Shown piece after piece: positions 1 through 62,259 of a DNA stretch of 62,259 nucleotides (positions are counted from its first letter, which is position 1; each line of letters begins with the position of its first letter). Location of the stretch: assembly GCA_027592925.1 (NCBI GenBank), contig JAQCJO010000005.1, forward strand, positions 1-62,259. The letters run 5' to 3'. A model generated the notes under the pieces. The model was not told the origin of the DNA. It did not search any database and saw nothing but the letters and a program-made list of their open reading frames with translations. Source of the stretch: Actinomycetota bacterium. Lineage in GTDB: Bacteria > Actinomycetota > Acidimicrobiia > Acidimicrobiales > Ilumatobacteraceae. The translations under genes were made by a program, and so were the position numbers.

Positions 1-542
1 CCGCAGCAGTGATTGATGCCGATGGCCGTTATTTGGGCAAGTACCGTAAACAGCACATCCCGCAGGTGCCTGGATTCTGGGAAAAGTATTACTTCACACC
101 TGGCACCCATGGCTATCCAGTGTTTGATACCGCAGTGGGCAAAGTTGGCGTGTACATCTGTTACGACCGCCACTTCCCAGAAGGCTGGCGTGCACTCGGA
201 CTCAACGGTGCAGAGATCGTGTTCAACCCATCGGCAACAAGCCGTGGATTGTCTGAATACATTTGGCGCCTCGAGCAACCAGCTTCGGCTGTTGCAAACA
301 TGTATTACATCGGCGCGATCAACCGCGTTGGTATCGAGTCAGAGTATGGCACCGACGACTTCTACGGTCAGAGTTATTTCGTTGACCCAGAAGGCAAGTT
401 TGTTGGTGAAGTTGGCGACGCATTCAAGCACGAGCTCATCGTGCGCGATCTCGACATGGACAAGATCCGCATGGTGCGCGATCGTTGGCCGTTCTACCGC
501 GATCGTCGTCCAGACGCATACCACGAAATTTCAGAACGTTAA
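1..542 (+). CDS. Nitrilase-superfamily amidohydrolase (beta-ureidopropionase / N-carbamoylputrescine amidase-like), 5' truncated by window edge
   Basis: Frame open from the window edge (..AAVIDADGRYLGKYRKQHIPQVPGFWEKYYFTPG..VGVYICYDRHFPEGWR) with the nitrilase Cys motif ICYDRHFPE; followed directly by dihydropyrimidinase. Confidence 0.88.
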   Translation, partial: AAVIDADGRYLGKYRKQHIPQVPGFWEKYYFTPGTHGYPVFDTAVGKVGVYICYDRHFPEGWRALGLNGAEIVFNPSATSRGLSEYIWRLEQPASAVANMYYIGAINRVGIESEYGTDDFYGQSYFVDPEGKFVGEVGDAFKHELIVRDLDMDKIRMVRDRWPFYRDRRPDAYHEISER

Positions 543-566
543 ATAACTGCGAGTTACAAGGGGATA

Positions 567-1994
567 ATGATGGCACGCACACTTATCAAAAACGGAACAG
601 TTGTAAGCCCAACCGGTCGGCATGAAGTTGATGTGCTGATTGAAGGCGAAACAATTTTGGCGTTGCTCGAGCGTGGCAAGTCTGACTCGCTCAACATCAC
701 TGCAGACAAAGTGATTGACGCAACTGGCAAGTTTGTTGTGCCTGGTGGCATCGATGTGCACACTCACATGGAGTTGCCATTTGGTGGCACCAATGCAAGT
801 GACACATTTGAAACTGGTACCACTGCTGCGGCGTGGGGTGGCGTTACAACCATCGTTGACTTCGCAGTGCAGCGTTACGGAGAAAACGTGCAAGAGTCGC
901 TTGCTACGTGGCACAAAAAGGCCGCAGGCAATTGCTCGATCGACTACGCGTTTCACCAGATCATCGGTGGTATCGACGAGCAGGCATTGGCCGACATGGA
1001 TTACCTCGTAGAGAACGAGGGAATCACGTCATTCAAGCTGTTTATGGCTTACCCAGGCGTGTTTTATTCGGATGACGGACAAATCTTGCGCGCAATGCAG
1101 CAGGCCAGCAACAACGGTTCAACCATCATGATGCATGCCGAAAACGGCATCGCGATCGACGTGTTGGTGCAACAGCACATCGCACGTGGCGAAACCGATC
1201 CGAAATATCACAGCTACAGCCGACCGAGCTTGCTCGAAGGCGAAGCAACTAACCGCGCAATCGTGTTGTCAAAAGTTGCAGGCAACGTGCCGTTGTACAT
1301 CGTGCACATGTCGGCATCGGAAGCACTCAACGCATTGTCGGAAGCCCGTCACGAAGGTCTCAACGTGTTTGGCGAAACCTGCCCGCAATACCTCTATATG
1401 ACACTCGAAGATCACTTGGCTCAGCCGGGCTTCGAAGGTGCAAAGTATGTGTGCAGTCCACCACTTCGCAGCAAGCACGACAAGCACAATCACCACGCCG
1501 ACTTGTGGAAGGGATTGCGCATGAACGAGTTGGCAGTTGTGTCAACCGATCACTGTCCGTTCTGCATGAAGGATCAAAAAGAATTGGGCATCGGCAACTT
1601 CTCCAAGATTCCAAACGGCATGGGCTCAGTAGAGCACCGCATGGAACTTATTTATCAGGGAGTTGTGCAAGGCGAGATCACACTCGAGCGTTGGGTTGAA
1701 ACGTGCAGTACTTCACCAGCCCGCATGTTTGGCATGTATCCACAAAAGGGCATCATTGCTCCTGGATCAGATGCCGACATTTTGGTGTGGGATCCAAATG
1801 GCAAGACCAAGATTGGTGTGAACGACAAGCATCACATGAACATGGACCACTCATCGTGGGAAGGTTTCAAAGTGGACGGCAAAGTTGACACCGTGTTGTC
1901 GCGCGGCAAAGTCGTTGTCGAAAAAGACAAGTTCACAGGCACAAAGGGTCACGGAAAATACATTAAGCGTGGCCTTTGCCAATATCTCAACTAA
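567..1994 (+). CDS. hydA: Dihydropyrimidinase / hydantoinase (D-HYD family)
   Basis: 475 aa; VPGGIDVHTHMELPFGGTNASDTFETGTTAAAWGGVTTIVDFAVQ, SFKLFMAYPGVF, VSTDHCPF metal-site motifs; RBS aagggg upstream. Confidence 0.92.
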   Translation: MMARTLIKNGTVVSPTGRHEVDVLIEGETILALLERGKSDSLNITADKVIDATGKFVVPGGIDVHTHMELPFGGTNASDTFETGTTAAAWGGVTTIVDFAVQRYGENVQESLATWHKKAAGNCSIDYAFHQIIGGIDEQALADMDYLVENEGITSFKLFMAYPGVFYSDDGQILRAMQQASNNGSTIMMHAENGIAIDVLVQQHIARGETDPKYHSYSRPSLLEGEATNRAIVLSKVAGNVPLYIVHMSASEALNALSEARHEGLNVFGETCPQYLYMTLEDHLAQPGFEGAKYVCSPPLRSKHDKHNHHADLWKGLRMNELAVVSTDHCPFCMKDQKELGIGNFSKIPNGMGSVEHRMELIYQGVVQGEITLERWVETCSTSPARMFGMYPQKGIIAPGSDADILVWDPNGKTKIGVNDKHHMNMDHSSWEGFKVDGKVDTVLSRGKVVVEKDKFTGTKGHGKYIKRGLCQYLN

Positions 1995-2028
1995 ATTCAA
2001 TCCCCTCAACATCACATCAGGAGAAGTT

Positions 2029-3513
2029 ATGCAACGCATTAGTCATTGGGTCAACAACAAAGTTGTAGTTGGTACGTCGGGTCGTACCGGCAAAGTATTC
2101 AACCCAGCAACGGGTGAGCAACAAGCCGAGGTTGATCTTGCGAGCACTGCAGAAGTTGACGCAGTCATTGCAAAATCCAAAGCTGCTTTTCCTGAGTGGC
2201 GCGCAACAGGCATGTCGCGTCGTGCAGAGATCATGTTTCGCACACGCGAGTTGCTGGATGCCAACCGCAAAGAACTCGCCACATTTTTGACACTTGAGCA
2301 TGGCAAGGTGCCAAGCGATGCACTTGGCGAAATTGCGCGCGGTATCGAAAATATCGAGTTTGCATGCGGTATTCCAGCATTAATGAAGGGTGGCTACTCA
2401 GAGCAGGCCGCCGGTGGGGTTGATGTGTATTCAATCCGTCAGCCGCTTGGCGTTGTTGCTGGCATTACGCCGTTTAACTTTCCTGCAATGGTGCCAATGT
2501 GGATGTTTGCAAACGCAATCATGTGCGGCAACACATTTATCTTGAAGCCAAGCGAAAAGGATCCATCGGCATCAATGTTTATTGCCGATTTGTTGCGTCA
2601 AGCTGGTTTACCAGACGGCGTTTTCAACGTCTTGCATGGTGACAAAGAAGCAGTAGATCGCTTGCTCGTGCACCCAGACATTCAGTCAATTTCGTTTGTT
2701 GGTTCAACTCCAATCGCAAAATATGTATACGAGACCGGCACAAAAAACGGCAAGCGTGTTCAAGCACTCGGTGGCGCAAAGAACCACATGCTCGTGTTGC
2801 CAGACGCCGACCTCGACATGGCGGCCGATGCTGCAGTGAGTGCTGCTTATGGCTCAGCAGGCGAGCGTTGCATGGCCATTTCGGTTGTGCTTGCAGTCGA
2901 CACCATTGCTGATGCATTGATTGAAAAACTCAAGACGCGTGTTCCAAACATCAAGGTTGGTCCTGGCACCGATCCATCTGCAGAGATGGGCCCATTGATC
3001 AGCCGCGAGCACCGCGACAAAGTGGCAAGTTACATCAACAATGCTGCAGGCGAAGGCGCAACTGTCGTGATCAACGGCACCGACAAAGCCAAAGAAGCAG
3101 GATTCTTCTTGAACCCAAGCCTCATTGACAACGTCAAGCCAGGCATGAAGTGTTACGACGAAGAAATCTTCGGACCAGTACTCACCGTGATGCGCGTCAA
3201 GAGTTATGCAGAAGGTTTGCAGACCATCAATGACAACGAATTTGGTAACGGCACAGCAATCTTCACCCGCGATGGTGGCGTTGCTCGTCAGTTTCAATAC
3301 GACGTACAGGTCGGCATGGTTGGCATCAACGTGCCGATCCCTGTTCCTGTGAGCTACTACTCATTCGGTGGCTGGAAGGCTTCGCTGTTTGGCGACCAAC
3401 ACATGTATGGTCCGGAGGGCATCAACTTCCTTACGCGCGGCAAGGTCGTCACATCACGTTGGCCAGACCCGCGCACATCAGCAGTTGACTTGGGTTTTCC
3501 AACCAATCGCTAA
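2029..3513 (+). CDS. mmsA: CoA-acylating methylmalonate-semialdehyde dehydrogenase (MmsA family)
   Basis: Start at ATG 2029 (GGAGAAGTT RBS) rather than the longer ORF; MQRISHWVNNK, GVVAGITPFNFPAMVPMWMF, GSAGERCMAISV, PVPVSYYSFGGWK typical of MMSDH. Confidence 0.92.
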   Translation: MQRISHWVNNKVVVGTSGRTGKVFNPATGEQQAEVDLASTAEVDAVIAKSKAAFPEWRATGMSRRAEIMFRTRELLDANRKELATFLTLEHGKVPSDALGEIARGIENIEFACGIPALMKGGYSEQAAGGVDVYSIRQPLGVVAGITPFNFPAMVPMWMFANAIMCGNTFILKPSEKDPSASMFIADLLRQAGLPDGVFNVLHGDKEAVDRLLVHPDIQSISFVGSTPIAKYVYETGTKNGKRVQALGGAKNHMLVLPDADLDMAADAAVSAAYGSAGERCMAISVVLAVDTIADALIEKLKTRVPNIKVGPGTDPSAEMGPLISREHRDKVASYINNAAGEGATVVINGTDKAKEAGFFLNPSLIDNVKPGMKCYDEEIFGPVLTVMRVKSYAEGLQTINDNEFGNGTAIFTRDGGVARQFQYDVQVGMVGINVPIPVPVSYYSFGGWKASLFGDQHMYGPEGINFLTRGKVVTSRWPDPRTSAVDLGFPTNR

Positions 3514-3543
3514 AAGTTTTTCGTTTTCAACAAGGGGAGAGTT

Positions 3544-4560
3544 ATGGACATAGGTGTAGTACTACAAACGACCCCACCATCGGCGCGCGTGATCGACCTT
3601 GCAAAGAAGGCCGACATGTATGGCTTTTCGCACGTCTGGACTTTTGATAGTCACATTTTGTGGCAAGAGCCGTACGTGATCTATAGCCAGATCTTGGCCC
3701 AAACACGCAACGTGATTGTTGGACCCATGGTCACCAACCCGGCAACGCGCGACTGGACAGTTACCGCCAGCACATATGCAACTCTTAATGAGATGTTTGG
3801 TAACCGCACGGTGTGCGGCATCGGCCGTGGCGACTCTGCTGTGCGCGTTACAAACGGCAAGCCAACAAATCTTGCAACATTGCGCGAGAGCATTCATGTC
3901 ATTCGCGAACTTGGCAACGGCCGAGCAGTTGACTACAACGGCTCGAGCATTCGTTTTCCATGGGCTTCGAAGAGTGAGCTTGAAGTATGGATTGCCGCGT
4001 ACGGACCAAAGGCCCTTGCGCTCACGGGCGAAGTTGGTGACGGCTTTATCTTGCAGCTCGCCGACGCCGACATTGCGCAGTGGACAATCAAGGCTGTGCA
4101 CGAAGCCGCCGAGCGTGTAGGTCGCGATCCAAAGAGTGTCACTATTTGTGTTGCTGCGCCCGCGTATGTGGGCAACGACATCACACACATGCGCGATCAG
4201 TGCCGTTGGTTTGGTGGCATGGTGGGCAATCACGTTGCCGACATCGTCGAGCGTTATGGCGACGACTCTTCAGTGCCAAAAGCACTGACCGATTACATCA
4301 AGGGTCGAAAGGGTTATGACTACAACGAACACGGGCGTGCAGGCAACAGCCACACCACATTTGTGCCAGACGAGATCATCGATCGCTTTTGCATTTTGGG
4401 TGACACCAACGAGCACATTCGTCGGTTGACAGAACTCAAAGAACTTGGTGTCGATCAGTTTGCTGTGTATTTGCAGCACGATGGCAAAGAGTCAACGCTC
4501 GAAGCGTATGGTGAGACGATTTTGCCGGCGATACAGGAGATGAGCAAAGCCAAGCAATGA
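3544..4560 (+). CDS. LLM-class flavin/F420-dependent oxidoreductase
   Basis: 338 aa; MDIGVVLQTTPPSARVIDLAKKADMYGFSHVWTFDSHILWQEPY; luciferase-like monooxygenase fold features. Confidence 0.85.
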   Translation: MDIGVVLQTTPPSARVIDLAKKADMYGFSHVWTFDSHILWQEPYVIYSQILAQTRNVIVGPMVTNPATRDWTVTASTYATLNEMFGNRTVCGIGRGDSAVRVTNGKPTNLATLRESIHVIRELGNGRAVDYNGSSIRFPWASKSELEVWIAAYGPKALALTGEVGDGFILQLADADIAQWTIKAVHEAAERVGRDPKSVTICVAAPAYVGNDITHMRDQCRWFGGMVGNHVADIVERYGDDSSVPKALTDYIKGRKGYDYNEHGRAGNSHTTFVPDEIIDRFCILGDTNEHIRRLTELKELGVDQFAVYLQHDGKESTLEAYGETILPAIQEMSKAKQ

Positions 4561-5438
4561 ATCGTTTTGCACGACGTGCCGCATATCGGACAAGCATGTT
4601 TGTGCTGTCGATAGTGCTCGTTGTTGCGTTGTGGGAAATGTACAAAGTTGTGGGCCCACAAGATGGCGGAAAGTTGTTTGGCGCAGGCGTGCTACCTCGT
4701 TCGAATGACACGGCAATGCCGCACGTCTGGACAATGCTCAGCCGTTATGGCCGACCAGAAGTGCGCGGATCTGACAAACGCGTGTGGGTAGTAGTGCTCG
4801 AGGGTGCGTGGTTTTCGTTTCGCTTATCAATCGTTGGTTTTTTGCTCGGCTCTTCGATTGGTGTTGGTCTTTCAATATTGATGTCGCGTTTCCGAATCGT
4901 CGAACGCGGATTGTTGCCATATCTCGTTGTATCGCAAACAGTTCCATTGATTGCACTTGCTCCGCTCGTTGCGCTGTGGGGAGGCAAGCTCAGTATTTTT
5001 GGTATTGAATGGCCGCGTTGGTTTTCAGCAGCAGTGCTTGGCGCGTTTTTGTCGTTCTTCCCGATTACGGTTGGCACGCTTCGTGGACTTGCAAGCGCAC
5101 CAGCAGCGGCTGTTGAACTCATGGAGAGCTATGCGGCGTCGTGGAAGCAGATTTTGCTCAAGCTTCGTTTCCCATCAGCAATTCCATACATGATTCCAGC
5201 GTTCAAACTCGGTGCATCTGGCTCAGTAGTCGGTGTAGTCGTTGCCGAGATTTCGACCGGTCTCAAAGGTGGCATTGGGCGACTCATTATTGAGTATGCG
5301 CGTGAAGCAACAGCCGACCCAGCCAAGGTATTTACCGCAGTGTTTGGCGCTGCGGCACTTGGGCTCACGATGGCTGGAGTAATTGCTATATCAGATGTGT
5401 ATTTGATGCGTAATCGACCGAAGGAGACCACCTCATGA
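4557..5438 (+). CDS. ABC transporter permease (NMT1/SsuC-type)
   Basis: Overlaps previous stop (ATGA); multiple TM segments and EAA-like loop (AAAVELMESYAASWKQILLKLRFPSAIPYMIPAFKLGASGSVVGVVVAE). Confidence 0.88.
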   Translation: MNRFARRAAYRTSMFVLSIVLVVALWEMYKVVGPQDGGKLFGAGVLPRSNDTAMPHVWTMLSRYGRPEVRGSDKRVWVVVLEGAWFSFRLSIVGFLLGSSIGVGLSILMSRFRIVERGLLPYLVVSQTVPLIALAPLVALWGGKLSIFGIEWPRWFSAAVLGAFLSFFPITVGTLRGLASAPAAAVELMESYAASWKQILLKLRFPSAIPYMIPAFKLGASGSVVGVVVAEISTGLKGGIGRLIIEYAREATADPAKVFTAVFGAAALGLTMAGVIAISDVYLMRNRPKETTS

Positions 5439-6247
5439 GCGCGGTTCAAGTAACAGGAGTAAGCAAGATTTTTAACCAAGGCACACCGAAGCAGGTGGAC
5501 GCTTTGATTGATGTCAATCTGACTGTCGAGCCAGGTGAGTTTGTTTCACTGATTGGTCCATCTGGTTGTGGCAAGAGCACGCTGTTGCGATTGATCGCCA
5601 ACTTGCTCGAACCAACAACGGGTTCGGTCACAGTAAATAGCAAGTCGGCTTCACAGTCGCGTCTCGATCAGGACTACGGCATGGCTTTTCAGCAAGCAGG
5701 TTTGTTTGACTGGCGCACCGTTGCGAAGAACATTGAGTTGCCACTTGAACTCAAGGGCTGGGACAAAGACAAGCGTGCAGCACGAGCACAAGAGATGTTG
5801 GAGCTCGTGAAGTTGCCAGAGTTTGCCGAGTTGTATCCATGGCAGTTGTCGGGTGGCATGCAGCAGCGCATTGCAATTGCTCGCGCGCTTGCAGCACACC
5901 CACCACTGTTGTTGATGGACGAACCGTTTGGTGCACTCGACGAAATGACACGCGAATACATGCAAGGTGAGTTGTTGCGCATCTGTGCCGAGACATCCAC
6001 GACGGTTGTGTTTGTGACGCACTCGATTCCTGAAGCCGTGTATTTGTCGAATCGCGTTGTTGTGATGTCGCCGCGTCCAGGACGTATCACCGACTTGATC
6101 AGTGTCAACCTTGGTGCGAAGCGCAACGAAGACACACGGGCCGCTGCAGATTTTTTTACTGGAATCACCGCAGTGCGTGAAGCACTTCGCGGCACGCATG
6201 CCGATCATGCAAATGCCGGTGCAGTTCGTGGAGTAGAAGATCGCTGA
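5435..6247 (+). CDS. ABC transporter ATP-binding protein (SsuB/TauB-type)
   Basis: Walker A GPSGCGKST, signature LSGGMQQRIAIARAL, Walker B LLLMDEPFGALD. Confidence 0.95.
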   Translation: MSAVQVTGVSKIFNQGTPKQVDALIDVNLTVEPGEFVSLIGPSGCGKSTLLRLIANLLEPTTGSVTVNSKSASQSRLDQDYGMAFQQAGLFDWRTVAKNIELPLELKGWDKDKRAARAQEMLELVKLPEFAELYPWQLSGGMQQRIAIARALAAHPPLLLMDEPFGALDEMTREYMQGELLRICAETSTTVVFVTHSIPEAVYLSNRVVVMSPRPGRITDLISVNLGAKRNEDTRAAADFFTGITAVREALRGTHADHANAGAVRGVEDR

Positions 6248-6249
6248 TC

Positions 6250-7035
6250 ATGTGGTCCCTGTCTCGCATCCGACGAATTTTGCCGCCGCTTGTTTTTGGC
6301 GTGTCATTTTTGTTGTTATGGGAAGGTGTCGTCAAGGGGTTTGATCTGAAGCCGTATTTTCTTGCAGCACCATCAAAGATTTTTGAGCAGTTCTTTAAAA
6401 ACTTTGCTCGCATTTGGGAAGCATCTTCGGTGTCTGGAACTAATGCGTTGATCGGTCTGATTGCCGGGACGGTGTTTGGGGTTGTGATGAGTTTTGCACT
6501 CAGCAGATATCGCTTCCTAGGAGAGTTGGTCACGCCACTTGCAATTGCTCTGAATGCAATTCCAAGTTTCGTCTTGGTAGCAGTGCTCAACAACATGTAT
6601 TCGATCACCAGCGAAATTCCACGACGCATCATGGTTTCGCTCGTTGTGTATTTCATCGTGCTCGTCAATGTGGCCAAAGGGCTCACTCAGGTGCAGTCGA
6701 CACATGTCGAATTGATGAAGTCGTATGCGGCCAGCGACTTTGCAATTTTGCGAAAAGTTCGGGTACCAAATGCGGTTCCTTACCTCTTCACGGCACTCAA
6801 AATTGCGGCCCCAGTTTCGGTCATTACGTCCTTCGTTTCTGAGTATTTTGGGGGCTCCCAAAACGGTCTCGGAAGCCGAATTACAAGCAATATCGCAAAT
6901 TCCAAGAACGCCGCAGCCTGGGCCTACGTGCTCGGCGCATGCCTACTTGGATTAACCTTCTACGCTGTATCCATAGTGCTGGAAAGCGCTGCCTCTCGGG
7001 GTGGCGCAGCAAGTAAAACCAACAACAACAAGTAG
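6250..7035 (+). CDS. ABC transporter permease
   Basis: Multiple TM segments; VELMKSYAASDFAILRKVRVPNAVPYLFTALKIAAPVSVITSFVSEYFGG. Confidence 0.88.
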   Translation: MWSLSRIRRILPPLVFGVSFLLLWEGVVKGFDLKPYFLAAPSKIFEQFFKNFARIWEASSVSGTNALIGLIAGTVFGVVMSFALSRYRFLGELVTPLAIALNAIPSFVLVAVLNNMYSITSEIPRRIMVSLVVYFIVLVNVAKGLTQVQSTHVELMKSYAASDFAILRKVRVPNAVPYLFTALKIAAPVSVITSFVSEYFGGSQNGLGSRITSNIANSKNAAAWAYVLGACLLGLTFYAVSIVLESAASRGGAASKTNNNK

Positions 7036-7065
7036 AGAGCTTCGGTTCTCGGGGGAGTACCAAAC

Positions 7066-8229
7066 ATGAAGAAGTCAAGCATCAAGCTCGCAGTTGCGGG
7101 TCTCGCTGCTCTGTCTTTGGTCGTCGCATCATGCGGTGGCTCAAGCAGTTCAACAGACACCACGGCAGCAGCCGCAGCAACAACAGATGAGTGCGTCACA
7201 CCAACACCTGTCAAGTTGCAGTTGCAGTGGTTCACACAGGCTCAGTTCGCTGGCTATTACGCAGCACTTGAGAATGGCTATTACACAGACATGTGTCTCG
7301 ATGTAACCATCCTTGAAGGTGCAGTAGACATCACACCACAGACTGTTCTCGCCAACGGCGAAGCAGACTTCGCAATCTCTTGGGTCTCAAAGGCTCTTGC
7401 ATCCCGCGAAGGCGGAGCAAACATCGTGGACATCGCACAGGTGTTCCAACGTTCAGGCACATTGCAGGTTTCGTTCAAGGATGCAGGAATTGCAACTTCG
7501 GCAGACTTTAAGGGCAAGAAGATTGGTAACTGGGGCTACGGCAACGAGTTCGAAATCTTCGCAGCACTTACCAAGGCCGGTCTTGATCCAGCAGCAGACG
7601 TAACACTCGTGCAGCAGCAGTTCGACATGTCGGGCTTGCTTGCAGGAGACATTGACGCTGCAGAAGCAATGACCTACAACGAGTACGCACAGGTATTAGA
7701 GACAATGAACCCAGCAACAGGCGCTTTGTACACAGCAGATGACTTGAACGTCGTCTCGTACGAAGATGAAGGTGTTGGTATGTTGCAGGACGCAATTTGG
7801 GCCGACGGTAGCCGTTTGGCTGACGCCGAATACAACGCAACAGCAGTCAAGTTTGTTGCTGCATCATTGATGGGCTGGGCATTCTGTCGCGATGACGCAC
7901 AGGCTTGCACAGACATCGTTGTCGGTAAAGGTTCAAAGCTCGGCGCAACTCACCAGTTGTGGCAGATGAATGAAGTCAACAAGTTGATCTGGCCAGCAGC
8001 TGCTGGTGTAGGCATGATCGACGAGGCAGCATGGACACGCACCGTGGATCTTTCGCAAAACGCGAAGAACCTCGAAGGTGGCACCGTGTTGACCGAGGCT
8101 CCAGATGCAGAGGCATACACGAATGAATTCGTGACTGCAGCTCATGCATTGCTCACCGAAAAGGGAATTGACATCAATGGTGCATCATTTGCACCAATCG
8201 ACGTCACCCTCACCGAAGGTGGCAACTGA
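7066..8229 (+). CDS. ABC transporter substrate-binding lipoprotein (NMT1/THI5-like)
   Basis: Lipobox LVVASCGG; PVKLQLQWFTQAQFAGYYAALENGYYTDMCLDVTILEG is the NMT1/THI5 signature region. Confidence 0.9.
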   Translation: MKKSSIKLAVAGLAALSLVVASCGGSSSSTDTTAAAAATTDECVTPTPVKLQLQWFTQAQFAGYYAALENGYYTDMCLDVTILEGAVDITPQTVLANGEADFAISWVSKALASREGGANIVDIAQVFQRSGTLQVSFKDAGIATSADFKGKKIGNWGYGNEFEIFAALTKAGLDPAADVTLVQQQFDMSGLLAGDIDAAEAMTYNEYAQVLETMNPATGALYTADDLNVVSYEDEGVGMLQDAIWADGSRLADAEYNATAVKFVAASLMGWAFCRDDAQACTDIVVGKGSKLGATHQLWQMNEVNKLIWPAAAGVGMIDEAAWTRTVDLSQNAKNLEGGTVLTEAPDAEAYTNEFVTAAHALLTEKGIDINGASFAPIDVTLTEGGN

Positions 8230-8243
8230 GTTCAGTCAGAAGT

Positions 8244-8281
8244 AAAAAAGGGCGGGTCGCTTCGGTGGCCCGCCCTTTTTG
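8244..8281 (+). terminator. Rho-independent terminator after the ABC operon
   Basis: AAAAAA GGGCGGG TCGC TTCG GTGG CCCGCCC TTTTT: GC stem with UUCG tetraloop and U-tract. Confidence 0.92.
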
Positions 8282-8295
8282 TATGTAGCGATCGT

Positions 8296-8460
8296 TTATT
8301 TGAGTGAAGTAACGACCAGTCCGCACACGATCGCGAAGATCTCAATCCAATGCAGACGCTTGATGCGATCAAACCGGTTGTCGATACGTTGCATAAAAAC
8401 ACGCAAGTCGCCACGATCGGCCAGTTCGTCCCATTTGCGTTCCACTTCGGTATCCGCCAT
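8296..8460 (-). CDS. Small membrane protein (single C-terminal TM), unknown function
   Basis: MADTEVERKWDELADRGDLRVFMQRIDNRFDRIKRLHWIEIFAIVCGLVVTSLK; AGGAG RBS just upstream of the 8460 ATG. Confidence 0.6.
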   Translation of the reverse strand: MADTEVERKWDELADRGDLRVFMQRIDNRFDRIKRLHWIEIFAIVCGLVVTSLK

Positions 8461-8570
8461 GGCTGCTCCTGTATTTGTTTGGGTCATGCCACCCATGTGT
8501 ACGGGAGGTTGGCCAAAGTGTCACACAGGCCATGCTCTGGCTGTCAAGCACTCAAAGGTGCTGTTGAGAC

Positions 8571-9575
8571 CTATTTGGTTGTATCTGATGAGTACGCGCT
8601 CAGGCGATCGTGCCTGTGGTGCGTCTCGATGTAGCGAATCGTGCCAGAGCGGCTGCGCATCACGAGGCTGTGGCTGCGTGCGCCATAAGCGTCGTATCGA
8701 ACGCCGCGTAGCAACTCGCCGTCGGTGAGGCCAGTTGCTGCAAAGAATGCATCATCGCCACTCACTAAGTCATTAATGGCGAGAACTTTGTCGAGGTCGT
8801 AGCCAAGCGCAATTGCGGCTTTTCTTTCTTCGTCATTTCGCGGATGCAAACGACCAAGTATTTGGCCACCCATTGCTTTGAGCGCTGCGGCAGCAACAAC
8901 ACCTTCTGGAGTGCCGCCAATGCCCATCAGCACATCAACACCAACTTCGCTTGAAGCCGCTGCAATCGCTGCAAAAATATCGCCGTCGGTGATCAGACGA
9001 ATGCGCGCGCCTGTCGAGCGAACTTCGGCGATCAAATCATTGTGGCGATCGCGCTCCAAAATCATCACAGTCAGTTCGCTCAGCGATTTTTTCATCGCTT
9101 TGGCAACTTCCTTGAGATTCTTTGTGGGCGAAACATTGAGGTCGATTGCATTTGCGGCTTCAGGGCCAACCGCGATCTTTTCCATGTACACACATGGGCC
9201 AGGATTAAACATGGCGCCGCGTTCGGCAACTGCGATTACCGAGATGGCATTGCCGCGACCCATGGCGGTGAGCGTTGTGCCGTCGATCGGGTCGACTGCA
9301 ACGTCGGCGAGTGGTTTTGAACCATTACCGACGCGCTCACCGTTGTAGAGCATTGGGGCTTCGTCTTTTTCGCCTTCACCAATAACAACGATGCCGTCCA
9401 TGCTGACGGTGTCGAGCACATTGCGCATTGCATCTACTGCTGCACCATCGGCGCCTTTTTTGTCGCCACGTCCTACCCAGCTTGCTGCGGCGAGTGCTGC
9501 AGACTCGGTGACTCGAACCAATTCCATCGCAAGGTTGCGATCTGGACGTTCCTTGGCTGGCATGAGATCCCACAT
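8571..9575 (-). CDS. glpX: Class II fructose-1,6-bisphosphatase (GlpX)
   Basis: [93 protein letters not shown]; longer ORF N-terminus rejected. Confidence 0.94.
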
Positions 9576-9620
9576 TAGTCGCAAGTCGTATCTGGACTCA
9601 AAACAAGTAGCGTTTGTGCT

Positions 9621-10052
9621 GTGAGTGAATGGAACCCTAAAGACACTGATGCGGCAAGCACGCGCTACGACTTGACGGATTGGTCGGTGGACGAGCGAGC
9701 CGATGTGGTTGTTGCACTTGCCCAAGCCGAGGTGCCGCACGCATGGGACGGCGACGAATTGGTGGTGCCACAAGAGCAAGAAGAAGTTGTTGAAGACATT
9801 TTGGATGAACTTGAAGAGCAGATGGATGCGAATGATGATGAAGAGACTGCTGATGACAACATCACGGAATACGAACTTGAAGAATGGTCGGAGGGTGAGC
9901 GCAAACAACTCTGCGACATGCTCGACAACCTAGACATCGGGTATCGATGGGACAGAACGGTGTTGTTGGTGCCAATTGGAGTTGAAGCAGTTGTTGACTC
10001 ATGTCTTGATTCGATTGATAGCAGGGGTGTCGAGTTCACCGAAGGTAAGTAG
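9621..10052 (+). CDS. Acidic conserved hypothetical protein with two-copy internal repeat
   Basis: GTG start; [50 protein letters not shown] vs [50 protein letters not shown]. Confidence 0.75.
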
Positions 10053-10763
10053 TTGAGCGAAGTAGCAACCGAAGTACTTGCCGAAGTCGAGTTTTGGCAT
10101 TCGCGGCCGATCACACCAACTCGTCGACTCTCGTTGGGGCACATCATGTTGCCCGTTGATCCGACACCAGGCCTTGGTGGAATATTGCTCGGCGGAATTA
10201 TTGCTCAGTTTGTTGGTGATGTGCATGAAGACATGATTCCTGATGTGCATCGATTGATTAGTCAAGTGGAGCGCGGCGAGCGCATCGTGCAGCCACGATT
10301 GCGGCATCGTTATCAAGCCGATCGACACGGACTTGGACGCAGCGTGCACCGCTTGGTCAATGTTGAGAACGAAGTGCAGTTTCAGTTTTCGGAAACCGGT
10401 GCGCCGCTGCAGCATGTGCTTGGTGCTATATATGTTCTCGAACGACTCGACGAGCCAGTGCGCAAAAAGATCGCTCCCATATTGTTCAGGGCCATGACAT
10501 GGCGAGGGCCGCTTGGTCAGTTGTTCATTACGTATCTGACCGGCAACGAATCATCAACAATCTCAGCACTCACCGACCCAAGGGCATGGGCGCTCGAGAT
10601 TTTGGGTTTTCCTGCAGGCACGATCAAGCCTTCAAAGAAAGAAGTGCAAGCTCGTTTTCGCGACAGTTTGCGCGATGTGCACCCAGATTCTGGCGGCGAC
10701 GAAGGGTCTGCTGGCAGATTGATCATCGACTTGGGCGAAGCACGCAGAGTATTGCTTAGTTAA
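10053..10763 (+). CDS. Conserved hypothetical protein with C-terminal J-domain-like segment (HPD)
   Basis: TTG start directly after the previous stop; C-terminus KKEVQARFRDSLRDVHPDSGGDEGSAGRLIIDLGEARRVL. Confidence 0.7.
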   Translation: MSEVATEVLAEVEFWHSRPITPTRRLSLGHIMLPVDPTPGLGGILLGGIIAQFVGDVHEDMIPDVHRLISQVERGERIVQPRLRHRYQADRHGLGRSVHRLVNVENEVQFQFSETGAPLQHVLGAIYVLERLDEPVRKKIAPILFRAMTWRGPLGQLFITYLTGNESSTISALTDPRAWALEILGFPAGTIKPSKKEVQARFRDSLRDVHPDSGGDEGSAGRLIIDLGEARRVLLS

Positions 10764-11332
10764 TGAATGCTCGGGGTCTCGTACTTTTTCCTGGTGCGGG
10801 GAGCGATGCGCAACACAGTGCACTCGTCGCGATAGAACACGCAGTTGCGCCACTGCCGACATTGCGAGTCGATTTTATTTACCGACTGGCTGGCAAAAAG
10901 TTTCCAGACAAAGCTCCTGTGTTGATCGAATGTGTGAAATCGGCTGTACGCGAATTTGCCAAACAACTGCAGTGCAGTACCAATCAACTCGTGATCGGCG
11001 GGCGATCGATGGGTGGGCGCATGTGCACGATGGCGGCGAGCGACGAGGTCGATCCGCTCAACGTATTGGGCATCGCATGCATCGGGTATCCGTTGCATCC
11101 ACCAAAGAAACCCGACCAATTGCGAACCGCACATTTTGGCAACCTGCACACCCCACTGCTGTTTATCAGTGGCACTCGCGACGAGTTTGGCACTCCTGAA
11201 GAATTAGCGACAGCGTGGAAACTTTTGCCGAATCGGCCAACCGTGCAGATGATTGAAAAAGGTCTACACGAATTACGTGGTGCCGATGCGCAAATAGCAG
11301 ACTTTGTTGCCCAGTGGCTACAAAATTTGTAA
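10763..11332 (+). CDS. Alpha/beta-hydrolase family protein (KAT11/TEX30-like)
   Basis: TAATG overlap with upstream gene; LFPGAGSDAQH, nucleophile elbow GGRSMGGRM, LFISGTRDEFG, GLHEL. Confidence 0.75.
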   Translation: MNARGLVLFPGAGSDAQHSALVAIEHAVAPLPTLRVDFIYRLAGKKFPDKAPVLIECVKSAVREFAKQLQCSTNQLVIGGRSMGGRMCTMAASDEVDPLNVLGIACIGYPLHPPKKPDQLRTAHFGNLHTPLLFISGTRDEFGTPEELATAWKLLPNRPTVQMIEKGLHELRGADAQIADFVAQWLQNL

Positions 11333-12565
11333 TACGTTGTCTTCTGGATTGAGTTCTTCGAGCCTGCGGTGAGCGGTCTCTGGATATTTGACAAACACGA
11401 GCACAGATACCAGCACCGGACCCATTGCGAGGCCCATCATCACGGTGCCATAACTGATGTCGTTGTCGAGCAAGAGTCCTGCACCTATCAACCCAATACT
11501 GCCGCCGATCAGTGATGCAGTGGTGATGATCGCAGATGCGATATTGCGTTTGGCAGTAGGGAAGAGTTCGCTGCGAAATACGGCCATGGCCGGATAAGCA
11601 AGACCCAAACAGATGCCACCAAAAATTGCAGTGATCCACATCATGAAACCGCCAAAACCATATGAAGTGGCAATCAAAATTGCGCCAAGTGGGATGGTGA
11701 TGACGGACAATTTTTTGCGGCCTTGCCGGTCGGCAATACGCCCACCAACAATCAAACCAATGGATGCGGGAATGGCAGTGATCATCGTAAAAATAGCGAT
11801 ATGCGATGCTGAATAATCGCGCACGTCCTTGAGATATCGAATCTGAAACACCGATGCTGTGGCAATAAAGATGCTGGTCAACACGGCAACTGCTATTTGC
11901 AACCACAACCGATCGCGATGAATACGTGCGCCAACTGCGCTCGAATGGTGTGTAGACGTTTCATGATCCTCTTGGTCTTGCAACGCAAGAAAACGCTCTG
12001 TTTCGGGCAATGATCGCGTCAGCACGACGGCAACGATCAGCCAAGCCAAGCCAACTATGTAGACATAGCGCCACGATGTATCCGAGATGCCAGCGAGGGG
12101 TAGTGCCCCAACTGCTGAGCCAGCACCAACGCCACTGCCAACGGCGAGCACGCTGAGCGCCCACGCGCGTGTGTTCGTGCCCATTTCTTCGGTAGCAAAC
12201 ACCACAATAAAAATGCTGAGCGAAATGCCCAGTGGACGGCTGATTGTTTGCGTTGCTACTAAAAAACCGAACGAGGGAGAGAGTGCGCCAAGCGAAGCGA
12301 CTATCGGCGCAAGCCAACACATTGTCACGATCATTTTGCGTCGACCAAAGCGGTCGGCAGAAAACGCAAACGGTAATGCGATCACTACACCCCAGCGCAC
12401 GATGGCCGCTGCAAAACCCTGACCACGTTCGCTCACATCAAACTCTGCTGCAGCGTATGTAGCAGTCTGAGTAAAAACAGTGTTGACGAACGAAGCTGGC
12501 AAGCACGCAAGCCAGAGCAGCCACAGCACATTTCGTTGGCGCAAAGTGAGTGGCTCGGACGCCAT
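11318..12565 (-). CDS. Major facilitator superfamily transporter
   Basis: Multiple TM segments; FSADRFGRRKMIV, GGRIADRQGRKKLSV MFS loops; start ATG 12565 (MASEPLTLRQRNVLWLLW) preferred. Confidence 0.85.
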   Translation of the reverse strand: MASEPLTLRQRNVLWLLWLACLPASFVNTVFTQTATYAAAEFDVSERGQGFAAAIVRWGVVIALPFAFSADRFGRRKMIVTMCWLAPIVASLGALSPSFGFLVATQTISRPLGISLSIFIVVFATEEMGTNTRAWALSVLAVGSGVGAGSAVGALPLAGISDTSWRYVYIVGLAWLIVAVVLTRSLPETERFLALQDQEDHETSTHHSSAVGARIHRDRLWLQIAVAVLTSIFIATASVFQIRYLKDVRDYSASHIAIFTMITAIPASIGLIVGGRIADRQGRKKLSVITIPLGAILIATSYGFGGFMMWITAIFGGICLGLAYPAMAVFRSELFPTAKRNIASAIITTASLIGGSIGLIGAGLLLDNDISYGTVMMGLAMGPVLVSVLVFVKYPETAHRRLEELNPEDNVLQIL

Positions 12566-12639
12566 GAAACCGCGCAATACAGGTATTTTGCGAGTTATTG
12601 AGTCTTGAAGGGCCACCGCGCGAGCATACTGAATATGCC

Positions 12640-13896
12640 ATGCAAATCGTTGTCCGCCGCTCTTCACTGCTGAGTGGCGAGGTGCTGGTGCCCGGTGCAA
12701 AAAACTCGGTACTCAAACTCATGGCTGCCACGTTGCTAGCCGAGGGCGAGTATCGCCTCACCAACGTGCCAGACATAGCCGACGTTGCCACAATGTGCGA
12801 ATTATTGACTGCACTTGGCATGTCGACGCAACGGGTGAGTGCCCACGAACTTGCACTAGTCAACTCAGGCGGCATTACCCCAATCGCACCGTTCGAATTG
12901 GTCGATCGCATTCGCGCATCGCTCAACTTGCTTGGTCCATTACTCGGCAAATATGGGCACGTTGATATCGCAATGCCAGGTGGTGATGACTTTGGGTCTC
13001 GCCCGATTGATCTTCATGTTGCAGGCCTCGAAGCAATGGGTGCAGTGTTTGACCTCAATCGTGATGGTGTGAAAGCCACGGCGACACATTTGCATGGTGC
13101 AGAGATCACTCTCACATTTCAAAGTGTTGGCGCAACAGAAAATATTTTGATGGCCGCCGTGCTCGCCGATGGTGTGACAGTGATTGATAATGCAGCGCGT
13201 GAGCCAGAGATTGGCGACCTGTGCAACATGCTCAACAAGATGGGTGCAAATATTGCGGGTGTTGGCACCGCCAAGCTGACAATTACTGGCGTAACTCCAT
13301 CAACATTGCATGCGGTGACTCACGAAGTTGTTAATGACCGAGTCCAAGCCGCAACGTATATTGCTGCAGTTGCCGTAACCGGCGGAGATGTGTTTGTGCG
13401 CGGAGCACGCGCCGAGCACATGGAGATGTTGCTCAATCGATATGCCGAAATGGGCGTCAGCATCACGCCTCAAGCTGATGGACTGCGTGTTGTTGCATCT
13501 GATCGGCTGCGAGCAATTGATTTTTCAACGCTGCCATACCCCGGCATTGCTACCGACTACAAGCCGCTGCTTGTTGGCATGCTCAGTGTTGCCGGTGGCA
13601 CGGGGATAGCAACCGAAAATTTGTATCCGGGTCGGTTTCGCTATGTCGATGAGTTGCAAAAACTCGGCGCAGACATCCGTATCGACGGGCATCACGCAGT
13701 AATCCGTGGTGTCGAACAGTTAGTGGGTGCCACAGTTAACGCGCCCGACATTCGTGCAGGAGCAGCACTAGTGGTGGCTGGCCTGGTGGCGAGTGGCGAA
13801 ACCGTGATTAACGACATTCATCACATTGATCGTGGTTATGACGACCTGGTTGGCAAATTGGCTGCTCTTGGAGCCCTTGTTACTCGACGTTCGTAG
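12640..13896 (+). CDS. murA: UDP-N-acetylglucosamine 1-carboxyvinyltransferase, Cys-to-Asp variant
   Basis: MQIVVRRSSLLSGEVLVPGAKNSVLKLMAATLLAEG; MPGGDDFGSRPIDLHVAGLEAMGA (Asp at catalytic Cys position); GIATDYKPL. Confidence 0.9.
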   Translation: MQIVVRRSSLLSGEVLVPGAKNSVLKLMAATLLAEGEYRLTNVPDIADVATMCELLTALGMSTQRVSAHELALVNSGGITPIAPFELVDRIRASLNLLGPLLGKYGHVDIAMPGGDDFGSRPIDLHVAGLEAMGAVFDLNRDGVKATATHLHGAEITLTFQSVGATENILMAAVLADGVTVIDNAAREPEIGDLCNMLNKMGANIAGVGTAKLTITGVTPSTLHAVTHEVVNDRVQAATYIAAVAVTGGDVFVRGARAEHMEMLLNRYAEMGVSITPQADGLRVVASDRLRAIDFSTLPYPGIATDYKPLLVGMLSVAGGTGIATENLYPGRFRYVDELQKLGADIRIDGHHAVIRGVEQLVGATVNAPDIRAGAALVVAGLVASGETVINDIHHIDRGYDDLVGKLAALGALVTRRS

Positions 13897-14083
13897 GGGT
13901 CGATTCACTCTGGCTATTGCGCTCGAGCATCTGACGATCGGCTCGGCGTGTTGCTTGCCACAGCACCAAGACAATGACGGCAATCGGCCCTGCAACCAGC
14001 AAGATTTCGTCCCAACCACCCTGATGAGCAAGCACCCCCGTATCGTAGAGGCGAGCAAACAAATCGGAGAACTTCAGTGACAA
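13880..14083 (-). CDS. Small membrane protein, unknown function
   Basis: 67 aa; one TM EILLVAGPIAVIVLVLWQAT plus basic tail; convergent with murA. Confidence 0.5.
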   Translation of the reverse strand: MSLKFSDLFARLYDTGVLAHQGGWDEILLVAGPIAVIVLVLWQATRRADRQMLERNSQSESTPTNVE

Positions 14084-14307
14084 TGCGAACGCAGGTAGAG
14101 GAAACCATCGAGGTCATTCGGCCCGCGCTTCAGGCGGACGGCGGCGACATCGTGTTGCAAGAAGTTGATGAAGTAACGGGAATCGTGAAGGTAACTCTGG
14201 TCGGCGCCTGCGGCACATGCCCGGCATCGGACCAAACTCTGAAAGCCGGCATCGAGCGAATTATGCGTGACCGTGTTGACGGCGTCACCGAGGTCGTGGC
14301 GGTATAA
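14077..14307 (+). CDS. NifU-like C-terminal domain Fe-S scaffold protein
   Basis: EVIRPALQADGGDIVLQEVDEVTGIVKVTLVGACGTCPASDQTLKAGIER with CxxC; start GTG 14077 or ATG 14083. Confidence 0.88.
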   Translation: MTMRTQVEETIEVIRPALQADGGDIVLQEVDEVTGIVKVTLVGACGTCPASDQTLKAGIERIMRDRVDGVTEVVAV

Positions 14308-14310
14308 CAC

Positions 14311-15273
14311 GTGGCAGCCCGCGTCACCGATCCAACTGATCTGTTTGCGAGTGCGGTCAATGGTGATCGTGGTTCGCTTGCACGTTTATTGTCGTTGATT
14401 GAGCGCGGCGGCGATGACGCGCGCACAATTGGTCGACTCACGTATCCAAAAAGTGGCAATGCATACACCGTTGGCATTACTGGTGCGCCGGGTGCTGGCA
14501 AGAGCACGCTCACGAGCGCAGTGATCGGTAACTTGCGCGCTTCTGATGTGCAAGTTGCGGTGCTCGCAATCGACCCGTCTTCACCATTTACGGGCGGCGC
14601 AATTCTTGGCGACAGAGTGCGTATGCAAGACCATGCAACCGACACTGGTGTATTTATTCGCAGCATGGCAACACGCGGACATCTTGGTGGTTTGTCGCTT
14701 GCAACAACCGAAGCAATTCGTTTGTTGGATGCAGTTGGATGCCCGTGGATTTTGGTTGAGACAGTTGGCGTTGGGCAAGTAGAAGTCGAGATTGCCGGCA
14801 AAGCCGACACCACAATTGTTGTTGTCAATCCAGGTTGGGGTGACGCGGTGCAAGCCAACAAGGCGGGCCTCATGGAGATCGCCGACATTTTTGTGATCAA
14901 CAAAGCTGATCGCAAAGGCGCAGACGAAACGCGACGTGACCTCGAGCAGATGCTTGATCTTTCTGACCTTGCGCATGACGCATGGCGACCACCAATTTTG
15001 CAAACGACTGCAACTTCGGGTGAAGGCGTAGAAGAACTGTGGAATACGGTTGCTCAACATCGCGAGCAAAGCATGGCTACTGGTTTGTTACAGCGTCGTA
15101 GGTCATTTCGCTTGCGCGAAGAATTGCGCGAGATTGTGGAGCGCAGGCTTGAAAACCGAGCCCGCGAAATCTGCTCGGGTAGCGAGTGGGATGCACTGCA
15201 AAACAAAGTTCTCGAGAACCAACTCGACCCATGGACTGCAGCCGATGACATGCTGAAAGGCATTAAGGCCTAA
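14311..15273 (+). CDS. meaB: Methylmalonyl-CoA mutase-associated GTPase MeaB
   Basis: GITGAPGAGKSTLTSAVIGNLR, VLAIDPSSPFTGGAILGDRVRM, FVINKADRKGAD, ILVETVGVGQVEVEIA. Confidence 0.94.
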   Translation: MAARVTDPTDLFASAVNGDRGSLARLLSLIERGGDDARTIGRLTYPKSGNAYTVGITGAPGAGKSTLTSAVIGNLRASDVQVAVLAIDPSSPFTGGAILGDRVRMQDHATDTGVFIRSMATRGHLGGLSLATTEAIRLLDAVGCPWILVETVGVGQVEVEIAGKADTTIVVVNPGWGDAVQANKAGLMEIADIFVINKADRKGADETRRDLEQMLDLSDLAHDAWRPPILQTTATSGEGVEELWNTVAQHREQSMATGLLQRRRSFRLREELREIVERRLENRAREICSGSEWDALQNKVLENQLDPWTAADDMLKGIKA

Positions 15274-15279
15274 GAGTCA

Positions 15280-15975
15280 ATGAAGTTTCGTCTTGAACCA
15301 GAAGTTCGTCCTGTTGTTACATCGGCTTTGGCATTAAGTGGGGCAGTAGGCGTATTTGCACTTGCGTTTGGTGTGCTTGCAGTTGGAGCAGGAGCAAATG
15401 TGTGGCAAGCATGTGCATTGAGCTTCTTTACATTTACTGGCGCATCACAAATGTCGGCGATGACCGTGATCGGCACTGGTGGTTCGGTTGGCGGCGCACT
15501 CGGTGGAGCGTTGTTGCTTGCAGGTCGCAACGGTGTGTATGGACTTGCGCTCTCACCATATTTCAATGAATCACTAGGCAAGCGTTTGCTTGCCGCACAC
15601 TTTGTCATCGACGAGACAACAGCAATGATGACAGCGCAGACGAATCCACGTTTACAAAAGATCGCTTTTTGGACAACAGCGATTGCGCTTTTTTCATTGT
15701 GGAACCTGGGCACACTGCTTGGAGCAGTGTTGGGGAGTGCGATTGACCCACATACGTTTGGACTTGATGTTGGTTTCACCGCTGCATACGTAGCGATGTT
15801 GTTTCCACACCTCAAAACAGTCAACGGTCGTTTCGCTGCAGCCGGTGGTGCACTGATTAGCGTCGTGCTTGCACCATTTGTGCCAATCGGTTTGCCGATT
15901 TTGGCTTCCGGACTCGCAATCTTTGTTGGCTTACGACCTACAGATTCATCTGCAACAGCCGAGGCAGTGCAGTGA
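15280..15975 (+). CDS. AzlC family branched-chain amino acid exporter subunit
   Basis: Hydrophobic; FTGASQMSAM, LLAGRNGVYGLALSP typical of AzlC; followed by an AzlD-like ORF. Confidence 0.82.
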   Translation: MKFRLEPEVRPVVTSALALSGAVGVFALAFGVLAVGAGANVWQACALSFFTFTGASQMSAMTVIGTGGSVGGALGGALLLAGRNGVYGLALSPYFNESLGKRLLAAHFVIDETTAMMTAQTNPRLQKIAFWTTAIALFSLWNLGTLLGAVLGSAIDPHTFGLDVGFTAAYVAMLFPHLKTVNGRFAAAGGALISVVLAPFVPIGLPILASGLAIFVGLRPTDSSATAEAVQ

Positions 15976-16277
15976 ACATGTCGTGGGCGCTTGTGATCTG
16001 GCTTTCGGCTGGTGCATACGTATTCAAAATGCTTGGTTTTGTCGTTGTTGGTTCGCGCAAACTTCCCGATGTGTTGTCGCGCTGTCTCATGTTGATACCG
16101 GCCGCACTGCTAGCCGCACTTGTATTCAACTCTTCATTTACTAGTGGTCAATCATATGCGATCGATGAGCGAGCCATTGGTCTAGGCGTGGCGATCATTG
16201 CGGCATGGCGCAAACTGCCACTGATTGTCGTCGTGATTCTTGGCGCCGCTACTACTGCGTTTCTCCGCGCCCTCTAA
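15972..16277 (+). CDS. AzlD family branched-chain amino acid transport protein
   Basis: 101 aa, 3-4 TM; GTGA overlap with AzlC-like gene; MLIPAALLAALVF. Confidence 0.8.
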   Translation: MNMSWALVIWLSAGAYVFKMLGFVVVGSRKLPDVLSRCLMLIPAALLAALVFNSSFTSGQSYAIDERAIGLGVAIIAAWRKLPLIVVVILGAATTAFLRAL

Positions 16278-16290
16278 TTGGGGCGTCTGC

Positions 16291-16740
16291 TTAGTCGGCG
16301 ACTTCGACGAGTTGCTTCAACTTCTTTAGGTTGCGCTTCCAGATGCCGCGCATCACGAGCTTGCCGCCAACGAAAGAACCTATCGATCCACCGAGCCACC
16401 ACGGGAAGATCAGTTCTTCGGCCCACGTGAATTTCGTGCGAGTGCCGTTATCGATTGGATCAAGAGTGAACTTGCCCGTGCCGGTCACAATGCCTACGTG
16501 GCGCACTCCCATGACGCGCTCAGGAACCCACTCGGTGATTTCCATGCGATCGACAAGTTTGATTGGCCCAACTTTGGTGTCGCAAAAAAATGAGGTGCCA
16601 ACGTCGCGGGTTTGCTCACCGATAAATCGGATTGCGACGGCATCGGCCATCCAGTCAATGTGGCGCTCGACTGGCTCAACAACTTCCCACACTCGCTGCG
16701 GTGTGGCTTGTAGATCAATGCTGACGCGAATTTTTCCCAT
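16291..16740 (-). CDS. SRPBCC family protein (polyketide cyclase/dehydrase-like)
   Basis: MGKIRVSIDLQATPQRVWEVVEPVERHIDWMADAVAIRF...TKFTWAEELIFPWWLGG. Confidence 0.82.
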   Translation of the reverse strand: MGKIRVSIDLQATPQRVWEVVEPVERHIDWMADAVAIRFIGEQTRDVGTSFFCDTKVGPIKLVDRMEITEWVPERVMGVRHVGIVTGTGKFTLDPIDNGTRTKFTWAEELIFPWWLGGSIGSFVGGKLVMRGIWKRNLKKLKQLVEVAD

Positions 16741-16752
16741 AACAAAAAGGTA

Positions 16753-17511
16753 CTAGGAACTTGACGTTGGCGCGATGCCGTAGACGGTGATTTGTCGCAC
16801 ACTGCTTTCGCTAAACACATCATGTGCGTATGACGACCAGCGTTGCTCAACAACCAAGCCAGCCTCATGTGCCATAAAGTCAACTTGGGCAACCGTTGCG
16901 TAACGCACGGAATATGGGCGAGAGATGTTGGGTGCATCCCTAGAAACTTGAGTGAATACGCCACTGATGACTTGTGCATCGCGGTCGACTTTCCACCTGC
17001 TCAAAATCTCGCCAGTTGAGGTGCTTCGGTGTGTCGCATCATCCAACTGATCGGAGAGTGTTTCATCAGGCACGAAACAGTCGACGATGATGTGGCCGCC
17101 CGGTGTCAGATATCGCGCGGATCGTTGCAAGCATTCGTGTTGCTCGTGTTCGGTGAGCAAATTGAAGAGCGTGTTGTAGGCAATGAGCACCACACCAAAT
17201 GGGCCAAGTGGCATGTCGCGCACCATATGCCCGAGGTGCGCATCAACCAGTGCGCCATCGGGTTTTGCACGCAACTCGTCAAGCATTGCTTGTGACGAGT
17301 CGATGCCAACAACACGCACGCCGTGTGTTGCTCCTGCCTGAGCGATAGGTATTGCGAGTCGGCCTGTGCCAACACCAAGTTCGAGTACCGCACTGCTTTC
17401 AGCAAGCTGCAACACAAACTCAACGACGTCGGTGATGTTGTCGAGGTCGTGATACCAGTCGTCATAGATGTCGGCAAATACGTCGCCGTACTGGTTGTGT
17501 GAATACTCCAC
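16753..17511 (-). CDS. Class I SAM-dependent methyltransferase
   Basis: GTG start; YGDVFADIYDDWYHDL, VLELGVGTGRLAIPIAQ (motif I); longer upstream ORF rejected (overlaps divergent gene). Confidence 0.85.
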   Translation of the reverse strand: MEYSHNQYGDVFADIYDDWYHDLDNITDVVEFVLQLAESSAVLELGVGTGRLAIPIAQAGATHGVRVVGIDSSQAMLDELRAKPDGALVDAHLGHMVRDMPLGPFGVVLIAYNTLFNLLTEHEQHECLQRSARYLTPGGHIIVDCFVPDETLSDQLDDATHRSTSTGEILSRWKVDRDAQVISGVFTQVSRDAPNISRPYSVRYATVAQVDFMAHEAGLVVEQRWSSYAHDVFSESSVRQITVYGIAPTSSS

Positions 17512-17561
17512 AACTCTATTCCACCACCTACAGCCAATAAACCAGTAGTACCCTTGAGCGG

Positions 17562-18695
17562 ATGGTGACGTATCTTGACCACGCGGCTTCAACGCCCATG
17601 CGCCATGAGGCAATCGAGGCCATGACACCTTTTCTTGACAACCTGTATGCCAACCCGTCTGGGTCGCACCGGTTTGCTCGGGTTGCGCGCAAAGCACTCG
17701 ATGAAGCCCGCGATGTGGTGGCCGAAGCGCTGGGGTGCAATGCCGGCGAAGTGATTTTTACAAGCGGAGGCACCGAAGGTGACAACTCGGCAGTGTTGGG
17801 CACCGTGCGCAAGTTGGGTGGCGTTGCAGTGTGTACTGCAACTGAGCATCATGCCGTGTTGCATTGTGTCGAGCACGTAGATGGCGTAGTGGTGCGAGTC
17901 AACAATGTTGGTTCTGTTGACCTTGATGATTTGGCACGTGTGTTGCAAGAAGCAACACCAGAAAAGCCAATCACCGTGGTGTCAGTGATGGCAGTAAATA
18001 ATGAAGTGGGCACAATCACTCCTATGCGCGACGTTGCTCGTATCGTGCGCAAACATGCACCGAACGCATTGCTTCACACCGACGCCGTGCAAGCAGCATG
18101 CTGGATTGACTTGCGCGAGATCACTCCGCTCGTCGACGCACTCTCGTTGTCGGCACACAAATTTGGTGGACCAAAAGGTGTCGGCATCATGGTGTTGAAA
18201 GCCGGCAAACAACTTGAACCAATGATCTTTGGCGGTGGGCAAGAGCGCGATAGGCGCAGCGGCACACACAATGTTGCTGGCATTATCGGTGCAGCAACCG
18301 CATTGCATTTCACCGACATCACACGCGCTGACGAAATAGAGCGAGTCACCAAGATGCGCGACCGCCTTGTAGACGACATCGTTGCCGCATTGCCAGGCGT
18401 GCTCGAGACCGTGCCGCGCGAACACCGCGTGCCGGGCGTTGCTCACCTCTGTATTAAAGGTATTGAGAGCGAAGCACTGTTGTTTTTGCTTGACCAAGCC
18501 GACGTATGCGCATCGGCTGCTTCGGCTTGCGCAAGCGGCGCAATGGAACCCTCTCATGTGCTCGCAGCGATGGGCCTTTCGCGCGAGTGGACAAATGGTG
18601 CTCTGAGGCTCAGCCTCGGCCACACCACCACTGACGCCGATATTGACTGTGCTGTGCACACCATTGTTGGCGCTGTTGCGCAATTGCGTCGTTAG
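17562..18695 (+). CDS. Cysteine desulfurase (NifS/IscS family)
   Basis: YLDHAASTPMRHEAIEAM, FTSGGTEGDNSAV, HTDAVQAACW, LSLSAHKFGGPKGVGIM, RSGTHNVAGI. Confidence 0.93.
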   Translation: MVTYLDHAASTPMRHEAIEAMTPFLDNLYANPSGSHRFARVARKALDEARDVVAEALGCNAGEVIFTSGGTEGDNSAVLGTVRKLGGVAVCTATEHHAVLHCVEHVDGVVVRVNNVGSVDLDDLARVLQEATPEKPITVVSVMAVNNEVGTITPMRDVARIVRKHAPNALLHTDAVQAACWIDLREITPLVDALSLSAHKFGGPKGVGIMVLKAGKQLEPMIFGGGQERDRRSGTHNVAGIIGAATALHFTDITRADEIERVTKMRDRLVDDIVAALPGVLETVPREHRVPGVAHLCIKGIESEALLFLLDQADVCASAASACASGAMEPSHVLAAMGLSREWTNGALRLSLGHTTTDADIDCAVHTIVGAVAQLRR

Positions 18696-18705
18696 CCTTT
18701 ACAGC

Positions 18706-19776
18706 ATGAAAGTGCTCGTGGCCATGTCTGGAGGCGTCGATTCGTCGGTCGCTGCAGCCGAACTCAAAGATGCTGGTCATGAAGTAGTTGGAGTGACCAT
18801 GCGCTTGTGGGGTGGCGAGAGCGACACCGGTTGCTGCTCGGTTTCCGATGTGGACGATGCGCGCCGTGTTGCGCAACAACTTGGTATCGATCACTTGGTG
18901 TTCAACTTTTCGGATGATTTCAATAAGCACGTTGTAGACCCATACGTGAAGGCTCACGTAGATGGCTTTACGCCTAACCCATGCATCGAGTGCAACCGTC
19001 ACCTCAAGTTTGATCGACTGAGCGAGCGAGCACGCCTGCTTGGTTTTGATGCTGTTGCAACTGGTCACCATGCACGTATCGAAAAAGATGATGAGGGCAC
19101 TATGCGACTTGCTCGCGGTGCCGATGATGCCAAAGATCAGAGTTATGTAGTGCACATGCTCGATCAAAAAGAGTTGGCCTTCACCATGTTTCCTGTCGGT
19201 CATTTAACCAAAGCGCAAGTGCGCGACAGGGCAGTCGAGTTGGGTTTGCGCACCGCAACAAAACCAGACAGCCAAGACGTGTGCTTTATTAGCAAGACCG
19301 GTGGACGTGAAACATTCTTGGGCAACCGAATTCCGTTTCGTCCTGCACAAGTAGTGAACGAAGATGGCTCGGAAGCGGGCAGAGTCGAAGCACTTGAGCT
19401 CGTAACGATTGGTCAGCGCAAAGGCCTTGGCTTGCCAGGCGGCGGGCCAAAGCAATACGTTGTTGATGTTGATACGCCGAATGCACGCATCACGGTGGGT
19501 GACGAGTCAAAGTTGTTTTGTTCGTCGGTCGTTGTCAACAACATCGTGTGGTCTGATGCGCAAGATGTGCAACGATTGAGCATTAATGCCGACGTGCTGG
19601 TGCAGTCGAGTGCTCATGGCGCGGCAATCCCTGCAACCGCTGAAGTATTGGGAGATTCGGAGATTCGCCTTATGTGGCGCGAACCTCAGCGCCGTATTGC
19701 GCCAGGCCAAAGTGTTGTGTTGTACGAAGTAACAAACAGCTTTGTTCTTGCCGGTGGGATCGCTTGCGCAAACTAA
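18706..19776 (+). CDS. mnmA: tRNA-specific 2-thiouridylase MnmA
   Basis: MKVLVAMSGGVDSSVAAAEL, TPNPCIECNRHLKF, ATGHHARI, KDQSYVVHML, SQDVCFI. Confidence 0.95.
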   Translation: MKVLVAMSGGVDSSVAAAELKDAGHEVVGVTMRLWGGESDTGCCSVSDVDDARRVAQQLGIDHLVFNFSDDFNKHVVDPYVKAHVDGFTPNPCIECNRHLKFDRLSERARLLGFDAVATGHHARIEKDDEGTMRLARGADDAKDQSYVVHMLDQKELAFTMFPVGHLTKAQVRDRAVELGLRTATKPDSQDVCFISKTGGRETFLGNRIPFRPAQVVNEDGSEAGRVEALELVTIGQRKGLGLPGGGPKQYVVDVDTPNARITVGDESKLFCSSVVVNNIVWSDAQDVQRLSINADVLVQSSAHGAAIPATAEVLGDSEIRLMWREPQRRIAPGQSVVLYEVTNSFVLAGGIACAN

Positions 19777-20525
19777 AAGCGTTCGCAGTAGTAATTGGAT
19801 TGTTGGGCACTGCGGTTGTTTCGCAATCTGCTCAAGCACAATCAAGTTCATTTCTTGAGAGACGTGTCATTGGTAAAAGTGTGCTTGGCACACCAATAGA
19901 GGCCGTGCGACTCGGCACTAAAGGTGGAGTAGTTGTCGTTGTTGTTGGCGTGATTCACGGCAATGAAGCCGCTGGATTATTGATCACGGACAGACTGCAA
20001 GAATTGGTAGTGCCGACGAGGATTGATTTGTGGGTAATTCCCACCATGAACCCAGATGGCACAGCTCTCGATCAACGCGGCAATGCCAATCAAGTAGATC
20101 TCAATCGCAACTTTCCGTACAACTGGAAAAAGATGGGCAAGCCGGGGTATTGGCAATTTGCTGGCAAGAGCAAAGCATCAGAGCCAGAGACCAAAGCCGT
20201 TGTTGCGTTTATGCGTCAGATCAAACCGGCTCTCGGCATTTGGTATCACCAAGATCTCAACATCATCTCGCCGGGAAAAGGGTTTGAGGGCAAAATGCGT
20301 TCCACCTACTCACGGCTCACGGGAATACCGATCAAGCGCATTACGGGTGGTACTTATACGGGTGTGGCTGCCACTTGGCAGCGCCACAGCGTTAAAGATG
20401 GCATGGCATTCGTGGTTGAGTTGGGAGAAACTCTCGACTCGGCGCAGGCCAAGGTGCATTCCAGCGCAGTACTCAACATTTCAATGCTGTTGCGAGACGC
20501 TCCATCTAGCAAACTAGGCAAGTGA
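19764..20525 (+). CDS. Secreted M14-family zinc carboxypeptidase (MpaA-like)
   Basis: TTG start with signal peptide LRKLKAFAVVIGLLGTAVVSQSAQA; GVIHGNEAAG, NPDGTALDQRGNANQVDLNRNFP, FVVELGETL. Confidence 0.85.
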   Translation: MRKLKAFAVVIGLLGTAVVSQSAQAQSSSFLERRVIGKSVLGTPIEAVRLGTKGGVVVVVVGVIHGNEAAGLLITDRLQELVVPTRIDLWVIPTMNPDGTALDQRGNANQVDLNRNFPYNWKKMGKPGYWQFAGKSKASEPETKAVVAFMRQIKPALGIWYHQDLNIISPGKGFEGKMRSTYSRLTGIPIKRITGGTYTGVAATWQRHSVKDGMAFVVELGETLDSAQAKVHSSAVLNISMLLRDAPSSKLGK

Positions 20526-21316
20526 AAATAGAGAAGAAGCGCGCCCTTATCTTGATGGGCTTCGGCGTCGGTGCCGGCTTGTTGTCTGGCTTATTCGGTC
20601 TTGGCGGCGGCATCATCATTGTTCCTGGCCTCATGTTTGCGTTCAAGATGGATCAGCGCCTTGCTCATGGCACGTCACTCGGGGGAGTATTTCTCATTTC
20701 GTGTGCAAGTCTCGTGACGTACTGGAGCCACGGCGAAGTTGATTGGCATGTTGTGTTGTGGTTGGCGCTCGGTTCAGTTTGTGGCTCACTCATTGGCGCA
20801 CGCTTATTGGCGACATTGTCAAAACGCACACTGACCATTTCGTTTATTGCAGTGCTCGTGATTGCGGGTGTGCGCATGTTCTTCAAGATCGATTCCTCGG
20901 GCACGATGGTGATCAATGCACCGACCGCTGCATGGCTTGTATTGATCGGTGTCATCATTGGTGCAATTGCAGGAATGCTCGGCATCGGTGGTGGGCTCAT
21001 GACAGTTCCAATTTTGGTTGTGCTATTCCACGTGTCACCCGCACTTGCCAAAGGCACGTCACTCGCTGTTGTGATTCCCACTGCGTTCTCCGGCACATTG
21101 CAGAATTTTAGAAATAAGAACACTGATTTGTCGGCAGCCGGCATTGTGAGTGCCACCGGCATATTCTCGGCAATCGGTGGAAGCTGGCTCGCGACACAAA
21201 TGGATGATGTGATTTCGAACTTCTTGTTTGCAATCCTCTTGATCTTTATTGCAGGAAGAATGTTGCTGCAACTGCGAAAGACGAGTGCTACGGCATTAGC
21301 CGAGGGTGCCGCTTAA
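20522..21316 (+). CDS. TauE/SafE family sulfite exporter-like membrane protein
   Basis: LLSGLFGLGGGIIIVPGLMF...IAGMLGIGGGLMTVPILVVLF duplicated signature. Confidence 0.9.
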   Translation: MKIEKKRALILMGFGVGAGLLSGLFGLGGGIIIVPGLMFAFKMDQRLAHGTSLGGVFLISCASLVTYWSHGEVDWHVVLWLALGSVCGSLIGARLLATLSKRTLTISFIAVLVIAGVRMFFKIDSSGTMVINAPTAAWLVLIGVIIGAIAGMLGIGGGLMTVPILVVLFHVSPALAKGTSLAVVIPTAFSGTLQNFRNKNTDLSAAGIVSATGIFSAIGGSWLATQMDDVISNFLFAILLIFIAGRMLLQLRKTSATALAEGAA

Positions 21317-21317
21317 C

Positions 21318-22106
21318 TTATTGCAAGCGTGCAATGGTTTCGGAATGCAATATTCCATTGCTGCTGACCGATGAGTCTGCTCGCCAGTCGGCAACACCAA
21401 AACGATTGGTGATAGTGCCGCCAGCTTCTTGCACAATGGGGTAGATGGCTGCGTTGTCGTAGGGCGCAAGGCCGATCACATCGACTGCGATATCAATGGC
21501 GCCTTGAGCTACGAGCATGTGTTGCCAAAAATCTCCAAAGCCACGAGCACGTAATGCATCAGTTTGTAGTTGTACCAACTTTGGAATGCCACCAATTGCT
21601 TGCCAACCAGCATTGGGTGTTGTGCTCACGTGAGATTCGGTGATGGTTTGTGTTTTCGATACATAGATACGAGTGGCATCGCGACCAGCGTTCGAGAAGA
21701 ATGCGCCGCTGTCAGTAGATGCCCACCAACGAAACCCCATGGCCGGAGCGGAGACAACGCTCAATACAGGCACGCCGTTATGCACCAACGCGATGAGCGT
21801 TGCCCACACTGGTACGCCGCGCACAAAGTTGGTGGTGCCATCAATTGGGTCGATGACCCACTGATACTCGGCATCGGCTGGCCCGGACACACCAAATTCT
21901 TCGCCATAGATGCTGTAGTCGGGCCGCTCGGCTGTGAGCACTTTGACAACGGCCTGCTCGGTGGCACGGTCAATTTCCGTGACCTCGCTGTTATCAGCCT
22001 TACGCGAAACTCCAAATGACCGGGATGAAAAACCCGCAAGACTTATCTTGTCTGCCGCATCTGTTGCCCTGACTGCTAAGGCAAAATCTTCTTGCAAGTT
22101 CGGCAC
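21318..22106 (-). CDS. Inositol monophosphatase family protein (histidinol-phosphatase HisN-like)
   Basis: YGEEFG, WVIDPIDGTTNFVRGVPVW, PYDNAAIYPIVQEAGGTITN. Confidence 0.88.
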   Translation of the reverse strand: MPNLQEDFALAVRATDAADKISLAGFSSRSFGVSRKADNSEVTEIDRATEQAVVKVLTAERPDYSIYGEEFGVSGPADAEYQWVIDPIDGTTNFVRGVPVWATLIALVHNGVPVLSVVSAPAMGFRWWASTDSGAFFSNAGRDATRIYVSKTQTITESHVSTTPNAGWQAIGGIPKLVQLQTDALRARGFGDFWQHMLVAQGAIDIAVDVIGLAPYDNAAIYPIVQEAGGTITNRFGVADWRADSSVSSNGILHSETIARLQ

Positions 22107-22108
22107 GA

Positions 22109-24049
22109 TTAATCGTTGCTTAATGCGCGTAAAACTTGAGCAACTATGCCTTCTGCATCGAGGCCCATTTGGTGAAGGATCACCTGCGGTTTGGCGGTTG
22201 GCACAAACGTGGTGGGTACACCAAGCACCTGGACAATAGGGCGGTTATGTGCTGTTGATGTGGTGCCAATGATCATGTCGTTGATCGTGTTCTCAATCGT
22301 CATGCCAATGCCGCCGTCGCGAATGCCATCCTCGGCGGTGATGACAACGTCATGTTGCATCGCATCGGCAATCATTGCCGGGTCGAGCGGGGCGCACGAG
22401 CGCACGTCCCACACCGTCACATCAACATTGCTGGCCTTAAGAGTTTCAGCGGCCTCGAGTGCAGCACCAACGAGTTTGCCGATGGCCAGGATGCACACGC
22501 GCTTGGTTGGGCCGTCAACGAGTTTGCGCGCCTGTAGGCCTGAACCGATGTCGTTTTCGTCGACATTGCGAGCCAATCCCTTTGGATATCGAATAGCAAC
22601 TGGGCCGGTATCGGCGAGCGAAATGGCATCGCTCAGCATTTGTTGCAAGTCTTGAGTGCTCGACGGAGCAAGTACGCGCATGCCGGGCACTTTGGAGAGC
22701 AGCGCCATGTCGTAAACGCCGTGGTGGCTTGGGCCGTCGTCACCCGTAATGCCCGAGCGATCGAGACAGAATATGACTGGCAAGCGATGCATTGCAACGT
22801 CATACACAACTTGGTCCCATGCGCGATTCAAAAAGGTTGAGTACAACGCAACGACGGGGCGCATGCCACCCATTGCCATGCCCGCAGCTGCAGTAACTGC
22901 ATGTTGTTCGGCGATGCCTACGTCGAAGAAGCGATCTGGGAAGTGTTCTTGAAACTGAATCAAACCCGTTGGTCCAGGCATTGCGGCAGTGATTGCAACA
23001 ATGCGTGCATCTTGCTCGGCAAGTTTGATGATGGTGTCTGCAAATGCTTCGGTGTAGCCAGTCGGCACAGATTTTGGTGGACCGTTGATCGGGTCAAACA
23101 CTGGTGCGTCGTGCAAATGCTTTTCGTCGTCGTCTTCGGCGGGCGAGTAGCCACGACCCTTTTCGGTGATCACGTGAATGACGACTGGACCTTCTTCGAC
23201 ACGTTGTTCGGCTGCAGAAAATGCGTGTTCCATTGCTTCAATGTCGTGACCATCGATTGGGCCGATGTATCGGACACCGAGCGCTTCAAAAAATGCTGGC
23301 GGTTGTAAAAACTCTCGAATGCCGGCTTTGAAAGCTTCCATTCCTCGCTCGGCTTGTGAGCCGATCAGAGGAATATTTTTGAGAAATTTTTCAATCTTGC
23401 GTTGGCGCCGCACATACACAGGATTGATTCGAATTTTGATAAGTGTTTTGGAAAGTATTCCTGTTTTCTGTTCGCTCGGTGCACCTTGAGAAAGATTAGA
23501 AATTGTTGGGGCATAGCTACGACCATTGTCGTTGAGCACAATAATGACTCGCTTGCTCGAATGACCGAGGTTATTGAGCGCCTCGTATGCCATACCGCCT
23601 GTCATCGAGCCGTCACCGATGACCGCAACGATATGGTTTCGATCTGGTGTCAGACCCGCGTCGCGCGCAACGGCAAGACCGTATGCATAACTGAGCACGG
23701 TCGAGGCGTGACTATTTTCAATGAAGTCATGCACACTTTCTTCTCGACTTGGGTAACCAGAAATGCCACCTGCCTGACGCAATTGGCTAAAACCGCCACG
23801 CCTACCCGTAACAATTTTGTGAATGTAGGCCTGATGACCCGTGTCCCACAAGATGGCGTCGCGTGGCGAATCGAATACGCGGTGCAATGCAAGCGTGAGT
23901 TCAATTGCACCCAAGTTGGAACCCAAGTGACCACCTGTCTCGGAAACTGCAGCCACTATAAAATCACGGATCTCGGCGGCCAGCTGCTCCAGTTCGGTAG
24001 TGGTCAAACCTCGCAAATCGCTGGGTTGGCGGATTACCTCAAGAACCAT
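22109..24049 (-). CDS. dxs: 1-deoxy-D-xylulose-5-phosphate synthase
   Basis: GGHLGSNLGAIELTLALH, VIGDGSMTGGMAYEALNN, DVGIAEQHAVTAAAGMA, DRSGITGDDGPSHHGVYDM. Confidence 0.96.
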   Translation of the reverse strand: MVLEVIRQPSDLRGLTTTELEQLAAEIRDFIVAAVSETGGHLGSNLGAIELTLALHRVFDSPRDAILWDTGHQAYIHKIVTGRRGGFSQLRQAGGISGYPSREESVHDFIENSHASTVLSYAYGLAVARDAGLTPDRNHIVAVIGDGSMTGGMAYEALNNLGHSSKRVIIVLNDNGRSYAPTISNLSQGAPSEQKTGILSKTLIKIRINPVYVRRQRKIEKFLKNIPLIGSQAERGMEAFKAGIREFLQPPAFFEALGVRYIGPIDGHDIEAMEHAFSAAEQRVEEGPVVIHVITEKGRGYSPAEDDDEKHLHDAPVFDPINGPPKSVPTGYTEAFADTIIKLAEQDARIVAITAAMPGPTGLIQFQEHFPDRFFDVGIAEQHAVTAAAGMAMGGMRPVVALYSTFLNRAWDQVVYDVAMHRLPVIFCLDRSGITGDDGPSHHGVYDMALLSKVPGMRVLAPSSTQDLQQMLSDAISLADTGPVAIRYPKGLARNVDENDIGSGLQARKLVDGPTKRVCILAIGKLVGAALEAAETLKASNVDVTVWDVRSCAPLDPAMIADAMQHDVVITAEDGIRDGGIGMTIENTINDMIIGTTSTAHNRPIVQVLGVPTTFVPTAKPQVILHQMGLDAEGIVAQVLRALSND

Positions 24050-24106
24050 GAGTTATTACGCTATCTGACGAACCTGCTGCGCTAATAAGGCGATTTGGGG
24101 TTGTGA

Positions 24107-24997
24107 CTAATGAGACGGATGCGACGCCATCTGGGATGCAAGGACCTGATCGAGCCTGTTGTGATTCCAGTTGTGGATTCGGGTGCCAATTGCATAGCCG
24201 AGCGCAAACACCAGTAGCCCACCGAGCCCATCTATCCAATAATGATTAGCGGTAACGATGATGCAAAACAACGTCACAGTGGGGTACAGGGTGAGCAGTA
24301 TGCGTTGCCACCTCTTCTTGACGATTGGCCACAACGCAAACGCGCACCATGTTGACCAGCCAATATGTAATGAAGGCATTGCTGCGTATTGATTAGAAAG
24401 TTTTGCAGCCGCACCGCTGTTGAAATGTAACGGGCCGCCATATATCTCAACAGTGTCTACGAAACCAAAATTGAGTGCGCCGTTGTAGTTGCGCATCTCA
24501 TGTGGAATACATTCCCCACCAAAGTTGACACCATCTTTGGGGCACGGAGCATCGAGGAGTCGTGGTGGCATGAGTGGGAACAAAACAAAACCAATAATTG
24601 CCAATCCAGTCATCGCGGCCAACGTGTTGCGCCATTGACCGAATACATCGGGCCTGCGCTTGAACAACAAAATAAAAATGCCCAATGTCACAAAGAAATG
24701 TGCGGTGCCGTAATACGTGTTCATGACTTTGATGAGCCAAATATGTGGAAGGAAAAAATCCTGAATCGACTCTTCGTGGTAAAGACCAAGCGCTCGCTCG
24801 ATGCGGATGACACGGACCGCATTCGTGAACGAATGGAGTGGAATATCGGCGCCATTGACGAACGCCGACCCAAATCGATTTCGAATCAGTGTGTATGTGG
24901 TATAAAACACAGCGACAATGAGCGCCTCTTTCCACCACAGGGTGCGATGGCGGTGCGACACGGCAATTGCAGTTGCTGGCTGAGGGCTGCTTGTCAC
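24107..24997 (-). CDS. PAP2-superfamily membrane protein (inositolphosphotransferase/Aur1-Ipt1-like)
   Basis: Multiple TM; YAAMPSLHIGWSTWCAFALWP, ITANHYWIDGLGGLLV motifs. Confidence 0.82.
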   Translation of the reverse strand: MTSSPQPATAIAVSHRHRTLWWKEALIVAVFYTTYTLIRNRFGSAFVNGADIPLHSFTNAVRVIRIERALGLYHEESIQDFFLPHIWLIKVMNTYYGTAHFFVTLGIFILLFKRRPDVFGQWRNTLAAMTGLAIIGFVLFPLMPPRLLDAPCPKDGVNFGGECIPHEMRNYNGALNFGFVDTVEIYGGPLHFNSGAAAKLSNQYAAMPSLHIGWSTWCAFALWPIVKKRWQRILLTLYPTVTLFCIIVTANHYWIDGLGGLLVFALGYAIGTRIHNWNHNRLDQVLASQMASHPSH

Positions 24998-25020
24998 ATA
25001 AAAATTGTAGGCTGACGAGC

Positions 25021-26448
25021 ATGACTATTAATGCGTCTATAAGCACCAGCGGGAATCTTGTTGAAGCCGATGTAATTGCCAAAGTCTTGGCCAAAGGTCG
25101 AGCAACTGGGGCCGAGTTTTCAGAGATTTATATAGAGGACAAGCGATCGACCTCGGCTGGGCTCGATGACGGCAAGGTTGAGCAAGTTACGAGTGGTCGC
25201 GACCGTGGCGCTGGCATTCGTGTAGTCGCCGGCGAAACAACAGGCTTTGCTCACACATCCGACTTGTCTGAACGTGGGTTGCTTGCAGCGGCCGAAGCAG
25301 CGGCAGCCGCAGCACGCCAAGGCGATGGTGGGGTGCACAAGATTGCTCTGCAGCCGTTGTTGCGTCATCCCGTAAATAACGTGCGCATTGCGCCAAGTGA
25401 TGTGCCGAAGGCCAGCAAAGTTGCGCTACTCGAGAGGGCCAATGCTGCTGCTCGGTCGATCGACGGCGCAATCGTGCAAGTATCTGCCGGATACGGCGAC
25501 TCGTACAAGCGCATCTTGGTCGCCAACAGTGACGGCGTGTTTAGCGCTGACGATCAAGTGCGCACATTGTTTCGTGTGAGTGTTGTGGCAACAGGTGATG
25601 CAGGAATGCAAACCGGTTACGACTCGCTTGGTCACACCATCGGTTTTGAAGTGTTTGATGAAAACGATGTTGAAGAGATGGCAATTCGTGCAGCGAAGCA
25701 AGCAATTGCAAAATTGCAAGCACGCCCAGCACCATCGGGTTTGCTTCCAGTTGTGATCAAGCAGGGCAGTGGTGGCGTGTTGTTTCACGAAGCATGTGGA
25801 CACGGTCTTGAAGCAGACCTCGTTGGCAAAGGTGCAAGCGTCTACCGCGGCAAGATGGGCGAACTCGTTGCATCGCCACTTGTGACGTTGATCGACGACG
25901 GAACAATGAGTGGTGAGTGGGGTGCAATTGGTATCGACGATGAAGGTCATCCATCGCAACGCAATGTGCTGATTGAAAACGGAATTTTGACCGACTACAT
26001 GTGGGACTTTTTGCGAGCACGTAAAGAGAACCGTCCTCAAAGCGGCAACGGTCGCCGACAAAGTTATGCAGACTTGCCAATGGTGCGCATGACCAACACA
26101 TTTGTGACCAACGGAACCGAAGACCCTGATGACATTGTGCGCGCAACTGAGCACGGTGTGTATGTGGCCAAGCTTGGCGGCGGCAGTGTGGACACTGCAA
26201 GCGGCGACTTTGTGTTTGGCATGGTCGAGGCATACCTCATTGAAAATGGTGAGATCACAGAGCCGTTGCGTGAAAGCAACTTGATTGGTAACGGGCCACA
26301 GGTCTTGAAAGACATCGACTTGCTTGGCAATGACTTTGCAATGGGCAACCCTGGCATGTGCGGAAAAGATGGTCAGGGTGTGCCAGTGGGCGATGGTCAG
26401 CCAACTCTGCGCGTAAAGGCAATGACTATTGGTGGCACCGCCGCATGA
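25021..26448 (+). CDS. tldD: TldD/PmbA family metalloprotease, TldD-type
   Basis: GSGGVLFHEACGHGLEADLV (HExxxH); GIRVVAGETTGFAHTSDL; start ATG 25021. Confidence 0.9.
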   Translation: MTINASISTSGNLVEADVIAKVLAKGRATGAEFSEIYIEDKRSTSAGLDDGKVEQVTSGRDRGAGIRVVAGETTGFAHTSDLSERGLLAAAEAAAAAARQGDGGVHKIALQPLLRHPVNNVRIAPSDVPKASKVALLERANAAARSIDGAIVQVSAGYGDSYKRILVANSDGVFSADDQVRTLFRVSVVATGDAGMQTGYDSLGHTIGFEVFDENDVEEMAIRAAKQAIAKLQARPAPSGLLPVVIKQGSGGVLFHEACGHGLEADLVGKGASVYRGKMGELVASPLVTLIDDGTMSGEWGAIGIDDEGHPSQRNVLIENGILTDYMWDFLRARKENRPQSGNGRRQSYADLPMVRMTNTFVTNGTEDPDDIVRATEHGVYVAKLGGGSVDTASGDFVFGMVEAYLIENGEITEPLRESNLIGNGPQVLKDIDLLGNDFAMGNPGMCGKDGQGVPVGDGQPTLRVKAMTIGGTAA

Positions 26449-27821
26449 GCATTGGCTCAGGAAATAGCTCTAGCAATAGCGTGCCCGACCTGCAAGCAAT
26501 TGTTGACCGAGTGGTTGCAAAGGCCTCGAAAGGCGAGCAAATTGAGGCCTATGTCAGCCGTGGTGGCGAGACAGCAGTGCGCGTCTATGAAGGCGAAGTA
26601 GAGCATTTTGTTTCCGCTCAAAGCGAAGGCGTAGGCATTCGGGTCATTAAAGATGGTCGCACGGGCTTTGCTTATGCGGGCACGCTCGATGCCGACGCGA
26701 TTGCTGAAGTACTTGCTGATGCACGCGACAACGTGGCATTTGGTACGCCCGACGAATACGCAGGGCTTGCTGAACCAGATGGTGTTGCTCAAATTCCGCA
26801 AAAGTTTTGGGACGACGAATTGGCTGGTTATGCAACCGCTGACAAGATCTCGCTGACGAAAGAACTCGAAAAACTTACGCTCGGCATGGACTCACGTGTG
26901 CGTGTTGAAGAATCCAATTACGACGATGGTTGGGGTGAAGTTGCGGTTGCTACCACAACAGGCATTCGCGAAAGTGGACGAGGCAACTCGTGTTACGTAT
27001 CGGTGAGCACGCTTGCCGATGACGGTGACGAAACACAGACTGGCTTTAGTTTTTCGGTTGGCGACTCGCCAAATGAATTCAACTTGCCAAAAGCTGCGCG
27101 TGAAGCTGCCGAACGTGCAACACGTTTGTTGGGTGCTGTTAAGCCACCAAGCAAGCGCACCACGGTTGTGCTTGATCCATACGTGACGTCGCAGTTCTTG
27201 GGAGTGCTTTCGAGCACACTCAATGGTGAAAACGTTTCAAAGGGTCGCAGTTTTTTTGCTGACAAACTTGGCGAAACAGTTGCAGACCCGCGCATCACAC
27301 TTGTCGATGATCCAACAAACCCGCTTGCTTACACCGCCACCGACATTGACGGTGAAGGCTTGGCTGCACGTCGCAATGTGTTGATTGAAAATGGTGTGCT
27401 CAAGATGTTTGTGCAATCGAGTTACAGCGCGCGTCGCACCGGCACAAAGAGTACGGGTAATGCAACACGTGGTGGCTTTGGCGGCACACCTGGCGTTGGT
27501 TGTTTAGCGATGCAATTGCAGCCAGGTACGCAGAGCCAAGAAGAGTTGATCAAGGGTGTTGATGACGGTGTCTGGATTCAGATGGTGCAAGGGCTGCACA
27601 GCGGTGTTAACCCAATCTCTGGCGACTTCTCGACTGGTGCATCGGGCATGATGATTCGCAACGGCGCAGTTGCCGAACCAGTTCGCGAGTTCACTATTGC
27701 TTCGACGCTGCAGCGCATGTTGCTCGACATCGTGGCCATTGGCGGCGACATCGACTGGTTGCCATCGCGTGCTGTGGGCTTGACGCTCGTGATCCGCGAC
27801 GTGACTATGAGTGGTCAATAG
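26445..27821 (+). CDS. pmbA: TldD/PmbA family protein, TldE/PmbA-type (no HExxxH)
   Basis: ATGA overlap with tldD; GIRVIKDGRTGFAYAGTLD, GVNPISGDFSTGASGMMIRNGAV. Confidence 0.88.
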   Translation: MSIGSGNSSSNSVPDLQAIVDRVVAKASKGEQIEAYVSRGGETAVRVYEGEVEHFVSAQSEGVGIRVIKDGRTGFAYAGTLDADAIAEVLADARDNVAFGTPDEYAGLAEPDGVAQIPQKFWDDELAGYATADKISLTKELEKLTLGMDSRVRVEESNYDDGWGEVAVATTTGIRESGRGNSCYVSVSTLADDGDETQTGFSFSVGDSPNEFNLPKAAREAAERATRLLGAVKPPSKRTTVVLDPYVTSQFLGVLSSTLNGENVSKGRSFFADKLGETVADPRITLVDDPTNPLAYTATDIDGEGLAARRNVLIENGVLKMFVQSSYSARRTGTKSTGNATRGGFGGTPGVGCLAMQLQPGTQSQEELIKGVDDGVWIQMVQGLHSGVNPISGDFSTGASGMMIRNGAVAEPVREFTIASTLQRMLLDIVAIGGDIDWLPSRAVGLTLVIRDVTMSGQ

Positions 27822-27841
27822 CGGGCGGTCAATAGCCAGTA

Positions 27842-27881
27842 AATACCCCTGCAATACCCCTCTTGTAGCATATGTGCTACA
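27842..27881. promoter_or_regulatory. Candidate toxin-antitoxin operator: two AATACCCCT direct repeats plus TGTAGCA-TATG-TGCTACA inverted repeat
   Basis: AATACCCCT at 27842-27850 and 27853-27861 (11-bp period); perfect 7-bp arms 27864-27870 / 27875-27881, directly upstream of the antitoxin ATG 27890. Confidence 0.6.
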
Positions 27882-27889
27882 GTTTGAAA

Positions 27890-28162
27890 ATGACCGAAGT
27901 GCCTTCCCGCGAATTGCGAAATAACACGCGTGACCTCATCACGCGCGCAAACAAAGGAGAAAAGATCGTGATCACTGTAGACGGCATACCAATGGCAGAG
28001 TTGCAACCTGTTTCCGCAAAGCGCAGGTGGGTGCCGAAGGCAGAACTGGAGCACATCTTTTTTTCAATTGACCGCGGATTGATTGATGAAATTAACGAAG
28101 GGCTTCTGACGATGGCAGAGCTTGATCGACGATCTGATGCCATGTGGGATGGCACAAAATGA
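27890..28162 (+). CDS. Type II antitoxin, Phd/YefM family
   Basis: MTEVPSRELRNNTRDLITRANKGEKIVITVDGIPMAELQPV; precedes and overlaps a PIN toxin. Confidence 0.88.
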   Translation: MTEVPSRELRNNTRDLITRANKGEKIVITVDGIPMAELQPVSAKRRWVPKAELEHIFFSIDRGLIDEINEGLLTMAELDRRSDAMWDGTK

Positions 28163-28545
28163 CGCGCGGGTTGCTCGACACAAATATTTTTATCTCGCTT
28201 GAACTTGGTCGCAGCGTAAAGAGCCAGATGATTCCTGACGAACTAGCAATTTCTGTCATCACACTTGCTGAACTTGAATTTGGCGTCTACAGCGCTACTG
28301 ATCAACAAACGAGAGCGAAGCGCATGGCGACATTTCGCAAAGTAATGGATTTTGAAGCAATAGACATTACGAGCGATATCGCAAGCATCTGGGCGGCAGT
28401 ACGAGCCTCGGGTCAGGCAAAAAAATCCAAACTTTCAGAGAACGATGTTTGGATTGCAGCGACTGCAATCAACCAGGGAGTTCCACTCGTGACTCAAGAC
28501 CGAGCGTTCGCGAGCATTTCGGACCTTGAAACCATTTTTGTTTAA
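28159..28545 (+). CDS. vapC: PIN-domain toxin (VapC family)
   Basis: ATGA overlap with antitoxin; LLDTNIFISLE, TLAELEFGVYS, LSENDVWIAATA, LVTQDRAF acidic tetrad. Confidence 0.9.
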   Translation: MTRGLLDTNIFISLELGRSVKSQMIPDELAISVITLAELEFGVYSATDQQTRAKRMATFRKVMDFEAIDITSDIASIWAAVRASGQAKKSKLSENDVWIAATAINQGVPLVTQDRAFASISDLETIFV

Positions 28546-28568
28546 GACGATCCACTAAACCTGTACCT

Positions 28569-29411
28569 ATGCCGATCCTTCACGCAATCATCCTCGGGTT
28601 GGTGCAAGGGCTGTCCGAGTTTTTGCCTATCTCATCTAGCGGTCACCTGGCGTTGGTGCCGTGGTTATTTGGCTGGAATGACTTTGGCAATTTGGCCAAT
28701 GGCGCCGCTGTAGAAAAAGCATTCGATACTTCATTGCATTTGGGCACTTTGCTTGCAGTGTTGTTTTACTTGCGCCAAGAGCTCGTTGGTTATGTACGCG
28801 AAGGTGTGCGCTTGATCATTGCCCCTAAACGCGCAGACAAACAGATGGGTCGAAGGGCGTGGTTGTTTGTTGCATCAGCGATTCCTGCTGGCATTGCCGG
28901 AGCAATTGGCGAACAATGGGTGACCGAAAAACTCGGTAAGCCAGTGATGATCGCTGTTTCGTTGATCGTGTTTGGACTTGTGTTGTTGTGGGCCGACCGC
29001 TTGGCTGGCGAGCGCACAGAAAGCTCATTTACGGCTCGTGATGCAATGCTGATAGGTCTTGCCCAAGTAATCGCCCTTAATCCGGGCACCTCGCGATCGG
29101 GCATCACTATCACTGCTGCGCGCAAGTTTGGTTTTTCTCGCGATGCCGCTGCACGAGTGAGCTTTTTGATGAGCGTGCCAGTAATTGGTGGAGCAGTGTT
29201 GTTTAAGTTGGCAAAACTTGCCAATGACGGCATACCTGAGGGTTTACTCACTCCAATGATTGTCGGCATTGTTACTGCGGGTATTTCTGGTTGGTTTGCA
29301 ATGTGGGGAATGATGCGCGTGTTGCGCAGTCGTAGCTTTAATGGATTCGTTATTTATCGAGTACTTATTGGCACAGGTGTGTTGTTGCTCGCTGCTACCT
29401 CTGTTCGCTAG
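28569..29411 (+). CDS. uppP: Undecaprenyl-diphosphatase (UppP/BacA)
   Basis: ILGLVQGLSEFLPISSSGHLALVP; GTSRSGITITAA. Confidence 0.95.
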   Translation: MPILHAIILGLVQGLSEFLPISSSGHLALVPWLFGWNDFGNLANGAAVEKAFDTSLHLGTLLAVLFYLRQELVGYVREGVRLIIAPKRADKQMGRRAWLFVASAIPAGIAGAIGEQWVTEKLGKPVMIAVSLIVFGLVLLWADRLAGERTESSFTARDAMLIGLAQVIALNPGTSRSGITITAARKFGFSRDAAARVSFLMSVPVIGGAVLFKLAKLANDGIPEGLLTPMIVGIVTAGISGWFAMWGMMRVLRSRSFNGFVIYRVLIGTGVLLLAATSVR

Positions 29412-29420
29412 ACAAGTTCG

Positions 29421-30083
29421 CTAGCTCGACACCACCAACGTTGCGTCGCCAATTGCTGCAGCGCTTGCAACTGCCGCAGACAATTCTGCTGGCACCGCGA
29501 CTATGACGCCAATTGTGTCTTCAATCAGACTTAATACGAGTGCATCAGCAGCAAGCACTATGCCATTGGCGATGATGTCGACATGGTCGCCAACTTGCAT
29601 TGGCGGTAGTGCTGCAGGTGGCACGATGGCCACTGATCGAAAACCAACCGGCAGTTGCAACTGTTTTGAAGTGCTGGTGCCAGTGTTGGTGGTGGTGAGT
29701 AATTCGCCAATCGAGATTGATTGTTGAGCGACTAAACCAGGTTGCAGATTGTGCAGGGCGGTTGGGGTAACTGCAGAGCGGGGAAGCGTGCGCAGACTAA
29801 ATAACTGTGTGGTGATGATGTCGCCAGGTTCAATGTTGCTTGAAGCAATGAGCACTGGTGTGGTTGAACCAAGTGAGGCAGTTGCCGATTGCATGCGTCT
29901 CAACGTGGCAAAAAATGTCAACGCAGCACAACACACGAGAACTGCGATGACTTGTTGACGACGACGATTGTTGCGACACAACGCCAAATAGTTAGCAGCG
30001 CTCATTTTGCGTATGCGCACAATGACGGGGGCGATGGTGGCTACAAGTTTGTGAAGCGATGCAGGGACTAGTTTGTTGTTCAT
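29421..30083 (-). CDS. SAF-domain protein (CpaB-like) with N-terminal TM
   Basis: PVLIASSNIEPGDIITTQLFSLRTLPRSAVTP..LVAQQSISIGELLT; TM QQVIAVLVCCAALTFFATL. Confidence 0.75.
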   Translation of the reverse strand: MNNKLVPASLHKLVATIAPVIVRIRKMSAANYLALCRNNRRRQQVIAVLVCCAALTFFATLRRMQSATASLGSTTPVLIASSNIEPGDIITTQLFSLRTLPRSAVTPTALHNLQPGLVAQQSISIGELLTTTNTGTSTSKQLQLPVGFRSVAIVPPAALPPMQVGDHVDIIANGIVLAADALVLSLIEDTIGVIVAVPAELSAAVASAAAIGDATLVVSS

Positions 30084-30130
30084 GCATTGTTGTGTGCGCG
30101 AGGCACACCAAAAATGCGGGAAAAACTGTG

Positions 30131-30466
30131 TTACGAAGCGGGTGTGCTGGCTGGCGCTGCAGGTGTTGCAGCAGGCGTTGTAGCGGGTGCTGCTGGAGCA
30201 GCAGATGTACTTTCGGATGCTGCGGGAGTCGAGGCGCTTGTTGACGAACTTGATGCAGTGGTTGTGCTGCTCGAAGTCGATTTGCTGTCGGTCTTATAAA
30301 AGCCACCGCCCTTAAATGAAACGCCAACAGGGGTGAAGACCTTTTTGACTGGCTTTACAACGTCGTCTTGGGGGTGGGCCAACTCGGTCAATGGGTCGTC
30401 GGTGAATGCCTGATAGACCTCAATCGTCTCGCCAGAGTCAATGAATTTGTAGACATACGTTGGCAT
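30131..30466 (-). CDS. FmdB/Ruc-like small protein lacking zinc-ribbon cysteines, Ser/Thr/Ala/Pro-rich tail
   Basis: MPTYVYKFIDSGETIEVYQAFTDDPLTELAHPQDDVVKPVKKVFTPVGVSFKGGGFYKTDSK + low-complexity tail; no Cys. Confidence 0.82.
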   Translation of the reverse strand: MPTYVYKFIDSGETIEVYQAFTDDPLTELAHPQDDVVKPVKKVFTPVGVSFKGGGFYKTDSKSTSSSTTTASSSSTSASTPAASESTSAAPAAPATTPAATPAAPASTPAS

Positions 30467-30492
30467 CAGGTCAACAATTCTAGGATGCAAGG

Positions 30493-31359
30493 GTGGCAAT
30501 GCACACCGCTGTTATCCCCGCTGCTGGGTTGGGGACGAGATTTCTGCCTGCGACCAAGGCGGTGCCAAAAGAGTTAATGCCAATTTTCGACACGCCTGCC
30601 CTGCAACTGGTGATGGATGAAGCAATTGGGGCTGGGTGTGACCACATCGTTGTGGTGTCAAACAAAGCCAAGAGCGGCATCGAGGCGTACTTGGCGCCTT
30701 CGCCCGACGTGGTCAAGCGTGTGCGCGACAGCGGTCGCACCGAATTGGCAGATCGACTTTCACTCATTGGCACCGATGTGAAGATCACCGTCGCATATCA
30801 AGATGAGCCGCGTGGCCTCGGGCATGCCGTTGCCTGCGCGCGCCAAGCAGTTGGTAACGAATCATTTGCGGTCTTGTTGCCCGACGAATTAATGGGCGAT
30901 GCCTCGTTGCTGACACAGATGTGGCAGATGCACGATGCGGGGGGCAAATACGTTGTCGGTCTCAAGCAAGTGCCAATGAGCGAAGTGAGCGCATACGGTT
31001 GCGTAAAGACCACTGGCGCACCTGACAAAGACGGTGTCGTCACAGTGACTGGCGTTGTAGAAAAACCTGCGATCAACGAAGCACCAAGCGATCTCATCTT
31101 GATCGGCCGTTATGTTTTGGGCGCCGACATGTTTGACATGCTCGACACACTTGCGCCGGCAAAGGGCGGCGAGATCTTGCTGACCGACGGGCTTCTTATG
31201 GCGGCAACTGCAGGCAACTTATTGGGTGTGGTGAGCGATATCGATCGCCATGACACTGGTACGCCGATGGGTTGGTTGCAGGCAGTGATCGAGATTGCGC
31301 TGAAGCGCAAAGATGTTGGTGCAGAACTCTCCACATGGTTAGAAGGAAGATTCAAATGA
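30493..31359 (+). CDS. galU: UTP-glucose-1-phosphate uridylyltransferase
   Basis: AVIPAAGLGTRFLPATKAVPKELMPIFDTPALQLVMDEA; VEKPAINEAPSDLILIGRYVL. Confidence 0.95.
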   Translation: MAMHTAVIPAAGLGTRFLPATKAVPKELMPIFDTPALQLVMDEAIGAGCDHIVVVSNKAKSGIEAYLAPSPDVVKRVRDSGRTELADRLSLIGTDVKITVAYQDEPRGLGHAVACARQAVGNESFAVLLPDELMGDASLLTQMWQMHDAGGKYVVGLKQVPMSEVSAYGCVKTTGAPDKDGVVTVTGVVEKPAINEAPSDLILIGRYVLGADMFDMLDTLAPAKGGEILLTDGLLMAATAGNLLGVVSDIDRHDTGTPMGWLQAVIEIALKRKDVGAELSTWLEGRFK

Positions 31360-32591
31360 GCAAATTACAAGTGACCATTGATCCAAAAGAAGTAGGCATG
31401 TCGGCAGAGCGACTCAAGCGCATTGACGAACACTTTCGGGAATATGTAGATGATGGCAGGTTGCCTGGCTACACCGTTGCTGTTGCGCGCTACGGACAAA
31501 TCGCGCACGTGAGCACGTACGGCATGCGCGACATGGAAAGCAAACTTCCAACCGAACTTGACACCTTGTATCGAATCGCGTCGATGACCAAACCAATTAC
31601 GTCGATTGCTTGCATGATGTTGGTTGAAGAAGGCAAATTGCAACTGACCGATCCGGTGAGTCGATTTATTCCTAAATTTCGCCATACCAAGGTGTATGAG
31701 AGTGGCACAGCAGAAAACCCAGTGCTTGCGCCAATGAACGAACCAATGCGCATTTGGCACCTGCTCACGCATACTGCTGGCCTTACATATGCGCATAATT
31801 ACACGAGTGTTGTGGACGAGATGTATCGCAATGCTGGGTTAGGTTTGGTTTCACACGGTCGGGAGACGCTCGAAGAAATATGCGACCGCTTGGCAGACAT
31901 GCCACTTGTTTTTGAGCCTGGCTCATCGTGGATCTACGGCGTGTCAACCGACGTATTGGGTCGCGTTGTCGAAGTTGCGTCTGGAATGTCATTGAACGAC
32001 TTTTTCCAAACGCGCATATTGCAACCATTGAAAATGCAAGACACGAGTTTTTGGGTGCCGAGAGAAAAACTGTCACGTTTGGCTGCGGTGTACACACCAG
32101 ACGAAACCGGGTTGAAGGCAGTGCGCTTGCCGTCGATGGAACAGTCGGTGCTCACGAAGCCATCAGCCTTTTCTGGCGGTGGTGGGTTGGTTTCAACCGC
32201 GTATGACTATTGGCGATTTTTGCAAATGCTAGAAAATGGTGGAGAGCTTGATGGTGTTCGACTGATCTCGCCAACCACTCTTGACCTGATGACAAAGAAC
32301 CATTTGCCAAATAATCAAGACGTTTCGCAATTCGGCCGTGTCGTTGGCGAAGAGGTGTTTTATGACGGCCTCGGTTTTGGACTTGGCTTTGCTGTGGTGA
32401 TTGATCAGGCAAAAACGAAAGTTGCTTGCTCCGATGGCACATTCAGTTGGGGTGGAATATTCAGCACTGCTTTTTGGATTGATCCTGTCGAAGAGATCAC
32501 TGCAACTTTTTATACACAATTGATTCCTTCAACGACATATCCGATTCGCCCATTTTTGCGCAGCATGGTGTACGGCGCAATTATCGAATAG
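31356..32591 (+). CDS. Serine hydrolase, class C beta-lactamase / esterase fold
   Basis: ATGA overlap with galU; YRIASMTKPITSIACMMLVEEGKLQLTDPV (SxxK), HLLTHTAGLTY. Confidence 0.88.
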   Translation: MSKLQVTIDPKEVGMSAERLKRIDEHFREYVDDGRLPGYTVAVARYGQIAHVSTYGMRDMESKLPTELDTLYRIASMTKPITSIACMMLVEEGKLQLTDPVSRFIPKFRHTKVYESGTAENPVLAPMNEPMRIWHLLTHTAGLTYAHNYTSVVDEMYRNAGLGLVSHGRETLEEICDRLADMPLVFEPGSSWIYGVSTDVLGRVVEVASGMSLNDFFQTRILQPLKMQDTSFWVPREKLSRLAAVYTPDETGLKAVRLPSMEQSVLTKPSAFSGGGGLVSTAYDYWRFLQMLENGGELDGVRLISPTTLDLMTKNHLPNNQDVSQFGRVVGEEVFYDGLGFGLGFAVVIDQAKTKVACSDGTFSWGGIFSTAFWIDPVEEITATFYTQLIPSTTYPIRPFLRSMVYGAIIE

Positions 32592-32597
32592 CGGTGG

Positions 32598-33155
32598 TTA
32601 GTCGGCGCGAGAAAATGCGCCAGGTTCGTCAATCACAAAACCAAACTCGTCAACACTGACTTCAACTGTTTTGTTTTGCGCCAGGCTGATGTATTGCCAG
32701 CGATGAGTGTCGAGTCGTGTGTACATCTGTGGCACCACGGTGACGCCAAGTGTCTCCGTGTCAACTGTGATTACGTTTTTAGTCGATGAATGCCCAACAT
32801 GCAGCGGCAGTCTGTGAATCAGTATCGAGTTAGTAAATGGCGTGCCTGGCAAATCGATGTCGATACAGCCGTCCAGCTCGGTGCGGTGGTCGCCATTCAT
32901 CTCGCCCCACCTGCCGTGACCATCGGTTGCGAGCCACAAGTCGGGCTCATCCATGTCACGAAACAATAAAAACTGTTGCACGACCCACATTGCCGACATG
33001 CGGATGACGAAGTGGGCATTTTCGGAACCCAAGACCCCGTTGGCTGTCCAACCCTCGTTTTCCCACAACAGATGAACCTCACTGAGATGACCCGAGTCGG
33101 CAATGGACCACCGTGCATCGTGACCCGATGAGGGCAGTGCGCCATAATTAGACAT
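32598..33155 (-). CDS. Putative glycolipid-binding domain protein
   Basis: Resembles the glycolipid-binding family by pattern: VRMSAMWVVQQFLLFRD..DLWLATDGHGRWGEMNG..LDGCIDIDLPGTPFTNSILIHRL. Confidence 0.7.
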   Translation of the reverse strand: MSNYGALPSSGHDARWSIADSGHLSEVHLLWENEGWTANGVLGSENAHFVIRMSAMWVVQQFLLFRDMDEPDLWLATDGHGRWGEMNGDHRTELDGCIDIDLPGTPFTNSILIHRLPLHVGHSSTKNVITVDTETLGVTVVPQMYTRLDTHRWQYISLAQNKTVEVSVDEFGFVIDEPGAFSRAD

Positions 33156-33203
33156 AGTTAGCCATACTTACAGCCTGTCACGCGGCGGTACCGTAACGAG
33201 TCC

Positions 33204-34433
33204 ATGATTCCTATTGAAGAAGCACAAGCAGCCGTACTCGCAGCCTGCTCTCCCTTGACGCCTGTCGATAGCTCTTGCAAGCAGATGACAGGACGGGTGC
33301 TGGCACAAGATGTGGTGGCATCGGAAAATGTGCCGTGGTTTGCAAATTCTGCAGTTGACGGATTTGCAGTGCGGATGAATGATGTGCAACTAGTTCCTGT
33401 TGAGTTGCGGATTGTGGACACCGTTGCTGCTGGTGCTGAGCCAAAGATCGCGGTAAGTGCTGGCGAGGCGATCCGAATCATGACGGGCGCACCAATTCCG
33501 CCGGGCGCTGATGCGGTGGTGATGGTGGAGGATTCCGAAATTGTGAGTCCAGGTATTGTTCGCCTCACTCGTGCTGCGCGACCACACGAAGCAATCCGCG
33601 ACGCGGGCAGCGACATCATGGCAGGCCATACGGTGTTTGTAGCCGGAACTGTGCTCAATGCCGCTGGCATCGGTGTTTTGGCCAGTGTCAACGCTCGAGT
33701 TGTACGCGCTTATCCACGAGCCCGCGTAGCGCTGCTGTCCACAGGTGACGAACTGATCAGTGATGGCTCACCGCTGAAGATCGGTCAAATTCGTGAAAGC
33801 AATATGACGATGTTGCATTCACTTATTGAGGCAACTGGATGTGAAGTGATCAATTTGGGAGTTGTTCGTGACGATGAAGTCGAAATTGAACGAGTTCTTC
33901 GCGAGGTTGTCCTGCGTTGTGATGCAGTTGTCACAAGTGGTGGAGTGAGCATGGGCGATTTTGATGTGATTAAGGCAGTTTTGTCACGCATCGCCACGAT
34001 GAACTGGATGCAGATGGCGATTAAACCAGCCAAACCATTTGCGTTTGGACAACTCACTGCAGCAGATGGTCGTATTGTCCCGGTCTTTGGGTTGCCTGGA
34101 AACCCAGTGTCGTCACTGATCAGTTATGAACTGATTGCTCGTCCAGCGTTGCGCAAAATGATGGGGCACACGCGGGATTTGTTGCGACCACCAGTGCGGG
34201 CTTTGTTGGACTCTCCAATCATTCGTAAGTTAGATGGCAAGGTGCACTATGTGCGCGTGTTCGGTAGCTTTGAAAATGACGGCCGACTGCATGTGCGGGA
34301 TACTGGACCACAGGGGAGTCACCAACTGGCTGCCACGGCGTTTGCCAACGGCCTTGCCTATGTGGTTGATGGAACCGGTCTAGACGCGGGCGCAGAGGTC
34401 GATGTCTATGTCATTGGCGACGTACTCGGGTAA
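33204..34433 (+). CDS. moeA: Molybdopterin molybdotransferase MoeA / gephyrin-like Glp
   Basis: VPWFANSAVDGFAVRMNDV, MTGAPIPPGADAVVMVEDSE, STGDELI, TSGGVSMGDFDVIK, FGLPGNPVSSLISYEL. Confidence 0.93.
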   Translation: MIPIEEAQAAVLAACSPLTPVDSSCKQMTGRVLAQDVVASENVPWFANSAVDGFAVRMNDVQLVPVELRIVDTVAAGAEPKIAVSAGEAIRIMTGAPIPPGADAVVMVEDSEIVSPGIVRLTRAARPHEAIRDAGSDIMAGHTVFVAGTVLNAAGIGVLASVNARVVRAYPRARVALLSTGDELISDGSPLKIGQIRESNMTMLHSLIEATGCEVINLGVVRDDEVEIERVLREVVLRCDAVVTSGGVSMGDFDVIKAVLSRIATMNWMQMAIKPAKPFAFGQLTAADGRIVPVFGLPGNPVSSLISYELIARPALRKMMGHTRDLLRPPVRALLDSPIIRKLDGKVHYVRVFGSFENDGRLHVRDTGPQGSHQLAATAFANGLAYVVDGTGLDAGAEVDVYVIGDVLG

Positions 34434-34469
34434 CCACGTGATGACCCAAATGAAATTGAGCCGTAGGAT

Positions 34470-35495
34470 GTGTCCATGGAACTGATCGATCCATTTGGGC
34501 GTACCGTGCGCGACTTGCGCATCTCGATTACTGATCGCTGCAATTTTCGTTGTACCTACTGCATGCCTGCAGAGGGCATGAAATGGCTGCCCCACAGGGA
34601 AGTGCTGTCTTATGAAGAACTGCATCGCCTTGCATCTATCTGCGTAAACCACTTTGATGTCGATGGCATTCGACTCACCGGTGGCGAGCCGACTATGCGC
34701 GCGCACTTGTCCGTGTTGGTGCAAAAACTTGCGGGGTTGATTGTGCCTGCAACTGCCAACTCGCCGCGTGCAGGCAAACCAATCGATCTTGCGATCACCA
34801 CCAATGGCGCAACGTTGCGACTCATTGCACAAGAACTGCGCGAAGCCGGACTCAAGCGCATCAACATCTCGATCGACACACTGAAGCGCGAACGCTTTTA
34901 TGAAATGACGCGACGCGATGAACTCCAGCATGTGCTTGACGGCATCGATGCTGCAATTGCTACTGGTTTTTCGCCGATCAAGCTCAATGCTGTTGTGCAA
35001 CGCGGCATTAATGATGACGAGATTGTTGACCTAGCAACCTTTGGCCGCGACAAAGGCGTTGAGGTTCGATTTATTGAGTACATGCCACTCGATGCGCAGG
35101 GCACATGGGAAAACAATCAGGTCGTTGGTCAAGACGAGATTGTTGCTGCAATTGCTGCTGTGTATCCGCTCGAGTTGATGCCAGCTCGCGGTGCCGCACC
35201 TGCCGACCGCTGGCGCTATCTGGATGGCAAGGGCACAGTTGGCGTGATTCCGTCAGTGACCAAACCATTTTGTGGAGACTGTGACAGAGTGCGCCTCACT
35301 GCAGACGGCCAATTTAGAACATGCCTATTTTCGACCAACGAGTTTGACTTGCGCGCAATGTTGCGCGAAGGTGCAAGCGATGATGCGATTGCCGCAGAGA
35401 TTAAACGTGCGGTGGGCACCAAGTGGGCGGGGCACAACATCGGTAACGTGACGTTTGTGCGTCCACGCCGCTCAATGAGCCAGATTGGCGGATAA
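34470..35495 (+). CDS. moaA: GTP 3',8-cyclase MoaA (radical SAM)
   Basis: LRISITDRCNFRCTYCMPAEG; second cluster FCGDCDRVRLTADGQFRTCLF; C-terminal GG. Confidence 0.96.
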   Translation: MSMELIDPFGRTVRDLRISITDRCNFRCTYCMPAEGMKWLPHREVLSYEELHRLASICVNHFDVDGIRLTGGEPTMRAHLSVLVQKLAGLIVPATANSPRAGKPIDLAITTNGATLRLIAQELREAGLKRINISIDTLKRERFYEMTRRDELQHVLDGIDAAIATGFSPIKLNAVVQRGINDDEIVDLATFGRDKGVEVRFIEYMPLDAQGTWENNQVVGQDEIVAAIAAVYPLELMPARGAAPADRWRYLDGKGTVGVIPSVTKPFCGDCDRVRLTADGQFRTCLFSTNEFDLRAMLREGASDDAIAAEIKRAVGTKWAGHNIGNVTFVRPRRSMSQIGG

Positions 35496-35524
35496 AAACA
35501 TGGGTCCTAATCTGGGTAGTAATC

Positions 35525-36016
35525 ATGTCTGATTTACGGTTTTCGCATCTCGATCCAGCAGGCAACGCCCGCATGGTTGACGTCACGCCAAAAGAGGCAA
35601 CGCATCGTCGGGCGATTGCGCGTTGCAAAGTATTTATGAAACCCGAGACAACTGCTGCGATTGCCAATCGCGAAGTGAAGAAGGGCGACGTGATTGCAGT
35701 CGCTCGAGTGGCCGGCATTCAAGCCGCCAAGCGCACAAGCGACATGATTCCGCTGTGTCATCCGCTGCTCATCGGCGCAGTGCATATCAACTTTGAAATC
35801 GCCGACGACTTCATTGCTATCGAGGCTCAAGTCGACACCGTCGACCGCACAGGAGTCGAGATGGAGGCCCTGCATGCGTGCAGCGTGGCCGCCCTGACTA
35901 TCTATGACATGTGCAAGAGCGCCGATAGGGCCATGGTGATCGGAGAGTTGACGCTGTGGGAGAAGTCGGGTGGCCGCCAGGGCCTGTATCGTCGCGAAGA
36001 TCAGCAAACTCAATAG
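35525..36016 (+). CDS. moaC: Cyclic pyranopterin monophosphate synthase MoaC
   Basis: MVDVTPKEATHRRAIA, AAKRTSDMIPLCHPL, DRTGVEMEALHACSVAALTIYDMCKSADRAMVI. Confidence 0.96.
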   Translation: MSDLRFSHLDPAGNARMVDVTPKEATHRRAIARCKVFMKPETTAAIANREVKKGDVIAVARVAGIQAAKRTSDMIPLCHPLLIGAVHINFEIADDFIAIEAQVDTVDRTGVEMEALHACSVAALTIYDMCKSADRAMVIGELTLWEKSGGRQGLYRREDQQTQ

Positions 36017-36102
36017 TTATAAGGGTTTTGGCTATAGCGGTAGATCAAATTACCTCGATGTTGTCCTATTTGTAGTCATTCTGTAATACACTCAATCCAC
36101 TC

Positions 36103-36645
36103 ATGAGCAAACTGATTTTGATCATCGTCGGCGCAGCGTGGCTGGCAGTGTTACTTCCTCCAATGATTCGAGCTAAGTTGCACGGCAGCCCATCCAATTC
36201 GGTGAGCAACTTCCGTCGCCAACTCAATTCGCTCGAGTCGTCGGGTGGCCGCAGCCAGCAAGGTCAGTTGCGCAATATGGCGCGCCCACTTGCACCGTCG
36301 CAGCAATATCGCAGTGCCACTGCTCGCACTTCGCGCCCACAACAGGGTGCCTTGAGCAACATCACTGGGGCATTGATTCGTCCAGAAGGTGTGCGCCATC
36401 ATCGTGCTCCAGCAATGTTGACCCCGCAGGCCATGGTGCGCCAGCGCCGCCAAAACTTGGTAGTTGGCATGGCAGTCGTTACTGGTATCTCGTTGTTCTT
36501 GGCATTCACCACCGGGTCGAGTGCTTTCATCTACTTGTTTACGGTGAGCCTGCTTGCCTTGTGTGGTTACTGCTACGTGTTGGTGCAGTTGCGCATCAAG
36601 CGCGAAAACGAGCGGTACCTGCGTCAGTTTCGACGCGTCGCCTAA
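36103..36645 (+). CDS. Membrane protein, one N-terminal and two C-terminal TM helices (GlpR/SepX-like by architecture and context)
   Basis: MSKLILIIVGAAWLAVLLPPMIRAK + basic Ser/Gln-rich linker + NLVVGMAVVTGISLFLAF / AFIYLFTVSLLALCGYCYVLV; downstream of galU-moeA-moaC. Confidence 0.65.
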   Translation: MSKLILIIVGAAWLAVLLPPMIRAKLHGSPSNSVSNFRRQLNSLESSGGRSQQGQLRNMARPLAPSQQYRSATARTSRPQQGALSNITGALIRPEGVRHHRAPAMLTPQAMVRQRRQNLVVGMAVVTGISLFLAFTTGSSAFIYLFTVSLLALCGYCYVLVQLRIKRENERYLRQFRRVA

Positions 36646-36677
36646 AGCCGCTGCCCGCTAGGGTTTGCTAGGAAATA

Positions 36678-36750
36678 GGGGCTGTAGCTCAGTTGGCAGA
36701 GCGGTACGTTCGCAATGTACAGGCCAGGGGTTCAATTCCCCTCAGCTCCA
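36678..36750 (+). tRNA. tRNA-Ala (anticodon CGC)
   Basis: GGGGCTG acceptor / CAGCTCC, D-stem GCTC/GAGC, anticodon loop TTCGCAA, T-arm AGGGG-TTCAATT-CCCCT; G3-U70 alanine identity pair; CCA not encoded. Confidence 0.93.
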
Positions 36751-36787
36751 CGCCAACGGCGACACAACACGAATAGGGGATCATCAA

Positions 36788-38488
36788 GTGGCACTGAGTT
36801 GGACAGAAGCGAACGCAGCAGTAACTGCGCCAGGACAAATCTTTGAATTGATCGACGCTGAAGTGATGGGCGTTAAGACACAAATTTTTAAGAATGCACC
36901 ACCGCACCTCGGATTAGTTTTTGCTGGCGCACGTGGCCACGGTGACAAAACATTTTTGGTCTACGAAGGCGAAACGTGGTCGTTTGCAAAGACGATGGAT
37001 CATGTTGACGCACTTGCAGCGCTACTTGTAAATACTTACAAAGTGAAAAAGGGTGATCGTGTGGCAGTTGCGATGCGTAACTACCCAGAATGGGTGATCT
37101 CGTTTGCTGCGATTATTTCGACAGGTGCAGTCAACGTGTCGATGAACTCGTGGTGGACAGAAGACGAAATGAATTTCGCACTCGAAGATTCTGGCGCGAC
37201 CGTGTACATCTGCGACCAAGAGCGTTATGACGTTGGCGCTGCAACGTGTGCCAAACACGGAATCAAAGTGCTTGCAGTGCGCACCGACAAACCTATGCCT
37301 GCAGGTGTAGACAAGTGGGAAGAAGTGTTGCCACTTGGTGCCGCGCATCCCGGCGCAGAGATCAACCCCGACGATGACGCAACGATTTTGTACACATCAG
37401 GTACAACAGGTCGACCAAAGGGTGCGGTATCAACGCACCGAGCAATTGTCTCGTCGTTGATGGGCTTCTCGTCGCGAAATTCAGTGCTTACGCTCTCAGG
37501 CACAAAACTCAAAGAGGTAACTGGTCCAGAAATTCCAACATCATTTATTTTGATTGTGCCGCTGTTTCACGTAACTGGTTGCGTGCCCGTGATGATGAGC
37601 TGCTTTATTGCCGGCCTCAAACTTGCGATCATGTACAAGTGGGACGCCGAGAAGGCTCTTGAGATGATTGAGCGCGAACAGATCACCAACTTTGTTGGTG
37701 TACCAACGCAGAGTTGGGACTTGGTCAACTCACCAGCCTTCGACAAGTACGACACATCAAGTCTGCGTGCTGTGGGCGGCGGCGGTGCACCATCGCCAAC
37801 AAGCCTCGTGGGCAAGGTCAATGACAAAGTCAAAAACGGAAGCCCACAATTGGGTTATGGCATGACCGAGACCAACGCATTTGGTCCTGGCATCACCGGT
37901 TCTGACTACTTGGCTCACCCAACTTCTACTGGTCGTGCAGTGTTGCCAATGCGCGTCGAGATTCGCGACGAAGAACTCAATCCGTTACCAGTTGGCAAGT
38001 CTGGTGAGATCTGGTTCTTCGGACCAATGTTGATTCGCGGCTACTGGAATCGTCCGGATGCAACCAAGGAAACGATTGTTGACGGTTGGTTGCGCTCGGG
38101 AGACTTGGGTCGACTTGACGAAGATGGTTTTGTCTACGTAGAAGATCGCGTCAAGGACATGATCTTGCGTGCAGGCGAAAACATTTACGGCGCCGAAGTA
38201 GAAAGCGCAATTTATGAGCACCCTGCGATTCATGAAGCTGCAGTATTTGGTGTGCCGCACGAGCGTCTTGGTGAAGAAGTTGCGGTTGCCATTTACCCCA
38301 ACGACAACACGACCATTACCGCTGCAGAACTGTGGGCGTTTCTTGACAACAAGATTGCCAAGTTCAAGATTCCTACTCAGGTCTTGATCATTAACGAGCC
38401 ATTGCCGCGCAACGCAGCAGGCAAGTTTTTGAAGCGCGACTTGCAGCAACAGATCGTTAAAGGAACCCTCGTTCCTACAAAACGATAA
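36788..38488 (+). CDS. Acyl-CoA synthetase / AMP-dependent ligase
   Basis: GTG start; ILYTSGTTGRPKGAV, GYGMTETNAFG, DGWLRSGDLGRLDEDGFVYVEDRVKDMILRAGENIYG, PRNAAGKFLKRDL. Confidence 0.92.
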   Translation: MALSWTEANAAVTAPGQIFELIDAEVMGVKTQIFKNAPPHLGLVFAGARGHGDKTFLVYEGETWSFAKTMDHVDALAALLVNTYKVKKGDRVAVAMRNYPEWVISFAAIISTGAVNVSMNSWWTEDEMNFALEDSGATVYICDQERYDVGAATCAKHGIKVLAVRTDKPMPAGVDKWEEVLPLGAAHPGAEINPDDDATILYTSGTTGRPKGAVSTHRAIVSSLMGFSSRNSVLTLSGTKLKEVTGPEIPTSFILIVPLFHVTGCVPVMMSCFIAGLKLAIMYKWDAEKALEMIEREQITNFVGVPTQSWDLVNSPAFDKYDTSSLRAVGGGGAPSPTSLVGKVNDKVKNGSPQLGYGMTETNAFGPGITGSDYLAHPTSTGRAVLPMRVEIRDEELNPLPVGKSGEIWFFGPMLIRGYWNRPDATKETIVDGWLRSGDLGRLDEDGFVYVEDRVKDMILRAGENIYGAEVESAIYEHPAIHEAAVFGVPHERLGEEVAVAIYPNDNTTITAAELWAFLDNKIAKFKIPTQVLIINEPLPRNAAGKFLKRDLQQQIVKGTLVPTKR

Positions 38489-39715
38489 TTATTGCTCTTC
38501 GGGCGGTCGTACGTGCCGAAACTGGACGAGTAACAGCAAGTCATAGGTGATCTTGAGTGCCGCGCATGCAAGTAGCGGCCACCCAAAATTGGATTGATCG
38601 AGCATCCATCCTGCAGCAATTGGGGGGAGTGCGGTTGCGAGGCTTCGCGGTACATTGGTGATGCTTGCCGCCGCTGCACGCTCTGGCGGAGTCACGACCG
38701 CCATCACATAGCTCTGACGTACTGGCACATCCATTTGCGAAAGCAGTCCACGCAAAATAAACAGTGTCATTGCAAGCCAAACATTTGGCATAAATACAAC
38801 GCCTACGAGCAACAAGCTTGCTGGAATATGTGTGAAGACCATGGTGCGTACAAGACCAATGCGTTTGGCAATGTGCACCGAAAGCAACGAAGAGAATGCA
38901 GAGAGCACTCCAGTTGCAAAGAAGATTGCGCCCAATGTGCTGACGGCAAGATCAAATTTGTGAAAGACCCACAATGCAAAGATTGCTTGCGTAGCAAACC
39001 CGCCACCGAGTGAGTCGAGGCTAAACAGCACGGCAAGTTTGTATACGACACGCCGTGACTCGGTGAGTGCATGCGCGCTATTGGCTGGGTGAGTGTTGGC
39101 GTGGCTGGACAATCGTTGATATATGAACAGCACAACGACTCCTGTAAGTGCATACATTACGAACGTAGATCTGTAGCCGGTGAGTGAACTGTGGTTGTAG
39201 CGCAGGGCAATCCACAGTGGGATGCCTGCACAGAGTGCTCCAATCGAACCCACAAGCGCACCACTGAGGTTGTACAGGGCAAACATTGCTGTGCGATCTG
39301 TGTCTGAAACCGATTGCGAAACCGATGCCTGTTCCAATGGCAAAAACATGCTTACGTCACCAGCAGACGGATTCATCGTGCCCAAGAATCCGATGACAAG
39401 AAGCGCGACGAAGCTTGTTGTAACACCAAATGCAAAGCCGGTTGCGATCATGATGCACGATGCATAAATGAGCAGACGAGCTGGTGCAACGCGGTGAGCG
39501 ATGAGGCCAGTGCCAATTGTGAAAATTGCCGAACCAAAAAGAGATGCGGTGATCACCGCCCCAATTTGTACGCCACTAAAACCAAGCGCGAGCAAATATG
39601 CCGGCAACATGACGTACACCATGCCATCGACAAACCCACGAATTCCTCGAGTGCCAATGAGCATTCGGCCATCAGTAGAGGCGCTTCCAGGTATGGAAAG
39701 CCAACCAGATCTCAC
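38489..39715 (-). CDS. MFS transporter
   Basis: Around 12 hydrophobic segments; convergent stop-to-stop with upstream synthetase. Confidence 0.82.
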   Translation of the reverse strand: MRSGWLSIPGSASTDGRMLIGTRGIRGFVDGMVYVMLPAYLLALGFSGVQIGAVITASLFGSAIFTIGTGLIAHRVAPARLLIYASCIMIATGFAFGVTTSFVALLVIGFLGTMNPSAGDVSMFLPLEQASVSQSVSDTDRTAMFALYNLSGALVGSIGALCAGIPLWIALRYNHSSLTGYRSTFVMYALTGVVVLFIYQRLSSHANTHPANSAHALTESRRVVYKLAVLFSLDSLGGGFATQAIFALWVFHKFDLAVSTLGAIFFATGVLSAFSSLLSVHIAKRIGLVRTMVFTHIPASLLLVGVVFMPNVWLAMTLFILRGLLSQMDVPVRQSYVMAVVTPPERAAAASITNVPRSLATALPPIAAGWMLDQSNFGWPLLACAALKITYDLLLLVQFRHVRPPEEQ

Positions 39716-39770
39716 ATACGCACGGTAGTGGCTTCTCGCCAGACGCCCATGGCAAGTAGTGTCTTGTCAC

Positions 39771-40787
39771 GTGCCACCAATTGATCTGACCCGTGATGAC
39801 GGGGTGCGATACGACGTAGTTGCGATCGGAAACGCATTAGTCGACGTGATCGCCGCAGTTGAAGATCAGTTTCTCGACGTTGAGCAAGTTGTGAAGGGTT
39901 CGATGACGTTGGTGGATGCAGATCGTTCTGCGCATCTGTATTCGCGTATCACCAAGCCGACACAAACGAGTGGTGGTTCGGCAGCCAACACTGCGTACGG
40001 ACTTGCAAGCCTCGGTGGGCGAGCGGGTTTCATTGGCAAGATTGCCGAAGACGACCTGGGTCGGGTATTTGGCAACGACATGAAGACAGTCGGTGTTGGG
40101 TTTCATCCAGGAGTCACTTCGACAACCGAACCAACAGGTCGTTGCATCATTGCAGTCACCCCAGACGGTCAGCGCTCGATGAGCACATTCTTGGGCGCGG
40201 CAAGTTTGCTTGACCCTGCCGATATTTCGCGCGAAGCGGTTGCGTCTGGCGCCGTGTTGTTTCTTGAGGGCTACCTGTTTGACCGTGATCTAGCAAAAGA
40301 AGCATTTCGCACCGCATCAAAATATGCCCATGAGGCTGGCCGCAAAGTTTCGTTAACTCTTTCGGATTCGTTTTGTGTTGATCGCCATCGCAGTGACTTC
40401 ATGGCGCTCATTAAAAACGACATCGATATTTTGTTCTGCAATGAATTTGAGTTGCAGTCGCTCTACCAAACCGATTCATACGAAGAAGCCCTTGGCAAAT
40501 TGCGCCATGATTGCGAGTTTGGTGCCGTTACTCGCGACAAGCGAGGCTCGGTTGTTATCAACGGCGATGATGTCGTACACATCGAGCCAGAGCCCGTAGA
40601 TCAGGTGGTCGATGCAACTGGTGCTGGCGACATGTACGCGGCTGGGTTTTTGTTTGGCTTCACGCGAGGAATGAAGATTGAAGACTGCGGAAGGCTTGGT
40701 TCGCTTTCGGCATCAGAAGTAATTACGCATGTTGGTCCACGCCCGTTGGTGCAGCTGAGCAGTCTGATTCCAAACCACCTACGCTGA
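39771..40787 (+). CDS. PfkB-family carbohydrate/adenosine kinase
   Basis: YDVVAIGNALVDVIAAVEDQFL, TSGGSAANTAYGLASLGGRAGFIGKIAEDDLG, VDATGAGDMYAAGFLFG. Confidence 0.9.
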   Translation: MPPIDLTRDDGVRYDVVAIGNALVDVIAAVEDQFLDVEQVVKGSMTLVDADRSAHLYSRITKPTQTSGGSAANTAYGLASLGGRAGFIGKIAEDDLGRVFGNDMKTVGVGFHPGVTSTTEPTGRCIIAVTPDGQRSMSTFLGAASLLDPADISREAVASGAVLFLEGYLFDRDLAKEAFRTASKYAHEAGRKVSLTLSDSFCVDRHRSDFMALIKNDIDILFCNEFELQSLYQTDSYEEALGKLRHDCEFGAVTRDKRGSVVINGDDVVHIEPEPVDQVVDATGAGDMYAAGFLFGFTRGMKIEDCGRLGSLSASEVITHVGPRPLVQLSSLIPNHLR

Positions 40788-40792
40788 TACTT

Positions 40793-41182
40793 ATGGCAAC
40801 TGATTCGCACGACAATCTCACAGTTCTTGGCTCGACGATTCGTCACGCCATTGACCACGTAGAAGTGTTTCCTGCGCCAGCACACGTGACATTGGTGCGA
40901 TTTACTACTGATGAAGTGACATCGATTTGCCCGGTCACATCTCAACCCGACTTGTCACACGTAACAATCGAATTTAAACCCGATCAACTGTGCATCGAGT
41001 CAAAGTCGCTCAAGTTGTACCTGTGGCGTTTTCGCGACATGGCCGTGTTTGCCGAGGCACTTGCTGCCGAGATTGCAAACGAAGTGATGGTGACAGTTAA
41101 ACCAATGTGGGTCAAAGTTGAACTCACGCAGCGACCACGTGGTGGCATTGAAGTACACGCAGTTGCCGAGCGCAACCGCTAA
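40793..41182 (+). CDS. queF: NADPH-dependent 7-cyano-7-deazaguanine reductase (QueF, short type)
   Basis: EVTSICPVTSQPDLSHVTIEFKPDQLCIESKSLKLYLWRFRDM; VKVELTQRPRGGI. Confidence 0.9.
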   Translation: MATDSHDNLTVLGSTIRHAIDHVEVFPAPAHVTLVRFTTDEVTSICPVTSQPDLSHVTIEFKPDQLCIESKSLKLYLWRFRDMAVFAEALAAEIANEVMVTVKPMWVKVELTQRPRGGIEVHAVAERNR

Positions 41183-41186
41183 ATAA

Positions 41187-41792
41187 CTACGCTTCTTCGT
41201 CGGCTGGTACGAACTTCAATTTGAGGTCGCCAAGATTGATCAGCGTTGAAGCAACCCAATGTCCAAGAGCGCCAAAGTGGTCGTCGAGCACAGCGCTCGT
41301 GCCATCTTGCAAAGTTTCTTCTGCCAACTCGTATTCGCCTTCGTAGGTAATTTCGAGCGCAAAGTCGGTGTTGTCGCTAGAAGTTGGATGACTCATTTCG
41401 ATCGTGATGTTGTCGCGCTCGAGTTTGCCATTGCCAACGACTGGGCTATACATGACGGCGACATCGTCGACAACTGAGGGGTCTGGTTGTTGTTCAAGTC
41501 GTTGAATGCGAAACACGACCTCGATTTCGATGGATGGATTGTGGTCAAGTATTTCTTCCACATACCAACTGCGATATGCGGCTTGGCTGCGACTTGGCCA
41601 ATTAAACGTGATGTGTGCAACTACCCGAGGTGGTTGACCTTCACCGGGCAAGCCATAACTCGTTTCCCATACCAAGTCACCGAGCAAGATGTCGGACTGC
41701 AAATGTTCTTCAAACGCTTGACGCTCAAGAAATGCATTGCCAAAAGCGTCGCGAAGAGCACTGATTGCATCGGTGAAGACATGGTCGAGCAT
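41187..41792 (-). CDS. Conserved hypothetical protein
   Basis: 201 aa intact ORF, convergent with queF and divergent from the enoyl-CoA hydratase. Confidence 0.6.
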   Translation of the reverse strand: MLDHVFTDAISALRDAFGNAFLERQAFEEHLQSDILLGDLVWETSYGLPGEGQPPRVVAHITFNWPSRSQAAYRSWYVEEILDHNPSIEIEVVFRIQRLEQQPDPSVVDDVAVMYSPVVGNGKLERDNITIEMSHPTSSDNTDFALEITYEGEYELAEETLQDGTSAVLDDHFGALGHWVASTLINLGDLKLKFVPADEEA

Positions 41793-41823
41793 GCGTATTT
41801 AGGGTACTCGCTAACCTTGAGCC

Positions 41824-42576
41824 ATGGCACTGGTCTTACTTGAAATTGCAGATGGTGTAGCAACACTCACACTCAACAACCCAGACGAGCGCAACACCAT
41901 GACTGCGCCGATGGTTGCCGAGATTGTTGTGGCAATGGACCGCATTGAAGGAGACAGTGCAATCGGCGCACTCGTGGTGACAGGTACCGCCCCAGCTTTT
42001 TGTGCAGGTGCCAATCTTGGCAATCTGGCAGAAGCCGATGGTGAATCTCTCGGAGTGATCTATGAAGGTTTCTTGCGCATTGCGCGAAGCCCGTTGCCAA
42101 CGATCGCAGCAGTCAACGGTGCTGCAGTTGGGGCAGGAATGAATTTGGCACTCGGTTGCGACGTGCGCATCGCCGCAAAACGAGCCAAGTTCGATACACG
42201 ATTTTTGCAACTCGGCATTCACCCCGGTGGAGGCCACACATGGATGCTGCGACGTATCGTTGGACCACAAGTGACTGCAGCAGCGGTGCTGTTTGGCGAA
42301 GTGCTCGATGGTACTGAAGCACAACGGGTTGGCCTCGCGTATCGCTGTGTTGAGGATGCAGACTTGCTTGCCGTCGCGCACGAGATGGCGGCCCGTGCTG
42401 CGAGCGCACCACGCGAACTTGTGATTGAAACCAAAAAGACTCTTGCCACTATGGCGGATGTGCAAACACACCCAGACGCCGTGGCGCGAGAACTCACGCC
42501 GCAATTGTGGAGCACCCGCCAACCCTGGTTTGCCGAGCGTTTGGCTGCGCTGCAAGCAAAAATCACCAAAAAGTAA
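41824..42576 (+). CDS. Enoyl-CoA hydratase/isomerase family protein
   Basis: LTLNNPDERNTMTAPMV, GTAPAFCAGANLGNL, AAVNGAAVGAGMNLALGCDVRIAAKRAKF. Confidence 0.92.
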   Translation: MALVLLEIADGVATLTLNNPDERNTMTAPMVAEIVVAMDRIEGDSAIGALVVTGTAPAFCAGANLGNLAEADGESLGVIYEGFLRIARSPLPTIAAVNGAAVGAGMNLALGCDVRIAAKRAKFDTRFLQLGIHPGGGHTWMLRRIVGPQVTAAAVLFGEVLDGTEAQRVGLAYRCVEDADLLAVAHEMAARAASAPRELVIETKKTLATMADVQTHPDAVARELTPQLWSTRQPWFAERLAALQAKITKK

Positions 42577-42697
42577 GTACGAGTAGCTGATAGCGCCAAA
42601 GTCGCGCGGGTGTCGGTCGTGGGTGTACAGTAAAACTAAGGGGAGCTAGCAGTGTCGAATTCGTCAGTATCGAGAGATATGAAAGGCGGGGGAAGCA

Positions 42698-43015
42698 ATG
42701 AGCAAGCGTCACAAACACCGACAAGTGGTGTTGCCACCAACAATTGAGACTCGGGCGCACGCCCACAATGAGCGTCACCGAGTGAACTCAGAGTTGCATC
42801 TGGTGACCAACTTGGTGAGCCACGGGGTAGACCCCGATGATGTCATTGAACCTGGTCCTGCGTGGAAACCGCTGCATCATCATGATGCGGAAATTGGTAT
42901 CGAGCAATCACGCAAACAAGTCATCAAGCATTGGAAGACAAAAGCTTGGAAGCGACGCAAGGTTGTGCGCAAGCAGCGAGTGCTCGAGATAGAACATCTG
43001 CGCGACATCGCGTAA
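42698..43015 (+). CDS. Small basic His-rich hypothetical protein
   Basis: GGCGGGGGAAGCA RBS before ATG; MSKRHKHRQVVLPPTIETRAHAHNERHRVN..WKTKAWKRRKVVRKQR. Confidence 0.55.
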   Translation: MSKRHKHRQVVLPPTIETRAHAHNERHRVNSELHLVTNLVSHGVDPDDVIEPGPAWKPLHHHDAEIGIEQSRKQVIKHWKTKAWKRRKVVRKQRVLEIEHLRDIA

Positions 43016-43035
43016 ATATTTCTAGAACTTAATTT

Positions 43036-43686
43036 TTATTGCAGCCACTCAGCGCTGAGCTGGTCCTGGCGTTGCTGCCATTCTTCAACCGTGAATCCGT
43101 AGCGCACGTGGTCTTCCCACACGCCATTGATTTCTAGAAAACGTTCGGCCAAACCCTCTTCGCGAATGCCAAGTTTTTCCATCACACGACGACTGTTGTA
43201 ATTGCGCGGAATGATGCAGATCTCCATGCGGTGCAAGCCGAGGTCTTCAAACGCATATTTTGAAACCACGAGCACTGCTTCTGACATGAAGGCATTACCG
43301 GCGCGAGCCTCATCAATCCAATAACCAATCGTGCCGCACTGCATTGCGCTGCGTACAACGTTGTTGATATTGACTTCGCCGGCAAATGAACCTTCAATAA
43401 AAATACCGAATGCATACGAGCCGCCAGACTGGCGCTCGCGATCGCGAGCGACACAGCGATTGTTGAACGCATCGCGATTGGTTGAAGGGTCTGGAAGGTG
43501 TGCAGCCTTGATGGGCTCCCATTTGCCGAGCCATTCGCCGTTACGGTGACGCACTTCGCTCCACGCTTCAAAGTCTGATGCAGTGAGCGGCCGCACAACA
43601 ATGCGTTTGCCATACAGACGCAGTGGTGCGCCTGCTGACGTGACGACGCTTGCTGGGTGCAACTGGTGACTAGATGGCGAACTCAT
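43036..43686 (-). CDS. GNAT N-acetyltransferase (RimJ/RimL-like)
   Basis: LRLYGKRIVVRPLTASDFEAWSEVR; GTIGYWIDEARAGNAFMSEAVLVVSKYAFEDLGLHRMEICIIPRNYNSRRVMEKLGIREEG. Confidence 0.9.
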   Translation of the reverse strand: MSSPSSHQLHPASVVTSAGAPLRLYGKRIVVRPLTASDFEAWSEVRHRNGEWLGKWEPIKAAHLPDPSTNRDAFNNRCVARDRERQSGGSYAFGIFIEGSFAGEVNINNVVRSAMQCGTIGYWIDEARAGNAFMSEAVLVVSKYAFEDLGLHRMEICIIPRNYNSRRVMEKLGIREEGLAERFLEINGVWEDHVRYGFTVEEWQQRQDQLSAEWLQ

Positions 43687-45089
43687 TGTGGATCCAGTAT
43701 GTGTTGCACAACGCCGTCAAGCAAATTGTGCACAGACACGGTGAGCGAGGGTATGCGCAGGCGGCGCATAATGCCAACGAGTGCGCAACAGCCACCCACG
43801 ATGACATCGGCGCGTTCGGTTGGAAGCCCTGGGTTTGATTTGCGATCGGTAAGAGACTCGGTGGCAAGAGTGCGAAATACATCTTCGGCGGCTTCTCGTG
43901 TGAGCGTCATGCCATGCAATGCAACAGGATCAAATCGGGCAATGCCCAACTCGACGGCGGCGATTGTGACGATGGTGCCAGCAACGCCTACAACTCTGGT
44001 CGCTTCAAGCACTTGTGGTTGCTCACGTACGAGATCATCCATGAAATCGGTAACGAGACCGATCGCATTGGTGAGTTCTTCTGGTTTTGGAGGGTCGCGT
44101 TGCAATTCGGTTTCGGTGAGCACAACTGCGCCAAACGGAAAACTAACAGTGTGTTGCAACTCGTTACCGACACCGATCATGACTTCGGTTGAGCCACCAC
44201 CAATGTCGACAACGATGGTGGTTCCATTGTGCGGCTCGAGTTTGCTGAGGGCTCCGCGATATGCGAGTTGTCCTTCTAGGACACCTGAGATGATTTCGGG
44301 ACGCTTGCCCAGAACGGTTTGGGCTTGATCAAGAAATGTGTTGGCATTAGATGCTCGACGGCATGCCTCAGTTGCAGTGACGCGAAAAGTTTCGACATTG
44401 TGTTGTTTGAGTAGTGATGCATAGATGGCAAGTTGCTGAACAGTTGCAGTAATCGCACTGTCGTCAAGCAGTCCAGATGCAGCGACACCTTTGCCGAGCC
44501 GGGTCACGTTTGCTTCACGAACAATCTCGTTACCGTCTGGATCAACAATCAATAAATTGGTGGAGTTGGTACCGATGTCGATTGCCGCAACGGGCGAAGT
44601 GAAAACGGGGCGAGCCGGCGCGTTGTTTACAACTACGTAATCGTCTCGCGAGACATCTAGTTTGTCAGCCACCCATTGACCCACCGGGTCATCACCCACT
44701 GCAAGCCACCAACCGAAATGTGCATGCAAGCATTTGACTCCCACGCGCGTGCCACCAACACCGCCAAAGGGTCGAGGGCCAGTGTGGGTTGAGTCGATTG
44801 CGGCGTCGCGTTCGGCTGCGTAACGATTGTGAGTTTCTTCGAGAGCCGTTGGGCCAATGTCGGCTTCGGCTTGATTGACGCCACCGCTTGCTTCGAGTCG
44901 TCCAACAATTACTGTCTCGTGCTCGCCCAATAACCAATATCGCGTTGGCATTGGCGTTCCGTCATCGAGAAATGGGGCGTTGCGCAACACCACTGGATCA
45001 CCACTTTTTGTGCGAACAACGATTTCAAATTGTCCTTGGGGAACTCGACCCAAAAGCTCGCCGACTCTGGCAATGTCGGCGGGAGTCAT
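43683..45089 (-). CDS. ppx: DUF501 - Ppx/GppA phosphatase fusion protein
   Basis: N-term DUF501 (GRVPQGQFEIVVRTKSGDPVVLRNAPFLDDGTPMPTRYWLLGE..KCLHAHFGWWLA) continuous with AAIDIGTNSTNLLIVD..VVDIGGGSTEVMIG..GVAGTIVTIAA. Confidence 0.9.
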   Translation of the reverse strand: MTPADIARVGELLGRVPQGQFEIVVRTKSGDPVVLRNAPFLDDGTPMPTRYWLLGEHETVIVGRLEASGGVNQAEADIGPTALEETHNRYAAERDAAIDSTHTGPRPFGGVGGTRVGVKCLHAHFGWWLAVGDDPVGQWVADKLDVSRDDYVVVNNAPARPVFTSPVAAIDIGTNSTNLLIVDPDGNEIVREANVTRLGKGVAASGLLDDSAITATVQQLAIYASLLKQHNVETFRVTATEACRRASNANTFLDQAQTVLGKRPEIISGVLEGQLAYRGALSKLEPHNGTTIVVDIGGGSTEVMIGVGNELQHTVSFPFGAVVLTETELQRDPPKPEELTNAIGLVTDFMDDLVREQPQVLEATRVVGVAGTIVTIAAVELGIARFDPVALHGMTLTREAAEDVFRTLATESLTDRKSNPGLPTERADVIVGGCCALVGIMRRLRIPSLTVSVHNLLDGVVQHILDPQ

Positions 45090-45092
45090 GGG

Positions 45093-45764
45093 CTACAAAA
45101 ATTTGATTGCGGCAATCACAACCGCAACGAGTGCAACGACAACGGGAATTGCGCGCTTGAGTATTGGTGCACCCGCAGTGCCGAGTAGATCGAGTGGCGC
45201 AACTTCGGCGCTCTCAATCTTGCGAATTTCTGGGCTTGCAGCAGCAACTGTTGTTGCCGCTGGCGCAGTAGTTGCCGCTGGCGCAGTAGTTGCCGCTGGC
45301 GCAGTAGTTGCCGCTGGCGCACTGGCAATCAACTGGTTGAGGTTTTCTGAAAATTGTTTCAGCAGTTTGTCGCTCACGTCGGCAAGTGCGCCACGACCAA
45401 ACTGTGCGACTTTGCCCGAGATGGTGAGGTCGGTGACCACGGTGCATTTTGTGGATGTTGGTGTGATCGAGGTGAGTTGGGCGGTGATAATTGCAGATGC
45501 TGTGCCCTTACCCGTGGTGTCGCGACCTTCGCCTTTGAGTGAAGCGGTGTGGGCTAGATCATCGCGCGACACAAAACTTGCCTGACCCTTGAACTGAGCA
45601 ACGATCGGACCGACCTTGATCTTGACTTGACCGCGGTATGTATCACCCTCAACTTCGGTAAGTTGCGCACCTGGCAAGCATGGCGCAATTCGCTCGAGGT
45701 CGGTGAGAATTACCCATGCGTCATTGACTGGCACATTGACGATGAACTCGTGATTCAGATCCAT
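45093..45764 (-). CDS. coxG: CoxG-like SRPBCC protein with C-terminal TM anchor
   Basis: FIVNVPVNDAWVILTDLERIAPCLPGAQLTEVEGDTYRGQVKIKVGPIVAQFKG; (APAATT)n linker; TM VVALVAVVIAAIKFL. Confidence 0.9.
   Translation of the reverse strand: MDLNHEFIVNVPVNDAWVILTDLERIAPCLPGAQLTEVEGDTYRGQVKIKVGPIVAQFKGQASFVSRDDLAHTASLKGEGRDTTGKGTASAIITAQLTSITPTSTKCTVVTDLTISGKVAQFGRGALADVSDKLLKQFSENLNQLIASAPAATTAPAATTAPAATTAPAATTVAAASPEIRKIESAEVAPLDLLGTAGAPILKRAIPVVVALVAVVIAAIKFL
45253..45324. repeat. Four tandem 18-bp units (GTTGCCGCTGGCGCAGTA) inside coxG
   Basis: Three identical units 45253-45306 plus a fourth diverging in its last 3 bp; encodes the APAATT linker. Confidence 0.95.
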
Positions 45765-46402
45765 TACACACTTCTCCGAGATTCGACAATAAGTTTGCTT
45801 GCTTGTTCGAGGTCTTCAATCGTGTCGATGTCGATTGCTGATCCTGTACAGGATACTTCACTGACAAGTTGATGATGAGAGCGCAATAAGTTGCGCGCAC
45901 CTTCGTCGCCTGTTGTTGGCAAGTGCGACCACATCTCTGCATGCAACTTGACGGGGTTGCCACGCTTGGTGTCGTATGTCGCTACTGCAAGCGGGGAAGT
46001 GCTGCTTGCAACACGTTGCCAAGCACTCGGCGGAACGCACGGTTGATCGGCGAGACCGATGACCACTGCCTGCGCGCCGAGCGATGCGGCAAACTCAATT
46101 GCGCAGTGCACCGAACTTGCCATGCCGGTCGACCAATTGGGATTGTTGATCGAATGTGGCAGACCCCATTTTGTGATGGATGCCTGCGCCTCGTCACTGA
46201 GGGCAAAATCGAGCGGCAGTGGCGTTTTGCCGGTCACCACGACCACTGGCCCGATGCTGGCTTCGATGGCTGATTCGATCGCCCAGTGGTACACAGGGCG
46301 CCCCTGAGCGACGCTCAGCAGCTTGTGGGTCGATCCAACGAATCGGGTTCCACTGCCTGCAGCGAGCACTACAGCAACGGTGAGAGACCCTGTCATACCC
46401 AA
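45764..46402 (-). CDS. MobA/MocA-like nucleotidyltransferase (molybdenum cofactor cytidylyltransferase)
   Basis: VAVVLAAGSGTRFVGSTHKLLSVAQGRPVYHWAI, VIGLADQPCVPPSAW; coupled to coxG. Confidence 0.85.
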   Translation of the reverse strand: MGMTGSLTVAVVLAAGSGTRFVGSTHKLLSVAQGRPVYHWAIESAIEASIGPVVVVTGKTPLPLDFALSDEAQASITKWGLPHSINNPNWSTGMASSVHCAIEFAASLGAQAVVIGLADQPCVPPSAWQRVASSTSPLAVATYDTKRGNPVKLHAEMWSHLPTTGDEGARNLLRSHHQLVSEVSCTGSAIDIDTIEDLEQASKLIVESRRSV

Positions 46403-46454
46403 TGTCTACTTGGGTTTTGGAGGATCCCCAAATATTACAATTAGATGACATAAA

Positions 46455-46472
46455 ATGTTACTGAAGTGACAT
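46455..46472. promoter_or_regulatory. Near-perfect palindrome ATGTTACTGAAGTGACAT in a divergent promoter region
   Basis: Arms ATGTTACT / AGTGACAT (7 of 8 complementary) between divergent mocA-like and NlpC/P60 genes. Confidence 0.45.
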
Positions 46473-46543
46473 ATGGCGAGTTATCGCCCCCGCGAACTCC
46501 ACCGCCCCCCGGTTGAGTCAGGGCCAGCCTGTCACCCCAAACC

Positions 46544-47200
46544 ATGACCACAACACATGTCTATACGCATATTCGCAGGTATGTCTGTTTAGGGCTTGTT
46601 GCGGCAGCTTTTGTGATGTTTGGATTGCCTCAACAAGTATCTGCCAAACCAATGCCACAAAGTCAAGAGCGAGTGATCGCACAGTCCGCACAAGAAGCGG
46701 TAGCGCTTTTTGACTCGTTTACTGAACTCAGTGCGGCAGACCGGAGCGATGTTTTCTCTGCGCTTGTTGCCGACATTGCAAGACAGGCAGCAGTTTTTTT
46801 GGGAGTAGATGTGCGATTGACGCAACAGTCTTGGTTGCGTGCAGATATGGCGCACAAACTTGCATTGATGAATGATCTCACTCAACTTGGTGTGCCCTAC
46901 AAAATTAATGCTGCAACCGAAAACGTTGCTTTTGATTGTTCGGGACTCGTTGCATTTGCATGGGGAAAAGCAGGGGTTGCACTCTCGCGTGGGTCCTCAG
47001 CACAATTTGCAAGCGCCACACTTGTGAAAGTCGAAGAAGCGCAGCCCGGTGACTTAATTTGGCGTCCTGGTCACATTTCGATGTACTTGGGAGTGCCAAG
47101 CGCTGTTTTGCAAACGCCATATTTGGGCAGAAGTGTTGAATTGCAAAAGATGAACGACCGCATTACTTCTTGGGTGAAATACGCAAATCCATTGATATGA
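46544..47200 (+). CDS. Secreted NlpC/P60-family peptidoglycan hydrolase
   Basis: Signal peptide; VAFDCSGLVAFAWGKAGVALSRGSSAQF, AQPGDLIWRPGHISMYLG. Confidence 0.9.
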   Translation: MTTTHVYTHIRRYVCLGLVAAAFVMFGLPQQVSAKPMPQSQERVIAQSAQEAVALFDSFTELSAADRSDVFSALVADIARQAAVFLGVDVRLTQQSWLRADMAHKLALMNDLTQLGVPYKINAATENVAFDCSGLVAFAWGKAGVALSRGSSAQFASATLVKVEEAQPGDLIWRPGHISMYLGVPSAVLQTPYLGRSVELQKMNDRITSWVKYANPLI

Positions 47201-47213
47201 ATTTTTTGTAATT

Positions 47214-48032
47214 TTATTTGTGAATTGGTCCGTCACTATCGCGTAGCGATGGAGCACCGCGGCCCGTGCGCCGCGCAATAATTTCTCCAACAATTGAAAT
47301 TGCTGTTTCTTCTGGAGTTCTCGCACCGACGTCGAGACCAATTGGAGACATGAGTCGAGACAGTTGATCTGAGCTTGTAATGTCTACCTCAGCAAGTCGC
47401 TCAAGCCGCTTGGCGTGTGTTTTACGGCTGCCCATTACACCGATGTAACCAACGTTGGTGGCAAGAGCACCTTGCACTGCAGGCACATCAAACTTTGGGT
47501 CGTGGGTCAAAATACACACTGCATCGCGCGAGGTCAGCGCTGCGCCGCGCTGAGTAAATAACGGTGCTGGCCATGAGACCAAAACTTCGTCGGCCATTGG
47601 AAAACGACGGCGAGTAGCAAAAACTTCGCGGGCGTCGCACACGACCACGTAATAGCCGAGCACTTTTGCAACCTTGGCAAGCGCGGCAGTGAAATCGACG
47701 GCACCAAAAATCCACATTGTTGGTGGTGGAGAAAATGCTTCGATAAAAACACGAACGGTTGGCGTGTCTATTAAGTCTTCTGGAGTTGTTTGACCCTGCG
47801 GACCATAGTGACGCACGCCTGTGCGTCCGGCTTCAACTTCGCCCAGTGCATCGCGAGCAACGACACGATCGAGTTCGCTATCACCAAGCGTGCCAACTGC
47901 ATCTGTCGACGGCGAGACGAGCATCGTTGCGCCAACATGTGGACCATTGATGACAGTGACGAGTGCAACCGGAATATTGGAGCGCACTCGTTCGGCAAAA
48001 ATGGGGTAAAGCGATACTGGTTGGAGCGACAT
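47214..48032 (-). CDS. XdhC/CoxI family protein (XdhC_CoxI + Rossmann domain)
   Basis: GPHVGATMLVSPSTDAVGTLGDSELD; AKVLGYYVVVCDARE..LTHDPKFDVPA..YIGVMGSRKTHAKRLERL. Confidence 0.9.
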   Translation of the reverse strand: MSLQPVSLYPIFAERVRSNIPVALVTVINGPHVGATMLVSPSTDAVGTLGDSELDRVVARDALGEVEAGRTGVRHYGPQGQTTPEDLIDTPTVRVFIEAFSPPPTMWIFGAVDFTAALAKVAKVLGYYVVVCDAREVFATRRRFPMADEVLVSWPAPLFTQRGAALTSRDAVCILTHDPKFDVPAVQGALATNVGYIGVMGSRKTHAKRLERLAEVDITSSDQLSRLMSPIGLDVGARTPEETAISIVGEIIARRTGRGAPSLRDSDGPIHK

Positions 48033-48035
48033 GAT

Positions 48036-48353
48036 TTACCAGGTGAGGGGTGCGATGAAAAGATGAATAATGCCGCCGCATGTGAGACCCACTGCAAATG
48101 CTTCGTCATCTGAGTAACCAAACTTGACAAGACGGGGTTGTTTGTCGCCGCGCAATATCTCGAGTGCCTCAGCAACCACTGCGCCTTCAACGCATCCGCC
48201 ACTCACCGAACCAACAACTTCGCCGTCTTCATTGACAGCCATTGCGGCACCGGGATCGCGCGGGCCAGAGCCTTCGATGTCGACTACGCGAGCAACTGCA
48301 ATCTGTTTGCCTGCCTGCTGCCAGCGCTCGATGTCGTTCAGTAGTTCACGCAT
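48036..48353 (-). CDS. Short XdhC/CoxI family protein
   Basis: RVVDIEGSGPRDPGAAMAVNEDGEVVGSVSGGCVEGAVVAEA..GLTCGGIIHLF. Confidence 0.9.
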   Translation of the reverse strand: MRELLNDIERWQQAGKQIAVARVVDIEGSGPRDPGAAMAVNEDGEVVGSVSGGCVEGAVVAEALEILRGDKQPRLVKFGYSDDEAFAVGLTCGGIIHLFIAPLTW

Positions 48354-48362
48354 AGGTATCAG

Positions 48363-49499
48363 TCAATCGTGAGAAATCACTCGAGTGAGATGCTCGAGAG
48401 CCTGTATGGAATGGCCCTCTACAAAGTCGTCCACATAGGGCAGTGCTGCAGCCATGCCCCGAGCAAGTGGCGCATAACCAGGAGTGACTTTGAGTGGGTT
48501 GACCCACACAACCCTGAAGGCAACTCGTTGTAAGCGCTGCATTTGTTCGGCAAGAACCTCCGGGCCACCTCTGTCCCAACCATCGCTGAGCACTACGACA
48601 ATTGCGCCGCGAGCCATTCCGCGCACGCCCCATGTTGCATTAAATTTGCGCAGGCTTTCGCCGAGTCGTGTGCCTCCGCTCCAGTCGGGCACTTGTGCTG
48701 CAGCGCGAGTAAGTGCTTTGTCCGGGTCGCGGCTATTGAGCTCTTTTGTTAGCCGAGTGAGCCTTGTGCCAAACGTAAATGCCTCTACGCGTTGCCTGCC
48801 GACAACGGCTGCGTGCATAAAACGAAGAAGCGCTCGCGCGTATGGCTCCATGCTGCCCGAGATATCGAGAAGCACAACGAGTCGACGTTGGCGCTCACTT
48901 GGTTTGCGCCAGTGCAAACGAGCAGGCTCGCCACCAAACGCGAGAGATGCGCGAACAGTGCGACGCAAGTCGTGTCGAGAACCACTGCGTTTTGCATGTG
49001 TGAGGCGTAGTGATTGTCGGGGAGGTCCAGCGAGACGAAGTTGATGCATGAGTCGCTGCGATTCGTGCAGTTCTTCGTCGGTGTATTGAGCAAAATCTTT
49101 GCTGCGCAATGATTCGTTTGCGGTAAAGCGCATTTGCAATGTCTGATTTTCATCTTGCGCATCAGCATTATTTTCGTCTGGACCATCTTCGTCGTCAAGT
49201 AACAGCGTGATCTTTTGTGGCGGGCCGTCTTCGTCAACGTCTGTCGCATTACGGCGTTCCCAAAAAACTGCAAATGCTCGGTCGAACAGTTGCTGATCTT
49301 CTGGTCGATGCACCAATGTGGCCCGCCCAGCCCAATACACATCGTCACGTTTGGTCATCGACACAACATCGAGTGCTTGCACAAACGTAATCACCGAATC
49401 GATAGGCACGCTGATGCCCGCGCCGCGCAACACACGCGCAAACGAAACTGCCATTTCGTCTGCCGATGAGCCAGCAGACTGCTTCAGCGCTGTTGACAT
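48363..49499 (-). CDS. coxE: VWA-domain protein, CoxE-like
   Basis: FARVLRGAGISVPIDSVITFVQAL; VVLLDISGSMEPYARALLRF (MIDAS). Confidence 0.92.
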   Translation of the reverse strand: MSTALKQSAGSSADEMAVSFARVLRGAGISVPIDSVITFVQALDVVSMTKRDDVYWAGRATLVHRPEDQQLFDRAFAVFWERRNATDVDEDGPPQKITLLLDDEDGPDENNADAQDENQTLQMRFTANESLRSKDFAQYTDEELHESQRLMHQLRLAGPPRQSLRLTHAKRSGSRHDLRRTVRASLAFGGEPARLHWRKPSERQRRLVVLLDISGSMEPYARALLRFMHAAVVGRQRVEAFTFGTRLTRLTKELNSRDPDKALTRAAAQVPDWSGGTRLGESLRKFNATWGVRGMARGAIVVVLSDGWDRGGPEVLAEQMQRLQRVAFRVVWVNPLKVTPGYAPLARGMAAALPYVDDFVEGHSIQALEHLTRVISHD

Positions 49500-49511
49500 A
49501 ACTAGTGCGCT

Positions 49512-50435
49512 CTAGTTATGCGACAAGCCGCGGTCGAAGGCTTGTTTCACAAGATCGGCAATGCCCGTTTCGCGCACACGTTCGTGATCTTCGCGGTACT
49601 TAAGCACTGTGCCAAGCGTTGCGGCAACGCTGGTCTCATCGAGTTCGAGAATTCCGAGTTGACCAAGCGCGGTTGCCCAATCGATAGTTTCGGCAACGCC
49701 AGGTGGCTTGTACAAATTGAGACCACGCATTGCTTCAACTGCTGCAGCAACTTGCCGTGCAAGTGACTCGGCGATTTGCGGAACACGTAGCCGAACGATG
49801 GCAACTTCGCGCTCAAAATTTGGATGTTCAACCCAGTGATACAGACATCGACGCTTCAGTGCGTCGTGCACATCGCGCGTGCGATTGGAAGTAAGCACCA
49901 CGATTGGCGGGGTAGTCGCACTAAATGTGCCCAGTTCGGGAACTGTGATTTGAAAATCGGAAAGAATCTCGAGGAGATATGCCTCAAACTCGTCGTCGGC
50001 TCTGTCGATTTCGTCGATCAAGAGCACTGCAGGAGTAGTGCGATTGTCGATGGCGCGCAACAGTGCGCGCTTGATCAAAAACCTTTCGTTGTACAACTCG
50101 CTTTCAAGGAGCGAAGTGTTTTTGGACTTTGCCTCACCAGATGCTTCGGCTGCGCGCAGGTGCAACAACTGACGCGAGTAGTCCCAGTCGTACACAGCCT
50201 GCGAGGCATCGATGCCTTCGTAACACTGCAGACGAATGAGTTCACCGCCTGTCATTGCCGCAATCACTTTTGCTAATTCTGTTTTTCCAACACCTGCTTC
50301 ACCCTCCAATAAGAGAGGGCGCTTGAGCGACAACGCCAAAAAAACTGCAGTCGCGAGGCCTTCATCGGCCAAATAGCTTTGCCCACCGAGTGCGTTTCGT
50401 ACTTGGGCCACCGATGTGAGTGCGGGCAAACTCAT
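49512..50435 (-). CDS. coxD: MoxR-family AAA+ ATPase, CoxD-like
   Basis: LLLEGEAGVGKTELAKVIA (Walker A), LLIDEIDRADDEFEAYLLEIL (Walker B). Confidence 0.94.
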   Translation of the reverse strand: MSLPALTSVAQVRNALGGQSYLADEGLATAVFLALSLKRPLLLEGEAGVGKTELAKVIAAMTGGELIRLQCYEGIDASQAVYDWDYSRQLLHLRAAEASGEAKSKNTSLLESELYNERFLIKRALLRAIDNRTTPAVLLIDEIDRADDEFEAYLLEILSDFQITVPELGTFSATTPPIVVLTSNRTRDVHDALKRRCLYHWVEHPNFEREVAIVRLRVPQIAESLARQVAAAVEAMRGLNLYKPPGVAETIDWATALGQLGILELDETSVAATLGTVLKYREDHERVRETGIADLVKQAFDRGLSHN

Positions 50436-50459
50436 TGACTCACTGTAGAGGCACGAGGG

Positions 50460-51881
50460 TTACGAGTCGAAGCCCAAACCCAGCCGGTCGAGGGTGCGCA
50501 GCCAGAGGTTGCGTTTGCCCGTGCGGTCTTCACGACTCAGTGCCCAGCGCGTTGTCTGAATGCCGATAAAGCGAAATGGCTCGGGTGGAAACGGGAGCGG
50601 CTTGCTTTGCACGAACTTAGTTTGAGTGGCTTGGGTCTTGCGTCCGTCGAGCAAATCGAGCATGACTTCGGCACCAAAACGCGAACTTGCCACGCCAAGG
50701 CCGGTGTAGCCGATTGCGTATGCAACTCGGTTGCGCATTGCTTGGCCCCAAAACACGCTGTAGCGACTGCATGTATCGATGGCGCCACCCCACACGTGTG
50801 AAAACTTGACGCCTTCAAGTTGGGGGAAAGTTTCGAAGAAGTGTTGCGACAACTTTGCCCAACTCTCTGGACGAGATTCCAAATCAACACTCATTTTTCC
50901 ACCGAAGAAATACATGGCGTCGTAGCCACCCCAGAGAATGCGATTGTCGGCAGTGAGTCGGTAATAGTGAAACTGATTGGAGATGTCGGATAAACCTTGC
51001 CGATTTTTCCAACCCAAACTGTCCAGTTGCTGTGCGTTCAGTGGCTCGGTAACGAGGCAGTAGTCGTACACCGGTGCGATGTAGTTGTGCATGCGCTTGA
51101 GTAGCGGTTTGAAGGCGTTGGTGGCGAGCGCAACATGTTTGGCTTTAATGTCAGCCAATGCTGTTTCGATTGAGACGCCGCTTCCCGCATAGTCGAGACC
51201 AGTTGCTCGCGTGTCTTCATAGATGCGCACGCCAAGACTTTCGGCCGCACTTTTGAGCCCCCACACGAGGCGTGCTGGATCAACGAGTGCGGCGGTGTCT
51301 TTGCACCACATGCCGCCAGTAAAAATTGGAGATGCAACTTCGCGTTGCACTGCTTGTTGATCGAGCCATTCAACTTTGTGACCCAACTCGAGCAGTTGTT
51401 CATAGTCTTCACGCATCTCGTCGAGATAGTTGGCAGAATGACGCGTGCTCGCAATATCAATCACACCGTTGCGCTCAAAGTCGCAGTCGATGTTGTAGCG
51501 ACGAATTGCTGCCTCAATTTGATTGAGGTTTTCAAGCCCCAAATCTTCAAGCAGACCAACTTCTTTGGGGAAGCGTTGTTGCGCATTGGCTATGCCGTGC
51601 GTGAGGCTCGAATTCATAAAACCGCCATTGCGACCGCTCGCTGCTGATCCAACTTCGTGTGAGTCGATCAGGATGACATCGGCTGACGGATTGCGTTCTT
51701 TGGCCAAGATTGAAGTCCAAAGGCCCGTGTAGCCACCACCAACAATGCACAAGTCGCACGAGTCGTCGCGCACGAGCATCGGATTGGAGTCGGGTTCGTC
51801 GACATCTTCCATCCAATACGGATACGGCTCAGCATCAGCGATCGCGTCCAGAAAGCGTTCGTCTTCTTGATACCCGGCCAT
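50460..51881 (-). CDS. FAD-dependent oxidoreductase (DAO / gamma-glutamylputrescine oxidase-like)
   Basis: CDLCIVGGGYTGLWTSILAKERNPSADVILIDSHEVGSAASGRNGGF; QFHYYRLTADNRILWGGYDAMYFFGG. Confidence 0.9.
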   Translation of the reverse strand: MAGYQEDERFLDAIADAEPYPYWMEDVDEPDSNPMLVRDDSCDLCIVGGGYTGLWTSILAKERNPSADVILIDSHEVGSAASGRNGGFMNSSLTHGIANAQQRFPKEVGLLEDLGLENLNQIEAAIRRYNIDCDFERNGVIDIASTRHSANYLDEMREDYEQLLELGHKVEWLDQQAVQREVASPIFTGGMWCKDTAALVDPARLVWGLKSAAESLGVRIYEDTRATGLDYAGSGVSIETALADIKAKHVALATNAFKPLLKRMHNYIAPVYDYCLVTEPLNAQQLDSLGWKNRQGLSDISNQFHYYRLTADNRILWGGYDAMYFFGGKMSVDLESRPESWAKLSQHFFETFPQLEGVKFSHVWGGAIDTCSRYSVFWGQAMRNRVAYAIGYTGLGVASSRFGAEVMLDLLDGRKTQATQTKFVQSKPLPFPPEPFRFIGIQTTRWALSREDRTGKRNLWLRTLDRLGLGFDS

Positions 51882-51940
51882 GGGTTTTCTCACCACCTAA
51901 CAGCACCAAGTTAGCACCAGCCGCAGTAGCGTTTTCGGCT

Positions 51941-52687
51941 ATGGATCTTGGAATTAGCACGCGAACTGCTGCGGTTGCTGCTGGTTCTGCAGGTTTAGGT
52001 TTTGCAACTGCGCAGGCACTTGCTAATGAGGGAGTGCGAGTAGTTATCTGTAGTCGCGATGCTGTGCGTGTGGCCGAAGCCGCAAAAGCTATTGGTAACG
52101 GTTGCATTGGCGTCGTTGCGGATGTTTCGACCGGTGAGGGCGGTGCGAAATTTGTGCGCGAAGCCATTGCGATACTTGGACACATCGATATTTTGGTGGC
52201 AAACGGTGGGGGACCACCAGCGGGAAACTTTGCATCAACAGATTTAGATGCGTACCCAGCCGCTCTTGAACAAAACTTGTTGTCAGTGATTGGTATGTGC
52301 AAAGAAGCATTGCCCGGCATGCAGGAGCGCAAATGGGGCCGCATCGTTGCTATTACGTCAGTCGCCGTGCGTCAGCCAATGGCAAACTTAATTTTGTCTA
52401 ACACTGCACGCGCTGGGGTGACTGGATTTTTGAAAACAGTTGCACGTGAAGTTGCACAAGATGGGGTCACGGTCAACACCGTGCAACCTGGCATTCATGC
52501 AACCAGTCGAATCACGCAGTTGTATGGAGCGACACCGGATGCGTCGGCGCTCGGTATTCCTGCCGGGGTTGCAGGAAGCCCTGCAGACTTTGGTCAGGTA
52601 GTTGCGTTTTTGTGTGGTGAGGGTGCAAAGTTTGTGACCGGTGCAAGTTTGCAAGTAGACGGTGGATCATATGGAGGGTTGTTGTAA
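51941..52687 (+). CDS. SDR-family protein with non-canonical catalytic motif
   Basis: MDLGISTRTAAVAAGSAGLGFATAQALA; VANGGGPPAG; active-site region SVAVRQPMANLILSNTARAGV (SNTAR in place of YxxxK). Confidence 0.88.
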   Translation: MDLGISTRTAAVAAGSAGLGFATAQALANEGVRVVICSRDAVRVAEAAKAIGNGCIGVVADVSTGEGGAKFVREAIAILGHIDILVANGGGPPAGNFASTDLDAYPAALEQNLLSVIGMCKEALPGMQERKWGRIVAITSVAVRQPMANLILSNTARAGVTGFLKTVAREVAQDGVTVNTVQPGIHATSRITQLYGATPDASALGIPAGVAGSPADFGQVVAFLCGEGAKFVTGASLQVDGGSYGGLL

Positions 52688-52983
52688 TGCTGCAGCATGT
52701 CGTGGCAATCACGTGGAATAATCAGGTGCCACCGAACTATGCAGAAACCGTTTCAGTTGTGCTGCAAGAAATGGCATCGCATATCTCTTCGGTGCGTGAA
52801 TATCATTGCGGGCCCGACTTGGGTGTGTCGACTGCTGTTAATGCCGACTACTTGATCGTGGCAACGTTTGACGATGTTGATGGATGGCGTCAGTACGACG
52901 AAGATGCATCACACAACGAGATTCGCGCCAAGTACTTCAAGCCATACATTGCGTCGCGAGCATCGGCTCAAATAACTTATTAA
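52687..52983 (+). CDS. Dabb (stress-responsive alpha/beta barrel) domain protein
   Basis: MLQHVVAITWNNQVPPNYAETVSVVLQEMASHISSVREYHCGPDLGV..YLIVATFDDVDGWRQYDEDASHNEI; TAATG overlap with SDR. Confidence 0.85.
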   Translation: MLQHVVAITWNNQVPPNYAETVSVVLQEMASHISSVREYHCGPDLGVSTAVNADYLIVATFDDVDGWRQYDEDASHNEIRAKYFKPYIASRASAQITY

Positions 52984-53975
52984 ATACTTTCATTGCGCAA
53001 AATCGTCCAGAATTCTCCCGAATTCAGCATTGACGGGTACATGCGTTCGATCCTGAGCTTGATCAGCCCAAGATCATAAAGATCTTGAATGATCGATTGA
53101 AATGTGTCGGGTGTGAAGTACCAAGCATGCTCATCTTTGATAACGCCTTTGCTTGTCCGATAAATTTCCATCGCAATGTTTAGTCGATCAATTCGATCTG
53201 AGTTTGGGAACTCTGGATTGTGGGCAGGGTCGCCGTGGTTTTCTTTCCAGTGCTCTATTGGATCGTTGTGGGTCATTAAAAGTCGAGACTCGAGTAGTGA
53301 CTCTGCTGTGTGGCTTGCTCTTTTATCGAGATGAGCAGCCAGCACATCGGTGATGGTCGATGGTGTCATGAAATGATCAAAGCAATATCGGTGATCTGGA
53401 ATCAAGACGAAGTACCGGCCACCTTCTATAAGAATATGGTCAACCTGATTCAGGTGATGCACCAAGTCCGGCTGATGTTCGATGGCGTGGCTGGAGAGCA
53501 CGACGCCAAAATGTTCATCTACACAGGAAAGATCTGATGGCTGTGCAACCCAAGTAATGTCGGGAACCTCTTCGGGGTTCATACCCACGGCTGGCGCGCG
53601 CTCACGCAATTCATCAGTGGTGTACACATCAACATATTTGACGCGTGGCCCCTTTACCAACGGCCGAGCGTATGGACCAATCTCTAATGTTTGCATTCCT
53701 ACTGGGATAAGTTGGACGAAAGCAACCCTGTCGTACACTTGGTGGCATCTTCGACCTTGTTTTTTGCCCACTGTTTGATAGTGATCCCATAACTCGTTAT
53801 CGCTGAGTGACGCGATCTCGGGATAAATCGTTCGGTATACCCATGCTTCAAATTCGAGTGGAATCGCATCAATCTCTCGTGCACGACCCTTTGGTGGAGG
53901 AAGAAAAGCCGACAAGATGCGCCTTCGCAATGCTCGCAACACACGGGCAGGAGAAAATCGAGAGGTAACTTCCAT
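52980..53975 (-). CDS. SAM-dependent methyltransferase-like protein
   Basis: TLEIGPYARPLVKGPRVKYVDVYTTDELRERA..FGVVLSSHAIEHQPDLVHHLNQVDHILIEGGRYFVLIPDHRYCFDHF. Confidence 0.8.
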   Translation of the reverse strand: MEVTSRFSPARVLRALRRRILSAFLPPPKGRAREIDAIPLEFEAWVYRTIYPEIASLSDNELWDHYQTVGKKQGRRCHQVYDRVAFVQLIPVGMQTLEIGPYARPLVKGPRVKYVDVYTTDELRERAPAVGMNPEEVPDITWVAQPSDLSCVDEHFGVVLSSHAIEHQPDLVHHLNQVDHILIEGGRYFVLIPDHRYCFDHFMTPSTITDVLAAHLDKRASHTAESLLESRLLMTHNDPIEHWKENHGDPAHNPEFPNSDRIDRLNIAMEIYRTSKGVIKDEHAWYFTPDTFQSIIQDLYDLGLIKLRIERMYPSMLNSGEFWTILRNESI

Positions 53976-53979
53976 TGGG

Positions 53980-54948
53980 TCAGACGCTACTTGGTCGGTG
54001 GCGCTCCCATTTACTAGCGAGCCAACAGGACACGCCTACATAGAGCCAGCCAGCCAAAATGTCGGCAACATAGTGCTCGCCGAAATAGACAAGACAAAGA
54101 GCCATACTTGCTGGCAATGCAAGCGAGATGACTCGCAACCACTTTGGCATGTATGGGAAGAAGAACAACACAACCAAGAGTGCACACGCCGCATGCAACG
54201 AAGGCATTGCTGCATACGGATTGGTGATAGCAGTACCGCGGTCAAACACTTTGCTCACCGACTTAATGCCCATGTGCGACCATGCGCGAGCGGTGATGCG
54301 CTGTAGCGGCGCAATATAACCCTGTTTGGCTGCGAGCCAAGGTGGCGCAACTGGAAATGCTGCAAATGTGGCGCATGACAAAAAGAACAAGATGCTCAGT
54401 CGGCGCACATAACGCACCCACATGTCACGATTAAACCACCACTACAACACTGCAACTCCAGGCGGAAAAATAAAGTGCGTCATGTAGGTGACAGCCAGCG
54501 GGTATTCGTACCAACTGAGAACTTTCGAAATGTTGAGGTGCTGTTGCATCCACACATTGGGATCTGTGCCAAAAAAGAGTGCGCGGTCAAAGTTGCGTAC
54601 CGCCAAATAGGAGATGGGGCGACCCAGTTGGTCGGAAAGACCACGGCTGTATTCGTATGCAAACAGCATTCCGGTAAAGATTGACCAGTCGCGCAACATC
54701 GCAAATTGGTCTTTCCACGACCTACCAACGTTGGCAAAAATAAATGCGACGAGTACCCAACCTGTGACCGCAATGCGATCAATGGGTAATCCAAAACGCT
54801 TGATCGACCATGCAAACAGCGCTAGATACAGCGCAATAGCAACTACACGCGTGCGTGTTGGTTTACGCCGAAGAAAGGTTGTTACTGACAGATTTACGAG
54901 TTTAGTGAAATCGTTATGCCGACGCTTTTTCGAGTGCGCGACGCACAA
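53980..54948 (-). pseudogene. PAP2-superfamily membrane protein interrupted by an in-frame TAG (upstream fragment 54442-54948, downstream fragment 53980-54423)
   Basis: Minus strand reads ..GVAVL TAG WWFNRD MWVRYVRR.. in one frame; stop at 54442-54444; downstream part has the PAP2 motifs YAAMPSLHAACALLVV and GEHYVADILAGW. Confidence 0.75.
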
Positions 54949-55738
54949 GCACTTTGGCTAAGTGCACACGGTATTCGCTCGATGCGTTTAAGTCATCTTG
55001 TGGCTCGGCCTCATTGGATGCGAGTTGGGCAGCGTCGGCAACTGATGCACCCGACTTGAGCGCTGCTGAGACACTTGTTGCCAAGATTGGGGTGCTGCCC
55101 ATGTTGACAAGTGCAACGCCAGATGCGTCTTTGCTGCGCCATGCAGCCACACCAACGATTGCCCAGTCTTGGGCACGGCGATTGAACTTCTCGAAACCCC
55201 ACTTTGCACCATTCATTTTTGGCACACGAATTTCGGTGAGCATTTCGTCTGGCTGGAGTGCACTTTCAAGGAAGCCTTTGTAGAAGTCGGCTGCGGCCAT
55301 GAGTCGTTCGCCCTTCGGGCCTTGCACAACGTACGTCGCACCGAGTGCGAGAGTTGTTGCAGGAAGATCGCTTGCCGAATCGGCGTGAGCAAGTGATCCA
55401 CCAATGGTTCCGCGATGGCGAACCTGAGCGTCACCCACATAACCAGCAGCATGGGCGAGCAGTGGCACTTCTTTGAGGACAAGCGCCGATTTCTCTACAT
55501 CCATGTGGCGAGTCAGTGCACCGATTGCAATGAAGTCTCCACCGTCTTTGATGTAAGAAAGGTCTTTGATGCGACCGATGTCGATGAGCATCGCTGGCTG
55601 GGCCAGGCGAAGTTTCATTAACGGAATAAGGCTGTGTCCGCCTGCCAAAAACTTGGCTTCGTCGCCGTATTGTCCGACGAGCGAAATTGCTTCGGCTGCC
55701 GAAGATGCTCGCTTGTAATCAAATGCTGCTGGTATCAC
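54914..55738 (-). CDS. coxM: FAD-binding medium subunit of molybdenum hydroxylase (CoxM-like)
   Basis: FDYKRASSAAEAISLVGQYGDEAKFLAGGHSLIPLMKLRLAQPAMLIDIGRI; RHRGTIGGSLAHADSASDLPA. Confidence 0.93.
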   Translation of the reverse strand: MIPAAFDYKRASSAAEAISLVGQYGDEAKFLAGGHSLIPLMKLRLAQPAMLIDIGRIKDLSYIKDGGDFIAIGALTRHMDVEKSALVLKEVPLLAHAAGYVGDAQVRHRGTIGGSLAHADSASDLPATTLALGATYVVQGPKGERLMAAADFYKGFLESALQPDEMLTEIRVPKMNGAKWGFEKFNRRAQDWAIVGVAAWRSKDASGVALVNMGSTPILATSVSAALKSGASVADAAQLASNEAEPQDDLNASSEYRVHLAKVLVRRALEKASA

Positions 55739-55765
55739 GATGTGCTCCCTCGAATTATTTCGTAG

Positions 55766-58153
55766 TTACTTTGCTTGTGCCGCTGATTGAATTGCGCGCC
55801 ATACGGTTTGTGGTGATGCTGGCATTGGCATCTCGGTAACTCCAAGCCCGGACAATGCATCAATAATTGCGTTGATTACGGTGCTTGCTGCACCGATGGT
55901 GCCAGCCTCTCCGATGCCTTTGACTCCGAGTTGATTTGTCGGTGACGGTGTGACGGTGTGAGCAGTGGTAATCGATGGAACATCACTTGCTGCGGGCACC
56001 AAGTATTCAGCAAGTGTTGTTGTTTTCAAGTTGCCATCAGAGTCATAGACGGCCTCTTCGAATAGCGCTTGTGCAAGGCCCTGAATTACACCGCCGTGTA
56101 CCTGACCATCGACGATGAGTGGGTTGATCTGTACACCGCAGTCATCAACGGCAACGTATTTGAGAATTTCGATCTTGCCAGTTTCGGTATCAACTTCAAG
56201 CACGCACATGTGCGTACCAAATGGCCACGAAAAGTTTGGTGGGTCATAGCTGTACTGCGCTTCGAGGTTTGGCTCAAGGCCATCTGGAAGATTGTGCGCC
56301 GTGAATGCTGCAAAAGCAATTGCCGCCATGGGGACTGCGCGATCTGGCGAACCTTTGACGCTAAACACGCCACCAGCAAACTCGAGGTCATCGGCAGAAC
56401 ACTCCAATTGATGTGCGGCTATGAGTCGAGCCTTGTCGATGACTTTGTCACACGCACCAGCAACGGCGACTCCACCAACGGCGAGTGAACGTGAGCCGTA
56501 GGTATCGAGACCAAGTGGTGAGATGGCGGTGTCGCTGTGCAACACATCGATATCTTCTTGCGGGATACCAAGTTTTTCGGATGCAATCATGGCCCACGAT
56601 GTTTCGTGACCCTGACCGTGTGGCGATGTGCCAGTGACAACTTGCACTTTGCACGTTGGCAAGATGCGCACTGTTGCTGCTTCCCAGCCACCAGCGCCAT
56701 AGTCGAGTGAGGCGAGCACGCGCGATGGTGCAAGACCGCACATCTCAAAGTACGAAGTCATGCCAATACCGAGACGCTTCTTTGCTCCGGCGACATTTTG
56801 TTTGGCTTGCTTTGTTCGAATTCCCACATAATCCGCAAGACCTGCTGCTTTTTCGGCGGCCTGCAAGTGGTCGCCAGAGTCGTATGTAAGCCCGCTAAAT
56901 GCTGTGTACGGAAACTGCTCTTTTTGAATGAAGTTGCGCTTGCGCAACTCGAGTGGGTCGATCTTCATTTGGCGCGCGAGTGCGTCCATTGCGCATTCAA
57001 TTGCATAAGTGGCCTCGGGACGACCAGCGCCGCGATATGCATCGGTTGGCGTGAGCGTTGTGAAGATGCCGTCGCAACTGAAGTCGTAGGCAAGTGGAAT
57101 GTCGTATACGCCTGCATACAAGAATGCACCCAAGATGGGCACGCCAGGCGTGACCAACTGCAGGTATGCACCCATGTCGGCCTTGATGCGCACGCGTACC
57201 GCAGTGAGTTTGCCACTCTTGTCGGCTGCGAGTTCAACGTATTGCACTTGACCACGACCGTGAATGGTGGCCATCGAGTTTTCACTGCGCTCTTCGACCC
57301 AGCGCACAGGCAAATTGTGCATCCGAGCAAGCGCCATGCACAACAACTCTTCCGCATACACATCAAGTTTCGAGCCAAAGCCACCACCAACACTCGGTGC
57401 AACCACACGCACCTGATGCTCGGGAATACCGAGTGTGAGCGCGGCCATCACTTTGAGGATGTGAGGTATCTGGGTAGAGGAGTACAACGTGATGTCGCCA
57501 CCAAATGGTTGAGGCACGGCGGCAACCGCGCGTGGCTCCATGGCCATTGGCAACAACCGTTGCTGCACATAGCGCTCGCTAACTTTGAACGCAGCCTTTT
57601 GAAATGCGTTCTCAACGCAACCTTCGGTGGCCTCGATCTTTAAGTTCCAGGTATAACTCTTGTTCGTTCCCAAATCTTCGTGGATGATGTTGGCATCACT
57701 GAGGGCTTCTTCAACATCGACAACTGCTTTTAAAACCTTGTATTCCACGTCAATGAGGTCGAGTGCATCGCGCGATGCACTCTCGCTAGTTGCAAGCACC
57801 GCAACCACGCCGTCTCCGACGTAACAAACCTTGCTCGCTGCAAGTGGGAAGTGTGGCGGGTTCTTCATGTCTGGAGTTACTGGCCACGCACATGGCATTG
57901 GACCTGCCCACTGAGACTGCAACTCTGCTCCGGTGTAAACAGCAATGACACCTGGTGAAGCTTTTGCTGCAGCAGTATCAATGCTCACAATTTTCGCGTG
58001 CGCGTGTGGAGACCTCAAGATCGAAAGATGCAATGCACCGGGCAAATTGAGATCGTTGGTGAACTTCGCTTCACCAGTTAAGAGGGCAGGATCTTCGCGA
58101 CGCAGTTGTCGCGTACCGATCACAGTATTTTGGCGATTCTCTGTCATGGTCAT
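55766..58153 (-). CDS. coxL: Molybdenum-binding large subunit, form-II CoxL-like (first copy)
   Basis: 795 aa; APSVGGGFGSKLDVYAEE, DAYRGAGRPEATYAIE (AYRGAGR at 57020-57040), GTSPHGQGHETSWAM, GVKGIGEAGTIGA. Confidence 0.93.
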   Translation of the reverse strand: MTMTENRQNTVIGTRQLRREDPALLTGEAKFTNDLNLPGALHLSILRSPHAHAKIVSIDTAAAKASPGVIAVYTGAELQSQWAGPMPCAWPVTPDMKNPPHFPLAASKVCYVGDGVVAVLATSESASRDALDLIDVEYKVLKAVVDVEEALSDANIIHEDLGTNKSYTWNLKIEATEGCVENAFQKAAFKVSERYVQQRLLPMAMEPRAVAAVPQPFGGDITLYSSTQIPHILKVMAALTLGIPEHQVRVVAPSVGGGFGSKLDVYAEELLCMALARMHNLPVRWVEERSENSMATIHGRGQVQYVELAADKSGKLTAVRVRIKADMGAYLQLVTPGVPILGAFLYAGVYDIPLAYDFSCDGIFTTLTPTDAYRGAGRPEATYAIECAMDALARQMKIDPLELRKRNFIQKEQFPYTAFSGLTYDSGDHLQAAEKAAGLADYVGIRTKQAKQNVAGAKKRLGIGMTSYFEMCGLAPSRVLASLDYGAGGWEAATVRILPTCKVQVVTGTSPHGQGHETSWAMIASEKLGIPQEDIDVLHSDTAISPLGLDTYGSRSLAVGGVAVAGACDKVIDKARLIAAHQLECSADDLEFAGGVFSVKGSPDRAVPMAAIAFAAFTAHNLPDGLEPNLEAQYSYDPPNFSWPFGTHMCVLEVDTETGKIEILKYVAVDDCGVQINPLIVDGQVHGGVIQGLAQALFEEAVYDSDGNLKTTTLAEYLVPAASDVPSITTAHTVTPSPTNQLGVKGIGEAGTIGAASTVINAIIDALSGLGVTEMPMPASPQTVWRAIQSAAQAK

Positions 58154-58162
58154 GATCGTCTC

Positions 58163-58618
58163 CTACTTCTTCGCCGCAGCGAGCACTGACTTCACAATGT
58201 TGTGGTATCCGGTGCAGCGACAGAGGTTGCCCTCGAGGCCGAGTCGGACTTCTTCTTCTGTTGGATTTGGATTTTCCTTAAGTAAACCAATTGATGCCAT
58301 CACCATTCCCGGTGTGCAATATCCACACTGCAGGCCGTGGTTCTCCATAAATGCTTGTTGCATTGGATGCATCACGCCGTCTTTGCTCAGACCTTCGATG
58401 GTTGTCACCTTGCCACCATCGGCCTGTGCGGCAAGCATTGTGCAACTCTTGACTGCTTCGCCATCGAGATGAATGGTGCAAGCGCCACAACTCGATGTAT
58501 CACAACCGATGTTTGTGCCGGTGAGTTGCAGTCGATCGCGCAAAAAATGTACGAGCAGTGTGCGAGGCTCTACGTCTTTTTCTTGTCGAGTTCCATTGAC
58601 AGTGATACTGACCTTCAT
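58163..58618 (-). CDS. coxS: [2Fe-2S] small subunit of molybdenum hydroxylase (CoxS-like)
   Basis: [24 protein letters not shown] and [31 protein letters not shown]; start ATG 58618. Confidence 0.95.
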
Positions 58619-58693
58619 GAGATCCCCCCTGTGCGCGAATGTCGTGGTGGAGATCATCATGCCCCATTGAGAGAGGTTTGTAAAACGGAAGAG

Positions 58694-59068
58694 TTACTTG
58701 ACGGTAAGTGTTGCCTTCAAACTTGGTACTCTGGCGCAGGTAATGGAGAATACGCCGCGCTGTGGGAGCGGTATGGTCTTCAAACCCTTGGCAGGTACAA
58801 CTACCAGGGTGGCGCCAACTTTGATGCGGTAGGCAACACTGTCGGTATTTCTTAGGGTGAGCGTGCCGCCTTTGAGTATCACAACTGAGGCTCGACCAAA
58901 TACTCCATCTTTGATTATCAAGTTGGTGGACGCTACCCGCGGTGTGCTTGCGGCATCAACGTGCGCAGGTGGGCTCATCACAACGGGGCACAACGTGAGA
59001 GCAAAGAAAACAAGTGCTGTGCGCAATACGCGCCGTTGGGCTTGTCGCGGGTCGGCAGACAAATTCAT
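58694..59068 (-). CDS. Secreted cupredoxin-like protein with degenerate copper site
   Basis: Signal-type N-term; NLIIKDGVFGRASVVILKGGTLTLRNTDSVAYRIKV...GVFSITCARVPSLKATLTVK. Confidence 0.7.
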   Translation of the reverse strand: MNLSADPRQAQRRVLRTALVFFALTLCPVVMSPPAHVDAASTPRVASTNLIIKDGVFGRASVVILKGGTLTLRNTDSVAYRIKVGATLVVVPAKGLKTIPLPQRGVFSITCARVPSLKATLTVK

Positions 59069-59096
59069 ACAACAACAATACGGTTAATAGCCCTTG

Positions 59097-61379
59097 CTAG
59101 TTGGCCGACTGAATTGCGCTCCACACGCGTTCTGGTGTGGCCGGCATGTCGATGTGACGCACACCCAAGTGAGTGAGCGCATCGATTACTGCTGATTGCA
59201 CTGCAGGAGTTGAGCCAATGGTGCCCGACTCGCCGATGCCTTTCGCGCCAAGTGGGTTGCGGGGTGTTGGTGTCTCCATGTGGATTACCTCAAAGCTTGG
59301 CAACTCTGCAGCAGAAATAAATGCGTAGTCAGCAAAGTTGGAAGTGATCGGGTTGCCGTCAGTGTCATAGCGAACTTCTTCAAGGAGTGCTTGTGCAGCA
59401 CCTTGGCCGATGCCACCATGTATTTGGCCATCCAAAATAAGCGGGTTGATTACTCGGCCAGCATCGTCGCACGCAACGTGTCTGATCAAGGTGACTTTGC
59501 CTGTTTCGGTATCAACTTCAACAACTGAAACGTGAGCCCCGAAAGGAAATGTTGCACCGTTGGATACGAAATTTGATTCTTGAACTAAGCCACCGTCAGT
59601 TGCAAGTGCCGACGAAATGTCGGCCCATGTTTTTGCGACTGCTGGAGTGCCTGCCACATGGAATGCAGCGGTGAATTTGTCGAATACCACGTCGTCTTCG
59701 TTGGCCTCAAGCAAACGTGCTGCGTGTTTGCGTGCTTGCTCAACGAGTTCTTTGGATGCCTGGTGCACTGCGGCGCCACCTTGTTGTAACGAGCGTGAGC
59801 CCATTGTTCCACCACCAGTAGGCACCAAGTCTGTGTCGCCCCACACAACATCGATCATGTCCATGGCGATGCCGGTCTCATCACTCGCCAACATTGACCA
59901 CGCGGTTACATGACCCTGTCCGTGCGGTGAAGTACCGGTGTACACAATGGCGCGACCGTTTGGAAGGATTTCAACTTTGCCAAACTCGCCTTTCGAATTT
60001 CCTGCTGTGATTTCGACATACACGCTGATGCCAATGCCGAGTTGTTTGGTATTGCCACTTGCACGACGAGCAGCCTGGTCTTTTCGAAGTTGTGCATAGT
60101 TGGACGCTTCGAGAACTTTGTCGAGCGCTCCTTCAAAATCGCCTACGTCGTACGTTTGTCCAATCGATGTGGTGAAGGGCTCGAGAAACTTTGGAATCAA
60201 GTTGATGCGTCGCACTTCGGCAGGGTCTTTGCCAAGTTTGAGTGCAAACAAATCCATTGCTCGCTCAATCGCTGCTGTTGCCTCTGGGCGTCCTGCGCCG
60301 CGGTAGGCAACCATTGGTGTGGTGTTGGTTGCGACCGACGTGGTGCGCACTTCAATCACAGGAATGTCGTAAACACCAGAGGCCATTGGGCGAGTCATGT
60401 ACGGGGCAAGGATTGCACCAATATCAACCCACGCACCCGAATCTTGTAGAGCATGTAATTGGTATGCGGTCACTTTGCCCGTACGAGTTCCACCAATAGT
60501 GATGTATTGAATTTGGCCTCGGCCATGACCGAGTGCGACCATCGATTCGCTGCGCGTTTCAGTCCAACGCACCGGTTTGCCAACTTGCTTTGCAATTCGT
60601 CCTAACAACAGATCTTCTGGGTACGCATCGATCTTTGCTCCGAAACCACCGCCGACATCTGGTGTGATCACGCGAACTTGGCCAGCTTCGAGTGCATTGA
60701 CTTTGAGGATTGCATCGCGTGCGCCCTGTGCGTGCTGTGTCGACAACCACTGCACCAAGCGACCGTTGTCCCATGCGGCTGCGGCACCACGCACCTCAAG
60801 GGGACAAGGTGCAACACGCTGATTGACGAACCGACCCTTGACGACAACTTCGCAATCGGCGAACAATGCATCGCCCGTGTTGTCTGGCATGCCGATGGCG
60901 GTCGACTCAAAGACAACGTTGCTGCCAACTTCTTCGTAAATAAGAGTTGATGAAGTCATTGCCTGCTCAACATCGATAAGAATTTCGAGTGCGTCGTAAT
61001 CAACGATGACGCGCTCTGCTGCGTCTTCGCCTTGGTTTGCAAGTTCGGTAAGCACTATCGCAAGTGGTTCGCCAACGTAACGAACTTTTCCGCTTGCAAG
61101 AAGTGTTCGCTTGGCCATCGGATTAAACGAAGCTTCAACAGGTTGCAGCCCAAGATCTTGTGCGGTGTAGATAGCAACGACGCCTGGCATTGTGAGGGCT
61201 TCAGAAACATCGATGCTGGTGATGTTGGCGTGGGCAACAGTTGAACGAACAAAAGTTGCATGCACCGCTCCGACCAACAATGGTTCGTCGCGCAAGTCGT
61301 CTACATATACGCCACCAGTTGTAAGAAACTTTGGGTCTTCTTTACGAAGAACGCGGTTACCTAAAATACTTCCAGCCAT
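59097..61379 (-). CDS. Molybdenum-binding large subunit, form-II CoxL-like (second copy)
   Basis: MAGSILGNRVLRKEDPKFLTTGGVYVDDL, TPDVGGGFGAKIDAYPED, VAYRGAGRPEATAAIE (60288-60308), GTSPHGQGHVTAWSM, GAKGIGESGTIGS; GAGGAG RBS before 61379. Confidence 0.93.
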   Translation of the reverse strand: MAGSILGNRVLRKEDPKFLTTGGVYVDDLRDEPLLVGAVHATFVRSTVAHANITSIDVSEALTMPGVVAIYTAQDLGLQPVEASFNPMAKRTLLASGKVRYVGEPLAIVLTELANQGEDAAERVIVDYDALEILIDVEQAMTSSTLIYEEVGSNVVFESTAIGMPDNTGDALFADCEVVVKGRFVNQRVAPCPLEVRGAAAAWDNGRLVQWLSTQHAQGARDAILKVNALEAGQVRVITPDVGGGFGAKIDAYPEDLLLGRIAKQVGKPVRWTETRSESMVALGHGRGQIQYITIGGTRTGKVTAYQLHALQDSGAWVDIGAILAPYMTRPMASGVYDIPVIEVRTTSVATNTTPMVAYRGAGRPEATAAIERAMDLFALKLGKDPAEVRRINLIPKFLEPFTTSIGQTYDVGDFEGALDKVLEASNYAQLRKDQAARRASGNTKQLGIGISVYVEITAGNSKGEFGKVEILPNGRAIVYTGTSPHGQGHVTAWSMLASDETGIAMDMIDVVWGDTDLVPTGGGTMGSRSLQQGGAAVHQASKELVEQARKHAARLLEANEDDVVFDKFTAAFHVAGTPAVAKTWADISSALATDGGLVQESNFVSNGATFPFGAHVSVVEVDTETGKVTLIRHVACDDAGRVINPLILDGQIHGGIGQGAAQALLEEVRYDTDGNPITSNFADYAFISAAELPSFEVIHMETPTPRNPLGAKGIGESGTIGSTPAVQSAVIDALTHLGVRHIDMPATPERVWSAIQSAN

Positions 61380-61427
61380 TGCCGCTCCTCTGTGGGGAAT
61401 AGCCACAAGGTTAGTGATCGAAGAGCG

Positions 61428-61862
61428 TTACGGAACAAGTGGGTCAAGTGAAATCTGGCTCTTGGCGTCCTGCTGTGCTGCTTCGAGTGTTTTTACAAAC
61501 ATCATCGTTGAAACGATTGTGTACGGCCAGCGCTCGGGAAGTGTTGTTGAAAGTGCAGGGGTGTCCATCATTGGAACTCGTCGCTCGGAAGGATAGAGGT
61601 AGCCAAGTTGTGTGCGAATGGCATCGCGCAATCCCGAAGGAGATTGCAAATAGTTGACTTGGTCTTGCATATTCTCAACCATGTCTGCATAGGCGGCATA
61701 TTCCTGCTGCTTTGCGTTGAGAACGCTGCGCTGACTCATCCAGGTGCGCACGGGTACAACAAACAGTGTTGTTGCCAGAGCAAAGACCACGAGAACCACG
61801 AGAGGAACCGCAAATGCACGAACACCACGATGGCGCACGAGATGCAGATCGGTACTTGACAC
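61428..61862 (-). CDS. FtsB/DivIC-like septum formation initiator
   Basis: Short N-term + TM FAVPLVVLVVFALATTLFVVPV + coiled coil RSVLNAKQQEYAAYADMVENMQDQVNYLQSP; downstream of eno. Confidence 0.82.
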   Translation of the reverse strand: MSSTDLHLVRHRGVRAFAVPLVVLVVFALATTLFVVPVRTWMSQRSVLNAKQQEYAAYADMVENMQDQVNYLQSPSGLRDAIRTQLGYLYPSERRVPMMDTPALSTTLPERWPYTIVSTMMFVKTLEAAQQDAKSQISLDPLVP

Positions 61863-61918
61863 CCCTCCATTGTGGCTGTTGAGAAGCCCAAAATGGTGGA
61901 GTATGCGGTTGCTGGTGT

Positions 61919-62259
<341 letters not shown>

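What the first reader, a model, noticed from the sequence alone, without database searches (positions are those of the whole stretch)
45093..61379. Molybdenum-hydroxylase island: one S and M subunit, two form-II large subunits, near-complete Cox-type maturation set
On the minus strand the sequence shows CoxL2, cupredoxin-like, CoxS, CoxL1, CoxM, then (after intervening genes) CoxD (MoxR), CoxE (VWA), two XdhC/CoxI, a MocA-like transferase and membrane-anchored CoxG. Both large subunits carry AYRGAGR, the motif of form II (CODH-like) enzymes. Neither has AYxCSFR, the motif of verified form-I CO dehydrogenase. The S-L-M order also fits form II. CO is therefore not a safe substrate assignment. 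A full maturation machine serving a form-II enzyme with a duplicated catalytic subunit suggests an uncharacterised oxidative pathway.
Basis: partly seen in the sequence, partly recalled or inferred. Interest (0 to 1): 0.72.

Follow-up and report, generated by a model that had tools for sequence, protein, structure and literature searches.

The report
Molybdenum hydroxylase with swappable catalytic subunits
A freshwater bacterium carries one electron-transfer module for a molybdenum enzyme together with two different, anciently separate catalytic subunits, an arrangement kept at one chromosomal spot across the whole bacterial order; it is probably a membrane-linked oxidase for two unknown organic substrates and almost certainly not the cell's carbon monoxide enzyme.

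Summary
On the minus strand lie L2, a small cupredoxin-fold protein, S, L1, M, then MoxR (CoxD), CoxE, two XdhC-family proteins, a MocA-like transferase and membrane-anchored CoxG. Both L proteins carry AYRGAGR and neither has the copper-binding Cys.

Three corrections:
(1) "Duplicated" is misleading. L1 and L2 are 41% identical and fall in two old clades. L1 sits in the canonical form II clade (S-L-M order). L2 sits in a separate clade whose order is L-S-M.
(2) The locus is not a one-off. eno-divIC-L2-S-(L1)-M-MoxR-CoxE-XdhC-XdhC-MocA-CoxG-gppA is syntenic across Acidimicrobiales. L2-S-M alone, S-L1-M alone and the combined form all occur.
(3) The genome has a separate form I CO dehydrogenase (AYRCSFR, M-S-L order) on another contig. 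It occurs in only 27 of 201 family genomes, against 151 for L2 and 77 for L1.

Best reading: one S-M electron-transfer pair serves two interchangeable catalytic subunits with different organic substrates, and electrons pass to quinone at CoxG. Subunit sharing is inferred from natural presence/absence; substrates are unknown. The cupredoxin-fold protein has lost its copper ligands and occurs only in sister species. Verdict: a new variant of a known kind, of moderate interest.

The parts
59097..61406 (-). CoxL2: large Mo-binding subunit, L2 clade (L-S-M order), AYRGAGR; conserved neighbour of eno/divIC across the order
   Evidence: Pfam MoCoBD_1/2 and Ald_Xan_dh_C; tree; active-site columns; AlphaFold model pLDDT 80.7 and PDB matches to XO-family large subunits, TM about 0.89
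58694..59068 (-). cupredoxin-fold secreted-type protein without the canonical His/Met copper ligands; only in sister species
   Evidence: no Pfam hit; homologues in 3 sister loci only; low-confidence model (pLDDT 58) matches Cupredoxin_1 4hcf at E 5e-4
58163..58660 (-). CoxS: 2x[2Fe-2S] small subunit with all eight Cys
   Evidence: Pfam Fer2, Fer2_2; CDTSSCGAC...C, CGYC...CRC read directly
55766..58153 (-). CoxL1: large Mo-binding subunit, canonical form II clade (S-L-M order), AYRGAGR
54914..55738 (-). CoxM: FAD-binding medium subunit
   Evidence: Pfam FAD_binding_5 and CO_deh_flav_C; AGGHS and TIGGS motifs
49512..50435 (-). CoxD-like MoxR AAA+ ATPase
   Evidence: 52% to OM5 CoxD, 57% to Microvirga form II MoxR
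48363..49499 (-). CoxE-like VWA protein
   Evidence: PF05762, 219.8 bits
48036..48353 (-). XdhC/CoxI N-terminal domain only protein
   Evidence: PF02625, 87.9 bits; 48% to OM5 CoxI over 86 residues
47214..48032 (-). XdhC-family protein (weak N domain plus Rossmann XdhC_C)
   Evidence: PF13478, 140.6 bits; PF02625, 39.1 bits
45764..46402 (-). MocA-like NTP transferase (MCD formation, inferred)
   Evidence: PF12804, 90 bits; TIGR03310 81 bits, below its cut-off of 186
45093..45764 (-). CoxG with C-terminal membrane helix
   Evidence: PF06240, 64 bits; hydrophobic C-terminal tail
33204..36016 (+). moeA-moaA-moaC cofactor genes; only genomic hits for PF03453 and PF06463

Best explanation
[quoted passage not shown] One S-M pair (two [2Fe-2S] clusters plus FAD) serves two alternative catalytic subunits. 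S2M2(L1)2 and S2M2(L2)2 assemble from the same pool, and each L brings its own pocket and so its own organic substrate, most likely an aldehyde or N-heterocycle. CO is unlikely, because the Cu-binding Cys is absent from both. The cofactor is made by MoeA/MoaA/MoaC (encoded in the same window), converted to MCD by the MocA-like protein, and sulfurated and inserted by the XdhC proteins with MoxR/CoxE. Electrons run Mo, Fe-S, FAD, then to quinone at the membrane through CoxG. Shown: gene content, intact catalytic residues, two separate clades, order-wide synteny, and natural L1-only, L2-only and combined operons on one S-M tree. Inferred: S-M sharing, substrate class, electron path.
For: Families and intact cofactor residues. 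Both L retain the OM5 Gln240 and Glu763 equivalents and the GGGFG, GQGH and GSRS segments, and neither has Cys388. L1 and L2 lie in different supported clades. Among 72 deduplicated loci the gap arrangement is 41 L2-S-M, 22 L2-S-L1-M and 9 S-L1-M (one of the nine at a contig end), intermixed on the S+M tree with 16 minimal switches, at least 7 forced by well-supported branches. So each L occurs beside the same S-M type without the other. A complete one-contig genome, G002, has S-L1-M plus maturation genes; its only match to L2 (E 2.6e-166) is in the range of L1 orthologues, so it appears to lack L2. Where both occur, L1, L2 and S-M distances correlate at 0.92-0.96, which means long co-inheritance. 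The genome's form I CODH is elsewhere with its own XdhC and CoxG, and the island persists in family genomes without form I. CoxG is a membrane anchor also for non-CO enzymes (PMC11962113).
Against: No protein-level proof that L1 and L2 use the same S-M. L1 almost always co-occurs with L2 in this family (69 of 77 genomes, hand count), which could also mean they act together. L2-like genes without a neighbouring S-M exist (loci L137, L141, L142, L146), so an L can be separated from this pair. Substrates are unknown, and no catabolic neighbour is conserved across the order.
Confidence: 0.58

Rival explanations
1. L1 and L2 pair with each other in one mixed heterohexamer (S2M2L1L2): one enzyme with two different active sites, perhaps acting in sequence on one substrate.
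For: Strong co-inheritance of L1 with L2 and S-M and L1-L2 co-occurrence in the family (odds ratio 4.4, p 0.0002, uncorrected for relatedness and genome completeness). The large subunits form the dimer contact in solved (LMS)2 enzymes (own knowledge).
Against: Many intact L2-S-M loci without L1, and S-L1-M loci without L2, including in a complete genome. L1 differs in presence even between sister species with 96% identical L2 (L037 against L039).
Confidence: 0.12
2. L1 and L2 oxidise the same substrate class as isoenzymes that differ in affinity or expression, so there is no second pathway.
For: All catalytic residues are shared, and only 10 aligned columns are invariant within each clade but different between them. 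Both are served by one maturation set.
Against: 41% identity and two separate old clades, and different histories outside the order (L1 with proteobacterial and haloarchaeal form II, L2 with Streptomyces) suggest different substrates.
Confidence: 0.17
3. The locus is a low-affinity aerobic CO dehydrogenase (form II CODH) as genome annotations would call it.
For: L1 scores highest against the CODH large-subunit model TIGR02416 (653.7 bits, below the 991 cut-off). A full Cox-type accessory set is present. CO use has been reported for Kyrpidia with only form II (PMC7248562).
Against: The Cu-ligand Cys is absent from both L. Form II activity is unresolved (PMC13240472), and isolates with only form II often show no CO uptake (PMC13203968). 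The genome has a separate form I CODH.
Confidence: 0.07

Closest known systems
Form II (CODH-like) coxSLM operons, e.g. Sinorhizobium pSymB and Microvirga ossetica plasmid
   Same: L1 is in this clade, with AYRGAGR and S-L-M order; the Microvirga operon has the same accessory set (two XdhC, CoxG, MoxR, VWA)
   Different: These have a single L; the window adds L2 from another clade before S, and a MocA-like gene in the operon
Form I Mo-Cu CO dehydrogenase (Oligotropha/Afipia OM5 coxMSLDEFG)
   Same: Same subunit architecture and homologous CoxD, CoxE, CoxF/I, CoxG
   Different: AYRCSFR and M-S-L order in form I; 35-36% identity of L; the window's host has a separate form I locus
Archaeal glyceraldehyde oxidoreductase (4zoh; NF041018-NF041020)
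   Same: Best NCBIfam hit for S, M and L2; SYRGAGR loop; heterotrimeric xanthine oxidase family enzyme
   Different: All scores below the curated cut-offs (L2 622.7/790, M 266.7/350, S 249.1/290); L2 only 35% identical and outside its branch
Quinoline 2-oxidoreductase (1t3q) and other N-heterocycle hydroxylases
   Same: Same fold and catalytic Gln/Glu; L2 model matches it well
   Different: 34-37% identity, separate branch, AYRGVGF loop

Membership tests
Form I Mo-Cu CO dehydrogenase | AYxCSFR loop with Cu-binding Cys388 | tested here: not met
   AYRGAGR in L1 and L2
Form I Mo-Cu CO dehydrogenase | M-S-L gene order and clade membership | tested here: not met
   Order L2-S-L1-M; both L outside the form I clade, SH-aLRT 100
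Form II (coxSLM, CODH-like) molybdenum hydroxylase | AYRGAGR motif | tested here: met
   Both L
Form II (coxSLM, CODH-like) molybdenum hydroxylase: L1 | S-L-M order and placement with reference form II CoxL | tested here: met
   S-L1-M; clade with S. meliloti and Microvirga, support 90
Form II (coxSLM, CODH-like) molybdenum hydroxylase: L2 | S-L-M order and placement with reference form II CoxL | tested here: not met
   L2 precedes S and falls in a separate clade
Form II (coxSLM, CODH-like) molybdenum hydroxylase | CO not the growth substrate / measured substrate | not testable with these tools
   needs enzyme assay
Xanthine oxidase family (Mo hydroxylase) | Mo-pterin domains, catalytic Glu, 2x[2Fe-2S] and FAD subunits | tested here: met
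Archaeal glyceraldehyde dehydrogenase (NF041018-20) | Scores above the curated cut-offs | tested here: not met
   L2 622.7/790, M 266.7/350, S 249.1/290
Xanthine dehydrogenase (NF043082, TIGR03196, TIGR02965) | Scores above the curated cut-offs | tested here: not met
   L1 404.8/780, L2 345.8/780 and others lower
Cox maturation set (CoxD, E, F/I, G, MocA) | Presence of each homologue beside the structural genes | tested here: met
   order-wide synteny
Blue-copper cupredoxin (58694-59068) | His-Cys-His-Met copper ligands | tested here: not met
   Only a Cys is kept, no His or Met at the ligand positions, in all four sequences
Blue-copper cupredoxin (58694-59068) | Cupredoxin beta-sandwich fold | tested here: inconclusive
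   Low-confidence model (pLDDT 58), best PDB match 4hcf at E 5e-4

The most novel reading that the evidence does not exclude
A modular molybdenum hydroxylase: one membrane-coupled S-M electron-transfer core that accepts two catalytic subunits from separate clades, so the cell (and, by gain or loss of L1, each lineage) changes substrate range by swapping only the large subunit. This would be conserved across an order of largely uncultured aquatic actinobacteria and would involve at least one substrate not yet known for the family.
Probability: 0.45. Interest if true: 0.62.

Novelty: new variant of a known kind. Interest (0 to 1): 0.42.

Why it matters
Form II CoxL genes are common in environmental genomes and are easily counted as CO oxidation, yet form II activity is unresolved (PMC13240472, PMC13203968). 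Here natural variation gives three operon types (L1 only, L2 only, both) on one S-M background in related genomes. That turns "what does form II do" into a testable subunit-swap question. The locus also warns against scoring acIV/Ilumatobacteraceae as CO oxidisers from coxL homologues: the real form I gene is patchy (27 of 201 genomes).

Tried and rejected
Recent duplication of CoxL: rejected, two clades.
Maturation genes merely serving the form I CODH: rejected as the main role. The island is kept where form I is absent, and the form I locus has its own XdhC-YHS and CoxG, with a second XdhC_C-MoxR-CoxE set on contig C42.
Glyceraldehyde or xanthine dehydrogenase: below the curated cut-offs.
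Cupredoxin as a redox partner: the ligands are lost, and it occurs only in sister species.
Substrate from neighbours: SDR, Dabb, the FAD amine-oxidase-type gene and the ABC-2 exporter vary between relatives, so no inference was made. The Streptomyces plasmid L2-like gene sits among aminodeoxychorismate and methyltransferase genes, not followed further.
A chimeric query (L2 carrying a 4zoh fragment) was used only to print the 4zoh sequence for the tree.
Full report
Observation. ORF listing, translation and Pfam confirm every gene named in the finding at its coordinates. CoxS has all eight Cys and CoxM has both FAD motifs (read). The two XdhC-family proteins are a short N-domain-only CoxI-like protein and a two-domain XdhC. 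The MocA-like protein matches the MocA model well below its cut-off (81 against 186 bits). Cofactor genes moeA, moaA and moaC lie in the same window at 33204-36016. The own-genome searches gave one hit each for MoeA_N and Mob_synth_C, both there.

Organism and context. Near-identical loci come from freshwater acIV/Ilumatobacteraceae MAGs; the host assembly is 1.66 Mb, 98% complete. Neighbourhood comparison over about 150 loci shows eno-divIC-L2-S-(L1)-M-MoxR-CoxE-XdhC-XdhC-MocA-CoxG-gppA across many families of the order, with insertions in places (an ABC-2 exporter between L2 and S, PAP2/SDR/Dabb/FAD oxidoreductase between M and MoxR). Three sister loci (L039, L040, L041) show intervals between L2 and S that fit the exporter, read directly in L039; in the window L2 and S are separated only by the cupredoxin-fold gene.

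Two catalytic subunits, two clades. A maximum-likelihood tree of 57 large subunits puts L1 with canonical form II proteins of S. meliloti, Microvirga and haloarchaea. L2 falls in a separate Acidimicrobiales clade that includes Streptomyces plasmid proteins. Form I CoxL, quinoline oxidoreductase and archaeal glyceraldehyde oxidoreductase lie outside both. L1 and L2 are 41% identical, and both are 35-42% identical to form I CoxL. Both keep the equivalents of OM5 Gln240 and Glu763 and the pterin-binding segments, and neither has Cys388 (residue roles from own knowledge of the OM5 structure). The L2 model (pLDDT 80.7) matches XO-family large subunits at TM about 0.89, CODH first, then quinoline and glyceraldehyde enzymes. 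Fold and motif therefore do not fix a substrate.

Natural swaps. After removing overlapping copies, 72 loci (the window itself not among them) divide into 41 L2-S-M, 22 L2-S-L1-M and 9 S-L1-M, of which one begins at a contig end. On the S+M tree these states need 16 changes, at least 7 of them forced by well-supported branches. A difference in L1 is visible between close sisters: L037 (L2 96% identical to the window) has S directly followed by M, while L039 and L041 keep L1. The S-M junctions of L037 and of L042/L044 differ, which suggests separate events. In the 22 combined loci L1, L2 and S-M distances correlate at 0.92-0.96, so where both are present they have been inherited together for a long time. 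In 201 family genomes L2 occurs in 151, L1 in 77 and form I CoxL in 27. By hand count 69 of the 77 L1 genomes also have L2; at least two exceptions are contig-end effects (L192, L193).

The separate CO dehydrogenase. Contig C39 carries M-S-L with AYRCSFR, an XdhC with a YHS domain and a CoxG. Contig C42 has a second XdhC_C-MoxR-CoxE set. Its CoxL is 99-100% identical to that of one same-genus genome and one of another genus, so recent transfer or a binning error is possible. Its GC matches the window (0.51-0.52 against 0.526). The island is kept where form I is absent, so its maturation genes most likely serve the form II enzymes.

Mechanism. Established: family, cofactor sites, accessory set, synteny, natural presence and absence of each L. 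Inferred: sharing of S-M, hydroxylation of two organic substrates, electron delivery to quinone at CoxG. CoxG anchoring of enzymes other than CODH is experimentally shown in Sulfolobus (PMC11962113), and CoxG delivery of CODH electrons to menaquinone is cited in PMC13240472. Substrate class is a guess from family neighbours (aldehydes, N-heterocycles).

Comparison with the known. Everything except the two-L arrangement is ordinary for form II operons; Microvirga has the same accessory set with a single L. The literature found treats form II activity as unresolved (PMC13240472, PMC13203968, PMC7248562), and none of the passages read reports two large subunits from separate clades sharing one S-M pair. 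Hence "new variant of a known kind", with interest moderated by the lack of a substrate.

Noticed in passing
53980-54948 (-): PAP2-family gene is split into two ORFs by a frameshift in the window; the nine relatives checked have one uninterrupted frame, so this is a recent pseudogene or a sequencing error.
   Followed up: yes
58694-59068 (-): Signal-peptide, cupredoxin-fold protein that has lost its copper-ligand His and Met; found only in three sister loci besides the window.
   Followed up: yes
L150 (G000:C39) 1502-6819: Form I CO dehydrogenase locus (M-S-L, AYRCSFR) with XdhC-YHS and CoxG in the same genome; CoxL is 100% identical to that of a genome of another genus.
   Followed up: partly
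33204-36016 (+): moeA-moaA-moaC cluster about 10 kb from the island; the only own-genome hits for PF03453 and PF06463.
   Followed up: yes
L039 12352-14944: ABC-2 type exporter (one ATPase, two permeases) sits between L2 and S in many relatives but is absent from the window.
   Followed up: partly
L181 1799-13036 (Streptomyces NBC_00467 plasmid): L2-clade large subunit (50% identical) in a neighbourhood with aminodeoxychorismate synthase, chorismate mutase and methyltransferases, which looks like natural-product biosynthesis.
   Followed up: no
L157 4482-11367 (Rubrobacter indicoceani plasmid): L1-like large subunit (55%) without adjacent S or M, beside biotin carboxylase, carboxyltransferase and 5-oxoprolinase-type genes; a possible substrate hint.
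   Followed up: no
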